Below are positions 1-64,000 of a DNA stretch of 64,000 nt, piece by piece. The DNA comes from Temnopleurus reevesii (lineage: Eukaryota; Echinodermata; Echinoidea; Temnopleuroida; Temnopleuridae), in the NCBI GenBank assembly GCA_036244855.1, contig BQKZ01000010.1, positions 61,881-125,880 on the forward strand, in the 5' to 3' direction. The translations under genes were made by a program, and so were the position numbers. The notes under the pieces were generated by a model. The model had not been told where the DNA came from. It saw nothing but the letters and a program-made list of their open reading frames with translations, and made no database searches. Position 1 is the first letter of the stretch; every line of letters starts with the position of its first letter.

Positions 1-127
1 TCCATCTGCATCTCTCATCTCACACGATAGACTAGGAGAGTTGGTCATGGATGGTGGGAGCTTTGCATTGTAATTGGTAAATTCCCTTAGTTTGGGGTCA
101 TTCACAGCACCACCATCATTTGTTTTC
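1..127 (-). CDS. Hydrolase gene exon 21 (continues beyond the window)
   Basis: Encodes KTNDGGAVNDPKLREFTNYN and on to RDADG, open to the window edge. The acceptor AG lies at 128-129. A 46-bp tandem repeat (106-151 and 152-197) covers the acceptor and the first codons, giving a second AG 46 bp upstream. Confidence 0.8.
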
Positions 128-3100
128 CTGTTAGAAAAACATGTCAAAAATAGCACCACCATCATTAGTTTTCCTGTTAGAAAAACATGTCAAAAATACA
201 TCTCATAAAAAAATTATCCTGCGAAGTACCGAACAATCAATTCATGTAAAAGAATAGCCTCTGAAAAAAATAATCATTTTACAATCTAAAAAATTCACAG
301 GATGACTTATGTGTGGTTGAGTAAAATATACTGTATTGGCTGAAATTTTGCTGGGGTTTATTTTCATGAATTTTGTGACTCATTAGAATGCACATAGACT
401 TCTGTATACAATAATCCTTCAAAAAATGAAATCAACAACTCACCAAGTGAATTAGCTAAAAATTTATGTACCCTCAAATAATGGCTTTTCCTGTACAAGG
501 AAAATGGAGTTCTAACCAAAACAAAAATCTACTCTCTGAACACTCTATCAATCATTGGAGCGACACAATAAGTAAAAGTTGGATAAACACATAATCATTG
601 TTGTGAAAAAAAATGTTTTTATCTGACTATGTATTCCTCCACCACTTGCCTGCACGCTCACTGTATGTAACATTCACTGGGAGAAGAAGGGACAAAGGAC
701 TAGGACAAAGTAAACAACTTTATTCAAGTATCCACAATAGCTCCATGATCACAAAGAGAAAGGTGCAACCCTTGTTCAACATTGTCCACAATATTAGAAT
801 AATGGAAATTTCTTTTTGGGTCCGTATAACTATCAGTAATGCTTGAAAGGAGGTTGCCTACTTTGTTGCTTGCTTTTTCCCTCCTGCTCACAGTACATGG
901 ATCTGTCTCCCCTTCAGCGGTTAAGTCATTTGCCTGCACAAGAAATATTACCATGGAAAAAGACATTTATTTTTCATGTATCTTACCATGTGTCCCACCA
1001 CCAGTGTTCCTTGCCTGCCAGCTCACTGTATGTCACATTGATCTGTCTCTCCTTCAAAAGACGATTCATTCGCCTGAAAGAAAAAGGGTTTGAAAGGAAA
1101 CATGTTGCAGTATGTGTACCATTGCTGTTATATTCATAGCCATTTTTTTAAATTACCACAAAGTCTGTAGATTCAGTGACAAGATAACTAGGAGCCGAAC
1201 TGGCTTTGAGGCATCACTAGCTCGCATTCACACGGTGGCGCTAAACTTGTCTGTCCCCTCGTGTGTGCCTCATATTTGTTGAGATGTGCAGGGGTTCATA
1301 ACAAAAATAATAAATTGCTGGAGCATCAAGTCTTGTTTTGTTCGGATATGCATTGGTTTAATTCATGACAGAGGGAAAACTGCAGCTGTCTATATCTCTA
1401 AATCTAAATACAGGCCTCTAAATACAGGTATCATCAATATAATGATCGCACATATAATAAATTACATTCTAAATATACTTTGTACATACCTCACAAAATA
1501 GGGATGGACAGTCCTGTCATTAGCACCAATTCTTGTCAGGACTGGCAAACCCTGTAAAGGAGATAAAAAAACATAAACAATTTTTACTCATTCTCAGAAA
1601 TGCAATCGCAGCATACAGCAATTATACTAGAGGGCATAAATATTCACTGTGGGCAGAAGGGACAAAGAACTGGAACAAAGTAAACAAATTCATAAACAAA
1701 TTCATAATTTCTACATAATCACAAAATAAATTCCCATGTTGCTCATCTTATTCAATATTTTCCAAAGAATGAGAAAATGGGAAATTTCTTTTCTGTCCGT
1801 CTAGCTATCGTAAGTACTTGAAAGGAGGTTACAATAAACTTTGTACCGAGCCTTTGTCCCTTTTGCTAACAGTGAATGTGAACATGAAAACATGAAAAAA
1901 CATTTTATTTAATCAACATATCGAAAGGGGTAGATCACTCTCTAAAACACTGGTATTCATTGAGGCCCTTGAAAAAGGTAGATCTGCTTTCCAATAAGGA
2001 AGGCATACATGATACCATTTGTACTGTTTTATTGATTACCATAAAGTTAAACTACAAATACATAACAAATTAAATATAACATTTTATTTTTCTTGTTGAA
2101 AATAATAATTTACCTGGAGGTTTGATATATGCCTATCTGCATCATTTTCAGCTATGCAAGCCTGTTGGGGGAAAGGGAAGCAGAGAATGTTCACTAGATA
2201 ATTATTTGTATACATATCGCTATATTGGGCATAACAAAAGTGTGCCAAATATATCATTCAACATATAGACTTCATAACTAATCCATAATTTTTTGAAAAT
2301 ATTTTAATCTTATATCTTGGGAGTCCAGTGACTCATTTTGATTCAAATAAATTAAAGAGGCATGCTCTTCAAAAATTGGGTTCTAATGCAAGGACTTCAT
2401 CCACAGATTTTTGATCCTTGAGAAATCAAGTGTTTGTTTCAAATCAAAAGTTGATGATGATGAGGAAGTCTATTTACGTGATATATTATAAGTGAAAATA
2501 GTTTATGTGTTTAATTTATTTTGCATTATTTGAACTACATGTACACAAATTATTTTCATCATAAAAAGGCAAGCTTTGTTTCATTTGCATATGAATACGA
2601 AAAAATTACATCCAAATTCATCATATTCTAAAAAGAGTTTGTCCAGAATGGAAACTATAAATATGAGTACGATCCAGTGGGAGAGCTTGGGTAGTATTTG
2701 ATGAGGTATATGGGAATTCAATGTTTACTTCTCAAATGCCTCGGAAAAAAACATTTGGTTCAGCTGTTTGGTTATTCATATTCTAATTTCTAACCTAGCA
2801 AACTAATCCAGAAAGTTGGTAGGTCTGCAGCTGCAAGATATCATGTATCATATTGGTTTAATATCATTGTGAATCTACTTACCTCTAATATGTGTTTAAC
2901 TGCTGGATCTGTATGGCTGGTACTTATATCATGCCTGCACAAGGATAAAGACATAAATTAATGAAATTGTGGTAAAATATTTCATGGATACATTTATCCC
3001 ATTGTCCAGTGGAACTGGGCAGTCCCTGCACAATGTCTATGAGATTTACATAATTCAGTATTAAATGGGATAACACAAAAGTTATTCTTAGAAACCAGAA

Positions 3101-6100
3101 AGCTTGGCTAAAGGCTTGTGAGACATAACAACAAATACACCTAGAGCTCTCCTTGGCTAATAGAAGGCTAGATACCGAGCCAAATGACCATATCTGCCCA
3201 GAGGACTGGTCAATAAAATGTAAATGTACTTTTTGCACTATCATTACCCTGGTTTTATCCTCTGAAGACCCATGATCGGGTACCGGATAAACTTTCACAA
3301 ATGAGTCACTGCAGGGCTCGACCTGCACAAATGAGGAAATAAGGATTCCTTCATTCAAAGAAAAGCTCCTTATCCCATTCAGTGACACAACCACACAGTA
3401 TGAAATGACTTCTATATCAGGCTTTAAACTAAATATCCTGTTTCACCAACAAAGATGCAAAGTTGCAACCATTTCCAAAGTGAGTTGAGATAAGAGCAAG
3501 AGTTCAGCCAAAGAGTTATAAACTGACAGTAATTTTAATCTTACCTGAAAAATAGATTGCTATTTTACTCTTCTTTCTTAATCCATCCCGCCAGAGAGAC
3601 GACGGCAAGAGCTCTGTCAGGGTAGTGGGTAGCTAGATGCCACGCCCCATGGCCCTATGACCCCTACAACTCCACTCTCCCATATAGATTGACCAACAGA
3701 GATCATCAGACTTTTCATTTTCCATTGGGAGCTAACATATGTTGCCAGAAAGTTTCAATGGACTGCAAATCAATTACAGATCATTTGCAAACTGAGATGC
3801 ACATTTCCATTCATGCATGCTCTGCATTTCTAAAAAGACAGGCATATGCCAATCAACTGGAACTAGCAATCAATTGCAACTTTCTAACGACGCCCCTTGA
3901 CAGATAAATGCAGTGATGACAACTTTTATAGATTTTAATCTTACCTGAAAAATAGATTGCTATCCCCATAGTCTTCTTTTTTGATCCATCCCGCCAGAGA
4001 GACGACAGCTAGAGCTCTGTCAGGGTAGTGGGTTGCTAGATGCCACGCCCCATGACCCCCCATGGAGTGGCCAGCAAAGATCACCAGGTCCGTCATAGGT
4101 TTGTTAGGCATCCAAATTACGTCAGACATAAGCTGGTGAAATGAAATAGTATCATTCATTAAAAAACAGTGGAAAATCATAAACATTAAGAAATTTTTAA
4201 TAGACATTTCATTGGCACATGGCCAAGCGGTAATGGAGAGACACTTTGGGCTACATTACCATCATGTTTCTGTTCTATGCACAACTGCTTCCAAATTATA
4301 GAGATTTCTTCAGGCTACAACAGTGGAAGAAATGTTTGGGAAAAATTATTGTGCTTTTTTTATGGAGGGGGGGGGGGTAAAAATGAGAAATAAGTACAGG
4401 CTAGTGAAGAAGAGACGTCAAATAAGGGCAAATAACTACTAGTCTAAGACCTATGAGTACCATTTGGCAACAGAGTGGGATATACAGGGATGCCAACCAT
4501 TCCAAAATATGCATGAGGCGTATTTTCAAACAAATGCAAGTCTTTCAGTACAAGTATATGGCTGAGTATAGTCACTGTTGCTCAGCTGTTGGATCATTCA
4601 CATTTAAACCTTCATCTCCATCATATTCTTGAATAGTTGGCTCCTCTGGATGAGTGATATCTCGTTGCACAAATTGAATAGAAGATTGAAATTCAACCCA
4701 CCTGATGCAAGCGTTCCAGTGCTGTCATGGAAGTCAGAGTTCCCGGTCCCTCCCAATTATGAGCTCCATGCCTGGTTAAAAGAAAAAAATAATTACTTCA
4801 TTACAGCAAAATATATCAAGGGCATGTATCTACAAGCATAGTGGCCTATATCATATTGTCCACATTGTACAGCTCTCAACACAGTTCTTGTCAAAGTCAA
4901 AAGCTCGATCTTGTTGTAACTTTTAATTTAAAGAGAGAGCGAGCTTAATTAATTTAATCCTGATTACAATGCAGCAGAAGACTTGCTTTTGACAGATAAA
5001 GATGAACAAAACAATTTATTGATTTGATTAAACCCTGTTATATGAGAGGAGTCAAAATGATTGCCCTGAATGTGAAGTAAATCTGGCCACATTCTTCCAA
5101 AAGGTCGAAAATATAAAACTTTGAATTTTCTAATAACACCTACCTGCTTTACGCAAGAACCCAAGCCTTCTCTAAACCAAAGAACCATTGATCTTTCTCC
5201 ATTCTCTTATATCCATCTGCCTGGTTCTGGGCTTCAACACCTGTCCAATGCAATGTCAGTAATACCTTACACAAGGGATATATAAGATCTCTGAAATATC
5301 TAATCATACATACCTACTTGGTGCGAGAACCCATGCCTTCTCTAAACCAAACCGCCATTGGTCCTTATCCATTCTCTTGTATCCATCTGCTTGGTTCTGG
5401 GCTTCAACACCTGTCCCATGCAATGTCAGTAAAACCTGGTACAAGGGTTTATAATAAAAAGGAGCCGTCATAAGGGACATCAGAATGGAATATGAAATGT
5501 CATGACATCTATACACAACTACAAATTTGTGGTAATCAAAGGGCAAACAAACTATATTCTATCTATTTATCAAGCTCTTCCACTTGTTCATAATGTTTTA
5601 AATTCCTGTTCATATTGGTTTTACTATCTGCAACAATTCCTATTTTTACACTGACCACTCTAGTGCTCTTCACTCGTGGTTTTCTCAGGGCTCGTGTTTC
5701 CTTCACCTGAGGACGAGTCAGTTAATTCTACTTGGAGCGTTTTGTTTTTTTTCTTTTTTGAGCTCTTGAAAGATAACCCTACACCACATGGTACAACCAC
5801 AAATCTTTTTTGAAAAATTTGAAAAAATTTTGAGAGAATTAGTCAGAAAATATCATTGGAAATTTTATTTACACTGTCTAACCAAATTATGAACATAAAT
5901 TTCATATGTCACTGTATGACTATTGTACAATAGTTGTTAATAATGCAAGTAAGTGTTATTGGAATATGATGGATCGACACTTCAATGTTCATATGCCTGA
6001 GCTTTTACTTACTGGACACTGACCTAAAACACAATCTTCCAGCGGCTCAATAGCAGCCGCTTGCTGGACCTGCATAAATAATAACGAAGAGAAGAATATT

Positions 6101-9100
6101 AATATATAATCAATTTGGTTAAACTCTATAAATTCTTTTCCATTTCTACTTACAAGAATGCTGTCTCATAACGATTGAGAACTACAAAAGGTTTCCACAT
6201 TCTTATTGAACAACCCCCCCCCCTATATGGAAGATCTTTTTTAATACCCAATTAACAATGGGATTGGGTTGTTTATACACTCGCACCAGATGGATGTTTT
6301 TCTATCGCTTCTTTTTTACACCCAAGTATAGCAGACCTACACAATCGCAGGATCTTGGGGTTATTAACCCAAATGAATTTGAAGGGTTTGAGTCTCACTT
6401 AAATAAAAATGTTCTGCAAGTTATAAGAAAACCTTGATTTTTTTTGTGCAAGCTGATTAACCACAAGCATTATGTTATATTTCTCCAGAAATCATGAACT
6501 CACCGAGCCATCATGATCAAGAAATGAGAAGAGGAACGATTCCTGCCTCTTTCTACATCTGATCTTCACTGGTAAAATTTGGGCTTCTTTCACCCCAGTG
6601 GCAGATACTTTAAGCTTGAAGCTGTAAACCATAAAAGAGAATAATGATTATCAAAAGAGATGAGAATGAAGACAAGATAATATATTTTTCTGTTTCCAAT
6701 TTTAACAGGTTAAATCTGGACCTATTGCATCCCGTACCAAATATGTTTACCTTGAAACAGTATAAAACCAAAGTAGAGAGTAAAAATATATAGCAAACCA
6801 TATGCCACAGTACAGCATTATGAAGTCTCAATTGAGTAAAAATACAGAAGATGGTAAACAAATCTGAATTTCAATGTAATATCTAAGATGATAAAGAGAT
6901 CAAAGAGATAGAAATCAGCCAAAAATGCAGCATTCGTTGAAAAGGGTAATCTAAAAAGATACTAAATACTGTCAAATCACAATTTCAGGAATATTCTTGA
7001 TTCTAAATTTGGTTTGCTGACCAATACAAGCGATTTTAAATTTATAACAATGCAATTATAGATTCCTGAATATTCTAAAGTGTTTGCAAATAATAATTCA
7101 AAGTATTTGCTTGGGAAAATTATTTGTTGATAGGACCGTAACTCACATGATATCTTTGCAGGTGTCCTGTGGGACATCAAGGCCCTCGTCATTGAGAATA
7201 AGATGGACAGGGATGGGAATGGTCTGTCCAGGGGCTACGTTCATAAGACTCTTCTCTCTGGCTACAGACACGGACAAGTCTTGTGATGGCTCAGCTAGAC
7301 TTACTCTGTATAAGGATAGGGAAGATTATGATAAACAAATTAATATGTCTGGAACTAGCGAAATTGTATTTGCATGCAATAATTCAGGAAAAAAAACAAC
7401 TAGTTCACATATAAGGCAATCAAATCCAAGGGCAGCCCAAGGATGTGTCAAGAGCAGAAGAACAATTTTTTTAAAAAACTACGATGCTGAGGAGTAAGTT
7501 GAAAAGAAAAAAACATTTGCATCTCTGGTGATTGGTGAAAAGAATTGCAAACACATCTCTCATCAAATAACCACACGCAACACTTGGCACCATTACAGCA
7601 GATTTCATGAGGAAAGGATCAAACACAACCCCCATTAAATATTATCATCAACATTTCGGCAGGGAATAATATCAGAAAATTTCAGACTCACTTGATATTA
7701 TTGATCCATTTGCTTCCCTGAAGATTGGTGAAAGGAATAGCAAACACATTTCCGATTAAAGTATCCCCCATCAGGTTGTATCACAAAAGGATCATCATCA
7801 AACACATATCACAAAAAAAAATCATCCTTATAATTTTGGAAGGTGATTAAAATGACAGACTCCACACTTACTTTATATTCTTGATCCATTTACTTCCCTG
7901 AAGATTGCTGAAAGGAATGGCTAACACATCTTCCATTAAAGTACACATCACAACATCTGGCACCATTACAGCAGGTTGTATCACAAAAGGATCCCCATCA
8001 AATACATCTCACAGTATAAATAATAAGCCTTATAATTTTGGAAGGTGCTTAAAATGGAAGACACCAGACTTACTTGACATTCTTGATCCACTTGCTTCCC
8101 TGGAGATTGGTAAAAGGAATGGCAAACACATCTCCCATCAAAGTACCTTCGACAACATCGGGCACCATTACAGCAGGTTGTATCACAAATGGATCGCTAT
8201 CTTTAAATTAGTTTGAACAAAGTACAAGAGGGGAGAGAAATGAATACAGTATACAGGTGTCCGTATGCAATTAGAAAACTGTAACATTTTTGCATAGATA
8301 TATCTTACAACATTCATATGAGCCAAATATGCACATATAAAACCATTGCATTGCAATTACATTGATGCCAGTACAATATTACCAAAATGTGTATATGCAT
8401 TGTTGCACTGTAAGTTTAATTAGAAATTGCATATTTTCCATTCTATTAGCGCAAAATTAATAATATCAGATCCTTTATCAGATCAACATCCTAACGAAAG
8501 TTCACAAGCCACACACATAATCAATACAAGTGATGATTAACAAAAGTAAAATTAATAGTAATCTTTCAGATATTTCTCTAAGATTTCTTAGAATGATTTA
8601 ATGCAGCATTCATATGAATGTCTCAATTATGAAAATCACTTACCAGATGCTTTTATGTTACAGCTGAACACCTACAAAGATAGGAACACAAGAAAAATCA
8701 AATTGTCAAATGTACAACTATAAAAAAAAAAAATAATAATAACTAAGATGTACGTTTGTAAAAGCATAAAAATGTTGCTATTTTTTCAAAGAATGTCCAC
8801 AAAGAAGCCATACATGTAGGTCATTAAGATTCATAGAAATTTGATGTAGAATTATTAAAACAAGTTTCCTAACCCCATCATAACCTTGGCCTCAATGCTT
8901 TGATATAAGTGATGTAATGTTGCTTGCTAGCTCTGTATCAAGATTTTATTTTCTCGTAGCATCTTTAATCCAGAAATGCTTTTCATGGAAAAAAAACAAT
9001 TCACTAAAGATCTAATGAAAAGATTATGCTATTTAATTAAAGTAATTAAACTATAAATAATCAAGTGTTTATTATAATACCTGTGAACCTTTAGCCCTGA

Positions 9101-12100
9101 GGCGAATATAGATTGTGTGGATGCCAGCATCAAGGGTAAGTGTAAACCTGCATAGAAGAAAGTAGAGAGTGTCATCACGCATACATGAGTAACTTAATCA
9201 AGCAGTCAACTCTGTTGTACATCTGACAGCCACTTTTATCCTTTTTTACATGTATTTCATTTTATGAAGTATTTAAATCATAAACTATGCCTAATCAAGT
9301 TAATGTGAAGCTTGATAGTACAGCAATAAAATTTCCTCTTCTAATATCATTTTTCTGACATCTATCATTTATTTTCAGAGACACAGACATAAAACAATTT
9401 TTATCACAATAAAATTATTTAACGAAACATCCAAAGAAACACTGGAACAACGTTATCAGGAATGTTCATTTCATAAAATATGTAATAATAATTATCCTTT
9501 TCAATCATATATTATGATGATCACTTAATATAAATTCCTATGAATAACAATGATTAAGGTGTGATTTAAATTCTAACTAACCAGAACTGTGCTCTTCTAT
9601 ACACATCGGCAGCAACAAATATTCCATCAACAAAGAAAGTATGGACACCTACCAAAGAAAAATACAAGAACATTTACACTTATCATAACATTTTACGAAT
9701 TCTTTTTTCAAAGCCATTTCAAATGCATAAATTTATGTGTAGTTTCCTATTTATCTGATTTTATTGCAATCAAATCACCCATGTTTTCACTGTTGCTAAA
9801 AATAGTGTGCGATATATTTGAAAATCTTGTTAGTCATTGTTTTTTGTTAATGCATCTTTAATTTGGTCTATTGAAATATCAGAAGTTTTCAAGGATGAAG
9901 CTGACAAGAGAAGAAAAAACTAAGTTTATTTTTCAGTGTAAATCAATGAGTATAAATAAAATAATTAATAAACATATACCTACCTAAACATTGGATGGAA
10001 ACATCTCCTTTAGAATTGACAGCAAACTCTCCAACCACCCATCCCTAAAAACATAAGGAAAGAACACTTGTCATCCATCACACAATCTTTACATTACTAG
10101 TGATATTTCTGTACAAATATTTTTTAAATATCTTTGCAAATAGACTCATTATTCAGACTCATAACAAAAACGGTTTTCCTGCAAGTGTTTTCTTTTCTCG
10201 ATCAATTGGCCACACTATGGATGCAAAATCACACAATAATGACTGTGTTTGCCACCGAACATGCATCACTCGGATGATATTGTAGACAAATTTCAGAAGC
10301 CTTCTTTCTCAAAGAAATATTCTTCAGTAACCTGTCTTTTGGTATTCAAAAGTTGAATTTCTCCCTCGCTTCTCAAATCTAAGCTTATTAATAAGGAATT
10401 AAAAAAACTAAACCACTAAAGATCCGAATTCTGTCTAACTTTGATGTGACAAGTCACATACTTTGATTACCTTTAAAAATCACAACAAAGAGAAAAAAAA
10501 CCTCACCTGCCATTCAGAGATGGCTAATGATCCCAGAGATGAAATCAATTCATTCCAGTTAACCTCAGGAGATATTTGGACATTTTCGCCAGCTTTCTAG
10601 AGAAATAATGAATAAGAAGGTGGTGAAAAACTACATCCAATGTTTTGTGATTGAAATCATTGTAGTTTTATGTAAAATAACTGACAAAATGGGAAACTAA
10701 ACATACTAAGAATAAAAGATCCTTTGAACAGTTGCCATGGTGGAAGAGATAATTTTGTTTGTTTTAAAAATGAAAATATTATCAAATATGATATGATATG
10801 ATTATAAATTTGATATTTATTGTTATTTTACAATCACATCAATATTCGCACAATTTACAATGGACGAGGGATAATCTGCACTTAAAGCAGCCTTACCTAT
10901 AAGAAAATATATGAAATCATATTATTATGCTATAAATCCAAGAACTATATTTGCCATCGTCTATTCAAAGCTCATTTGGATTCATTTGCAATTATTATGC
11001 TTCTAATTCAGTTTCAGAAAAACAAACCTTCGGAGTAATAATACAAATCTTCAAATTAGCATCCACATATGATTAGTTTGCAAAGAATCTGTGTAATCTA
11101 ATGCTGGAGATTACTTCCAAATTTTAAGTTAAACTTACTGTCTGAGAATATGTTTTCCACTTCACCGTCCCACCAGGCATAAGCTCAGAGTAGAAGGTCA
11201 CCTTTCTACTGTACCTCTGCCTTGATGCATTCACTATACCTCCCCAGAATTCTAAAGGGTCGCCANTTCAATGACATGAAATGTTTAAAAAAAGATTATT
11301 CACACAAGCAGATATACACTTTTTTCTCTAAACACAAGGCCGAGAGTTTATCGTTGCATTCCTTTAAAACCATACTTATCGAGTTTATGAAGTAGAGAAA
11401 GTAGTTTATACAATAAATAACAAGACGGTTTGTTTTATTGTTAGATAAATGGAGACATGTGCAAATTATCTAACCTTGTATTTGAGCCACAACATACATT
11501 TGATTTGTCTTTATTAGTGATTCGCTTCTGTTTATAAATGCTTTCAATAAAATCTGGCATTGAAAAAAAATGTACAATTTTCTTCATAAGGTTCATAGGT
11601 CATTTCATGAGCCTACTCTGATCAAAGCAATAAGATAGAACAGTAAAATTAGCACTAATTTTATTATTTACGAGATAACCGCATGACCCTTTCTTACCTT
11701 TGCTTTGTTCCCCAGGACAATGCTAAGACCGAAACTAACAAAAGACAAAACTATCCTTATATCGCGCCCCCCGATTCCCGTCTCCGTCTGCCACCGCAAG
11801 GTGGCGCTATATAGATATAGATCTCCATTTTAATTCATTCTTCACAACCCGTACTGCTATCCTAAGGACGGAGGTTGCAGGGCCGGTGGGGGGGGGGGGG
11901 ATAAGAGAGGGTCATGCGATTATCTCGTAAATAATAAAATTAGTGCTAATTTTACTGATTTACTGCAATAATCGCATGACCCTCGCTTACCTTTACTTTA
12001 AGTCATGTTACTGACCAGCACCGACAACCCTAGGGCGGAAAAAGAAGGCAAGAGGAGGAAGAGGGCTAGGAGGATTTCTTAGTGCCGAGATCCGAAAGCT

Positions 12101-15100
12101 CTTCATCCGCGCAGACGTCGCAAAGATAGAAGGAATGAAGGAGTTCTTAGAACGCCAAGAGGCTGCCTTCACAATGTCCTCTGTGCGAACGGCCGCGAGG
12201 AGGGCCCCTGACGACCTGATACTCTTGTATCGTGCGTTCTAGGCTCTCTCCCCGAAGATAAGGCTTCGGGGCCCGCCGCCTTCATACCCTCCACGATCCA
12301 CCGAGAGATGGGAGAGGGGGAAGCAGCCGAGGACGGCCTCTACGTGGTGACAAAGGTTTGTCGTACGAACGTAGAGGCCGAGACTGGGACAAGTGTCACT
12401 TGAGTGCCCTGACTGGACACCAAACCTTGTCCTCAGGATTAGAGGAGAAGTGGAGAGTTTTGAGAGAGATCTCCACTGGGCCCGAGACGTGCGATTGATG
12501 CTTGGCATTACGGAGGTCTCTGGGCTAGCGAACCCCACGAGGTTCAAACCTCGTGTGCCCCGCAGCTGTGGTCAAGGCGTGAATAACACTATGACCCGGA
12601 GCTGCGCCACCAGAAGCACCGTCTTCACGGTCAAGTGGAGAAGGGGGCATCACCCCAGGGTTCGGATGGAGGGCGAGCTAAGGTTTCTAGAACCTTAGGC
12701 AGGCTCCACGTTGGGGCTAGAGATCTGGGCGACGGTCTCTTCAGAAGGAAAGACCGTAGAAGCGGCCTAATTCTAAAGAGTACGACCTCGAGAACCGTCC
12801 GGCAACCCATTGTGGCTAGCCACAATGGCAGAACGGTAGCCTCTGATCGTGGGGAGAGAGCCTTGTCGAATATGGATTGCGAAATCCGTCTATGACACCA
12901 CTCGTCGAAGGCCGTGAGACGAGAGTTGTAGACTTTGAGGGTCGAATCTCGCCTACTCTCTGCTAGGAGCGAAGGGGCCTTAGCCGAGAACCTCGGCCCT
13001 ACCGATCCCGCCCTGACCGAGGCCACGCAGTCAGGTGAGGACGGTCCGGGTCCTCCGAGAGGAGCCCGGGAGTGGTTGACTCACGACGTCCGGCCAAGGG
13101 CAGAGACCACGGATCGTCAACCCGGAGATTGAGTAGGCGTGGAACCCGGACAGTTAGGGGCGATCAGCAGAATCTGAGCTCTGTCCTTCCCGTTGATGGG
13201 GACACGCGGGCTGGGATTGGAGGGAGGGAAGGCGTAAGGACGCAGATCCCCCCCAGCTGATCGGGAACGCGTCGCAGGCTTTCGCGTTCGGATCCCAGGT
13301 CATGGCACCTTACCTCGGTAAACGATGGTTGATCTCGTTTGCGACAGGTCGAGGTCAGAAGGCCCCCATCTCTCTACGCGTAGTGGAAGAGAGACTGGTG
13401 AAGAGCCCCTACCGACGGAAGGGATCTGCCCCCGGGTAGGAAGTCTGCGGTGAGCCTTTCCTGGCCGGGGAGGTGTGTGGCTGATGGGAGGAACCCCGCG
13501 TCAGGCACCGCTTCCAGAGGCGGATCGCTAACCGATTCAGTCTCCAGGAGTGCGTCGCTCCTTGGCGATTGATGTACGCCGCCTCCCTCACATGTCGTGA
13601 GAATGAGGACGGAGTGACCTCTCAGGCGATCCTGAAGTGACTCAGGGAGGCCTGAACTGTCATCAACCCCAGAGCGTTGATATGGGGAAGGGTGCTCAGG
13701 TGAGACCCATCCCCCGCAACGTAAGTCCCTTCGCCAGACCGCCCCATCCCTGAAGGGAAGCGTCTGTGATGACGGTCACTGAAGGGAGAGGACTGAGGAA
13801 GGGCTTGTCCCTGGAGAGGGGGCGGGCATTCTTGCAAGGGCCCAGAAGACGGGTCACCCCGCGTGAGAGGGGACCGACTTCCGGAGGTGGCACTCCCTGT
13901 GTGAAGTACAGCCGGAGGTGCCACTGGAAAGGGCACAAGAGAAGGCGGCAGTTTGGACGAGATCCGTCCACTGGCCAGGAGGCCGCGAAGCGGCTCCACA
14001 CCTTCGCCCTGGACCGGCGCAGCTCCCCTTGTCCCGAAGCCATGCCTACTCGGGCGGGCAACGTCCAGTTCGGCTCTCAAGTAGGCAGGCTTGCGGGTTG
14101 GAACAAGTTTCTTTGTCCCAATCGACCGCGACGTACCGTCTCTGCGTCCACTGGAGGAGGACCTCTACACGTTGTAGAGAGGTCCTTCGAGCTGGCTACC
14201 AGTCGCCAGTCGTCCAGGTAGACATGGAGTCTGAGCCCCTGCTCCCGAAGGAAGTCCGCAAGGGCGCCTACCACCCGTGTGAAGACACGCGGGGCCGGGC
14301 TCAGGCCAAACGGGAAGACTCGGTAACGAAGGTCTTGCCGAGGTCCGCAAGCCCCAGAGGTCCCCGATGCGGGATGAATAGGTACGTGAAGGTACGCATC
14401 CTGCAGATCGAGGGGCACCGCCCCATCCCCTGCCCGAAGCGAGGGGAGCAGCAAGGCCAACTAGTCTAGACGATAAGACTCGTCGGGGGTGCGCAGATCG
14501 AGCCTCTGTTGGGGAGCATTCTGAGCTATGATGAAGTCACTGCCTCACCGATCTCGAGTCGTAGCGAGACTAGATGCGGTAGGCGTAGTTCGCCCTAGCC
14601 CCGCCTTCCAGCCCGACGGCGGGAACCGGCGGAGGTGCTGGGGGAGGGCCCTTGTCACTTGCGGCCGGCGGCAGTGCCGGAGCCGAGTGACTCGGCCCAC
14701 CCGACCCGGGTTGGTCCCAATGCCAGAACCCGTGCGCAACGGCGGGGTACGGGCCGTGACCCTGGTGGTTCGGCGCCGGCAGCGCTACCCACCATGGGTC
14801 CGGGTAACCGGAGCTCTTCCTTCTACTCCTAACTCGTTTCGTAATGAGAGGCTGGGTAGGCTGCTAAGCCGCGGAAGCGGCGGGGTAGCCACGGCGGGGG
14901 CTTGCTTCGAAGGTTTCTTCGAGGAAGATAACTTCTTCGCCCACTCCTCCGTCTGCTTCAAGTCAGACAGTTCGAAAGCGCCAAGCATGTGAACTTTCCC
15001 CCGTCGAGAAGGGGGTGCCGCTGGATTCAAGAGATTCTATCCAGGGCCTGACGTCCGGAGCATCGGACCGGCTAGGTGTCCGAGCAAGGCTCTCTGCCGG

Positions 15101-18100
15101 TCTTCAGTGCACCGGAGAGAAGCTGCTGCCACTTGCGGGAGACTAGGGCGACAAGAGGGAGTAGGATACTGTCAAGCGCCCTTGCGTCTTCCGTCGTACC
15201 ATTCAGGTCAACCGAACGGGACCGAATGGGCAGTGGCATTGCTAAGAAGGCAGAGGGTCGCCAGAGCGGATGCCCCCTTCTACCTCTTGCAAACTGTGGT
15301 TGGCAGGGTGGTAGGCCTTGGCCTTGACCTATCTGCCGCCCCTCACACCCAACCGAGAAGCCTCCTTGGAGGCTCTCTAGGTGTGAGCGATGCCTCCGTG
15401 GGGGCGTCGTCGAACCCAAGCTGCTCCCGCGCTTCCTGACGGAATAGCTTCCGTAGTGTAAAGCGGGGGGCCTGCTCAGTCCGCGCCGCCAGCATGCACT
15501 CTCCAGTCTGGAGAGGCAAGGTCTGGCGGGCGTAGCCGTCTCACCGACGCAGTCCCCAGCAGAAGCTGGGGCACTCGGGGCCAGGTCCGCGGGCGTCTGG
15601 GCGACTGCGGCCGGTGTGAAGTCGTCCGTGTCAGAGCTTGGAGACTCCACCACCTGCACTGTCGCGCCTGCAGCCGTGCGGGGAGCGGGCCGAGGCGGAG
15701 GGAGTGCCGGTGGGCCACGATCACCAGACACCACCGCTGTGGCGTCGGGTTCCAGCCACCGATCTTGAGTCGTAGGAGCGACTAGATGCGGTAGGCGTAG
15801 CTCCCCGAGCCTCACCGTCCAACCCGAAGGAAGGAGCCGGCGGAGGCGCAGGGGGGAGGGCCCATCTCATTCGTGGCCGGCGTCAGAGCCGGGACTGAGT
15901 GCATGGGTCCACCTGACCCGGGTTGGTCACGGCGCCAGAACCCATGCACATCGGCGAGGTACGGGCCATGACCATGGCGGTTCGGTGCCCGAGGCGCTAT
16001 TCACCATGGGTCAGGGTAACTGGCGCTCCTCGGGTCTGGGAAACCAGGGTATCGAGGGCCGGTTTTTCCCGGATATCCGGATATCCGGTTCGGGTCGGGT
16101 CGAATATCCGGTAGGCGGCAGCGGATGCCCCTCGTAAGAGGGAGCGTGGCCGCCTGCCGGGATACTAAGCCCTTGAATGGCGTTGCGTCATTCTGGGGCC
16201 CTGCGTCCCGATTCCGAACCGATGGGTAGCGGTGTTCCCGGCCTGCGGAGCACCACTAAGCACTGTTAGGGTCGTGCCACTCGGATCCCATCCCGAGTTC
16301 GGTTTCGCCGGCATTGGTCCCGCACCCCACNTCACCTTTCTACTGTACCTCTGCCTTGATGCATTCACTATACCTCCCCAGAATTCTAAAGGGTCGCCAT
16401 CTACTTCGGCTTTTCCAATGACAAAAGGACCTGGAAAGCAACATGAAAAAAGTGTATAACATCTGATCTATAATTCCTAAAGACACAATAAGTAACAATG
16501 AAGATGCTGAAGCAAAAGAGAAAGGGTTATGGTTTAGTTGAACAGATTCCGTTATCTTCTCTTGATTTGGCACAATTCTATTTTTATTTCGAAAGTACAG
16601 AATTTGGTATAAATGCAAGACTAGCAAGAATCTTTACCATTGAAAAAGATAATTAGCGGAAAGTTATGACAGTGACTTGAGATTAGAGTTCATCATAACC
16701 ATGTTATCATAAATTTGACACATGGGCAAGAAAATCAATGCAAGCATCCTGAACAACAAAACTGATCACCTATAAAATGAAAATGATATCCCATACAAAT
16801 TTGAAAAGGGCTTAATTGTCGAGCATGTTTCAAAGAGCACAAAGTTAACCATATCAACTACAGCATCTAAAGGGGAAGTCATTAACAATTGTGATCGTAG
16901 CAAATGGGTTGAAACAAAATTTAAACAGGAAATCCTTCTCACAAAATTGATTAACAGTCTTTGATCCATGGAGAGTTTCATCATTTGCAATATTACCAAA
17001 CATTTATTTTGAAATTACAAGATATGTAGAAACTTATGAGAACTATGTTTCATGATCTTACCTATAAAAGACCACTGATTCACAAATTCACTAACTTTGC
17101 CTAACAGCTTTGCTGATTGCTTAAAGCAGGTTGTAGCCTTTGCTTTCTCTCCTTTCCCTGAATAAATTTCTCCAAGATACGACCTATATTGGAGACACAG
17201 GATATGACATTCAAGCAATCAAGTAAATTTACATAGGAAACATATCTACAAAATTAGAAATTAGAGCAAGCGAATTAGTCTACAGAGTTATCCAAAGTGA
17301 CAGACAGGCCAACATTCATCGTATAAAATCATTGCCCAATTTTTCACAGTCAGTTTGAAAAGATCTACATACATCCCAATGACTAACAATTTTAATGACA
17401 TGGCTGATGTTTCAAGTTTAGGTCTTCCCAGTAGTCATACAGTATTTATGTGTAATTTTGTATTGCATGTTTTCCTCAAATGTTTCAATTTCATAACACA
17501 TGTTTTGACATGCAATTGAAAAGCAATATGTAATACACTTTAATTATATATACAAATGCTGAAGAAAAAGTCCTGAATATGACATTAACTATTTTCTAAA
17601 ATTGCAATGTATTACCTTATGAGAGATGAATAAATGCTACTTGGTAGCTCTAAATATACTCACCAATTCCAGCCATTCAAGTTTGATGTCGACAATGACT
17701 TTAATAAACATCCAATTGCTTGCTCTACCTGTATCAAAGAGAAACAATATCTTGAAATGTCTTTCATGAAAGAATTGTAGCTGGCCTAAGAAACATATTT
17801 ATTTAACAATTTCCTTTTCCATATCTATTGCTGGTAAGTTGTCCTTAGAAGACTTGGATTATCATTTTGAAAATTATCAAAATGGCATATATCAATTTTG
17901 TAATTGTCATTATGGTGGTAAATAAATGATGCATTTGTAAGTAGCTAGATGAAATGTTCACAATAATTGGGGTAGAGGACAATTTAGAGGAATGACTGAG
18001 AAACAGAGGGTTCTTAACTTTCAATACCTTACATGTATATCTCATATTCAGAATAACCTAAGGAATGATCCATAAGTAAACTCTTATCAGAATAAGTTTA

Positions 18101-18370
18101 GGTTTCAATGAGAATTTAATCTTCATTTGAATACTTCAGATTTGGAGGAGGTATCAGATATTTTGCATTGGTATGATACACATGGATCCTGGAGAGCAAA
18201 CTTATCAATCGTTAAAATAAATCAATGTTTTAAATATCATGAAGAGCAGGGCGAAGCGATACATTTACCTTATTCGAATAGTATAACTGCTGAATGCTGT
18301 TATAAGATGTTGATTTGCAAGTTGCATCGTATTTCGGACCCTCTTTCTCAAGGAGCTGTGCTGCTGCTTT
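1..18370 (-). CDS. Multi-exon alpha/beta hydrolase (prolyl-oligopeptidase S9-like), 3' part of gene, 21 exons
   Basis: Exons, 5' to 3': 18269-18370, 17664-17728, 17062-17183, 16332-16430 plus 11139-11197 (one exon split by a scaffold error), 10507-10596, 9984-10044, 9582-9648, 9081-9147, 8644-8671, 8074-8200, 7147-7305, 6504-6621, 6013-6069, 5314-5435, 4702-4771, 3945-4132, 2883-2934, 2114-2161, 1490-1551, 987-1073, 1-127. Every junction is AG/GT with matching phase, giving 1977 nt = 659 codons without a stop; both ends of the protein are missing. Residues numbered in this segment: possible TPR-like helices about 1-95, a beta-sandwich-like (PA14/carbohydrate-binding-like) stretch about 180-254, then a hydrolase domain from about 400. 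The triad is visible: Ser494 in GHSMGG, Asp579 in GANDRTV, His611 in GKEHWWWD; HGTG at 413-416 may form the oxyanion hole. The hydrolase fold is clear; substrate and biological role are unknown. No signal peptide can be judged because the start is absent. Confidence 0.85.
106..197. repeat. 46-bp tandem duplication across a splice acceptor
   Basis: Two units with period 46 and one or two differences. Each contains the acceptor CTAACAG and the start of exon 21. Use of the upstream acceptor would add 46 nt, shift the frame and reach a TAA after GAIFDMFF. Confidence 0.8.
636..940 (-). pseudogene. Decayed duplicate of exon 20 split by a MITE
   Basis: Two blocks, about 636-674 and 895-940, match the two halves of the live exon at 987-1073. 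They are separated by an element with inverted ends at 675-894. The exon copy also carries base changes and small indels, so it cannot be used. Confidence 0.65.
675..894. mobile_element. MITE-like element with CACTG termini, copy 1
   Basis: About 220 bp. It starts CACTGG and ends CACAGT, with an imperfect inverted subterminal stretch related to AAGGGACAAAG. It is flanked by ACATT and ACATG, a near-perfect 5-bp target duplication. A related copy lies at 1645-1874. No coding capacity is seen. Confidence 0.6.
987..1073 (-). CDS. Hydrolase gene exon 20 with catalytic histidine
   Basis: Encodes RMNRLLKERQINVTYSELAG, then KEHWWWDT. The His before WWWD is the expected third triad residue. The acceptor is CTTTCAG and the donor GTAAGA. 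A duplicate of this exon, split by a small transposable element, lies at about 636-940. Confidence 0.85.
1490..1551 (-). CDS. Hydrolase gene exon 19 with catalytic aspartate
   Basis: Encodes GLPVLTRIGANDRTVHPYFV. The Asp in GANDRTV sits where the acid of the alpha/beta-hydrolase triad is expected, after the strand VLTRIGA. The donor is GTATGT. The next exon begins with two arginines and an amphipathic helix, as expected for the helix before the catalytic His. Confidence 0.85.
1645..1874. mobile_element. MITE-like element with CACTGT termini, copy 2
   Basis: About 230 bp, starting CACTGTGGGCAGAAGGGAC and ending with the inverted counterpart (GTCCC ... ACAGTG). It shares internal blocks with 675-894, including an AAATTTCTTTT stretch and CTTGAAAGGAGGTT near its right end. 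It lies in the intron between exons 18 and 19 of the hydrolase gene. Confidence 0.6.
3545..3713 (-). pseudogene. Decayed duplicate of exon 16
   Basis: The part coding for GAWHLATHYPDRALAVVSLA is nearly identical to the live exon. The nucleophile-elbow region is disrupted with in-frame stops, and a TAA follows KKEE. The donor side keeps GTAAGA. The upstream border is approximate. Confidence 0.8.
3945..4132 (-). CDS. Hydrolase gene exon 16 with catalytic serine (GHSMGG)
   Basis: 188 nt encoding LMSDVIWMPNKPMTDLVIFA, then GHSMGGHGAW and on to YGDSNLFF. GHSMGG fits the G-x-S-x-G nucleophile elbow of alpha/beta hydrolases. The acceptor is TTTCACCAG and the donor GTAAGA. A decayed copy lies about 400 bp downstream in the gene. 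Confidence 0.9.
5144..5265 (-). pseudogene. Decayed duplicate of exon 14
   Basis: Same length as the live exon (122 nt), with AG and GT borders still present. The HGTG motif has become HWTG, and a TAA stop replaces the Pro codon in WVLAPS. The high similarity points to a recent duplication. Confidence 0.8.
5314..5435 (-). CDS. Hydrolase gene exon 14, start of the alpha/beta hydrolase core
   Basis: Encodes VLLTLHGTGVEAQNQADGYK and on to KAWVLAPS. The first beta strand followed by HGTG is typical of the start of S9-type and related alpha/beta hydrolases, where the backbone after the His/Gly helps form the oxyanion hole. The donor is GTATGT and the acceptor follows TTGTACCAG. A 122-nt duplicate lies at 5144-5265. 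Confidence 0.85.
7521..7640 (-). pseudogene. Decayed duplicate of exon 10 (copy 4)
   Basis: Recognisable by the shared stretches for the interval from MVPD to PFTNL, but the donor-proximal part is lost and several changes interrupt the frame. It is the most diverged of the four copies and the one furthest from the live exon. Boundaries are approximate. Confidence 0.55.
7692..7807 (-). pseudogene. Decayed duplicate of exon 10 (copy 3)
   Basis: Aligns with exon 10 from the donor side (GTGAGT at 7691 kept) but has lost a stretch around the MVPDVV codons. This shifts the frame and brings in a stop, and the AG of the acceptor now reads AT. Confidence 0.7.
7872..8007 (-). CDS. Possible alternative exon 10b, intact duplicate of exon 10
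   Basis: 136 nt, 9 nt longer than exon 10 and therefore in the same phase class. It is open throughout, encoding VFDGDPFVIQPAVMVPDVV and on to GSKWIKNIK, with a GTAAGT donor at 7871 and an AG at 8008-8009. The sequence before the AG is poor in pyrimidines. Because both copies are 1 mod 3, including both would shift the frame; only one can be used per transcript. It may be a mutually exclusive exon or a young pseudo-exon. Confidence 0.45.
8074..8200 (-). CDS. Hydrolase gene exon 10 (live copy of a four-copy exon array)
   Basis: Encodes SDPFVIQPAVMVPD to GSKWIKNV, with an acceptor at 8201 and a GTAAGT donor at 8073. It enters with one base from the previous exon and leaves two bases, so its 127 nt length is 1 mod 3. 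Three related copies lie just downstream in the gene at 7872-8007, 7692-7807 and about 7521-7640. This copy is chosen as the main exon because its acceptor has the better sequence and its reading frame is intact. Confidence 0.8.
11266..11266. other. Single-N scaffold joint
   Basis: The N interrupts exon 4 of the hydrolase gene. The 68 bases before it recur exactly at 16332-16399, after another single N. The sequence from 11267 to 16330 is thus a separate contig placed between two overlapping ones. Confidence 0.85.
11666..11845. repeat. DIRS inverted terminal repeat, 3' end of element
   Basis: Reverse-complement match to 20173-20356 with few differences. It includes the blocks CGCATGACC, GGACAATGCTAAGAC and GATCTCCATTTTAATTC. 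An extra terminal stretch with AAAATTAG-CA-CTAATTTT extends it outward to about 11642. Confidence 0.85.
11901..11998. repeat. DIRS internal complementary region
   Basis: The left half (11901-11955) is the reverse complement of the outer end of the 3' terminal repeat. The right half (11956-11998) resembles the reverse complement of the outer end of the 5' repeat. Such a head-to-tail image of both termini is used in DIRS elements as template to complete the ends through a circular intermediate. Confidence 0.75.
12080..13026 (-). pseudogene. DIRS tyrosine recombinase, broken
   Basis: Frames read in turn give SLLAESRRDSTLKVYNSRL then TAFDEWCHRR (core-binding domain of DIRS recombinases), a GHSVIHALT block where the first catalytic Arg region is expected, VRALKWHLSQSRPL, and at the 3' end KSIRSSGALLAA followed by EDIVKAASWRSKNSFI. 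The typical HxxR box appears as KSIR, so the His is lost. The frame changes several times, so no functional protein can be made from this copy. Confidence 0.75.
13409..14080 (-). pseudogene. DIRS RNase H region, broken
   Basis: Contains ITDASLQGWGGLAKG (the acidic Asp of the RNase H first strand) and HINALGLMTVQASLSHF, a block found after it in DIRS polyproteins. AAYINRQGATHSWRLNRLA follows at 13500-13590. These segments lie in different frames. Confidence 0.75.
14077..14460 (-). pseudogene. DIRS reverse transcriptase fragment
   Basis: Encodes LDLQDAYLHVPIHP (motif A with the catalytic Asp), FPFGLSPAPRVFTRVV (motif B) and LRLHVYLDDWRLVASS (motif C, YxDD). The spacing and the YLDDW form are typical of the DIRS/Ngaro/PAT group. 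The stretch between motifs A and B looks frameshifted. The upstream fingers region is not recognisable in one frame. Confidence 0.8.
14545..14820. repeat. Direct repeat inside the DIRS gag region, copy A
   Basis: Matches 15757-16035 over about 270 bp with many substitutions (shared blocks include ACTAGATGCGGTAGGCGTAG and ACCCGGGTTGGTC). The two copies are about 1.2 kb apart in the same orientation. Confidence 0.7.
15072..15815 (-). pseudogene. DIRS gag-like region
   Basis: A 247-codon open frame rich in Pro, Ala, Arg and Ser lies where DIRS elements carry their gag-like gene, upstream of the reverse transcriptase. I see no zinc knuckle. Adjacent frames carry the likely true gag reading in parts, so the open frame itself may be partly accidental. 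Confidence 0.45.
15757..16035. repeat. Direct repeat inside the DIRS gag region, copy B
   Basis: Counterpart of 14545-14820. It is followed by a short GGATATCCGGATATCCGG palindromic stretch at about 16069-16087. Confidence 0.7.
16332..16430 (-). CDS. Hydrolase gene exon 4, 5' portion (continues at 11139-11197)
   Basis: Encodes GPFVIGKAEVDGDPLEFWGG and on. The exon runs into the single N at 16331. The last 68 bases (16332-16399) are identical to 11198-11265, which abuts the N at 11266. Joining the two contigs through this overlap restores one open exon of 158 nt in the right phase. Confidence 0.8.
17062..17183 (-). CDS. Hydrolase gene exon 3, TPR-like helix pair
   Basis: Encodes SYLGEIYSGKGEKAKATTCF and on to NQWSFIG. 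The alanine/glycine spacing with a repeated amphipathic helix resembles a tetratricopeptide repeat, but one unit is not enough to be certain. The donor GTAAGA at 17061 leaves one base that joins the next exon to give the codon for G in IGPFVIG. Confidence 0.7.
18269..18370 (-). CDS. Hydrolase gene exon 1 of the recovered set (34 codons)
   Basis: The first exon I can place, with an acceptor at 18371 and a GTAAAT donor at 18268. It encodes KAAAQLLEKEGPKYDAT and on to YYSNK. It starts in phase 0, so at least one more upstream exon exists. That exon is not seen before the contig end at 18538; the sequence from 18540 on belongs to a different contig. Confidence 0.75.
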
Positions 18371-18538
18371 CTGTGGATTCAAAATGCAAACAATGAAATA
18401 AGAAGCACATTGTTATTAATTTGACAAAGTGTGTTTTTACCTCTTCTATAGAGTATAAATCTGAAGTTAAAATAATTCACAAAAGAAGTTTTCCATGAAC
18501 AGGATAGAGAACTAACTGTTAGATCTTGAAATATTTTT

Positions 18539-18539
18539 N
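18539..18539. other. Single-N scaffold joint
   Basis: Marks the end of the contig carrying hydrolase exons 1-4 (16332-18538). The sequence after it (18540 onward) starts with a unit that nearly matches the last 30 bases of the contig ending at 16330, so the DIRS element continues from 16330 to 18540. Confidence 0.8.
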
Positions 18540-18935
18540 GGTTTTGCCGGCATTGGTCCTGCACCCCACACGCGTGGGGGGGTCCTTGCCGACTAACCGT
18601 CTGGGAGACGGACGTCCCGTCTCCCAACCCTGTACCGGGCCCGCTGGCACCGGCACTGCGCCTCCACTGTCCGACGGAAGGGCGGGGCCCTCCCGTCGGG
18701 AAGCAGAAGATATCGGCCTTCTCTTGGGTAGCGGTGCTCCCGGCCTGCGGGCCACCACTAAGCACTGTTGGGGTCGTGCCACTCGGATTCCATCCCGAGT
18801 TCGGTTTTGCCGGCAATGGTCCCGCACCCCACGCGCATGGGGGGGGGTCCTTGCCGACTAACCGTCTGGGAGACGGACGTCCCGTCTCCCAACCCTGTAC
18901 CCGGCCCGCTGGCACCGGCACTGCGACTCCACTCG
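18540..18935. repeat. About 264-bp tandem repeat in the 5' part of the DIRS element
   Basis: The unit starting GGTTTTGCCGGCATTGGTCC at 18540 recurs at 18803, and its first 30 bases also end the other contig at 16301-16330. On the minus strand each unit encodes PVPAG-VQGWETGRPSPRRL, but in different frames because a G run differs in length. The true copy number may be collapsed in the assembly. Confidence 0.8.
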
Positions 18936-19149
18936 CTTACCTCGGATCCCGGAGGATTAACGTTACCGTCCGAGGACAGATCCGTGTCGTTCTGATGACG
19001 CCCAACCGGACCGAAGGGACGAAATCGCAGATGAACCTTAGTCCAGGTTCTAGGCTAACAGGGGATCTGTAAGATCCTGCGCCACTCTAAGGGCGCAAGA
19101 TCAACTCCCAGGTTCCGTGTCTACGGAATCTGGAAGAGAATTACTTTCT

Positions 19150-19615
19150 AAGTACTTCCGTAGAAGAACTGAGAAAGGTAATAATATTTAGTGAAGTCCG
19201 CTGGTTTGGCGGAAGGTCAACTAACAAGTCCGATTCTCTGGCGGACTAACCACGATAATTAATTTTTACACTAAGTCCGGCTTATTAATGACAGACGTTA
19301 CAAATTTTTCTAAGTTTGACAATTTGGCAGGCCAAGAACAACTAATTATCACAACCCAAGTCCGGCTATTTTGGCGGCCGAGTAATGTTATAAGTCCGAA
19401 CCTAGGAGGACTAGTAGAAGTTTATCTGTTCTTGAAACAAAACGACTAAGTCCGTAACGTAAGGCGGACAAACAAAAAAATGTCTACGTCCGGCGCCTGT
19501 AGACTGAGAACAAAATGGTTTTTTTTTTTCACAAGTCCGACGGTTCTGTGGGACTGAGAGAATTTTTTTTTTTTTTTAATTTTCTCTAAGTCCGTCGGCG
19601 GAATTAAATTCAGGC
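19150..19615. repeat. AAGTCCG / GGCGGAC repeat cluster in the DIRS leader
   Basis: Eight exact AAGTCCG at 19194, 19226, 19273, 19358, 19392, 19448, 19533 and 19588, plus variants at 19153 and 19486. Most are followed within 6-15 bases by GGCGG(AC) or AGGAC, which can pair with the TCCG to form small hairpins. Spacing is 32-85 bases, not a fixed period. The cluster lies between the 5' terminal repeat and the gag-like region. Function unknown. Confidence 0.75.
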
Positions 19616-20172
19616 GACAGAGTACCAAACTGAGGACTAGAGAAGTCGCAGTAGTCATACACAAGAGGAAGAAAGCAAAAACAAAATGGCGCTGACCCTT
19701 ATCCCGGAAGTCTAACGCAACCGGAAACGGAAAAACTGCCACGTGGCGTTACTTGCGCCCGTGGTAGAATTAAACAACCACAGAATCAAATCAAAGTACA
19801 GATTTTAGTTTACAAGAGTCATGTATTTAATTAATATAAGGAACACCCTTCCTAGAACAACACCCCACACCTCGGAGCAGCGTCAGAGAGACGAGAGTTT
19901 GATTGTAAGTCGGCTCTCACACGCAACTCCACACCCTGTAGGTTATACAATGGGAGGCAACTGGTTGATTCTACTGACGTTTAAGTATAAAAACAAGGCC
20001 TAATTTCTACAAAAAGAAGGGTGGCACTTAATATAAAATCTCTCAAATGAACACTAAGCGTAATGAGGAATTTATAAGCGCAGTTCTGTTCAATTATTGA
20101 CGCCAAAAACGCATAAGGAAAGGTCTCACTCGAGAGCGAATCTTGACACGTCTGGTCCTTAGCAAGGCGATG

Positions 20173-20356
20173 GTGAAGAATGAATTAAAATGGAGATCTA
20201 TATCTTTATAGCGCCACCTCGCGGTGGCAGGCGGAGGCGGAAATGGGGGGGGGGCACGATGTAAGGATAGTTTTGTCTTTTGTTAGTTTCAGTCTTAGCA
20301 TTGTCCTGGGGAACAAAGCAAAGGTAAGAGAAGGTCATGCGATTATCGAAGTAAAT
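20173..20356. repeat. DIRS inverted terminal repeat, 5' end of element
   Basis: Counterpart of 11666-11845. It ends in GGTCATGCGATTATCGAAG followed by TAAAT, and the sequence after 20356 is unrelated to the other flank. Confidence 0.85.
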
Positions 20357-20689
20357 ATCAAATTTGCAAACTCCCAAAGGTTTATTAAAGCCCGAGTACA
20401 GTTTTGGTAAGAGCGAATATTTTCATCACCATAATTTATCTTCAAATCTATATGAAATGAACTATAGTATCATAAACATATTACACAAAAGATTGTGCGA
20501 AAAATGAACGAGTTTTGGAAACGCTATAACCTAAAATGTGCCATTTTTTTCAACATTTTCTTTCTTGATAAAGGACAACTTCCCATGCTCAGAATTGGAT
20601 GAAAATTTAAGATATTAATTGTTGCGTATATCTCTATTAGTTAGGCGGTTTAGCTCCAATATTATGAGGAATTGTGCACTTTTTGATAC

Positions 20690-21860
20690 AAGCACCAAAT
20701 TTGGCACACAGGTAAATTTGCATGCTACGAAAATTTTCAGATATTGGGCCACTCAAAATTCCGTCTCCAAGTCGGCCATTTTGGATTTCAAAATGGCCGC
20801 CATTCGAAATTTACATTTGTGAATATCTCTGGCTCCAATAATGCTATCGACTTGATTTTGGTGTCTAAATTTATGTTTTTATGGGCAAGGAATCCGATGG
20901 TAGCAATCTCCATAGCGTATTTTCTACCAATTAGTCGCCATATTGGATTTCAAAATGGCCGCCATGTGAAATCAACATTTGCGAATATCTGAGGGTGTGA
21001 TAATGTTAATGACTCAATTCTTGGATCTAAATATATGTTTTGGGGGCCGATGAATCAAATGATGAAAATGTGCATTATATTTTCAACCAATGGACTGCCA
21101 TATCGTATTTCAAAATGGCCGTCATATGAAATCATACAATCTTAACCTAGGGCTGAGTTGACAATAAAACAGAGTAGTGAGGTGGCTTGCACTTTGTGAT
21201 ACAATGACCAAATTTGGCACATAAGTACTTTATAGCATGTTTTAAACACTTTCAGATATTGGGCCATTTGGAATTTCATCTTAATGTCCGCCATTTTGGA
21301 TTTTAAAATGGCCGCCAAATAAAATCTAGATTTGTACTTATCTGTACAAGAAATGCTGCTATTTAATTGATTCTAGTGTCAAAATACATGTTTTCAAAGG
21401 CAAGGAATCCAATGGTAACAATCTGCATTACATCTCATTATCCGATGGGCGGCCATATTAGATTTTAAAATGGCCCCCATTTGAAATCTACATTTGTACT
21501 AATCTGTGAGTGAAATGCTGCAAGAAAATATTGACTCAATAATGTGGTGTAAATATATGTTTGTGGAGGCAAGGAATCCAATGGTAAAAATTTGCAATAC
21601 ATACAGTGTAATTTCAACCATTGGTCAGTCACATTGGATTTCAAAATGGCCTCTATTTGATTTAAATTTGCAATCATCTGCGGGTTTGACGCTTCTATTG
21701 ACTGGTTTCTATATATATATATGTTTCGTGAGGCAAGCAATCCAATTGTATTGATCTGCATTGCATTTCTTTATCTAATTAGATTTCAAACGACGGCCAT
21801 TTTGAAATTCAAAATAACTGTCATTTGAAATCGTAATTTGCACTTCTGTCAGTGTTTGTC
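20690..21860. repeat. Degenerate tandem array of about 160-190 bp units with a small palindrome
   Basis: Units are marked by CAAAATGGCCGCC or variants at about 20789, 20951, 21111, 21304, 21465, 21642 and 21810. Several are preceded by GGCCATTTTGGATTT, so each centre can fold as a hairpin. Units also share GCAAGGAATCC and AATCT-CATTTG blocks. No coding potential. Confidence 0.75.
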
Positions 21861-22009
21861 TAATGGCGCTACTGATTTGATTTCCATGTTCATATGTAAA
21901 TGTTCTTTAGAGGGCAAGTAATCAATAGATCAATGTGTATTCTTTTACCAATATAGAACTCTTGAATTTATGGTATACATGTATTTTATCAATAGACTGC
22001 CATATCCAA

Positions 22010-22072
22010 TTTTAGAATGATGATGATGACAATGATTATGGTGATGATGATGAAGATGATGATGATGATTGC
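22010..22072. repeat. GAT-rich microsatellite
   Basis: Imperfect run of GATGAT/GATGACAAT units. Confidence 0.8.
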
Positions 22073-22159
22073 CTCTTAACAGCGCCTGTGGCAATTACTC
22101 AAAATAATGTCTCACAAATTCCAATGTCCTAATCAATACTGTGGGTAATCTTTCGGTCA

Positions 22160-22330
22160 AAAAACTCGCAACGGATTAGGGAACAAATAGATCTAGGTTA
22201 GGTAGGACTTGAAGGTTTCTTGGTCCTCTGCTCTCCTAATAAATTGGGGAAGGCTGTTCCCAAAGATTTGGTCAAGACGTGAGAAGTCTCTTTCACCCCA
22301 GTTTGCATCTCTGGGAGCTAGATTCCACTC
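22160..22330 (-). pseudogene. Reverse-transcriptase tail fragment
   Basis: The minus strand reads RDANWGERDFSRLDQIFGNS, then LPQFIRRAEDQETFKSYL. This resembles the C-terminal end of non-LTR retrotransposon polymerases (WNSLP ... FK). It has no intact upstream part in the window. Confidence 0.45.
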
Positions 22331-22789
22331 AGCAATGCTTGGACTGTTGATATGAGACTACATGACGGCTTGTGCCAAGATAGAAGGTCTGATATGGAAA
22401 TGAGGAGCTTCCTCTGGTAGCTTGGTTCAGACATTGACCAAACCTATTTTCACTTTGACTTCTCTTGACCATCATGTATCGCAGAAACTGCCTCCGTTGG
22501 AGGGAGCAGAATTTCTTTAGTCCTTGCTAAGAGTTTCCTCGCGGCCATGGTCAATGTCCGTGCATTTACTGGTTTGAGCATACAGTATGATCTCTCATTG
22601 CTCTGACGCAGAGGATAACTACAGCAGAGACACAAACAAAATCTTAAATTCAAGCCTCATCTACACTGCCAATGTAGTCTAAGTTTACTTCTGACAAAGC
22701 TGGACACAGTGTCGCATCAAAGTAGAAGTCGAACCATTGACAGTGAACGAACCTTCTCTGGTCATAGTCTAGCTGCCATTTCATTTACA

Positions 22790-23460
22790 GCAAGGTATCG
22801 GAAACTACATTAAGCTTGTTCCGAATGCCAGTCGTATGTTGTCCTCTTGTTGCAATTCATGTACTTGTGAAACCAACCCCAGTAAGTTCCCGGTACTCTC
22901 ATTATTTATCCCCTTGCTTTTCCAAGCGGCCATCACAATTAATGCTCACCATGAAGACTCAACAAAACGACCTCCACTTATTGTGTGATCATACATCACA
23001 GAACTTAGTCTGTACTGCCACCTACATTTCATCCCTTGTGGATGCTGACTTCAACCTGAAAAGGGAATGGAATCTTGGCAAAAGACAACACTTTCTGTCC
23101 ACTTTATGATGATCCCTGGTACAAAGATTCATCAGGTTTGCGTTTCAGAAAGCTTTGCGTAGATCTATGCATGACTCTATGATATTCTGGTGATCCTTGC
23201 TCGCACTATATCGCACCGGAAGAAGGGTAACAAGTCGGTTGTACAGTCGCTCGTAGACCTGCGCAAAGCTCTTATGAAACACAACCTATAGGTGTCAAGT
23301 TTTCCCGCAAAGCATGCACCTCTCTGACTACGATGTGGGGTGGGCCATTTAAGCTATCAGCTGATTATCAGTGTGGAATAACTGATCAAACTGCGCGCCA
23401 CATTATTTCCCAGTGCCTACATGTAGGAGATCCAAGGGACCTGGCGAGCTCAAGTCAAAC
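22790..23460 (+). pseudogene. Decayed non-LTR retrotransposon, C-terminal polymerase region
   Basis: Broken frames give SSC-NSCTCETNPS-FPVL (compare the RLISGTLRPTPxxxLPVL block of Jockey-like elements), then MWGGPFKLSADYQCGITDQT and ARHIISQCL, the cysteine/histidine block that closes many of these polyproteins. Stops and frameshifts are frequent. It may extend to about 23755. It lies outside the DIRS element, in its flank. Confidence 0.6.
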
Positions 23461-24189
23461 AAGGTCAGAGTCGCCTTCATTAAGACACTTGGTGATGTAA
23501 CCAGGCTTCTATCTTTTTTTTGTAATATCAAAGAAGAGCAGTCCTCTGAAAGTTTAAATGAGGCAAGTGAGGTCATGTCTGAAAGACACGGCTTCCTGTA
23601 CTCTGCCTCTCATTAATAGCAAGTTACCTGTCCTCCCATGCCAAACCATACCAAAAAGGGATGAAGAACCTAAACAGCTCAGTCTTCTTGCTGTCCACTC
23701 AAAGAGAGTCCTTGGTATGGCTGCAACCGTCATCACGACTGTCCGAGTACAATGACTCTGGACCATTTGGTTAGTGGTTTATGCATTTATTTGAACACTT
23801 CAGATTTAACCTTCAGGCAATTATGTCTGATGTTGATGTTCACCCGCCAGAAAATATTCTGAACCTCTGACACAATGTTGTTGCTCCGCGTATTTTCTTG
23901 ATAAAAAAATAAATCCCTGCTGGTCTCCAAGCAACCATGCTTGATGATGAAAAAAAATCTGTACCACTGCTACTGAAACTACAAATACAATTGCCACTAC
24001 CACCATTACCACCACTAGATCTATTCATCAGGTCCTAAGACCATCATGCCAACAACTTACAGAGGACCTTCCTCCAGACATAGATGTGCTCTCAGTAGAA
24101 GACAAATAATACAATGATTCAACCGTAAAGATTTCAGCAAAATCTGAAAACCCATTCAAAAGTTATGGATTTTCCAAATTTTGAATTCC

Positions 24190-24478
24190 CCCTCTCATTG
24201 GCTCCTTAAATTGGTAACCTACAGGTACAAATGGCTGCCAAAATTGAGAACTCTCCATTCAATTTGTACACCAAATTTAACATTTTGATCCTATCAGAGA
24301 AATGTAGACAAGGAATCAGCAGGATTCATTACAAAATGCATGCAGAAACAGAATGTCCATACTCTATTCAAACAGAAAATATACATCCTAGAAAATCTCT
24401 GCGTTCAATTAGTGAGTTTTACATGTTGACAGCCATTTTGTGCCTGTAGGTTGCCAATTTAAGGAGCCCATGAGCGGT
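24190..24478. mobile_element. Foldback/MITE element with about 47-bp inverted ends
   Basis: The left end (TTGGCTCCTTAAATTGGTAA and on through CTACAGGTACAAATGGCTG) and the right end at 24430-24476 are reverse complements with a few mismatches. The interior (about 190 bp) is AT-rich and non-coding. Confidence 0.75.
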
Positions 24479-24479
24479 A

Positions 24480-24608
24480 GTAAACAAAACTTTGAAAATT
24501 CATAACTGTTGAGTAGATTGTCTGATTTTGCTTAAATTTTTATTTTCATCATTGTATTTTTTCCATTCACTAAAAGCACATCGATGTCTCGGTGGAGTTC
24601 CCCTTTAA
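24480..24608. mobile_element. Partial copy of the TTTAAAGGGG MITE family (right half)
   Basis: Carries the internal block CATAACTGTTGAGTAGATTG and the terminal TTCCCCTTTAA found in the copies at 44176-44753 and 49231-49498. Only one end is seen before the N gap. Confidence 0.5.
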
Positions 24609-24632
24609 GGAATGGCTATTTTGAAATAAAAT

Positions 24633-25562
24633 NNNNNNNNNNNNNNNNNNNNNNNNNNNNNNNNNNNNNNNNNNNNNNNNNNNNNNNNNNNNNNNNNNNN
24701 NNNNNNNNNNNNNNNNNNNNNNNNNNNNNNNNNNNNNNNNNNNNNNNNNNNNNNNNNNNNNNNNNNNNNNNNNNNNNNNNNNNNNNNNNNNNNNNNNNNN
24801 NNNNNNNNNNNNNNNNNNNNNNNNNNNNNNNNNNNNNNNNNNNNNNNNNNNNNNNNNNNNNNNNNNNNNNNNNNNNNNNNNNNNNNNNNNNNNNNNNNNN
24901 NNNNNNNNNNNNNNNNNNNNNNNNNNNNNNNNNNNNNNNNNNNNNNNNNNNNNNNNNNNNNNNNNNNNNNNNNNNNNNNNNNNNNNNNNNNNNNNNNNNN
25001 NNNNNNNNNNNNNNNNNNNNNNNNNNNNNNNNNNNNNNNNNNNNNNNNNNNNNNNNNNNNNNNNNNNNNNNNNNNNNNNNNNNNNNNNNNNNNNNNNNNN
25101 NNNNNNNNNNNNNNNNNNNNNNNNNNNNNNNNNNNNNNNNNNNNNNNNNNNNNNNNNNNNNNNNNNNNNNNNNNNNNNNNNNNNNNNNNNNNNNNNNNNN
25201 NNNNNNNNNNNNNNNNNNNNNNNNNNNNNNNNNNNNNNNNNNNNNNNNNNNNNNNNNNNNNNNNNNNNNNNNNNNNNNNNNNNNNNNNNNNNNNNNNNNN
25301 NNNNNNNNNNNNNNNNNNNNNNNNNNNNNNNNNNNNNNNNNNNNNNNNNNNNNNNNNNNNNNNNNNNNNNNNNNNNNNNNNNNNNNNNNNNNNNNNNNNN
25401 NNNNNNNNNNNNNNNNNNNNNNNNNNNNNNNNNNNNNNNNNNNNNNNNNNNNNNNNNNNNNNNNNNNNNNNNNNNNNNNNNNNNNNNNNNNNNNNNNNNN
25501 NNNNNNNNNNNNNNNNNNNNNNNNNNNNNNNNNNNNNNNNNNNNNNNNNNNNNNNNNNNNNN
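24633..25562. other. Assembly gap (930 N)
   Basis: Run of N. Any open frame that spans it is meaningless. Confidence 1.
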
Positions 25563-27551
25563 AGAGAGGCTTACAATGACAATGACAATGGTTTAATTGG
25601 ACCCAATATGACAAAACATTACTTATTGGAATCATTTGTCAAATAAATATTACTACGCCAATCATCGGATAAGTTACATGTGCGTATAATACAATCTTTG
25701 CACACTGCTAGAGTTGCCCATTTTCCTGAAAAAAAAATATTCGGGGAAAGTTGCGGAACAGCGGCCTGTTATCACCCGGGAGTCCTGCTATAGTGTTCTT
25801 TCATCATTGGTAAAGTGACCCTATTTATAGTATACCTCTCGAGGTTGTTGAAGTGATACGAAACAACGGAACACAATATGATAAAAGCGATTCAACTCAC
25901 TGAGCTCAGGGGTCAACGTTTATTAATATTATATGAGAATAAGATTGAACATAAACAACATACATATATGTATGACATGAATTGTCAGAATCATTCCCAA
26001 ATTGTAAAACTATCTATTTTAACTTTAATTGGCTTAAACAATGTTGACAGCATCATATTCATGATACCCTCCCATGCCATAACTATCATACATAGACCCA
26101 TTCTTAATTTCTTCAGGACACACGTATAAATCAAGATCATGCACGGGCCATATCAAGAAAGATGTTATAAGATATCTCAGGATTAGATTCTGTACTCAAG
26201 AATGATAACTTTTTTGGAATTATGTTGCTCATTCTCAAAACCAAATGGTCAATACACGATGTCCCATAAAATTATACCAAACACATGCCCTGTATGAGAG
26301 TGACGTCTTAAACTAAGGTTGGCTATTTTATTTTGCATTATATGGGGTATAGATTTTGATACTTTTTGTTCGCAGAAGTATTCAACAAGTCATGGAATAT
26401 GTTCAATTTAAAAAAAGGGAAACCCATTTTGCGAGAAGCCGTTGACTAATCTGCAAGTCGAGACATTGCAATGTCGTCTTTGGTCTTTGGTACCTAGGGC
26501 ATAACTGAATTAAGAATGGTTTTACCATACAAAACTAATAAACCGTGTATGACACTTTAATTTCAACCATAGATATTTGTGATTTTTTTCACATTTAAGG
26601 AAAAATAAGAAAAATCAATTAAAAAAGAACGTAATTTTGCTATGTTGCAATACTTGTGGCATGGGAGGGTACTTTTATTAGTCGACTGACATCGAGCACA
26701 CCCCCCCCCCCTCCATCCCCTTTTGTTAAAAATGATAATTTGTTTTGTGATGTGTTCCTGCATGATTTAGGAAAATTCCGGGACGAGTCAAAGAACTGGA
26801 AACATTTCATTAGAAGAGACATGATTGATTTATTAAAATAATGGTACAATGTTATCCCATTGACGGTGCAAACTAAATCCAGCACTGGGAACACATTTTA
26901 GGGTGAAATGTTATTACCTTTTTCATAAACGAACAATATTGCACCTTTTCTTCATAAGTTTTGCAATATATTTCAAGGATATCTTTATTCCAAGCTCAGG
27001 ATGCTCTACCGACTGAGCCGCACATCTCTTCTTCATGACCGATGGATGTGACATCAGAACTTATCCACTGTGAATCATTTATTTACGAATTTTTATCATT
27101 GATAAAAACTTGTTATATTCGAGCGAAAAGAAACCCACACAATTGTGTTTACTATTTTTTAGATACATTTTATACACAATGCACGGGGAGTCGTTTAACA
27201 CGATAGCACATATTCCGTCAAAATTTCTGACAAAAAGATCACATAATCTGTGAAAGTTCACACTTTTTAAGGGATTGCCTAAAACTAGTTTTTCAAGCTA
27301 TGCGCAACTAAGCGCAATATATGCGCAAGCTATGTGTAATCTCGTCGTGCCAGTTCGTTTCAATGCTGACATAAATGGGCACGCATTCGTGAACTCGTCG
27401 TGTCCTATGCGTGAACTGGTCATGAACAGTGCAAAAGCCTCCCAGATCGTGCCCCAAAATGGCACGACTTGTCACGACAAAATCAAGGCCAAAAGTCGTG
27501 CAAGTTTCAGTCTGGCTTGATAATTTCATTTTCATCGTCAATGTTTGATAA
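25563..27551. other. Intergenic, AT-rich
   Basis: No convincing exon seen. It holds a poly-C run at 26700-26711, a tRNA-like A box on the minus strand at about 26990-27025, and a region at 27290-27520 with short repeated CGTG/GTGAACT blocks that looks like an old repeat. Confidence 0.5.
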
Positions 27552-27816
27552 TTATTTTAACAATGTACAGTTGTTAATGAGACGAATGGCCCCTCTCTTC
27601 TCTAAAATAAGAAAAAGTTTGTGTTCGATTGGGATTGCATGAGGATTTGTTGTATAATTCATTTTTATATCCGGCTCGTAGTAATGATGGGGAATAGTTC
27701 GATTATATTCATCTTTGTAGAATGGATAGAATCCGAAGAGAGAAATCTCGTCGCATATTTGAGTGGCGGCGGCGTACATCGCGAGACCAGATGAAGGGAA
27801 TTGGAATTTCCAGAGC
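27552..27816 (-). CDS. Sialyltransferase exon 4, motifs S, III and VS
   Basis: Acceptor TTTCTTTCAAAG. Encodes LWKFQFPSSGLAMYAAATQ to the stop after NNCTLLK. All three C-terminal motifs are in this exon and look intact. Confidence 0.88.
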
Positions 27817-30808
27817 CTTTGAAAGAAAAATAAAGGAAAAAAATTTGATATAAAATTTTATATCATGTTAACTAGAGAGAGAACAAATTTTGTCCAGTAC
27901 TACCTGTTTATGGTGGGATTCACTGAATTAATGGGGGTGTTTGGGGATTTTAATTGACCCCTTCCCTATCTTGCGTGTGTGAGTGTAATGAGGGGGTGGG
28001 GGGATGAGGTACCAGTTATAGGTTGCATTTCTGAATAAATATCTTAAGTAAAATAGGTGCGGCTTAGGTGTGGTATATTGTATAATGAATGCATAAGATA
28101 CAGTACCTGATGATCCAAAAAATTTGACCCATGCTCTTTTAAAAATTCCTACTTTATTTTTGTTAAATCCCGATAAGATTTTTTTATTCTGATTTTATTA
28201 TTATATCTCAATCAGTCAAAAGTTTTCGCTCACCCGTTTCAAAGCAGGTTGATGACGTAAACATCGGTAAATGACATATTTCTGCCCTCACTGTCTTCGC
28301 CACTCAACCCTGGATAATTGATGCTTGATTAATTTTCAAATACTGTTTTCAATAAAAAAAGAAAAAAAAATAAAAAAAATTATTATTGAAACATATTCCC
28401 CTGTAATATCGACAAAAGTTGGCTGCATCACGACACGACAAAAACTTACTTTCTTGACGGACCCATTGGTTTCAAAGGACTGTAAGCTAGTCTGAGCTGG
28501 AGACCATATTTCTTCCAGAAGAAGTGGAGAGCGTCTTTTATGCCTTCGAACCAGTGTTTGAACAGCCACAATGTACCTCCATCCAACATCTTCAGTCTCT
28601 GTACAAGGCACTCACAGTCGCAAGAAATGGTTGCCGGTTTTGGCGGCAAATTGGTGGCGTTGCTTAAAGGCGCAACTGGCATTTCAGACTGCGTCATGTT
28701 CCGATAGCATGCGAATAGCTCTCTCATCTGTTCCGTGTTCATGGTCATAAACGTGACCTTTGACCCAACATCTGATGCATATTCATTGCCGAACTCTGCC
28801 AAGTTCATCCTGACGATGATGTCCATGTTGTCTATGACGTCACCGCAATGGCTGCTCAGGAGAATGCCCCCATTTCCAACGATGGCACAAGACTTGACCC
28901 GATGTTCTATCCAATCGCTTTCTGTCGATTTTAGCTTCTTGAGCTCTGCAAGTTTGGTTGTCAGTTGGATTTGTGTGGGGTCCATGTTCAGCGGGAATAT
29001 TCGGACGGTCTGCCGCGGTTTTAAGACTTTCTCCACCTTTTTCCTGAACGACAATGGAGAAGATGGGATATCATCACTTTAAACATGACCACCCGAAAGT
29101 GTGGACAAACTGCACCAATCTCGATATACATGTGAATGATTTAGAAAAAATAGCCCCTTATTGGTGCTTTGCAGAATTGCAGGAAGTGCGATAAAACTTA
29201 TGCTGTCAATTCTGTGTACAAAGGCAGCTATCTATGACATTTGTACAAATTTCTGATCTGGGCCCCGTAACATAAAGGTTTGCGATTAATTGCTAATCTG
29301 ATAGCGATTGATATCAATCGCAAGTCTATGGCGAATCATGTACTAAAGTTTGCAATTGATCGCAAAATCAAATAGCGATTAATCGCAAACCTTTATGTTA
29401 CGGGGCCCTGGAGACATGCAGAGCAGATATTGATCTACGATTGTGAGGCAATATGTAAAGATTTGCACTGTGAGATTTTGAGAAAAAAATGATGAAAGGA
29501 ACACATTTGAGTACAAATCTACAAAAATAACGAAATAAAAAGTTCAATCCCCTGTTATTCATCCCAAAAGTTTACTGGAACAAGAAATCCATTGAAATAC
29601 TTTGTTGCAAAATAACGTGTTTTTTTTCATATACAACAATAATGAGACTTGCCATATGGTGTTCCCAATTAATTTCAAATTAACTACAGCTGTATTTCCA
29701 AAAACATTTTAAACTTATATAATGAATTTTATTTTGCCCAAAATGTCCGTGATTTTGACGAAATTGAATGCTCGAATTGTTAAATCACTTAAATCACTAA
29801 ATTGGCTAGGAAAACCTTAGTTTACCTCATGAATGTGGTCGAAGTTTTGTTGAGTGGATGTAGTTTTACCGGCTCTTTGTCAATCACCTGCTCGGACGCA
29901 GATGACACAACCACTTTTGATGATAGTTGGCGCACATTTTCTGGGAAAAAATGCCAAAAAATAAAGTTCAGTATTCAAAATTAATGGTAGGGAGTGGGGC
30001 TTGTCCCATCATTACCTATTTTTGGGAAGGCTAGAGTAGCGAGGAGGGCGCGGATTGGGGTTGATTCAGGTTGAACGGTCCAAAAGGGGTTCGCTGTCTG
30101 GTTAAAAAAAAAGAAGAAGAAGAAGGATCACGGACCTTAAATAAAATCCCTTGTTAATCTATCAGTCAAGTTAGGTAACACGCGAGCAATGTGAGGAGAG
30201 GGGGGGGGGGGCGCTAACCCCTGGGTCAGAGCAAGGAGGTGCCAATTTTTGAGGACCCTTTGAGAAGACCCTAAAAGTGCCAAACATGCTAAGAGGGGCG
30301 TCAACAGCCAATCGTGGGTGCGCACAAAATATCAACTAAATATAACAACAAATTAATTTTTTTGTCATCACTATGACGACATTTACAGTAGTTGTCACTT
30401 GAGTCAAGTAGAACAAAGAAATGTTACATTGTATTCATAAATGTACACTAGGCACTTTAAAACTATGTTATCGGAAATGCAATTAGCATAATATTATAAC
30501 ATAGCATTGCAAACAATTTTCCTTCTAGATCAACTGGTACTTGGTAGGCTAGCTCTGAATAGAGCTCATCGAAGTGATTACAGCATTATTTGTGTTTTTT
30601 TTTTTTCTTAATGTTCAATGATTTTAGCACATGAATTCGCATCTATATTTTGTATTCTGGAAAACGAGACATTTTATTAAATCTTACCTTTCATATGATG
30701 GCTATCATTTTCTATTATAATGACAGGGTTCAAGTTCCACAATACAGCACAAACCATTACCGCAAGTATTATTAAGCCAAATAGAATGGCGAAAAATTGT
30801 CGAATCAT
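27552..30808 (-). CDS. Sialyltransferase, GT29 family, ST8-like
   Basis: Four exons: 30688-30808, 29826-29940, 28450-29043, 27552-27816. Phases match at each join, giving 364 residues and a TAG/TAA-type stop at 27552. It is a type II Golgi protein by design: a short N-terminal tail, one membrane anchor (about residues 5-25, FFAILFGLIILAVMVCAVLW), an acidic/serine-rich stem with an NKT site, then the catalytic part. Sialylmotif L starts at Cys131 (CAIVGNGGILLSSHCGDVID), motif S is at about 284-308 (SSGLAMYAAATQICDEISLF), motif III HYYE at 321-324, and motif VS H336-x4-E341 (HAIPIE). These motifs bind CMP-sialic acid and the acceptor. The motif S form with AAATQICDEISLFGF fits ST8Sia (alpha-2,8) best, but acceptor and linkage cannot be read from sequence alone. 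Start chosen at the ATG directly before the anchor. Confidence 0.88.
28450..29043 (-). CDS. Sialyltransferase exon 3, sialylmotif L
   Basis: The largest exon, with acceptor GTCGTTCAG and donor GTAAGT. It begins in the stem with KKVEKVLKPRQ and carries the whole motif L, up to PLKPMGPSRK. The two conserved Cys around CAIVG and CDCEC could take part in the family disulphide. Confidence 0.88.
29260..29408. mobile_element. 149-bp palindromic MITE, GGGCCCC termini
   Basis: The ends GGGCCCCGTAACATAAAGG and CCTTTATGTTACGGGGCCC are perfect inverted repeats that continue through TTTGCGATTAAT. The interior repeats GCGATTAATCGC-like blocks. It lies in the intron between sialyltransferase exons 2 and 3. 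Confidence 0.85.
30688..30808 (-). CDS. Sialyltransferase exon 1, signal anchor
   Basis: Encodes MIRQFFAILF, then a hydrophobic run and NDSHHMK. The donor is GTAAGA. The last base joins exon 2 to give a Glu codon. Confidence 0.75.
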
Positions 30809-32423
30809 GGTTCATAAACTTGTTATACACCGGATTATCAGCATGGAATATGGAAACCATTCTTTCCCACATCGCTCAAAGTCAGTGGTGGTGTTGTGTG
30901 ACTGCCAAAAAACTTTGTGCAAAATACCTCTGCTATTCAACTTGTGAAAATAAAACATTACATTTGTCCATTTTGAAAAGTCCATAGGCAAAAGTAAATA
31001 TAGATGATCACAAATATCACAGATACAAACTCATGCTATAACAGTGACATAAATAATCGACTCAAAATAACCAAAATAACTGAACGCCTCTAAATGCTGG
31101 AGAGTTCAGAATCGTGTATTTTGATTTCTGAAGGTCAATATTTCCAGCTCCGTGCATTTCTTTTGAAATGAATGCTTCCAAGTTGAAAAAGTCTTGTGTG
31201 TTTCATCAGGGTCGTTCAACCATTGTTATTCTTCGTCACCTTTCTTCTCAGTGCGTCTAGCTTTTATCATTGTCAACAATATTGTATTCGTCTAAAAAAA
31301 AAAAGTTAAAACTGTATTGCTGACCGAGGCTATACCTTTTGAAATAGTCTGTAACTTGTTACGCCCCAATTCAACTTTCAAGTGTCGCATATCGAAGCTC
31401 AACATTCCAACGTATATAATTTGGAAAGCGCCACCACGATTTGTGTACAAAAAAATCTCCCTCAAAGGTAATTTTCGTAGACAAGAAGGATGTACACAAT
31501 TGGAAATTTGTTATTAAAGACAATGGCAGGAAATTTCACAATATATTTCCTAACGGGGCAAATATTGCCAAGATTGAATTATTTCGATGTCCAAGCGAAA
31601 TTATGGTGAAACGCTATGACCAATCGCAATTACTCTAACAGTATTAAGATATCAATTTGACAGAAAATGGTAATTGATAAGGGTAAATGTCGTCAGCGTT
31701 TCCACGAACCGACCTATATACGGGGGCTGCTGCTTGAAAAGCGTAAAACCCCGACATAGCATCAAGTACAATGTCATAAAACTTGCATTCATTTTATTTC
31801 AATAGCATTTATTTCAATTTTTGAAAACATTTAATATATATGTCATAATAACGACTCGTGCTCTGATTTTGATCGCGAAGACTGATGAAGAAACCAATTT
31901 TAATATACACCTTCTTCCTGAAGAGGGTGGAGGCTATATTCTCAGAAGTGTAGACAGATACCAGTCCACACTGTCAAAAATCAATCATTTTGCCAAGTGT
32001 CAAAAATCAAAACGAGAACATTTTTTCCGACGGGATTTTCCATGGAAAGAATGATTGGGAACTTTTCTGTTTCCTTCTCGTGTATTCAACGATTGCTTTG
32101 GCATGTTTGGTGAAAACAAATGGCAAATTTGGTGATCTATCATGGGTGATATTTTGTCCGAGATTTAAGTTTAGCTGCTTTGATGTAATATGCTTGAAAT
32201 CCATCACTTATCCATCCCTTACGTATTATTGCATTATGCACAAATTTCTTATTTGTTTTCTGATTAAACCACTATTTTTTCATCTGTTCGTATGATTGCC
32301 CTGATTTTATTCAATTTAGAAACTAAATTTTCAGACCCAGACCAAGAATTTAAGTACGCATCTAACACACATTGATCATAATTATACCATCCATCAGTCA
32401 TGTCAGTCTCTGAAGACTCATCC

Positions 32424-32475
<52 letters not shown>

Positions 32476-32625
32476 ATATCTCTCTCTACCTCTATCTCTC
32501 TCTTACGCACACACACACACACACACACATTTACACACCACACCCTCTCTCTCACTCTCTTTCTCTTTCTCTTTCACTCTCTATCTCTTTCTCTCCCTCC
32601 CAGTCTATCTCTCTCTTTTCCTCAC
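32424..32625. repeat. TC/AC microsatellite tract
   Basis: TC repeats, then an AC run at about 32510-32530, then imperfect TC again. The open frame across it (Ser/Leu/Tyr) is a by-product. Confidence 0.95.
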
Positions 32626-35173
32626 AAAATAAACATTTTCAACAATAAACAAGTATGACTTTCTTAAAAATTAGAGTAAGGTTTTATTACAAGTTTCAAG
32701 ATAGACATTTGAGAAATTTCATCAAACTTGATGATTGATTATGATTTAATTATAGATACATGAATGTGAGCTCATTTCGATGTATAGCACAATACAAGAA
32801 CCAAAATAATTCAAGAACACAAACAAGTGATTACAATAGGTGTTTGTAATTGAAGAGAGGAAAGAATGACAAAGTCACGAATATCTTTTAATTGTCAACT
32901 TATATCCAGCGTAGAGTTGATTCATTTGACAGGTGCGCAGAGATACGCAAGGGATACGCTTGAATAACGCCAGTATATGCGTATGTCGAGCGTAACTAAT
33001 TTTGCAACATAATAAGGTAATTGTGTGACTGACCTTTTTCCGATGAATGTAACATTCTAACCGATATTGCACACGTTTCATTTTCTGGCATAAGATATTG
33101 ATAACGTCAAACACGGAAAACATAAAATGATCATAATCATGATAAAATTATATGGATGTTTGAAATGCAGATGGAACCGAATTTCAAGATGATCCTACCA
33201 TACTAATAAAGATGCAACATGACACAAGGACATAATCACACTATCATCGGACCGTTATGAATGAAAAATATCCCCAAAGCATGAAAGAAATATTAAGGAT
33301 ATCATTGCATAAATTGATATTCCTATTCATTCACAATCAAACATAAGGTTTATTTTCAATATGCTACAACACATATATGATAAATAGAAAGCATTGTTGT
33401 ATTGTAAGATCAAAATCAACTCTTAAAACCTGAATAGCAGTGCTGTATGAATGGCAATAATGATTGTTATATTATCGGCTGGATGGTATTCACCAATTGA
33501 AATTTAATGTTTTATATGTCACTATATTAGTGTTATCATGATCGGGTAGAAGTACCAAAAATAAACACTGGAAATGCAGATTATTTTAAAGGATCATCGT
33601 TTGAAGCATATATTCCTTTTTGTCATATCAATGTGTTAAATGCATTTGTTAGGCAGCAGTGCTCCCATGTAAAACAGGCGTGTACGCTTGAATGGGACTA
33701 CCCTGCTTCTTATAAAGAGGACAATAAATAAACAAACATGAATAACGCATCCGTTTTCCAACACTATATTCCGATCGATGAGCGAAATTACTAGTAGTTC
33801 ATGGCCCAGGCCTACAATACGTGGGCCGTAAATTGTATTGCGCAGATTTGAACATGTGCCGATGATCAAATGAATTTACAGATTGAAATTGGGAAACATC
33901 TGTGTTGTCAAATTGGTTATAAACATATTTATATTGCTGAAATAAACTCACATTCCTCCCGTCCTAGGTCGTGTATCGCTTTGCTGACACAGAAGATAAT
34001 ATACAGTAGAAAAATTGATAAGAATCAGGAATTCTGAGTTTTGCAGAAACCTTTCTGAATAAGTTTACAATTCAAACATTAGACATAGGATATTGCTTGT
34101 AATATTGGCTCGAGTCGGATCATCAATACGTTGCCGAATTATCTGATAGCTAAAAGTGATACAAATTCTTTGAATTTTACTTTTTTAACCATTGACTACA
34201 CTCTTTTACAATTTTACCATGAGTTGGGCATATTTTGACCAAAAGCTATGCGGAAACTAACTGCCCGGTTTTGGGCAAATTTTTACACATCTTTTTTTTT
34301 TTAAAGAGCGTACCGCAAAATTTACATAAACAAACGTCAAATTATTCTGATGATATAATTAAATATTACATAAGGATTATTATGGTACTAGTCAAATAAA
34401 AGTCCTGTACTATATAACAAAAAATAAGTTTAATGTAGATTTCCTGGAAATTGCATTATATATATATATATGTACTCGAGATTTATCCGAGCAGCCCCAA
34501 GTATTAGAAAACATTGCCATTTGTTATCGTCAGGCAGTTTCATAGGACAAATCGTAATTGTTCTAAGTGATTGGATTTTAAGCTTGGTATAAGTAATTCA
34601 ACCATTAGCCTTCATCCGTGTCGGGTATAGGAGTTAATGTCAATCCATTAAAAGTGTTTACCGGTCATTAAATGCATTCACATGTATGCAGTGATATTCA
34701 TGTAATTTCTCATTAATCTTGTATGCAAAACAAGATGATGTACTAGTAGTCATCCATCACATTTATGATTTGACATGCATTACTGTAATCACCAAACATC
34801 CTATTATAAAAAAAAAAGAAGTGATCACACCTTTCCTATTTCAAACACAATACCGCAGAATCGGGGAGGGGGCATGCAGATGCTGCCCAGTAAATATAAG
34901 AAAGTGAAAAATACAATTTTGTATACACGTTTTCTCCACTTATGAAAACTTTACACGATCCCTGTGCTATTTAACCATCTACTGAGCTATGCAGTACCTC
35001 TTACATTGTCTTGTGAGTGACCGATGAACATTACGTAATCAAGACCTTTTGTTATAGCCTAAGCTATAATTTGACTTTTTTTTTTTTGGTCTGGAGTGCC
35101 GTACCGCTTGATAGGAAGACGGGAAATGCGTTTCCATCGTTCATGAATAGTAATTGTATGTTTGATTAATTAT

Positions 35174-35310
35174 GGATCCGTCCATCGGTCGAAAGCAGTG
35201 ATCTGCTCAGTCGGTAGAGCGTATGGGTTGGAATGCGGCGAAGCTTTATGGTGTTTGCTTCGAATCCCACAGCTGCCACGTTTTTTGGGGGTTTTTTTTT
35301 GTCAAATATT
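35174..35310 (+). repeat. tRNA-derived SINE-like repeat
   Basis: A box-like TGCTCAGTCGGTAGAGCG at about 35204 and B box-like GCTTCGAATCCC at 35257, with the spacing of a tRNA but no foldable acceptor stem. Related heads (CGGTCG-AGCA-GCTCAG-GTAGAGCG) occur at 43332-43430, 43770-43850 and 26985-27030. Confidence 0.6.
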
Positions 35311-36575
35311 TTGTAAAATACTGTACTCTCGGGGAAAAGACCCAATGTTGCATCCTCACCAAAAGTGTGTAATATTGTACCCAAAATGGCGTTTCCGATA
35401 TTCGAAGATTAAAAAAATTGCATCCTCTTTCGAACTTTATGGGGCACATGCATATTGCGATTCTCTGACGCTCTGTGCGGATTCGTTTTTATAATGTGAC
35501 TCGGGAAATGGCGAGTGGCGTGATGCTATTTTCCTAATTGGTCTAATGGGAATTATGGGAATTAGTTGCAATTACTATCCATGAAAAATTTACATAGAAA
35601 AGGATTGGCAAATAAAGAGTAAATATAGTGGGACCATCGAAATGTGTCCTCTACCTTGAGTGCGACACCGTTTCAACTTTGTAGCACTCTCGTTTACATG
35701 TTTAGTTAAGAAAGCACTTAATCATTATTCTCTTCATCGGAGTAATGTTTGCCTAAACCCTGGTTTCATCTAATACTAAATGATGTATTAGGTATCAACT
35801 TATATTGATGATTAATTGAAGTAGCACTATGCAACCTCAATCAAGGTTTAAGTAAAGTTCATTTGACAAAATCAAAACAATCATTGCAGCGAAATGATAC
35901 TAAACGTCCATCACTTTCAAAGGGGTGAAAATACTTGTCTGCAGAGAAAGAGTATTGGCTTCAGGTTCTCAAGTGCATATCAAAGAGTTTGTAGTAAAAA
36001 AAAAAAAAAAAAAAACTAGTCAAATACTGCTTCTAATCATTCGGACCCCAGAAAATGCAGTTTGTTATATAGTCTACGATTGCAGACTCTATATCATGCA
36101 CTACATACGCAGACACGAAAAGCGTGTCTGCAGACTAGGAAAAGACGTAACATCATAGTCATGAAATTACATCTCGAGTTGATGTAATATGATTCTGTAT
36201 AGTCGCATTTTAAACTTCTTGAGCATAATCTTAATGGATTGATGTAACTCAAACAGTTATTGCACCGACCCTCATAAAACATTGATCATGATATATACGA
36301 AAAAAATATGGAAATGGCTTTCTTATTTGTTCCTACAATTATAGGTCCTTCAATCAAATTAGGGGTAATTCACAGAGCACTCGTCTTGATAATCAAACTA
36401 AACTGCGACAATCAATCCCTCCGAACACACAATATAATTTCTACAGCTTGTCATCTACCCTAGGTTTATTGAATAAAAACACTATTGCTTTTGAAGTGCG
36501 TAAATATTAAGCACGATATCTGTTACTTATTCCCTTGTCCTTTCCCACCCGACCCCACCCCCTTTCATCCTTCCG

Positions 36576-36915
36576 TCTCCCTCTCTCTCTCCCTCTCTCT
36601 CTTCTCTCTCTCTCTCTCCCTCTCCCTTAGCGCCATCTTTAATCAAAGCGCCATCTTTAATCAAAACCAACCAACCATCCCTCTCTCTCTCTTTCTCTAT
36701 CAATCTATCTCTCTCTTTCTTTCTCTATCTATTTATCTCTCTCTATTTCTCTATCTATCTCTCTCTTTCTTTATATATCTATCTATCTCTCTCTTTATTT
36801 ATATATCTATCTATTTATCTATCTATCTCACTTTCTCTATTTATCTATCTCTCTCTCCCTCTCTTTCTCTTTCTCTCTCTCTCTCTCAGTCTCTCTCTCC
36901 CTCTCTCTATCTCTC
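36576..36915. repeat. CT / CTAT microsatellite tract
   Basis: About 340 bp of CTCT, TCTATCTA and TCTTTC runs. A short block AGCGCCATCTTTAATCAAA is doubled inside it (36630-36665). Confidence 0.95.
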
Positions 36916-37229
36916 GCACACTTTTGGTATATTCCTCTTACGCCCTTTTCTTATTTCTGCATATTTGTTCATATTTCTTCGATATTTGCATCTAAAAGCT
37001 TGTAAAATCTTAACTTTAGTAAGATGCAAGTTTCGCATTATTTTGATTGTTCCTTCATATTATGACATTAATAAACACATAATTGAAATTACATCGTCGC
37101 AATAGTAACATCATTGTGAGTTTTGCCAACATTTATGGTGACTCTATGAACATACAGTACTTATTACTTTTTGTACACGGTGTGGTTCCTATGATAAAGT
37201 ATATGTCCATGTTGTCAATTGAGTTGAAG

Positions 37230-37961
37230 CTACCGTATTCCAACATCGCCATTACCGTTTGCTGTTGGTATCGGCTGGATGGAGAAAACACTGCCATTCC
37301 GTGGTCGACGTCCATAGAGATCGTTCGATCTACCGTCCATCGCCATCGACCGCCTCCTCCTCATCGACACCGCGTGTGCTTTCTTCGTCTCCGAGATGAT
37401 GACGAAGAGCCGGTAGAACTGGAGGAGGAGCAGGAGTGCATTCTTGCAGGTGAAGAAGATCATGGACTGGTCGAATATCCGGTACCTGATGATGAGATAG
37501 AGTCTGATCAAGAGGTACGGTCCGTCCTGGAGGACGACGCTGGTCATCAAGGCCCAGGTCTCGGTGCCGCAGCAGAAAATATTCATCGCTGTCTGCTGCA
37601 GCATCTTGTTCATCCTAATCGTCATCTTCTCCTCGTCATCTGGTTTCGCCACCTTGCCGAAGACACGTCGCTTCCTGGCCTTGGTGGCTGTGAGTCCCAG
37701 CGTGAACTGCAGAAGACTCCACGTCCAGATCCCCAGGATGACGTAGAACATGTCCGGCTCGCACGCGATCGCGTCCAGTTTCAACGTCTCCAGGGAGAAC
37801 TCCAACATGTCGGCGGCCATACCGATGTAGACCAATAGGAGCTGCGATAGCTGGTCACGTGTTAGTTGCCCACGCGGCATCATCCAGCGACCGACAATCA
37901 GAATCAGCATGAGGGTCTGTTGCAAGGTGGTCGAGAAGAGCTGCTGCATGCCGTAGATTGT
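37230..37961 (-). CDS. TMEM26-like gene 1, exon 3 (terminal)
   Basis: Acceptor TTTCGACAG. 244 codons including the stop, starting TIYGMQQLFSTTLQQTLMLI. GC content is clearly higher than in the surrounding DNA. The C-terminal tail is Arg/Ser-rich (MRRRRSMAMDGRSND). Confidence 0.88.
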   Translation of the reverse strand, partial: TIYGMQQLFSTTLQQTLMLILIVGRWMMPRGQLTRDQLSQLLLVYIGMAADMLEFSLETLKLDAIACEPDMFYVILGIWTWSLLQFTLGLTATKARKRRVFGKVAKPDDEEKMTIRMNKMLQQTAMNIFCCGTETWALMTSVVLQDGPYLLIRLYLIIRYRIFDQSMIFFTCKNALLLLLQFYRLFVIISETKKAHAVSMRRRRSMAMDGRSNDLYGRRPRNGSVFSIQPIPTANGNGDVGIR

Positions 37962-40900
37962 CTGTCGAAATAGAAAATAATGGAATAAGAAAAAGTGCCT
38001 CTGCTAAATTTTTCGCGCAGTTGGCGTCCCTGCCTTTGACCGGGGAGGGGGCTTGGGTCCCTGAAGCCCCTTAAAGCCTAATCCCATAACAGTGCGTGCA
38101 TGTTGCACTAACATAATTCCATTGTTCAATAGTAGAGGTCTTGTGGTTATATACCTGTACTTCAATGACAGGGTCCCCGGTTCAATTCTCGTCGGCACTA
38201 ATTTCCTTTGGCAAGATATTTATCCACACTAGCCACTCTCACCCATGTCCTATTTGGGCACCGGTAGGAAACAATCGTCTTGTGGTGCGCTAGTGACAGA
38301 CGAATGTAGTGACCGGGTAAAAATGATATGATATTTTCATAAGGGATTGGTAAAGCACTACGTATGTAAAAAAAAAAAAAAAAAAAACCGCACATAATTA
38401 TTACTCTTAAAAGTAATTTATAACCAGCTTCAAAGTAATTTCATATTTTCTGAAGCTAAGTATTCTAATTTGTAACATATTTGATAATAGAACTTATAAG
38501 TACTTGATAATGAATATCCGATGTTACTCATACATCAACCACAATATTTTTAGTTCATTAAATGATTTTGAAGGTGCACAATGTAAACTTAGCTCAATTC
38601 TGAAGAAATAAAATTATGATTTGATAAAATTAGAAACTTTCAGAGCACTAAATTAGACGAATATATCAATGTAACCTATGAGGGACCGCCAAATGAGGGG
38701 GGGGGGTGCTGGGGCTACAACCCTCATGTTTTTTTTTCATGTAATACATGCAAGCCTATGGGAGTGTGGGGAAATGGTATAGATAGTCTTCCTGAGGCGG
38801 TCCCTGTCCCTATTTGTGATTGAACATCTAAAAAAAAATCATTCACCTCGTCGATGGGTAAAACGACATCATCAAAAGGAGCGGAGTCGTTGCTCAGGCA
38901 TAGGAAGCCTCTGATCTCGATGGATGATATGCTGGTTGGACAACCAATGTCGATGGTGACTCGGGATTTGATCTCGAGTCTGAGTTCGAGAGAACCCAGC
39001 TCCATGAACCACACCACCGGGACGACCACGGCCATGTAGATGAGGGATGATGGAACGAACCTACAAAATAGGGTGAAGAAAGAAGAGAAAATAAGATGGA
39101 ATTAGAAAGAACGACAGGGGATTTGATCTCGAGTCTGAGCTCGAGAGAACCCAGCTCCATGAACCACACGACCGCGACGACCACGGCCATGTAGATGAGA
39201 GGTGAGGGAACGGACCTGCGGAAGGGGGTGATGAAATATAATATAATGCAATACAAACTCGAAGAAAAAGAACACTTTTGCCCCGTCTTTCATATCTTAT
39301 TTAGCTTCCTCCAAAAAGATTCTTTTACGTTCTCAAGACGTAATAAACTAAATTTGGTTGTATTAAGAACATAAAAAGTTACTAAATTGCACGAACCTTT
39401 AAGGAACATTCTAAAGTTCCAAATACGGGACTTAAAGAATCCTAAAACAAACCCGTTTTCTGGTAATAATGATATCAAAAACTATGTCACCACAATCAAA
39501 TCATTACGAAAGCGGGTTTCCTATGTACTGTCAAATGGTAATCGATATAAAGTAGGATTGAATTACAGTTGCGCATTAATATTTCTGTTTTCAAATATAT
39601 GTCTAGTAGGAGTGATGATGATGATAATGATGAGGAGGAGGAGGAGGAGGAGGATAATGATGGTGATTATAATATTTTCAAACAAATTTGATTATTTTCA
39701 GAAATGTATATGAGCTTTCAATGTATGGGCCTTTTTCACAAATGCTAAATACATCAAAAACTCCCTGTTCATTGTTATAGTCGATCTTTTTGTTTTCTGA
39801 CCTTGTCCTTGCACATGTGTGCATACATGACGTGCAGATGACATCACGCGAAAAATAAAATAACCATTTTGAATCGCTAAATACCTTATCAAACCATCTT
39901 CATGAGGATCAATTAATAAATAAGGTTTTCAAGAGCCTTCTGATATTCAGTAGAAACTCGATTTTACATCCACATATGCAGCTAAAGTTGGTAACAGTCA
40001 CAATGACAGATCAATTCTTGGGGTTGGGCAGAAATATGCTTAAAATCTTAATTCATTGGAGAGTTGTTTTTTAATTCATAGAATTATAAACGATACTTTT
40101 AACGCCCCTTCACACTTCGTCAGTAAATTATCATTTTAATGGAAAATTTGAGGTAAACAATTAAAGACCGCATACGCCTTTCCATTTTCAACGCTGAAAA
40201 GGGGCGTTGTCATGACAATTATTGGAACCACTCATGACTCGCCGTTTTTCATAAACAGCTTTTAAATGTCATTTCAATATGGAAAGTCATCTTTCAATCC
40301 TAAAAAAAAAAAATTATAAAAGAGAATTATAGAAATGGGACATCTCCGAATTTAATATTGCGACGGCGCTTCCATTGCGGTATCGATTGGTGTTGTTCTT
40401 GTAAAAACACAGGCTTCGCATTCGCACAATACAAGATGACACCTTTGCTGGAATGATGGTTAGGAATATTTTTTGTTTCATATAGTCTCCACTTTATTGC
40501 TCATCGATTTTGGATTTTGAAGAGCTAATGCAAAGGTTATACTGTCTACACTCTGATGTATACCGAGAGAAAGCAATTCATGCATTCATGCATAATTTTC
40601 CTCATAATTTATATAAATATACTTTTTATTCATTATTAATGATAACATGTTTCAAAATTTCATATGCCTGTTTATATCAAGGTTATCATCAATTTCTTGT
40701 ATTCTTTTCAATGATTTTACCATCTTTTTTTCATTTAAAATATTTAATTAGCCTCTCTATCCCTTGTATGTTAGACAATTAGGTTCCTTTAAATTAGATA
40801 TCAAAGGTACCGGAGATCGAATCCAGATAAAGCATTAAATTTGTATCCGACTTTGGAAAATTATTGGAAAATATGTTACATTATATAGTTTGTAATTATG

Positions 40901-41918
40901 TCGGGGGAAAAACGAGTTTGATTGTTATCCATGAATTCGAAAATATACCTTTATTTAAATCATTGATCAATGCTGACATATAATTCAATAATATGCACTG
41001 ATCTATTTTGTACTAATTGTTAGATATAAAATGAATATTGCCGACTTAGATTCATTATGAATATATTTATATGTTCAGTCATTATGTAAAGTTACCAATT
41101 TATCAAATTACAGCCAATGATCGAATCACCCAAAGTTTTCTAGAAAATATGCACCAAAAAGAAGAAAACAAAAGAAAAAGGAAGAAATAGCAAGGGGCAA
41201 TATTGTGATAACATAAGTTGTCCATTTTACATGAAATGGCAGCAATTTAATAATTTTATTAAAAAAGCGTTAAAAATACATGCACTTTTAGAATTGAATC
41301 TTGCTCTTCCTATACTCATTTCAATCGATTGATTTGTTGCTATGTCGGGACTTAGTTTTTTCATGTTCACTTCCCTTTGGCTACCGAATGTAATATTAAA
41401 TGAGATATATACATATTAAAAGGCGAGATGAGTGTCGAGAACACGTAATGAATGTCTATAAAAATATGATCTCTGCCTTTAACCTACCATTTCCACTCCC
41501 CATCTTCGTTGAAAGAATAAGTAAGCACCATTTCCATGGCAAGGAAAACAAATCCGACTCCAAGAAACCAATAGTAGGAGTTCTGTGATGTGTATACCAC
41601 GCAAAAGATGGCCGCCAGACCATGAAACAGGAACGCAGCGCGTACTATCGATGCGCGTATTGCGCGCTGGAGTTTCATGGAACACATGTTCTTTTTCCGT
41701 CGCCATCTCTTGAACTGTCTACCGATCCTCTGTGTGGACGTTCCTGTGATTTCGTCGGGTTCATGGTAGTGGATCGCGCCGCCAGCTCCCGGGGAGGCAT
41801 ACCCTGACTCTTCGCTTACGATGTGAGTCCCGTGGCCATTCGCGATTCTTCTGCGATACAAGTCGTCATCAGGGAAAGTCACATTGCTTGGATTTTCCTC
41901 GTCTTGCTCAATCTCCAT
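37230..41918 (-). CDS. TMEM26-like multi-pass membrane protein, gene 1
   Basis: Three exons: 41488-41918, 38847-39060, 37230-37961; 458 residues. The N-terminal 90 residues are polar and acidic, then hydrophobic segments lie at about 92-110, 115-134 and 148-165, with more in exon 3. Exon 3 carries the best TMEM26 match: LILIVGRWMMPRGQLTRDQL, SQLLLVYIGMAADMLEFSLE, IWTWSLLQF, and near the end QDGPYLLIRLYLI followed by FFTCKNALLLLLQFYRL. Human TMEM26 (about 368 residues) has the same blocks in order, so the family call is firm. Its molecular function is poorly known. The longer N-terminus is an extra relative to the vertebrate protein. The upstream region (after 41918) shows no clear core promoter. 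A partial duplicate of exon 2 lies in the intron at 39117-39215. Confidence 0.88.
38122..38388 (+). repeat. tRNA-derived SINE with poly-A tail
   Basis: B box-like GGTTCAATTCTCGTC at about 38179, then a body containing TTTGGCAAGATATTTATCCAC and a 21-base A run at 38368-38388. It lies in the intron between exons 2 and 3 of TMEM26-like gene 1. Confidence 0.7.
38847..39060 (-). CDS. TMEM26-like gene 1, exon 2
   Basis: Encodes FVPSSLIYMAVVVPVVWFME and on to DDVVLPIDE. It has one membrane segment and a loop with two Cys. The exon ends in phase 0, as does exon 2 of gene 2. Confidence 0.85.
39117..39215 (-). pseudogene. Partial duplicate of TMEM26-like gene 1 exon 2
   Basis: The acceptor side and the first 33 or so codons (SVPSPLIYMAVVVAVVWFME to RLEIKS) are kept and open, with a good CCGCAG acceptor. 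Similarity stops at about 39117 and no donor follows, so the copy is truncated. It sits upstream of the live exon in the gene. Confidence 0.8.
39216..41487. other. Intron 1 of TMEM26-like gene 1
   Basis: AT-rich, with a GAT/GAG microsatellite at 39612-39670 and no other exon that I can support. Confidence 0.7.
41488..41918 (-). CDS. TMEM26-like gene 1, exon 1
   Basis: Starts MEIEQDEENPSNVTFPDDDL and ends FNEDGEWKW, with the last Trp codon split by the donor GTAGGT. Gene 2 exon 1 ends KRKGEWTW with the same split, which supports both models. The start is the first in-frame ATG after an upstream stop. Confidence 0.8.
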
Positions 41919-42524
41919 TTTGGATAAAGATATTCATGCAAAAACTCCTGGATTAGCAGAGTGTATCGTGGTGATGTTATTCTTGAGTAAATTTACATCA
42001 ATTGTTTTCCACTATTATAGCAGGCTTTAAAATTTGTTGCACATATTTGAAATGGAGACCCGGCTGTCAGATGCAAGGTACACCTTCAGAACTGCAGAAG
42101 CAATCAGTTTATACACGTAAATTTCAATGTGTTTCTGTACTTCCAATGTATATTCCATTGAGCTTCATGATACACGCAAATGCAAAAGAAATAAAACAGT
42201 AATAAAACTCAACCTAAGTTGCTTTCAAACATTTTAACTTCATGGTGCAAAAGCGACTCATCATTGATGATGCAAAAGATCTTGTCTCGGTTTTCAATTA
42301 TACTGTCCAAAGAACGTCTCATTAATTACGGTGCAAAGAATTATGTTCTCAATCCAGAATGCAAATAATTGACACATAACTCCGATAAAATCATCCAGAC
42401 TATATCGCCGTCGATCACCTTCACCTAGAAAATAGGAATGTTTGATCCGCGCCAGATGACGCCAAACTGATGCAGCGATGCCCTCGCATCTGGTTCCATC
42501 GCATCGCACGAAGCGCGAAAGTTA

Positions 42525-43100
42525 AGGCTCGGTCACACCTTGGCCTTTATACAGCCAACGTCCAGCAAGCGTTCACCAGCGCACGTGCACGCAGAAATAC
42601 GGACGGGAGACGCTTGTACGACGTTGAATACATTGGCTCGTACTCGAATTACCCACGTGCTGGTGATGAGGCTCCATCAAACCTTGCGCTTAAAGTCAAC
42701 GTTTGTCCGACGTCATAAGATCTGAAAGGCACTCCGTGAACGCAGAAATGTGGATGGAAAGACGCTTGAACGACGTTGACTGTATTTGGCTCGTACTCGA
42801 ATTACCCACGTGCTGGTGATGAGGCTCCATCAAACCTTGCGCTTAAAGTCAACGTTTGTCCGAGATTCATTAAATATGAAAGACGCTTCGTGAATGCAGA
42901 AATACAAAAGAAAGACTTTTAACCAACCTTGAATGCATTCGACTGGCACTTGACTAACATATGCGTTATAGTGCCAGTTAAGCGTCTTTTCTTGCGTCCA
43001 TGGACAGTCTTTCAAATTCCATGAACGCTTGACAGACGCTGGACATAAATGCCGGGGCGTGACGTTGCATAAAGGCTGAGTCAAACCTTTGCGTTAATAA
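42525..43100. repeat. Degraded TIR element with internal tandem duplication
   Basis: Starts AAGGCTCGGTCACACCTTGG and ends near GCATAAAGGCTGAGTC, which are weakly inverted. Inside, a block of about 95 bp with GGCTCGTACTCGAATTACCC (42630-42710) recurs at 42788-42868, a period of about 158 bp. Confidence 0.6.
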
Positions 43101-43331
43101 CCGACATATGCCTATCGGGTAATTCTAATTCGTTTGAAGCTCGCTGTTCGCTGAAGGACGCAAGGGAGGCGATTAATTGATATTGAATGCGTTTGGCTTG
43201 TGCCTGAATTTTTCGACAGCGTTAGGCAAACCAGCCCCCAGCACATTACGTCAAATATATTTAATCCTACAACTGCACATTTTTATCGAAGTGTATTATT
43301 ATGTATACCAAATATTTTAAGAACGTAGCAG

Positions 43332-43430
43332 CTATGAAGCTCGAATCTATGCCATCAAGGATTGCTTCATTCTAAGCCGAACGCTCTACTTGCTGAGCTG
43401 TTGCTTCCGACCAATGAACGGACTCATGAA
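43332..43430 (-). repeat. tRNA-derived SINE-like head
   Basis: On the minus strand AGCAACAGCTCAGCAAGTAG then AGCGTTCGGCTTAGAATG, with GATTCGAGCTTC further on as B box remnant. Confidence 0.55.
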
Positions 43431-43769
43431 CGTGACAGCAAGCACAGACTCTGAATCTGTGAACGGTGACAACGCATTTTCTTTAAAGTAAAAAAAAATG
43501 AACACGATTTAAACTATTTCCATTAGAAATAAGTCGAACGCACATTCAATGCTCCTTTGTAATGCTATTTAAATCGGAACTGGTTTGTAATGGTTGTGTC
43601 CGCACAGTTCAATACAAGGCGCACGGCTCTATTGTCCCTGACCGGCTTTATTTTACGGAAATACTTTATATTTAATTTAATTCAATTAAAATTTTATTAT
43701 TCATATCGTGTTAATAATTTGAGAGTATCCGCTTGTGACTAACAAAAGCTCTGATGTCCCAAAGTCCGT

Positions 43770-43850
43770 ACATCGGTCAATAAGGGTGGCTAGCAGCTCA
43801 ATCAGTAAAGCGCCTGGCTTGGAATGTAGAACGATGCAATAATTTCAAAT
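43770..43850 (+). repeat. tRNA-derived SINE-like head
   Basis: Carries CATCGGTCAATAAGG and AGCTCAATCAGTAAAGCGCC, then TTGGAATG as in the copies at 35174 and 43332. Confidence 0.5.
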
Positions 43851-44175
43851 AATATGCAAAATGTTATCAAGTCATTTTCAGATAAGGTATTTCAATCTAT
43901 AAGCAAATTAGATTCTACACTTATTTATTACTCAGAGATGATAAATTGTTGATAACAATTTTATGATTATTGATAACAATCTCATAACACGTTGGGTGTT
44001 TTATTCCGAAATAAAATTGTTTTCAAAACTCCCAGGATGTCATGTATTACCAATTGCATTTATTTGAGTTGTTGGGAAATACATAATACTAAGATACGTC
44101 AATGAAAGGCTAAATACAAGCTCCAGAGCAATAAAACGTTTGAATAGCCACGATAACAATTAAGAGATGATTCCC

Positions 44176-44753
44176 TTAAAGGGAAATTAAGCTCTGGAAT
44201 TATCGTGTTCTCATTGAATGAGGAAAAATCAAATGAACAAATGGTGCAAATTTTAGCAAAATCAGGCAATCACTTAAAAAGTTGTGGAATTTCAAATTGT
44301 CAATGATATCACGATCCCTGCTGTTGATGAGGATCCGCGCGGTCGGCAACTTTGGCAGAATCTGTGACGTACGAGCAGACAACTATCCATTCACTTTGTA
44401 CATATTTTTGATGGGTTAAGGACAAATTTAGAATAATGGCTCAATAAGATAATCCTCATAATACATAAAGAATCGATGTAAGCAACTAAACTAACGCGAA
44501 AACCACCACATTTTGTTGACTATGGAAACAAGAGAGAAAATATGAGAAATTGTCCAACATGCATGACATCACAGATTTCGTCAAATTGCCGATTGCACGG
44601 ATCCCCATCACCGGCAGGGTTCATGATATATATATAATAATTTGAAGATTCATAACTTCTGCACGGATTTCCCATTTTGCCAAAATGTTTTCAGTTTTAC
44701 ATCTTCTCCGTTCATTGAGAACACGATAATTTCAGCAGTGGATTCCCCTTTAA
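44176..44753. mobile_element. Long-TIR MITE, TTTAAAGGGG family
   Basis: About 578 bp. Both arms carry TTAAAGGG, an ATTATCGTGTTCTCA block, TTCATAACTT-type and GATCCGxGCxxTCGGCAA blocks in inverted order, so the inverted arms extend for about 200 bp each. No coding capacity. The copy at 49231-49498 is a shorter version. Confidence 0.75.
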
Positions 44754-45023
44754 TGAAAAAGATTGATTAATATATATCGGTACATCATGACTTTGGCATT
44801 CATACCCAGTCATGCAACACAATAATACCAACAACGTTAAAATAGCTTAGCTGGCATTATTAGAACCAAACCCGGCCCCACAAGGACAATTTTACAACAC
44901 GTGAAGGCTCCCATATACAGCGTACCTGATGATCTTTGGAAACCAGACCATTCCAGTCAACTAAAAACAGGTAAAGATATTTAAATTCTTATAACGTTGG
45001 ATAACCTCCATTGCACTTAGCNG

Positions 45024-45750
45024 GGGGGTTGGTGCCGAAATTACAAGTTTGTCTAGATCCCGGGTTGTGGAGTTTGCGATGCATGTCTGTAATGCATAAA
45101 CAATAATTTCTGAATGTTGTGTTGTAGTCGAACAAAGAAATGTGACGTGAGTATCATATTCATTTGTAAGTATGAATACAAGGCACGTTTATGTGTGGTT
45201 TAACTTTATTTCGAGAATACCTGCAAATTGTTATGCCAGCGATATAGCTGCTGAAATGACATCTTGCTTAAAAGGGGAGTCTACCCAAAAATTATAATAT
45301 TTTAATAATAGCAGAAAAAAATTGGTTAGCAGAACAAAAAAGAAAATCGGAAAGTAACAAAAGAGTCTTGAATTTTTAAAGGTTTAAAAAAAAAGGACAA
45401 ATCATTGAAAATGTTCATAGTGTGAAGTAAAAGAACAGATACGATTATCGATGTTATCTTTATTTGTGCCCATATATTCCCATAGACAAGATAGTGTAGA
45501 ATACCTTGCACTATTGTGTGTTGTAAACCGTATTAGCCTTCATTTGGCGACATGTTATGTTTGGATGAGGAGGTGAATCGTTGTTTTCTAGTTTATATGT
45601 GATTGTGATTTCAAATTGTCCTATTTCGCGAAAGGAGAAATGTACAGTAGGTAGGTAGTATACGTGCAAGGAGGGGGGGGGGGGGGGGCGGGAATCTATC
45701 CCCCCCCCCCTGATCGGAGGTTTAGAGGGGTGCAAAATCTGAGGGGGTAA
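45024..45750. repeat. Segmental repeat, copy 1 of 3
   Basis: From GGTTGGTGCCGAAATTACAAG onward it matches 45877-46540 at high identity, with period about 850 bp. It includes a 14-codon reading frame on the minus strand (45221-45262) followed by a GT donor. Confidence 0.85.
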
Positions 45751-45876
45751 AATAAGTGAGAAACGGGCACAAAATTGTCAAGGAGTGCCAAACTTGCTTA
45801 CTTTATTTTATTTGTTTGTTTGTTGTTGATGTTTTGCGTGTCAGGTCTTCAGCAATTGGGGGGGGGGGGGGGGCGG

Positions 45877-46540
45877 GTTGGTGCCGAAATTACAAGTTTG
45901 TCTAGATCCCGGGGTATGGAGTCTACGATGCATGTCTGTAATGCATAAACAATAATTTCTGAATATAGCTCTGAATGTTCAACGTCTGAATGTTGTGTTG
46001 TAGTCAAACAAAGAAATGTGACGCGAGTATCATATTCATTTGTAAGTATGAATACAAGGCACGTTTATGTGTGGTTTAACTTTATTTCAAGAATACCTGC
46101 AAATTGTTATGCCAGTGATATAGCTGCTGAAATGACATCTTGCTTAAAAGGGGAGTTTACCCAAAAATTATGATTTTTTAATAATAGCAGAAAAAATGGT
46201 AAGCAGAAAAAAAAGAAAATCGGAAAGTAACAAAAGAGTCTTGAATTTTTAAAGGTTAAACAAAAGGCAAATCATTGAAAATGGTCGTAGTGTGAAGTAA
46301 AAGAACAGATACGATTATCGATGTTATCTTTATTTGTGCCCATATATTCCCATAGAAAAGATAGTGTAGAATACCTTGCACTATTTTGTGTTATAATCTG
46401 TATCAGCCTTCATTTGGCGACATGTTATGTTTGGATGAGGAGGTGAATCGTTGTTTTCTAGTTTATATGTGATTGTGATTTCAGATTGTCCTATTTCGCG
46501 AAAGGAGAAATGTAGGTAGGTAGTATACGTGCAAGGGNNN
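45877..46540. repeat. Segmental repeat, copy 2 of 3
   Basis: Near-identical to copy 1, up to the poly-G/N run. The minus-strand 14-codon frame is at 46097-46138. Confidence 0.85.
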
Positions 46541-46631
46541 NNNNNNNNNNNNNNNNNNNNNNNNNNNNNNNNNNNNNNNNNNNNNNNNNNNNNNNNNNNN
46601 NNNNNNNNNNNNNNNNNNNNNNNNNNNNNNN
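46538..46631. other. Assembly gap inside a poly-C/poly-G tract
   Basis: 94 N flanked by G and C runs. Likely a sequencing failure in a homopolymer. Confidence 1.
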
Positions 46632-47184
46632 CCCCCCCCCCCCCCCCCCCCCCCCCCCATAAGGAGGTAAAGAGGGACGTGGCGCAAAATTGGAAAGGGG
46701 GTATTTATTTCTAGGGACCAACGTTTCACAAGCACTGCTTCAAGCTGGTTCCGATTTCATTTTTTTTTTTAATGTATTTATTATCTTTTAATAACATATC
46801 CGTACTTCTAAGTTCACAATTATGTTGTTATTTGATGCATCTATGAATACTGTAGGCCTAATATTGTTTGGAAAATGAAATAAAAACGAATCTGGAACCT
46901 TGAAGGGGTGCCAAAATCGTTTAATTTATTTGATTTTGTTTTTTGTTGTTGCTGTTGTCTTTTTGGGGGCGTCAGGTCTTCAAGACTGGAAAAAAACCTT
47001 CCTCTTTAATAGTTAAATAATAATTTATTGTTTATATTTTGTGCAGGTTTCTCTTTAATAGTTAAATAATTTGTTGTTCTGTATTTTTGTAGGTAATCAA
47101 TTTTCTATAACACTGTAATGCGCTGTGTTACATATTTCTGTAAGAGCGCTATATGAATGCCAATGTTATTACTATTAAGGGGGG

Positions 47185-47470
47185 GGGGGTGGCGCCCAAA
47201 TTCCAAGTTTGTCTAGCTCCCGGGTTGTGTAGTCAACGTACGATGCATACCTGTGGTGCATACACGGAAGTATTCAACAACAACAACAACAATATCTCAA
47301 TATAGCTCTGAATGTTGTCATGGTTGTGTTGTAGTTGAACAAAGAAAACAATGTGACACGAGTATATGAATGCAATGCACGTATTGCGTGGTTTACAAAT
47401 GTTTTCAAGAATACCTGCAAATCGTTCTGCCAGCGAGACAGCTGCTGAAATGGCATTTTAAAGGCAATAG
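47185..47470. repeat. Segmental repeat, copy 3 of 3 (diverged)
   Basis: Older copy, from GGGTGGCGCCCAAATTCCAAG to the minus-strand frame at 47415-47456. Similarity fades after 47470. Confidence 0.75.
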
Positions 47471-47785
47471 TTGATCTTGCTTAAAGGCCATCTCACGCCT
47501 TTCCGTTTTCAGCCTGTGTCGGCCTCTATGGTTTTTAGAAATTAAAATATCCCCTTTAAAATAAGCGGATCAGACGGTGGACTGACGTTCGGATTGTGCT
47601 ATATTGAGCGCAGGTCCCTTAACTAATATTCAATATCGATTAAATTAAATAAATTAAATGAGTAAAGAACATTACTCTTATTGAAATTTAGAAAATGAAC
47701 GACAAACCCAGGTGTGTACGAGCCTGTCTTTCAGGGGTTTCTGGTTTGAGCCTATCCTCTTATACTACAAACAGTTATCGGCCCA

Positions 47786-48076
47786 CAGGTAATAATTACA
47801 AGAATAATGAACGGCTTTTATATAGCGCTTATCAACTCTTCATGAGAATTTCCAAAGCGCTCTACAATTGCAGCATCATTTCCCTGGTTTTAGCCCGGCA
47901 GCCACCATGCAATGCACTTGGCGTTTCAAGGAATGAGTACCCATTCACCTCACCTGGGTCGAGTGCAGCAGCAAATGTGGATGAATTTCTTGCTGAAGGA
48001 AATCAACGCCCTGGGTGGCACTCGAACCTAAGACTCTCTAGTTGAAAGGCGAGAGTCATGACCACTACACCACGGC
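47786..48076 (-). repeat. tRNA-derived SINE, full head
   Basis: On the minus strand the head reads GGCGCCGTGGTGTAGTGGTC and later TTAGGTTCGAGTGCCACCC (A and B boxes), followed by a body with CACCTGGGT and TTTAGCCCGGCAGCCA (both given as on the plus strand) and a TATATAGCGC end. The head is close to a tRNA-Glu/Asp type gene but lacks a paired acceptor stem end. Confidence 0.75.
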
Positions 48077-48489
48077 GCCTAATGTGTAAATTGTGCATTT
48101 CATTTACAAAAATGGTACAAATGGTACAAATGTACATCACTATAGACAAATTTACAACTTTCGTGACGTTATCTATTACCAGCTCTTAGAGAAATGTTGA
48201 GATTTGTCTTTATATTTATGAAATTCTATAAATGAAAATGGTGAAATATTGTGAAACTAAGTTGTTTTAATGATGTAAGTACATGCATTTCTCAGGTGTG
48301 TACAAACATGTGGAAAATGAAAATATTGAATTATGTTCATCTGTAAAAATTTGAAGAGTTGTAAATGTTTTGAGTAGCGGAACTTATTCTTATCCATAGA
48401 TGAGTGGATAGAAATGCATTATCCCATCAACAATGTCAGCAAATTGGGCATTTTTTCTAGTGGTTTTGCGATTTATGGATTCAGTGCAC

Positions 48490-48572
48490 CATAATAATAA
48501 TCATGTATGCAAGTAATATAGCGCACGTATCCACTCTCATTGCTGAGTGCTCAAGGCGCCTTACACCCGATT
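48490..48572 (-). repeat. SINE tail fragment, same family as 47786-48076
   Basis: Contains ATATAGCGCACGTATCCACTC and CTCAAGGCGCCTTACA only; the central and head parts are absent. Confidence 0.6.
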
Positions 48573-49230
48573 CATTCTATTTGCTAAAAACACAGACAAC
48601 ATTGGAAAAGTATAATTTTGTTGACCAGTGTAATCAAGTTTCCTTCATGCTTGGGTGAACACCGACTGTTTATGTCCAGGGTGTCAAAATGCCTTGCGCT
48701 AAAATTTGATTGACGCGAGATCATAAGACTTATCAGAGCAACTGTTTTCATTAAAAGTGAATTCCCCTATATAGTCCTGAATTAATGATAATGTTTTTCG
48801 TCTCATAATATTGTCACTTTTCTTGTACAAGTTTTAAGCAGTTTTTTAAACGGAAGGACGCCATAATGTCATTCCGTTACCGACCTCATTAATATGCATA
48901 TCTTAATAATGATTCAGAGATTCAACAAAAAATATCAGTGGATATTGAAGAACTTTGTTCTAGCCTTCCTTTTGCAAGGTATGAAATGCTCTTCCATCAC
49001 TCATTTTCTTGCAGTTCTTGCTTGAACTTTATTTTTTTTGTCTGAATGTGGAATCGTTTAGCGCGGAATTGCCCTAATAGTCTGAAGCGAAATTTTTGAC
49101 AGACAATGCAAACGTGTAAACACCCTGTCTAGCCACCAGGTACCTGATCAAACACTAACTCTGATTGTTATCAAACTTTATGTTCATTAATGTACATTTA
49201 CACATATGGAGATAATACAGCTGCTTCAAC

Positions 49231-49498
49231 TTAAAGGGGAACTAACTCCTGGATTTTTCTGGCTCTCATAGAACGGACAAAAATCAAATTAATAAACTAT
49301 TAGAATTTGAGCGAAAGCAGACAATTCGTTAAAAAGTTATGAATTTGTAAGTTCCCAGTGATTTCACGATCCCTGTTGCTTTTGGGGGTCCGTGCGGTCG
49401 GCAAATTTGGCAGAATCCGATTTTGCTCAAATTTTCAGTTCATCGGGTATTTCTTCATTTAATGATAACATGATAATTCCTGGGAAGGATTCCCCTTT
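49231..49498. mobile_element. Short MITE, TTTAAAGGGG family
   Basis: Left end TTAAAGGGGAACTAACTCC, right end GGGAAGGATTCCCCTTT. Internal blocks CACGATCCCTGTTGCTTTTG and GCGGTCGGCAAATTTGGCAG match 44176-44753, so it is a deletion derivative of that type. Confidence 0.7.
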
Positions 49499-50204
49499 GG
49501 CAGGATTTCTTACTACCTCATTCAAAGAGAACATTTCATAGTGGGCGAAAATTGATACCAGTTTACAGACGCCCCCCACCCTTTAATTCAATTTAGGAGC
49601 TGAAATGAGCATTATGTATACTCAAGAAAATTACGCTTCAAAATTACTTTAAAAAAAATAAAACTCTTCGCATCACATATTCTTGGGTTCAGTGATCCCG
49701 ACTTCAGGTGGACTTGGTTATGATGAAAACTGCATAGCGACATCTGCGTTCATTAATTTTCTCTTATTGTCGATGGAGAGAATTGCCATGTTGAGGGTTT
49801 TGTCTGCAAATCCCATTCTGGTTAGTAACATTTTTATTCAGCATATCCGAAATAGGCTAAAACTATCCTTATCTCTGCATTAATAGAAAATGCTTATGAC
49901 ATCCATCTTTTCAAAAAATTGGACCCAATTATCTTTTTAATCAATTATGTCCATGTCATCTAGTACAACTTTGCCTATCCTTTTTTTAATTTTTCACACG
50001 TTTAGGTGTCATTTTATTCTTCATAGCTCACTTTCTTTGGGAAATGAGATCTGTTCCCAGCACATTTCGTCACGGTGTCTTTTTAAATTGACAAACTTTT
50101 CCGGCTACTTCTCACCCCAAACCACTCAGGGATATAGGGGCGAACCCCTCCCATGTCATGTTAGAAGCGGAAAAATAAAGTAAAATTGGTAAAAAAAAAA
50201 TTGT

Positions 50205-50400
50205 TAAGATCTTTGTTGTTATAGATGCAATTTATATAGCACACGTATATCGACTCTGCTGAGTGCCCAAGGCGCTTTTCATTAGTATTACCCTGGCTTT
50301 AGCCCGGCAGCCATCCGCGGCGCACTTGGCATTTCAAGGAATAAATATTCCTGCCAGTTACCCATTCACCTCACCTGGGTTGAGTGCAGCACAATACAAT
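50205..50400 (-). repeat. SINE body, same family, head missing
   Basis: Shares TATATAGCACACGTAT, TTTAGCCCGGCAGCCA, GGCATTTCAAGGAATA and CACCTCACCTGGGTTGAGTG with 47786-48076. Lies about 150 bp upstream of the sulfotransferase-like start codon. Confidence 0.7.
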
Positions 50401-50548
50401 GCAATAGAAGTTTTCCCACCGTTTTCTATCTTTTTTTAATTCTTCTATAATATATTCATATTTATCTATCTTTACAAATCATACACATATAAGCTACATT
50501 TATTCTGCTCATCGCACACAATTTTCTTTCTTTCCTTCATCAGTCACT

Positions 50549-52409
50549 ATGTCGTCGAATCAGGCCAGGATGATGATCTGGAGTTCACCGAGGTCACTCT
50601 CCACTGCGTTCGCCCGTTCGATGTCGGCTCGAGGTGACACAAAGGTCTTCTGGGAACCGTATCTCAACTGCTACATCTACGGCAGGGAGAGGAAAATTCA
50701 CTGGGCAGAGGACAAACCTGGTAAGAGAGTGCATGGAATATTTAAAGGGGAATTTTTATGAAACTGTATATTTCCTTTTTCTTATTTGTCTTTTCAATAA
50801 ACATTGATATCCACCACCTTTTTCATCTCTTTTTATTTCATGGAGGTGAAATATCAAAAAATGTTATGGTTGTCCGGTGGGTTGGGACATCGATCTGTCA
50901 ATCATTATGACGTCATATGCAGACACTGTTGAGCAAGAACCGACGTTTGCGTGTGTCACTCTATGCATTTATGATATTGTTTGGCGCCAATTATACCCGC
51001 TATTTGAACATTTTTTTTAATATACGGAACGTGGCAGATTCTTCAGAAGTTGAGGAAATCACTCATTCAAGTCCTGACTCAGATTTTAAGGAGGACATTG
51101 AACAAGGAGGAGAAATATTAGGGGCACAATCCTACATGTTTGAGTCCGTGGTTTTGATGCAGGACTGGATATGACGTCACAGACTCCGCCTGTCAAAAGA
51201 TTGCCGTAGAGGGGGTATTTCTGGGAGGCGGGGCATAGCTCTCTGACCCAGATAGAAATGTTAATGGAAAATATTTTTTTTAAATACTAAGAGGCGTATT
51301 TTTTGGAAGGAAATGGAATCATTATGTAAAAAAATATTATGCAATTTTCAATGTATCATGATGTGTCATAAAAGTTCCCCTTTAAAGCATTTCTTATTTT
51401 GGCACTGCAGCAGTGAAAAACCATGGTACATAAGACTAACTAATATACTCAATTCACACTCAAGACAGTGTTTACTTAAAATCCCCTCAATCCTTTTTTT
51501 TTTTTAATTCATATTCAGTTTGGAAATTTGATTTGTTAGGGTTGGGAGTAATACCGTAAAACGGAATGAATATGGGCAGTTCTAAACTTCTCTGGACCGT
51601 ATACATTTTTTTCAGCATAGCCCCCAGACTCAAGTGTTTTGTGCTTATTTCATGTTAACCAGTCCAAGCCTATTCTTCGCATAGTTTTGGTAAATTATGC
51701 ATTTTATTTCATTTGCTCTTTAAGCAGCATGCACCACGTGTTTTCATTTTGACACTTCAATCTCTGTGCTCTAGATCTTATGAACGAAAAATACACAATC
51801 GATTACGTAAACGGACTGATGACATCATCACACCCGGATTCGAAAGTTCTCTTTGCCAAATGCATGATCGAGGCCATCGTCGGAGACTTCGGTTCGGTAG
51901 CCCCTGGATACAAACATTCCTTCCTAATCAGAAACCCTTACAAGATGTTCCGATCATACGAGAAAATCAGCGACGGTGTCCTACCGATCGACATTAAGGC
52001 GACGTTCTTTAACATCTACCACGAACTGGAGAAGTTTTATGACCACGTGACCAACGTGCTCGGCCAATCAGCGACTCCGATTATCGATGCAGACGATCTT
52101 CTCGCACAACCCGAAGCTGTGCTATCCAAGTACTGCGAGTTGGTGGGTATTCCGTTCACGCACAAGATGTTGAAATGGGAGAGCATCGAAGACCCGGGAG
52201 TTCTGGGGTGGGAGTGCGTGGATGTCGGAGCAATCACACAGAAGAAATATACGGAGAGTGTCATATACACCAATGCTTTAAGGACTACAGGTTTCGGAGA
52301 GGGTTCGAAGAAAGAAGAAAATGAGGAATATTCTGCGCTTGTAAGGGAGTGTGCAGAGCACGCCATGCCGGTGTATGAGAGATTATACAAGCTACGAATA
52401 AAAGTGTGA
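50549..52409 (+). CDS. Sulfotransferase-like P-loop protein (often annotated 'branched-chain-amino-acid aminotransferase-like')
   Basis: Two exons: 50549-50720 and 51775-52409, join in phase (K-P-D), 268 residues. The N-terminus has a P-loop-like WSSPRSLSTAFARSM (residues 11-25), which in this family binds the 5'-phosphosulfate side of PAPS; RNPYKMFRSY at 110-119 resembles the 3'-phosphate-binding block. IIDADDLLAQPEAVLSKYCE and KMLKWESIEDPG are typical of the small stand-alone sulfotransferase-like proteins found in many invertebrates and bacteria. The common database name with 'aminotransferase' is misleading, since no PLP motif is present. Enzyme activity is not proven. Start is the first ATG, just after a CTTCATCAG that could be the acceptor of a 5' UTR exon. 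The intron carries a MITE (50741-51386). Confidence 0.88.
50741..51386. mobile_element. MITE in the intron of the sulfotransferase-like gene
   Basis: Left end TTTAAAGGGGAATTTTTATG and right end CATAAAAGTTCCCCTTTAAA are inverted repeats. About 646 bp. It starts only 20 bp after the splice donor and fills most of the 1054-bp intron. Confidence 0.7.
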
Positions 52410-54997
52410 TATTATTCTGTACATGAGATTTGCATGTAGCATGTATAATTATGATTATTTGACTTTGGAATTTCCCCCTTTTTTTATCTTTTTCATTGCA
52501 ATTTATGTTTCAAGGGTGCTATTTCTTGTTCGACTGTTCAAGGGTTTGAACAGTGGATTAATACTCGTTTAGGTTATCTGTCCAAATATATTAGTACTCT
52601 GACTCCCTATATTCCAAGACACAAAACTAGAAATGTTGCATAATCTAATTATAATTCGTTTTATACCAAAACTTGAAATCTATCAAAGTACAAGCATTGA
52701 ATAATCTAAACAATGTCCTAAAAGTGATACATCTTTTAGAATTTAGTAATAACTGAATAGAGTAATATACACTTGCTATGTAACTGTAGATTTGCAATGA
52801 ATTATATTTCTAGTTTGAACACTTGTAATATTTTAAAATATTTAGAAAATAGTATACTTCGAGGAAAAGTGCTCGTGATGTTATCAGTTGCAATATTATA
52901 TCCTTTTTTTAATTATGAACGATATTCGCGTAACAAATCTTTGCGTATTCTGAGATTTTTCATCTTCGAATTAAAAATAGCTAACTTGGCAAAAAAGTGT
53001 AATATTGTATCTTTAGGGAAAAGATAAAAGATGCTCCCAAACAGGGTCAAAATTGTACTTTTTTCTAAGTGTGTATATTTGTAAGTATATATGTGTAACG
53101 GCGGAATTACAACGCATCAACAGCATACGATACTTGTGAATGTTTAAAAAATAAAATTGCGAAATTTTCTGTAATCTTCAAGAATATTTCCATTCCTGAA
53201 CAACTCACTCTGACTCAGATTAATTGTTTTTAAAATGTCATCTTATTTTAATTTCATTTCATATATTCCCAACTTCCAACAATAAAAACAAATGTTTACA
53301 TCATTTTAAAAATATGATAAAACATGAAAAACGCATGATCAATAAAGAGGGTTTTGGCATGCGGCATGAACCTCTAAAGATAGGCTTGCGTTGCAGTACC
53401 AATTACCACAAAAATACGTATCAAACGTATAAGGCCTTTTTTGAAAAATTTAAACAATATTATATACAAATAAACGCATGTATTTTTTTGAACGTACATA
53501 GTTCGGATATATCGATGACTATACGACACTGCATGCCTCCAACAGTAGTCATCTCTAAAGCCCCGGTCACATATGGACCCCGGAAGCAACACGATTCACC
53601 CCGACTCTTTGTTAATTCACAGTTAACTGCCTCAGAACAACGAGTCGGGGTGAATCGTGTTGCTTCCGGGGTCCTATGTGACCGGGGCTTAACCACTATT
53701 GCACTCATACAATCCTCAAGTGATTTCAATAGACCAGTTTCATAATGTATTCAAATTTTATGCACGCTTCTTTGTCAAACGCACAATGACAAAATATTTG
53801 TTCATCTGTTATAGAATAATCGTATTTCAATAGAAGGAATGTGAAAAGTATGTGATGGTTGTTGCTAGGTTGGTCGAGCTACAATGTTTGTCCAACCTAG
53901 CAACGTTAATGTATGCAAGTAGTATTATGAGTATTGAATTCGTATTATGTTCTGACAGCCGAATACATAGTTCATCTTAGGATAAACGAGAATAAATTTG
54001 AATACATTTGAAGTGGTCTATTGGAGAGAACGACTTCTACTAAGGAAGTAATCACATGATGTTGAATTGGAACTATAATTTTGTGAAAAAAGCCTTAAAA
54101 ACCTACAGAATACAATTTATGAAATATATTTGATTAAAAGAAAATAGAATTAGCACATTGTTGATGTTTTCATCATTATAGTTTATGCCCATAATGTTGC
54201 AGAAATAAATGAACGAATTCAAATAGATTGGGGACGACATTTTTTTGCAAAATTAACGGAACAAAGACAAATTCAAGATACACGGCATTTTGGTAGCACC
54301 ATAAATACACCCGTAAAATACCAAATACCGTACATAGTCGGATAGAAATAGAACATTGTGAGTTTTAAATAATAGTGAATATCTTAATTCCACTTTCTAT
54401 ACCGTGTCTCCTAATAAACTTACAAACGGACTTTTGTCGTTGACAACTTCAAAATTAATATACAACTTTAATCGACATTTCAAAATACATAGCATTTCGA
54501 GTTATCAATCACACAAGTCTGATTGTAATTTTCATCGGAACAAAAGGTAGACGCAAAATGCTGTCCCAAGATACTGCTACATAAAGAACACGATGTAAAC
54601 TATTTCCGTAAATAAAATCGGTCATGGACAATAGACCCGTACGCCGTGTATTTGACTGTGCGGACACAACAATAACAAGCTGGTTCCGATTTGAACAGCA
54701 TTGCAAAGAAGCATTGAATTGGCGTTCGGATTTTTTTCGCAAACAGATTATCTCGTGTTCAGGATAAAAACTGTTTGTATATACAATTTAAAGGCCACCG
54801 CACAGTACACGACTTTCAGTCATACGACCTTACGACCAATTTTGCATACTACATATACTTGCCGTTATATGACCATGATGACGTATTATCTCATGTTTTG
54901 GTATTTGTGATATTGGTTTTAATGTACGTTGTACAATTGAAAGGCGTGTAATGTCCAGTGGCCTTAAAACATTATAAATCGTATAGAATCCGCATGC
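52410..54997. other. Intergenic, convergent 3' ends
   Basis: The sulfotransferase-like gene and TMEM26-like gene 2 point toward this region. Apart from the MITE at 53559-53692 I see no gene. It must contain both polyadenylation sites; several AATAAA occur, including 53148. Confidence 0.6.
53559..53692. mobile_element. Palindromic MITE, GCCCCGGTCACAT family, copy 1
   Basis: The arms (AAGCCCCGGTCACATATGG and CCTATGTGACCGGGGCTT) continue through AGCAACACGATTCACCCC. Nearly perfect inverted arms of about 55 bp with a small centre (TTCACAGTTAACTGCC). Confidence 0.85.
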
Positions 54998-56053
54998 TCA
55001 ATCTGTTTTATCATGAAGGGTTTTGTCTGTATTCGGAGGTATCTCGTCATTTTTCTCAATAGCCACGTCCTGAGAAACATGTTCATGTGGTTCTGAATCT
55101 TCCCGAAATTCTTCCGTAGTTTGGATGTTATTGTCACCTTCGAGTTCATTTTCGTATTTGACCTCATCGTCTTGCGATACGCTTTCAGCTTTAGAATCGT
55201 TTAGGGGTGCGACTTCAGGTCCGGATAAGTTTTGCAGTACGTCTTCAGCTTGCGTTACGTTTCCATCATCGTCGCCGTTATCAGCACTGCTATCATCGCT
55301 GCCTTCGTTGGATATGGTGACGACAACTTCGGCTGCGTTATCCACGTCTTGCCCTGAAGGGTCGCCAGACTCTAAGTCTCCTGGCCTCACGACCTGACAC
55401 TGGTTGGCATCCGTGACGCCGCGGCGACCTCTGAACGAAAATGTGCCATCGTGTTTCTTGATGCAGTGCTGGTTCACCTTTACGATGATCCGGTACGACT
55501 GCAGGAGGACGATGAGAGCGTTCTTAGCGGCGAAGAAGATGAGGGTCTCCCCAATGTAGCCCGTAGAGAACATGATGTAGAGCCGTAGGACCAGGTATGG
55601 CCCGTCCTGCATGAAGATGCTCACGGTCAAAGCCCATATTTCGCTTTCGCAGCAGCAGCAGAAGTAGGTCTTACAGTTATATCCGCAACCTCTCGCCGCG
55701 TCGACCTCCCCATCAGCGGCGTCGGAAGAGTCCTCGCGTTCGATCGGGCCAGCAACGCGCGGTTTCCTCTGCTTCACCGCGGTCAACCCGAGAGGAATCT
55801 GCAGGAGACTCCAGCACCACACAGCGAAGATAAACCCGACGTAGACCTTATCGCAAGCCACCGCCTCGATGCTAAGACTGTCCGTGGAGAACTCCAACAT
55901 GTCCAGCGCCATGGCTGTCAGAGCCAATAGGAGACTGGAGAGCTGATCACGTGATAGTTTGCCATTTGGCGCCATCCAGCGACCGAAGATGATGACAAGC
56001 ATCATGATTTGCTGGGAGAGCATGGAGTAGCGTCTGCTCAAGTCATGGGTGTC
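54998..56053 (-). CDS. TMEM26-like gene 2, exon 3 (terminal)
   Basis: Acceptor TTTCACACAAG. Five or so hydrophobic segments, then an acidic tail rich in Asp, Glu and Ser, ending DKTLHDKTD. The tail is probably cytoplasmic and disordered. Confidence 0.85.
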   Translation of the reverse strand, partial: DTHDLSRRYSMLSQQIMMLVIIFGRWMAPNGKLSRDQLSSLLLALTAMALDMLEFSTDSLSIEAVACDKVYVGFIFAVWCWSLLQIPLGLTAVKQRKPRVAGPIEREDSSDAADGEVDAARGCGYNCKTYFCCCCESEIWALTVSIFMQDGPYLVLRLYIMFSTGYIGETLIFFAAKNALIVLLQSYRIIVKVNQHCIKKHDGTFSFRGRRGVTDANQCQVVRPGDLESGDPSGQDVDNAAEVVVTISNEGSDDSSADNGDDDGNVTQAEDVLQNLSGPEVAPLNDSKAESVSQDDEVKYENELEGDNNIQTTEEFREDSEPHEHVSQDVAIEKNDEIPPNTDKTLHDKTD

Positions 56054-59000
56054 CTTGTGTGAAAACGACACGAAAAAGAAAACATAATGTTGTAAGATCA
56101 AATCAATTAAATTTTATGGGCAATCAATTTGAACTTTCAGAAATGACATAAACCATTACTCTAGATTAAGATATATGTAATACAGTCAAAATGTACTGAT
56201 ATAAATGTTATTATTGCGGAAGTATACAAGTGTTAAGCATGTCTGAGACGAATCACAATTGGCACTAGATTGAGAACAAGCCCGGTTATAAAGTAGATAA
56301 GGAAAGATACGCCAAATGAAAGAAAAATAAAAGGAAGACGTATATAAAACTATAAAAGTAGATTTGGAAAAGAGAAGGTAAAAGAAGTGAAAGCTGATTA
56401 ATCAAAATACAGCCTTTATCAATCCATCACTTATAAACTTCATGTACCATAATGTACTAAAATCATACACTGTTCTTGCTACCTACATGATTGAGCTTGC
56501 TTGTGTTGTTCCCTATAATGTTCTCCATATCCACTCCGCTCTCGTCTTCGAGTGTATCTGCGAGCTTCGCAGTGCACTCGTCATAAAACGTTATGGGGCA
56601 AGATGACATCCCTGAGGAACCCACGAAGTAGATTCGGTAGTTCAGTGCGTAGATCTCAAGTACGATTATACATGGCACGACCCACAGCATGTAGATGAAC
56701 ACACTCGGTATGAACCTATGAAAACAAAATGTTGACAAATTTGTTCTTATATTCTCGCTTCACAACATACAAAAAAGACCATATTACTATTACTTGCACA
56801 ACATCTACTTCTATCCCTACTAATATCAGTAATATAGTAATAGTAATAGCAATATTTAATAGTAATATTTTTTTCCTTAAAACCCCGGGCACATAGAGGC
56901 CCTGAAGCAACACGATTCAACACGATTCTTTGTTGATTCACAGTTAACTGCCTAAGAACAAAGAGTCGTGTTGAATCATGTTGCTCCCCAGGCCCTATGT
57001 GACCGGGGCTTTAACATATTGATAATGATCAAATTACATGATTATCATAAGGGTATAATACTGAAAAATATTGTACAGAAAATATACCATTACCTTACAA
57101 CTAATATGCTGTAAAAACAAAATTGAATGCTTTCACGCTAAGTTAGTGATACATATCCCAGGATGATAGTGAATTGTTTTAAGCCAGGTGCAGAAATTAC
57201 TGAATAAGTTCAGCAATATGACCAACCTGTACTAGCTTTGTGTTTACACTGAACTATTTTTTTTACATGTCGCTGTTAAATAAATAGTGTTAAATCGCTT
57301 GTTTACCTAAGATCTACAGAACCGCTGAGCTTACAAAATTCATGTGAGTTGTTTAGGCCTAAATTTTGGCTGAATTGGCTAAATTTCATTTGGATTCTCC
57401 AAAATGTTAGCGATTGTCTCTAAACTTTCCACATATTAATTTGTTTTAATGATCATTCCAAATTCAGGACATTCTTGCCAAGTCGAAACGAAAGTGACAT
57501 TTGCCATCCACCCCAAAATGAGTCCATGCGGTATTTGATTAACTGAGTTACAGCGTTGTACTCAGATTTACCCCTTTTTGACACAACGCCTGCTGTTTAA
57601 TATCAAAGCTATTATACACCCCGTTCTCATGATAAAAGAGAAGGAGCTATCCTCTTTTGGGGCACTCAAAATGCTGGCGTGATCCCGTAATTTTAACTGC
57701 AATTTGTTCATAATGTGAGAGATTAAGAGTGGTCTTCTTGTCGTAATGAGGAACCCGACCCCACCCCATCCCAAAAGAAATAGGGGAATGAGGATAAATT
57801 CTGAGGGCGGTTTAATTAATAATTGTAATTTCCAGGCGCTCTCCAAGACTTATGAACACATCAAAGATCGCACTGGCGAGCAATAAATTTAGTAATAACA
57901 ACAGCGTCATATATTTTGACCCTTACGACATTAATTACGAATTTGTTCAATTTGGCATCTCTTTCCCACAAAATATGCATTGGGATTATTAATTTTCTAT
58001 CATTATCATCATCATGAATATCTTGGCTTGGAATGGGTTACGAATTGTATGTTTTATATCAGTTTGATTGGCAGTCAGAAAATTATAATTTGTTTATTAG
58101 CCTTATCCTCGATGTACTCACAATTTAAAAAAAAAATAATTGGACGCTAATTGAGTTTTATAATAATATTTTATAACCAAAAAGAATTCCACAATACATG
58201 ATTGTACATTGTATGTACGCAGTATATACTTTCATAATTCCTTGGAATTAAAGTCTGATTTTTATTTTCATTTTGACTTTTTACTATATTTTCTATGAAC
58301 AGATGAAACCAAAATCTTCAGCCTTTAAGTCGTCATGACTTTAATTAGTATATTGCCCCAGAAACAGATGTACATTGGAAAATAATGACGTTTGAGGCAA
58401 CGAAAGGCCAACAAACTGGTCTTAATTTATATGTTAATAACATTCTTTTGATTCGACTTGTGAGCCAAAATAATGACTTTGTGCCAAAAAACTGCTAGAT
58501 TAAATTCTTGATTTGTATGATTTATAACATTCTTTTCATTTTTGAAAATTAAAAAAAATGATATTGACAAAAAAATCAGTTCGGGCCAATTTAAAATGGT
58601 TGGTCGGTGGAGGCAACAAAAAAATATTCTAAGGCCTAATTACGCTTACCATGTCCATTCCCCTTTTCTCTTGTACTTGATAGTGAACTGTTAATGACCT
58701 TCGAACTCCCCCCCATTGGTATATTCTGTCAGAAACAGATGGCTGTGCCGCTGTATACTTCACTTCTGGGCCAAGTAAAGCCGAGGTAGTGTCTAAAATT
58801 GCCTATTTACAGCCAGATTTCCTATGTATAATTAAACAATTATTTTGATCTTTCTATTTGAATGAAAAGTAAAACAAACCAATAAAAAATCAAGTCGGGC
58901 TAATTTCAGAAGGGTTGGTCGGTGAAGGGCAACAAAAAATATTCTAAGGCCTAATTACGCTTACCATGTCCATTCCCCCTTTCTCTTGTACTTGATTGTG

Positions 59001-59170
59001 ATGACGGCCTCGACTACGGACGCCAAGAGGAGGACGTTGATGAGGAATACCCAGTTTTCGTTGAGGACGTTGTGGACGAAGAACGACATGATGATGCCGT
59101 TGACGGCATACACGACACGGACGATGATTGCCTTGGCGGCTGCGAACAGCGAAGCCCCACCTCTCGCCAT
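54998..59170 (-). CDS. TMEM26-like multi-pass membrane protein, gene 2
   Basis: Three exons: 58965-59170, 56487-56715, 54998-56053; 496 residues. Exon phases (2, 0) equal those of gene 1 at 37-42 kb, so the two are paralogues. N-terminal hydrophobic segments lie at about 15-32 and 41-58, then FIPSVFIYMLWVVPCIIVLE in exon 2. Exon 3 begins DTHDLSRRYSMLSQQIMMLV and carries IIFGRWMAPNGKLSRDQLSS, MALDMLEFSTDSLSIEAVAC, WCWSLLQIPLGL, SIFMQDGPYLVLRLYIM and FFAAKNALIVLLQSYRI. It has a Cys-rich loop (CGYNCKTYFCCCCESE) and a long acidic tail of about 150 residues, absent from vertebrate TMEM26. Function of the family is poorly known. The start is the only in-frame ATG before the first membrane segment. 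Confidence 0.88.
56487..56715 (-). CDS. TMEM26-like gene 2, exon 2
   Basis: Acceptor TTTTCATAG, donor GTAGGT after a His codon. I chose this donor over GTAGCA 4 bases further on because only it gives phase 0, as in gene 1. Encodes one membrane segment and a loop with NNTS (possible N-glycosylation). Confidence 0.8.
56880..57013. mobile_element. Palindromic MITE, GCCCCGGTCACAT family, copy 2
   Basis: Shares the centre TTGATTCACAGTTAACTGCC and the arm block GAAGCAACACGATTC with 53559-53692. Bordered by TTAA-like sequence. Lies in the intron between exons 1 and 2 of TMEM26-like gene 2. Confidence 0.85.
58560..58695. repeat. Partial duplicate of TMEM26-like gene 2 exon 1 donor region
   Basis: Matches 58865-58995 (shared blocks AATATTCTAAGGCCTAATTA, CGCTTACCATGTCCATTCCC). 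It contains the last about 11 codons of exon 1 plus the donor and intron start, with no start codon. A local tandem duplication of about 300 bp spacing. Confidence 0.75.
58965..59170 (-). CDS. TMEM26-like gene 2, exon 1
   Basis: Encodes MARGGASLFAAAKAIIVRVV and on to IKYKRKGEWTW with the final codon split by GTAAGC. The same ending (NEDGEWKW) in gene 1 supports the border. A short copy of its 3' end lies at about 58660-58690. Confidence 0.85.
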
Positions 59171-59306
59171 TGTGGTCAGTGTCGAACTTCAATCTGCAAT
59201 TTTTAAGATGATTATGAAAAAAAATCATAGGTAAAACTTCATAACGATCATCAACCTTTTGTGTGTTGAATAAGTTCTGAAGGAAGTTGTGCAAATATGC
59301 AAACGA

Positions 59307-59328
59307 AAACACCTATATAGGTGTTTTT
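59307..59328. promoter_or_regulatory. Perfect 22-bp palindrome containing a CArG box
   Basis: Palindrome centred on CCTATATAGG, which fits the SRF/MADS consensus CC(A/T)6GG exactly and also contains TATATA. It lies 137-158 bp upstream of the TMEM26-like gene 2 start codon. Whether it works as a CArG box or TATA box is not shown. Confidence 0.4.
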
Positions 59329-59844
59329 TCACTACACTCGCCAGGTTTCGCACTACCCTCGTCAGTATCTCATTAGTATGCTATTTACTATATCTTGAGA
59401 AAATTCTTGTCTTATGTATTGAGTTTCCTGGAGGACGCACTCATCACACCAACTAAGATTATGAGCAATATCTACAAGTTGCCGTGACAACCGTTTGCTT
59501 CGATGTAATCCACTTGATCCAAGGCTTATTCAGACGCATTTTGGAGCGGATGGCAGAATGGTCAAGAGGGATCGAACGAGATGATTAGGGGGGGGGGGGG
59601 GGGGGGCAGGCGTTAGGGGATGCTTCACAGCAGGCATGTACTAATGATTTGGAGCGGGAGCAAACCTTGGACATTTTGGACGGTCGGTGGGCTTACAAGG
59701 CAAGACAAAAAAAAAAGAGTTTCACATTTCATTCCACATGCGGATTGACGAGCAAAAAACAAGTCAGTACCTTGTAAATTAGACCTGTATTGCTCTTTCG
59801 GACACCCACCCCCGCTACGGGCCTGAAGGTTGACATGGTAAATG

Positions 59845-60321
59845 TAATGATTGATAGAATTTATTCAATATTGCACTCTAAAAACAAACTAATCAAATTT
59901 GATTAGAATCTAATCAAATTTGATTAGGAAAACAATACAAACGGGGACACCTGGAAATCTAATCAAAATGATTAGAAAAATCTAATCATTTTTGTTTTAT
60001 GTGGAAATCTTATCATAATTACGAATATGAAATCTAATCAAAATGATTAGATTCAATTAAAAAGATTAATACAAGTCACATATGATTATAAATCCATTTC
60101 AGAATGATTAGTTTCTATTCATAATAATATCATAAGACGATCTAATAAAAAAAATGATTAGGTTGTTTTTAGAGTGTGTCGCCAACGGCCCACAAAGGGG
60201 TGCACACGCTATACTTCTGTGTGAAGTTCCCCGGAGGCTATGAAAAAATTCATAGGCTGTACCGGGTGGGACCTTTTGTGGGCCGTTGGCGACAATATTG
60301 AATAAATTCTATCTATCATTA
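59845..60321. mobile_element. Foldback element (outer) with long inverted arms
   Basis: The arms TAATGAT(T/A)GATAGAATTT and on through TTCAATATTG, then TCGCCAACGGCCCACAAA, occur in inverted order at both ends, about 47 bp each. The left arm is interrupted by a second element at 59874-60176. Confidence 0.8.
59874..60176. mobile_element. MITE (inner) inserted in the foldback element
   Basis: 303 bp, termini CACTCTAAAAACAAACTAAT and its inverse (GTTTTTAGAGTG). TG directly flanks both sides and the uninterrupted arm has a single TG, so TG is the target duplication. The interior is a chain of TCTAATCA(A/T)xTGATTAGA palindromes. Confidence 0.85.
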
Positions 60322-63300
60322 CGTCACACAGCGGAATTAATCACAATCTTTCCATGGTAAATGTACTTATACATGTTACAGGGGAAGAAGACGCCTTAAT
60401 TCATATGAATTCATATAAACTAAAAAGGTCTCAATCGATAACAAATGATATTCTTCAGATTAGTCTGCAAAAACAGAGGTCCAGCCGGAATCTTAATACT
60501 TCCAATGCGGAAAAGCGTTGAAAGAAAAAAAAACACCGCCCGTTTTGGAATCAAATTAATTTCTTAAAACCCCGCCTGCTGTTGTTCGGTGCATAAAATT
60601 TACCATTAAGTTTGAATATAATTATTTGATTCCCAAACGGGTGTTATTTTAACACTTATTTTCTGATGTGGACATAGATTCCAGCTAGTAGTTTTGTAGT
60701 ATATCTAGAATACCTGATATGAGCAAATGAAAACAATAGATCGAGTTAAAACGTTCCAATAATAGGCTACAGCCTATTCGTTATGTATTGCCTCTATTGC
60801 TATTATCTTCGCTGTGAAGTGAAAATCAGAACAAATATCATTAATGGCCACGCAGAGCTGATCTCCGTAGTTTAGAAACGGTTTGAAGAAAATTCATGAA
60901 AATTGTGATATTTCCCCAATACTGTGGTATACCTTAAACAAGGTGTTGAAACGCTAAAACGACAGACTTTGATATGGGGCGTCCCGACGCGCAACTCCCA
61001 ACCAAACTCCGTATTTTCTTGACGGTCGACGATTTAATCACAAATATCATAGCCATTTTATTTAAAAAAAAGACTTGGGGAGAGAATGGAGACGATTATA
61101 AGCACGCTTGCGTATGCACTTATATTTGCACTTAACAAAATAATAGTCAAAGAAGTCGGAAAAATCAAGATCAGCAATCAGGCTAGATTATTTTGCAATA
61201 TCATAATATAATGTCAAAGATCATTGTACATAAAATGTGATCAGATCATCATGTACTACATAAGCGGTTACTCAATTCAGTGGATCATGGATTTAGATGA
61301 GTCCATTATCTGTGCCGTATGTGAAACATAAATAAACCCACTACTTCTTCTTTCAGATTGAAAATACAACGACCCCCCCCCCCCCCCCCATGCTAAAACT
61401 TATTAAAATCACAATAAATTTGAATCGTTGGCCATTTTGTGTGCGTGATACTTGCATTGCCCATTACATAAATAAAAACTGAATGCGGATAAGTTATTGC
61501 CTGCTAAAAATGAACTTCGATATGCCGCAATTTTCTCATCTTAATTTGGACGTTATTTGTTTAGATTCACACATGGGTTGCTTATATAGATATTGCATTA
61601 GGTATAGAGGATCCGGTCTCATAAAATATAACAAAGAGCATCAATCTAGGCAAATATAACGAATGATATGGAAATCAAAGATATAACTAAAGTAGATTCA
61701 TTCCTATTTGTCAAATGATGAACAAGAAAAGTGAAAATATACTTATCAATTCATGGATATAGTAAACTATGCTATATGCAATTAGGAATTTTAGATTGAT
61801 GTCTTTCACGCCATATAACAACCGAGATCTGTGTCCCAAGCCCAAACTTGAATGACAATGGACAAAAAATATGCTACAGGGCCACCCCTACGTTTTTTTT
61901 TATTAGAAAGGGGTGCTTTTTTTAAAAAGATTTTATAGCAAGTAAAGAAAGTTTGTTCAATTACGGCTCCATGAGCAAAAAGAGTGGGTGCGTAATTTTG
62001 GCACCATCTTATTGTTGTTTTATAGATACCAATAAGGCATGTTGAGCTCACATTTAAAAAAGAAGTAGGGTATAGATATTTCACCTTTCGCATGCAACCT
62101 GCCTATCAGCGGCCAATCGATATATCTAAAAAAAAAATCTTGTTCGTGATCCTATTCATACACTGTCTTTATGTCTGCAACTCTTCTCCGTTCATCTCTC
62201 TCACCTCTTCTTATATCATTTAATTTATTATTTTCTAATTCGTTTTGTTTGTAAAAAGATATATTTTGTCTCTTGATTGCTCTTTGTTAAAGCAACCCCA
62301 ACACAAGCTTCGTTTTTATGATTTTTGCCTCCTTCATTTTTTAATATGTTATTTTGTATTTTCCTATGTTTACTATGTCTTACGAAAAAGGAAATAAATG
62401 TTATATTCTATTCTATTGTATTCTCAAGAATCATTTACTTTTTTAATCAAGCAATTTTTTGGTCAACTGTTCATAAAGCCATTGGAATTTCGACAGCCGC
62501 TATCTGACCCAAGAAAAGGTTTCTCCGAGTGTGAAAATATTACTCAATCGGACTACACTTATGCGAGTATTCTCATGTATCACCATGAAACTACAAGTAA
62601 AAAAAACACCCATGTTTATAGCTCTACGTTTGAATGATGCACCTACCGGGTATGAATTTTAATCGAATTGAAGTAATCTATTATATTGTGACTAAAATAT
62701 ATTTTCACAACATAAAAACAAATGTAAGTAATTGTTTGCAATCGAGAATGATCTGATGATAGAGTTCATAGGAGCGGGATGAATTTGAAAACCAATATGA
62801 ATGTGGTATAAGTCAATATATGAGGTATTTTCCTGTATTGCTAATTCAGGATATAACATGCATAAAATTGTAATGTTTGGGAAAAGCACCATTCCACAAA
62901 GGAAGGACATTAAATTCGCTTCGATGATTATTTTAAATCATTCATTTATTACAATAGTATACCTTCTCGTTGAGTTATTTTGAGAAGAGTTAGTCAAAAT
63001 CAGAACATTGAGAAGAGCAGGATACGCCGCGCCGCTTGCATGCCTGTGTTGTTTTTATTTTTATATAAATACACTTGTGACTAGGAAAACCCCTAAAACG
63101 ACCATTTTTGTGTATGGTTCTACGGATTCATTGAGGAAAAAGATGATAAATGTTGGTTAATTGAAATAACGGTTTGGCTTTGAATCACAATAACCTCTAG
63201 TTTGCTAAAAATACAAATGTAATCAATTACAATAAAATAAAGTTGCAAAGGATTACCGGCATACAGATTTTTTCATAAATATCGAACCACCAGATAGTTG

Positions 63301-64000
63301 CTTTTGACAAATGAGTTGTTAACTACATGTTTTCTTTTCGAGATTGGGAATCATTCTGTCTACTATTGTGAGAACTTTCAGAAATCATTTTTTTTTTAGA
63401 AAACAAATCAATTATTTGACATTGTCGACCAATTCAATTAAAAATGTGTTTTTAAATCAGAATAAATCTCATTTGTCCTGCTGACTAATAAATTGTTTAA
63501 CAATTTCCCGAACCTATTTCCTTTTTAATGAATTACCTCTAAAGTATATTCACACACATGTTGTTCTTCTAGTTGCATTTTAATAATACTACATGTGTTA
63601 ATTTGTTTAATAGGAAAAATAACATAAGCGTTTCGAATGGAATTTTGTATCAACAGTGCCAAACTTTTGGTAGTTGCGTATACATGGGGTTGAAGGGTGA
63701 ATGCCCCCCCCCAAAAAAAAATTTGTTTTGCATTTGGTGTATGTGCGTGTGTTTAAAATAGTTTTAATGATTAAGTTTTGCCGTTGCACCATGTGGTGTA
63801 CAGGGGTATGTTTCAAGATATGATCCTAAAAAAGACTGAGAAAATGCAAAAACTCGAAGAATGGGAAGAAGAACTTTACTCAGTCCTTTCAAGGGCTATT
63901 TCTGGAAAGATAACCCCACATCCCATACTGCAACCGCAACATAATTATGTTTACTACACAATACCATGTTCTCAATATAGCTTTTGGCTTGGTTATATCA
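60322..64000. other. Intergenic, no gene recognised
   Basis: AT-rich sequence with a poly-C run at 61374-61389. The longest open frames are short, have no domain signal and no splice support. Confidence 0.6.

Follow-up and report, generated by a model that had tools for sequence, protein, structure and literature searches.

The host gene and the copies on the 3' side of its exons

The window analysed here, a 64,000-nucleotide stretch of Temnopleurus reevesii DNA, contains a TMEM26-like gene and a hydrolase gene with duplicated exons, an echinoid relative of the "uncharacterized secreted protein ARB_06907"; all features described below lie on the minus strand. In a protein search with a 625-aa query, the hydrolase showed 82% identity to the S. 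purpuratus protein, with a match spanning 100% of the query, and 79% identity to that of Lytechinus pictus, while a 480-aa query returned no sea urchin among the relatives listed, probably because of a search length limit. The protein matched the PF00756 domain at 27.3 bits (cut-off 22) and contains GHSMGG, which we take to be the nucleophile motif. Sequence similarity along all 625 residues compared, together with this esterase/alpha-beta-hydrolase domain, points to a putative ARB_06907-like secreted hydrolase. A literature search for ARB_06907 found no paper.

The sequence-only reading had reported extra copies on the 3' side of exons 10, 14, 16 and 20. These copies are real, and exon 10 has three of them. 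We compared the copy scores with the maximum of 60 block shuffles, and every copy exceeded that maximum, exon 20 by the least (59 and 49 vs 34). The protein models of S. purpuratus, L. pictus and D. setosum, which do not include introns, hold a single version of each of these exons.

Exon 10A (8074..8200, 127 nt) is the live exon according to its splice sites and orthologues. The adjacent exon 10B (7872..8007, 136 nt, AG at 8008) shares 86.2% ungapped identity with it and is an intact candidate alternative exon, with GT-AG sites, the same phase and a codon-position bias. When 10B was swapped for 10A, the frame remained open across 513 residues, whereas joining 10A and 10B brought in a stop, at residue 149 of the combined reading frame. 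The criteria for mutually exclusive exons were taken from the available part of PMC5740500. By these criteria, the sequences of 10A and 10B fit such a pair in adjacency and similarity, length, frame and phase, lack of a stop, GT-AG sites and unproductive joint inclusion, making 10B a putative mutually exclusive exon. The stretch between them is 66 nt; the steric-type criterion is a distance from donor to branch point of <50 bp. Exon 10C (about 7692..7807) carries an internal deletion and a frameshift and has no AG, and exon 10D (7514..7620) lacks its 3' end and donor. A weaker exon 10 match (7621-7678; score 36, null maximum 33) was left out of the tally.

Exon 14A (5314..5435, 122 nt), live by its splice sites and orthologues, is followed by the spare exon 14B (5144..5265) in an exact 170-bp tandem. 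In 14B, HGTG is changed to HWTG and an in-frame stop lies close to the end, which sets the pair apart from mutually exclusive exons as defined above; joining 14A and 14B also leads to a stop. The two copies match the L. pictus protein equally (33/40 each) and the S. purpuratus protein almost equally (33 for 14B vs 34 for 14A). Exon 16A (3945..4132, 188 nt), the live copy, has a partial spare, 16B (3545..3709), which lacks the acceptor and the first 45 nt and contains a stop; in length, acceptor and stop it departs from a mutually exclusive partner. Past use of 16B as an exon would therefore need a later loss. Skipping exon 10, 14 or 16 leads to a stop. A weaker exon 16 match at 3137-3217 (45 vs null maximum 37) was also left out of the tally.

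Exon 20A (987..1073, 87 nt) is likewise live by its splice sites and orthologues. Sequence comparison placed its spare, 20B, at 629..933, split by an element of ~220 bp with inverted ends (about 676-893); the stop in 20B, the insertion and the lack of GT at the aligned donor exclude this pair from the mutually exclusive class. The similar pair 669-899 / 1639-1878 was kept out of the exon tally as a repeated element whose ends are inverted.

The earlier description of all extra copies as decayed or doubtful holds for the exon 14 and 16 copies, which contain stops, for the exon 20 copy with its insert, and for the third copy of exon 10, which is frameshifted and lacks its AG, but not for 10B, which is intact. 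The intron sequence copied along with the exons is short, with 19 + 25 nt in common at exon 14 and 0 + 13 nt at exon 16, while at exon 10 the firm homology starts ~1 nt upstream of the exon.

Spare copies on the 5' side and the polarity claim

The hydrolase gene also carries spares on the 5' side of live exons. The live copy of exon 12 (6504..6621) is abutted on its 5' side by an old, decayed copy (6626..6779). At exon 21, whose live acceptor side occupies 1..127 and which continues beyond the window, the acceptor and exon start form a 46-bp tandem, in which the live unit (97-142) is preceded on its 5' side by a spare unit (143..188). The reading frame is complete when the downstream acceptor alone is used, whereas the upstream acceptor leads to a stop. 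This duplication lies beyond the interval covered by the sequence-only reading. A weaker exon 21 match at 4601-4694 (36 vs null maximum 32) was left out of the tally.

Both arrangements occur in TMEM26-like sequence of the window. Exon 2 of a TMEM26-like gene, of which the live copy starts at 39060, has a 5' spare comprising the acceptor flank and exon start (39113..39273), and use of the upstream acceptor shifts the frame (spacing 155). A further TMEM26-like exon, with the live exon end at 59001 and below, has a 3' spare comprising exon end, donor and intron (58531..58686). In such partial copies, the live side is set by which part of the exon was duplicated. Exon 21 and TMEM26-like exon 2 resemble a potato RdRp gene described in the available part of PMC4974935, where the end of an intron and the start of an exon were also duplicated in tandem; a new intron was gained there, while exon 21 here reads fully from the downstream acceptor alone.

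The sequence-only reading had proposed a fixed 3' polarity, with further pairs having the live copy on the 3' side as the observation that would speak against it. Two exons of the hydrolase gene itself, 21 and 12, form such pairs, and TMEM26-like exon 2 is another. A true polarity would mean that splicing favours the first copy, or that a downstream copy arises lacking a native branch point and polypyrimidine tract, which leaves it free to decay. Spares lie downstream in 4/6 cases in the hydrolase gene (two-sided p 0.69) and in 3/4 whole-exon cases; sign tests gave 0.63 to 0.69. The repeat units start near the exon, 14B scores lower than 14A at the acceptor (0.7 vs 5.5), 10C and 16B have no aligned AG, and good donors are retained in 10B, 10C, 14B and 16B, all of which would suit such a polarity. 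However, the low acceptor score of 10B (-1.5) is exceeded downwards by that of 10A (-3.3), and 20B scores higher than 20A (8.9 vs 4.9), so polarity arising from weak composite acceptors alone was rejected. The codon-position bias described below indicates that 10B, 14B and 16B were not free. Because exons 12 and 21 carry 5' spares, polarity from splicing of the first copy was rejected, and we regard a true polarity of either kind as improbable. No literature on the polarity of duplicated exons was found among the matches listed.

Codon-position constraint, age and origin of the copies

The differences between live and spare copies of exons 10, 14 and 16 fell at codon positions 1+2 in only 13/43 cases. 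For spares neutral from birth, the simulated mean was 25.4, and 0/5000 simulations were as low as 13, whereas constraint on both copies gave 13.6. Each exon was also low singly (P 0.032, 0.009 and 0.008 for exons 10, 14 and 16, respectively). A spare under constraint during half of its existence was rejected (P 0.0025), one under constraint during three quarters was borderline (P 0.018 to 0.053) and one constrained throughout was accepted; the test involves few differences, assumed constraint values and the omission of some rows. The earlier suggestion that the later copies were freed thus conflicts with this coding-constraint pattern in exons 10, 14 and 16 but fits exon 20, where 20B differs at positions 1+2 in 8/10 cases in its 5' part and 4/6 in its 3' part; neutrality from birth was accepted for this exon and rejected for the other three when pooled.

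These results bear on whether all the spares might be neutral debris from birth, with the codon bias a small-sample accident. Exon 20B, the stops in 14B and 16B and the local duplications present away from exons elsewhere in the window would fit such an origin. It is nevertheless rather unlikely in view of the single-exon and pooled codon results, and of the finding that 6/6 duplications in the gene overlap an exon (P 0.0005 under random placement, post hoc). The repeated small local duplication noted from the sequence is real, and in this gene falls on exons more than random placement expects.

Live and spare copies share residues absent in the three echinoid orthologues (exon 10 Q, exon 14 S, exon 16 L and exon 20 Q), which suggests that the duplications postdate those splits; the exon 16 L also occurs in Patiria, Mytilus and Lingula proteins and is a weak marker.

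Derivation of the spares from a diverged allele or paralogue, through unequal exchange or assembly error, would explain the coding constraint without alternative splicing, and the assembly has flaws, including single-N joins and 68 identical exon 4 bases on either side of an inserted block. Heterozygosity in sea urchins is a few per cent, and the third-position difference of exon 14 (11/40, about 27%) is large for alleles. Moreover, the exon 14 copies abut in their exact tandem, the exon 10 copies repeat with a shared intron flank, and the first N lies at 11266, with none in 1-11265. The exact tandem structure and the lack of N make an assembly artefact unlikely for exons 10 and 14, and we consider an allelic, paralogous or assembly origin of the spares highly improbable.

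A proposed series of births and deaths of alternative exons

We favour, at a probability of roughly two in three, serial birth and death, with alternative exons repeatedly arising and being lost in the lineage leading to this sea urchin, and with no fixed polarity. Short local duplications of about 46 to 400 bp and of various ages would have struck the hydrolase exons at least six times, probably by slippage or unequal exchange. Whole-exon copies of exons 10, 14 and 20 are separated from their neighbour by 48 to 66 nt. The lengths of exons 10 and 14 are not divisible by three, so only one copy would be productively usable per transcript. The spares of exons 10, 14 and 16 appear to have kept evolving as coding sequence, for which mutually exclusive splicing would be the simplest cause; 14B and 16B would have gained their stops later, while 10B remains intact. 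The surviving copy would be the one retaining a complete exon with its splice sites.

Animal genes often contain tandemly duplicated exons, according to the available part of PMC9013439. Unlike known mutually exclusive tandem exons, which 10A/10B resemble in sequence, 14B and 16B contain stops and 16B has no acceptor; for SCN8A, however, the portion of PMC5740500 consulted mentions a mutually exclusive exon that carries an in-frame stop. A more speculative and quite unlikely extension is that the gene, through local duplication focused on exons, repeatedly bred mutually exclusive variants in and before the catalytic core, with the stop-bearing 14B, and formerly 16B, serving now or in the past as poison off-switches and 10B providing a second enzyme form.

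These results remove the tempting rule that a spare exon is always downstream. Wherever partially duplicated exons seem to show a polarity, the same geometry applies, in that the duplicated part decides which copy is viable. With serial birth and death as the preferred reading, one gene would hold copies of several ages, from the intact candidate 10B, through the coding-conserved but stopped 14B and 16B and the neutral 20B, to the ghost of exon 12. The hydrolase gene may thus offer a testable case, a short series of snapshots of how alternative exons arise and are lost.

Spare exon copies in the hydrolase gene

Exons 2 to 21 of the hydrolase gene, a minus-strand echinoid relative of "uncharacterized secreted protein ARB_06907" at the low end of the window, were placed using splice sites and orthologues; exon 21 extends past the window edge. 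With the live (A) copy of each duplicated exon, exons 5 to 21 translated into 510 residues without a stop. Among the best 120 of 190 matches, the protein was 82% identical to S. purpuratus uncharacterized secreted protein ARB_06907, 79% to the L. pictus protein and 72% to the Diadema setosum protein (97% of the query), and its match to Pfam Esterase (PF00756) lay above the cut-off. Exon 4 was split (11139-11265 and 16332-16440) by a GC-rich block with a reverse-transcriptase-like ORF (11266-16331), edged by single Ns. This block looks like an assembly misplacement, because the same 68 exon 4 bases occur at both of its sides. Elsewhere in the window, Pfam detected pieces of a sialyltransferase-type gene (PF00777; 28446-29078, minus strand) and of a sulfotransferase-type gene (PF19798; 50408-52409, plus strand; piece 50408-50761 below the cut-off). 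The best named matches of a TMEM26-like protein from the window were sea urchin proteins.

The extra copies of exons 10, 14, 16 and 20 described in the sequence-only reading were present. Exon 10 had three (10B, 7872-8007; 10C, about 7692-7807; 10D, 7514-7620), the first three copies being 202 and about 180-200 bp apart, and exon 14 had one (14B, 5144-5265), in an exact 170-bp tandem. The single exon 16 copy (16B, 3545-3709) was partial, lay about 400 bp off and lacked the exon's first 45 nt; homology in its flanks did not exceed shuffles past 13 nt of intron. The exon 20 copy (20B, 629-933), 140 bp off, was interrupted by an element of about 230 bp with inverted ends of about 40 bp, which occurs twice (669-899 and 1639-1878). 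Ungapped identity between live and spare copies was 86.2% for 10A/10B, 84.3% for exon 14 and 90.2% for exon 16; the two parts of exon 20 differed at 10/39 and 6/40 positions. Compared with the S. purpuratus protein, the A copy fitted better for exon 10 (31 vs 28 of 41) and exon 20 (28/29 vs 12/33). Exon 14 gave a near tie (14A 34/40, 14B 33/40), and a tie against L. pictus (33/40 each), and 14B was identifiable as the spare only by a stop and an altered HGTG.

Side of the spare copy

The earlier observation of these copies is real but incomplete, and the fixed 3' polarity drawn from it failed on the refuting condition set alongside it. We searched 20 exon intervals (exon 4 as its 127-nt part) against up to 5 kb on each side, and further pairs with the live copy on the 3' side were found in the same gene, at exons 21 and 12. 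At exon 21, a 46-bp unit comprising the intron end and exon start was tandemly repeated (live 97-142, spare 143-188); the 3' copy runs on into the exon, and splicing at the 5' acceptor would run into a stop. At exon 12, a 154-bp stretch (6626-6779) immediately 5' of the live exon matched the acceptor flank, the exon and beyond at 69.4% ungapped identity. It scored 73, where 160 real segments of similar size reached at most 32; the margin narrowed (60 vs a maximum of 50) when 300 dinucleotide shuffles of about 11 kb served as the null. An exon-blind tile scan also picked up this copy; of its 1035 tiles, 132 reached a score of 60 in direct orientation and 35 did so when inverted, so taken by itself the scan carries some background. 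The spare was thus 3' in four of six cases (two-sided sign test, 0.69) and in three of the four whole-exon cases (0.63), compared with 0.125 for the original 4/4. In one TMEM26-like gene, the spare of exon 2 (39113-39273; assigned from its neighbours, with a Pfam match slightly below the cut-off) lay on the 5' side, and in a second such gene an exon had its spare (58531-58686) on the 3' side.

A duplication limited to the 3' part of an exon (exon 16; the TMEM26-like spare at 58.5 kb) necessarily leaves the 5' exon as the complete one, and a duplication limited to the 5' part (exon 21; TMEM26-like exon 2) leaves the 3' exon as the complete one. The side is free to vary only in whole-exon copies (10, 14, 20 and 12), of which three have the spare 3' and one has it 5'. 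Some additional bias may come from weaker acceptors in second copies (14B, 10C), but such weakness was not general (10B and 20B were exceptions), as scored with rough matrices built from 17-18 of the gene's own sites. The live exon 10A acceptor (8180-8220), directly adjoining the exon 10 array, was the weakest of 19 scored in the gene (-3.3; next lowest, 3.8).

Exon bias and age of the duplications

Each of the six duplications counted in 1-11138 shared 20 nt or more with an exon (P = 0.0005 under random placement), in a post hoc test with 17 exons and estimated unit lengths that omits the repeated element at 669-899 and 1639-1878. The two oldest (12 and 20) are easier to detect because their live copy is conserved; restricting the test to the four best-preserved duplications (10, 14, 16, 21) gave P = 0.006. 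For four or more of the six to contain a whole exon, P was 0.0007. Retention through use of the copies would explain this bias, and a mutational preference is possible. Local duplications off recognised exons occurred elsewhere in the window, for example at 20641-21900 and 42541-42960. A long minus-strand ORF, apparently exon 1 of a TMEM26-like gene, is preceded 0.6 kb upstream by a 153-bp unit repeated about twice (42584-42958). A 0.65-kb direct repeat (45023-46536, 91%) adjoins Ns at 45022 and 46538-46631 and possibly represents two haplotypes placed in a row.

Live and spare copies shared residues absent from three echinoid orthologues, compared as protein models: Q for H in exon 10, S for T in exon 14, L for V in exon 16 (an L shared with Patiria, Mytilus and Lingula) and Q for G in exon 20. 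The duplications therefore look younger than the splits from these orthologues. In protein model P0004 of the brittle star Amphiura filiformis, an exon-11-like stretch was present twice (residues about 28-88; 27/29 identical), and going by this model the exon 11 counterpart may be duplicated in that gene.

Codon-position bias and predicted splicing

Live/spare differences at codon positions 1, 2 and 3 numbered 4, 3 and 12 for exon 10 (2, 2 and 11 with gaps), 3, 2 and 11 for exon 14, and 1, 0 and 7 for the 3' stretch of 96 aligned nt in exon 16. Pooled, 13 of 43 differences fell at positions 1 and 2 (10 of 39 using the gapped exon 10). The pool omits the 5' stretch of 44 nt in exon 16 (1, 2, 4; with it, 16/50), the 10B/10C comparison (1, 4, 7) and exon 20 (3, 5, 2 and 2, 2, 2), whose spare looks neutral. 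A neutral spare beside a constrained live copy gave a simulated mean of 25.4 at positions 1 and 2, with 0 of 5000 runs as low as observed, and constraint on both copies gave 13.6. P was 0.0025 with the spare constrained for half its life, 0.018 to 0.053 with constraint over three quarters and 0.32 to 0.46 with constraint throughout (400 runs each, using transition weights of 1, 2 and 4). The proposal that later copies were simply freed is thus not supported for exons 10, 14 and 16, where the pattern fits constraint on both copies and gives signs that the three spares were formerly in use. The truncated TMEM26-like copy (2, 2, 5) was uninformative.

Neighbouring copies were separated by donor-to-acceptor gaps of 66 nt (exon 10), 48 nt (exon 14) and 53 nt (exon 20). 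Joint inclusion of 10A and 10B, or of 14A and 14B, leads to an early stop, as does skipping exon 10, 14 or 16; skipping exon 20 keeps the frame open. For exons 10 and 14, the sole productive outcome would be one copy or the other, as in mutually exclusive exons; that any B copy is spliced is an inference. By the sequence criteria in PMC5740500, 10B qualifies as such an exon, while 14B and 16B are disqualified by their stops and, for 16B, also by the missing acceptor. Contrary to the earlier description of every spare as decayed or doubtful, 10B is open and in phase, with AG and GT. What this leaves in the hydrolase gene is a case of duplicated exons in which one copy, 10B, is an intact candidate for alternative use.
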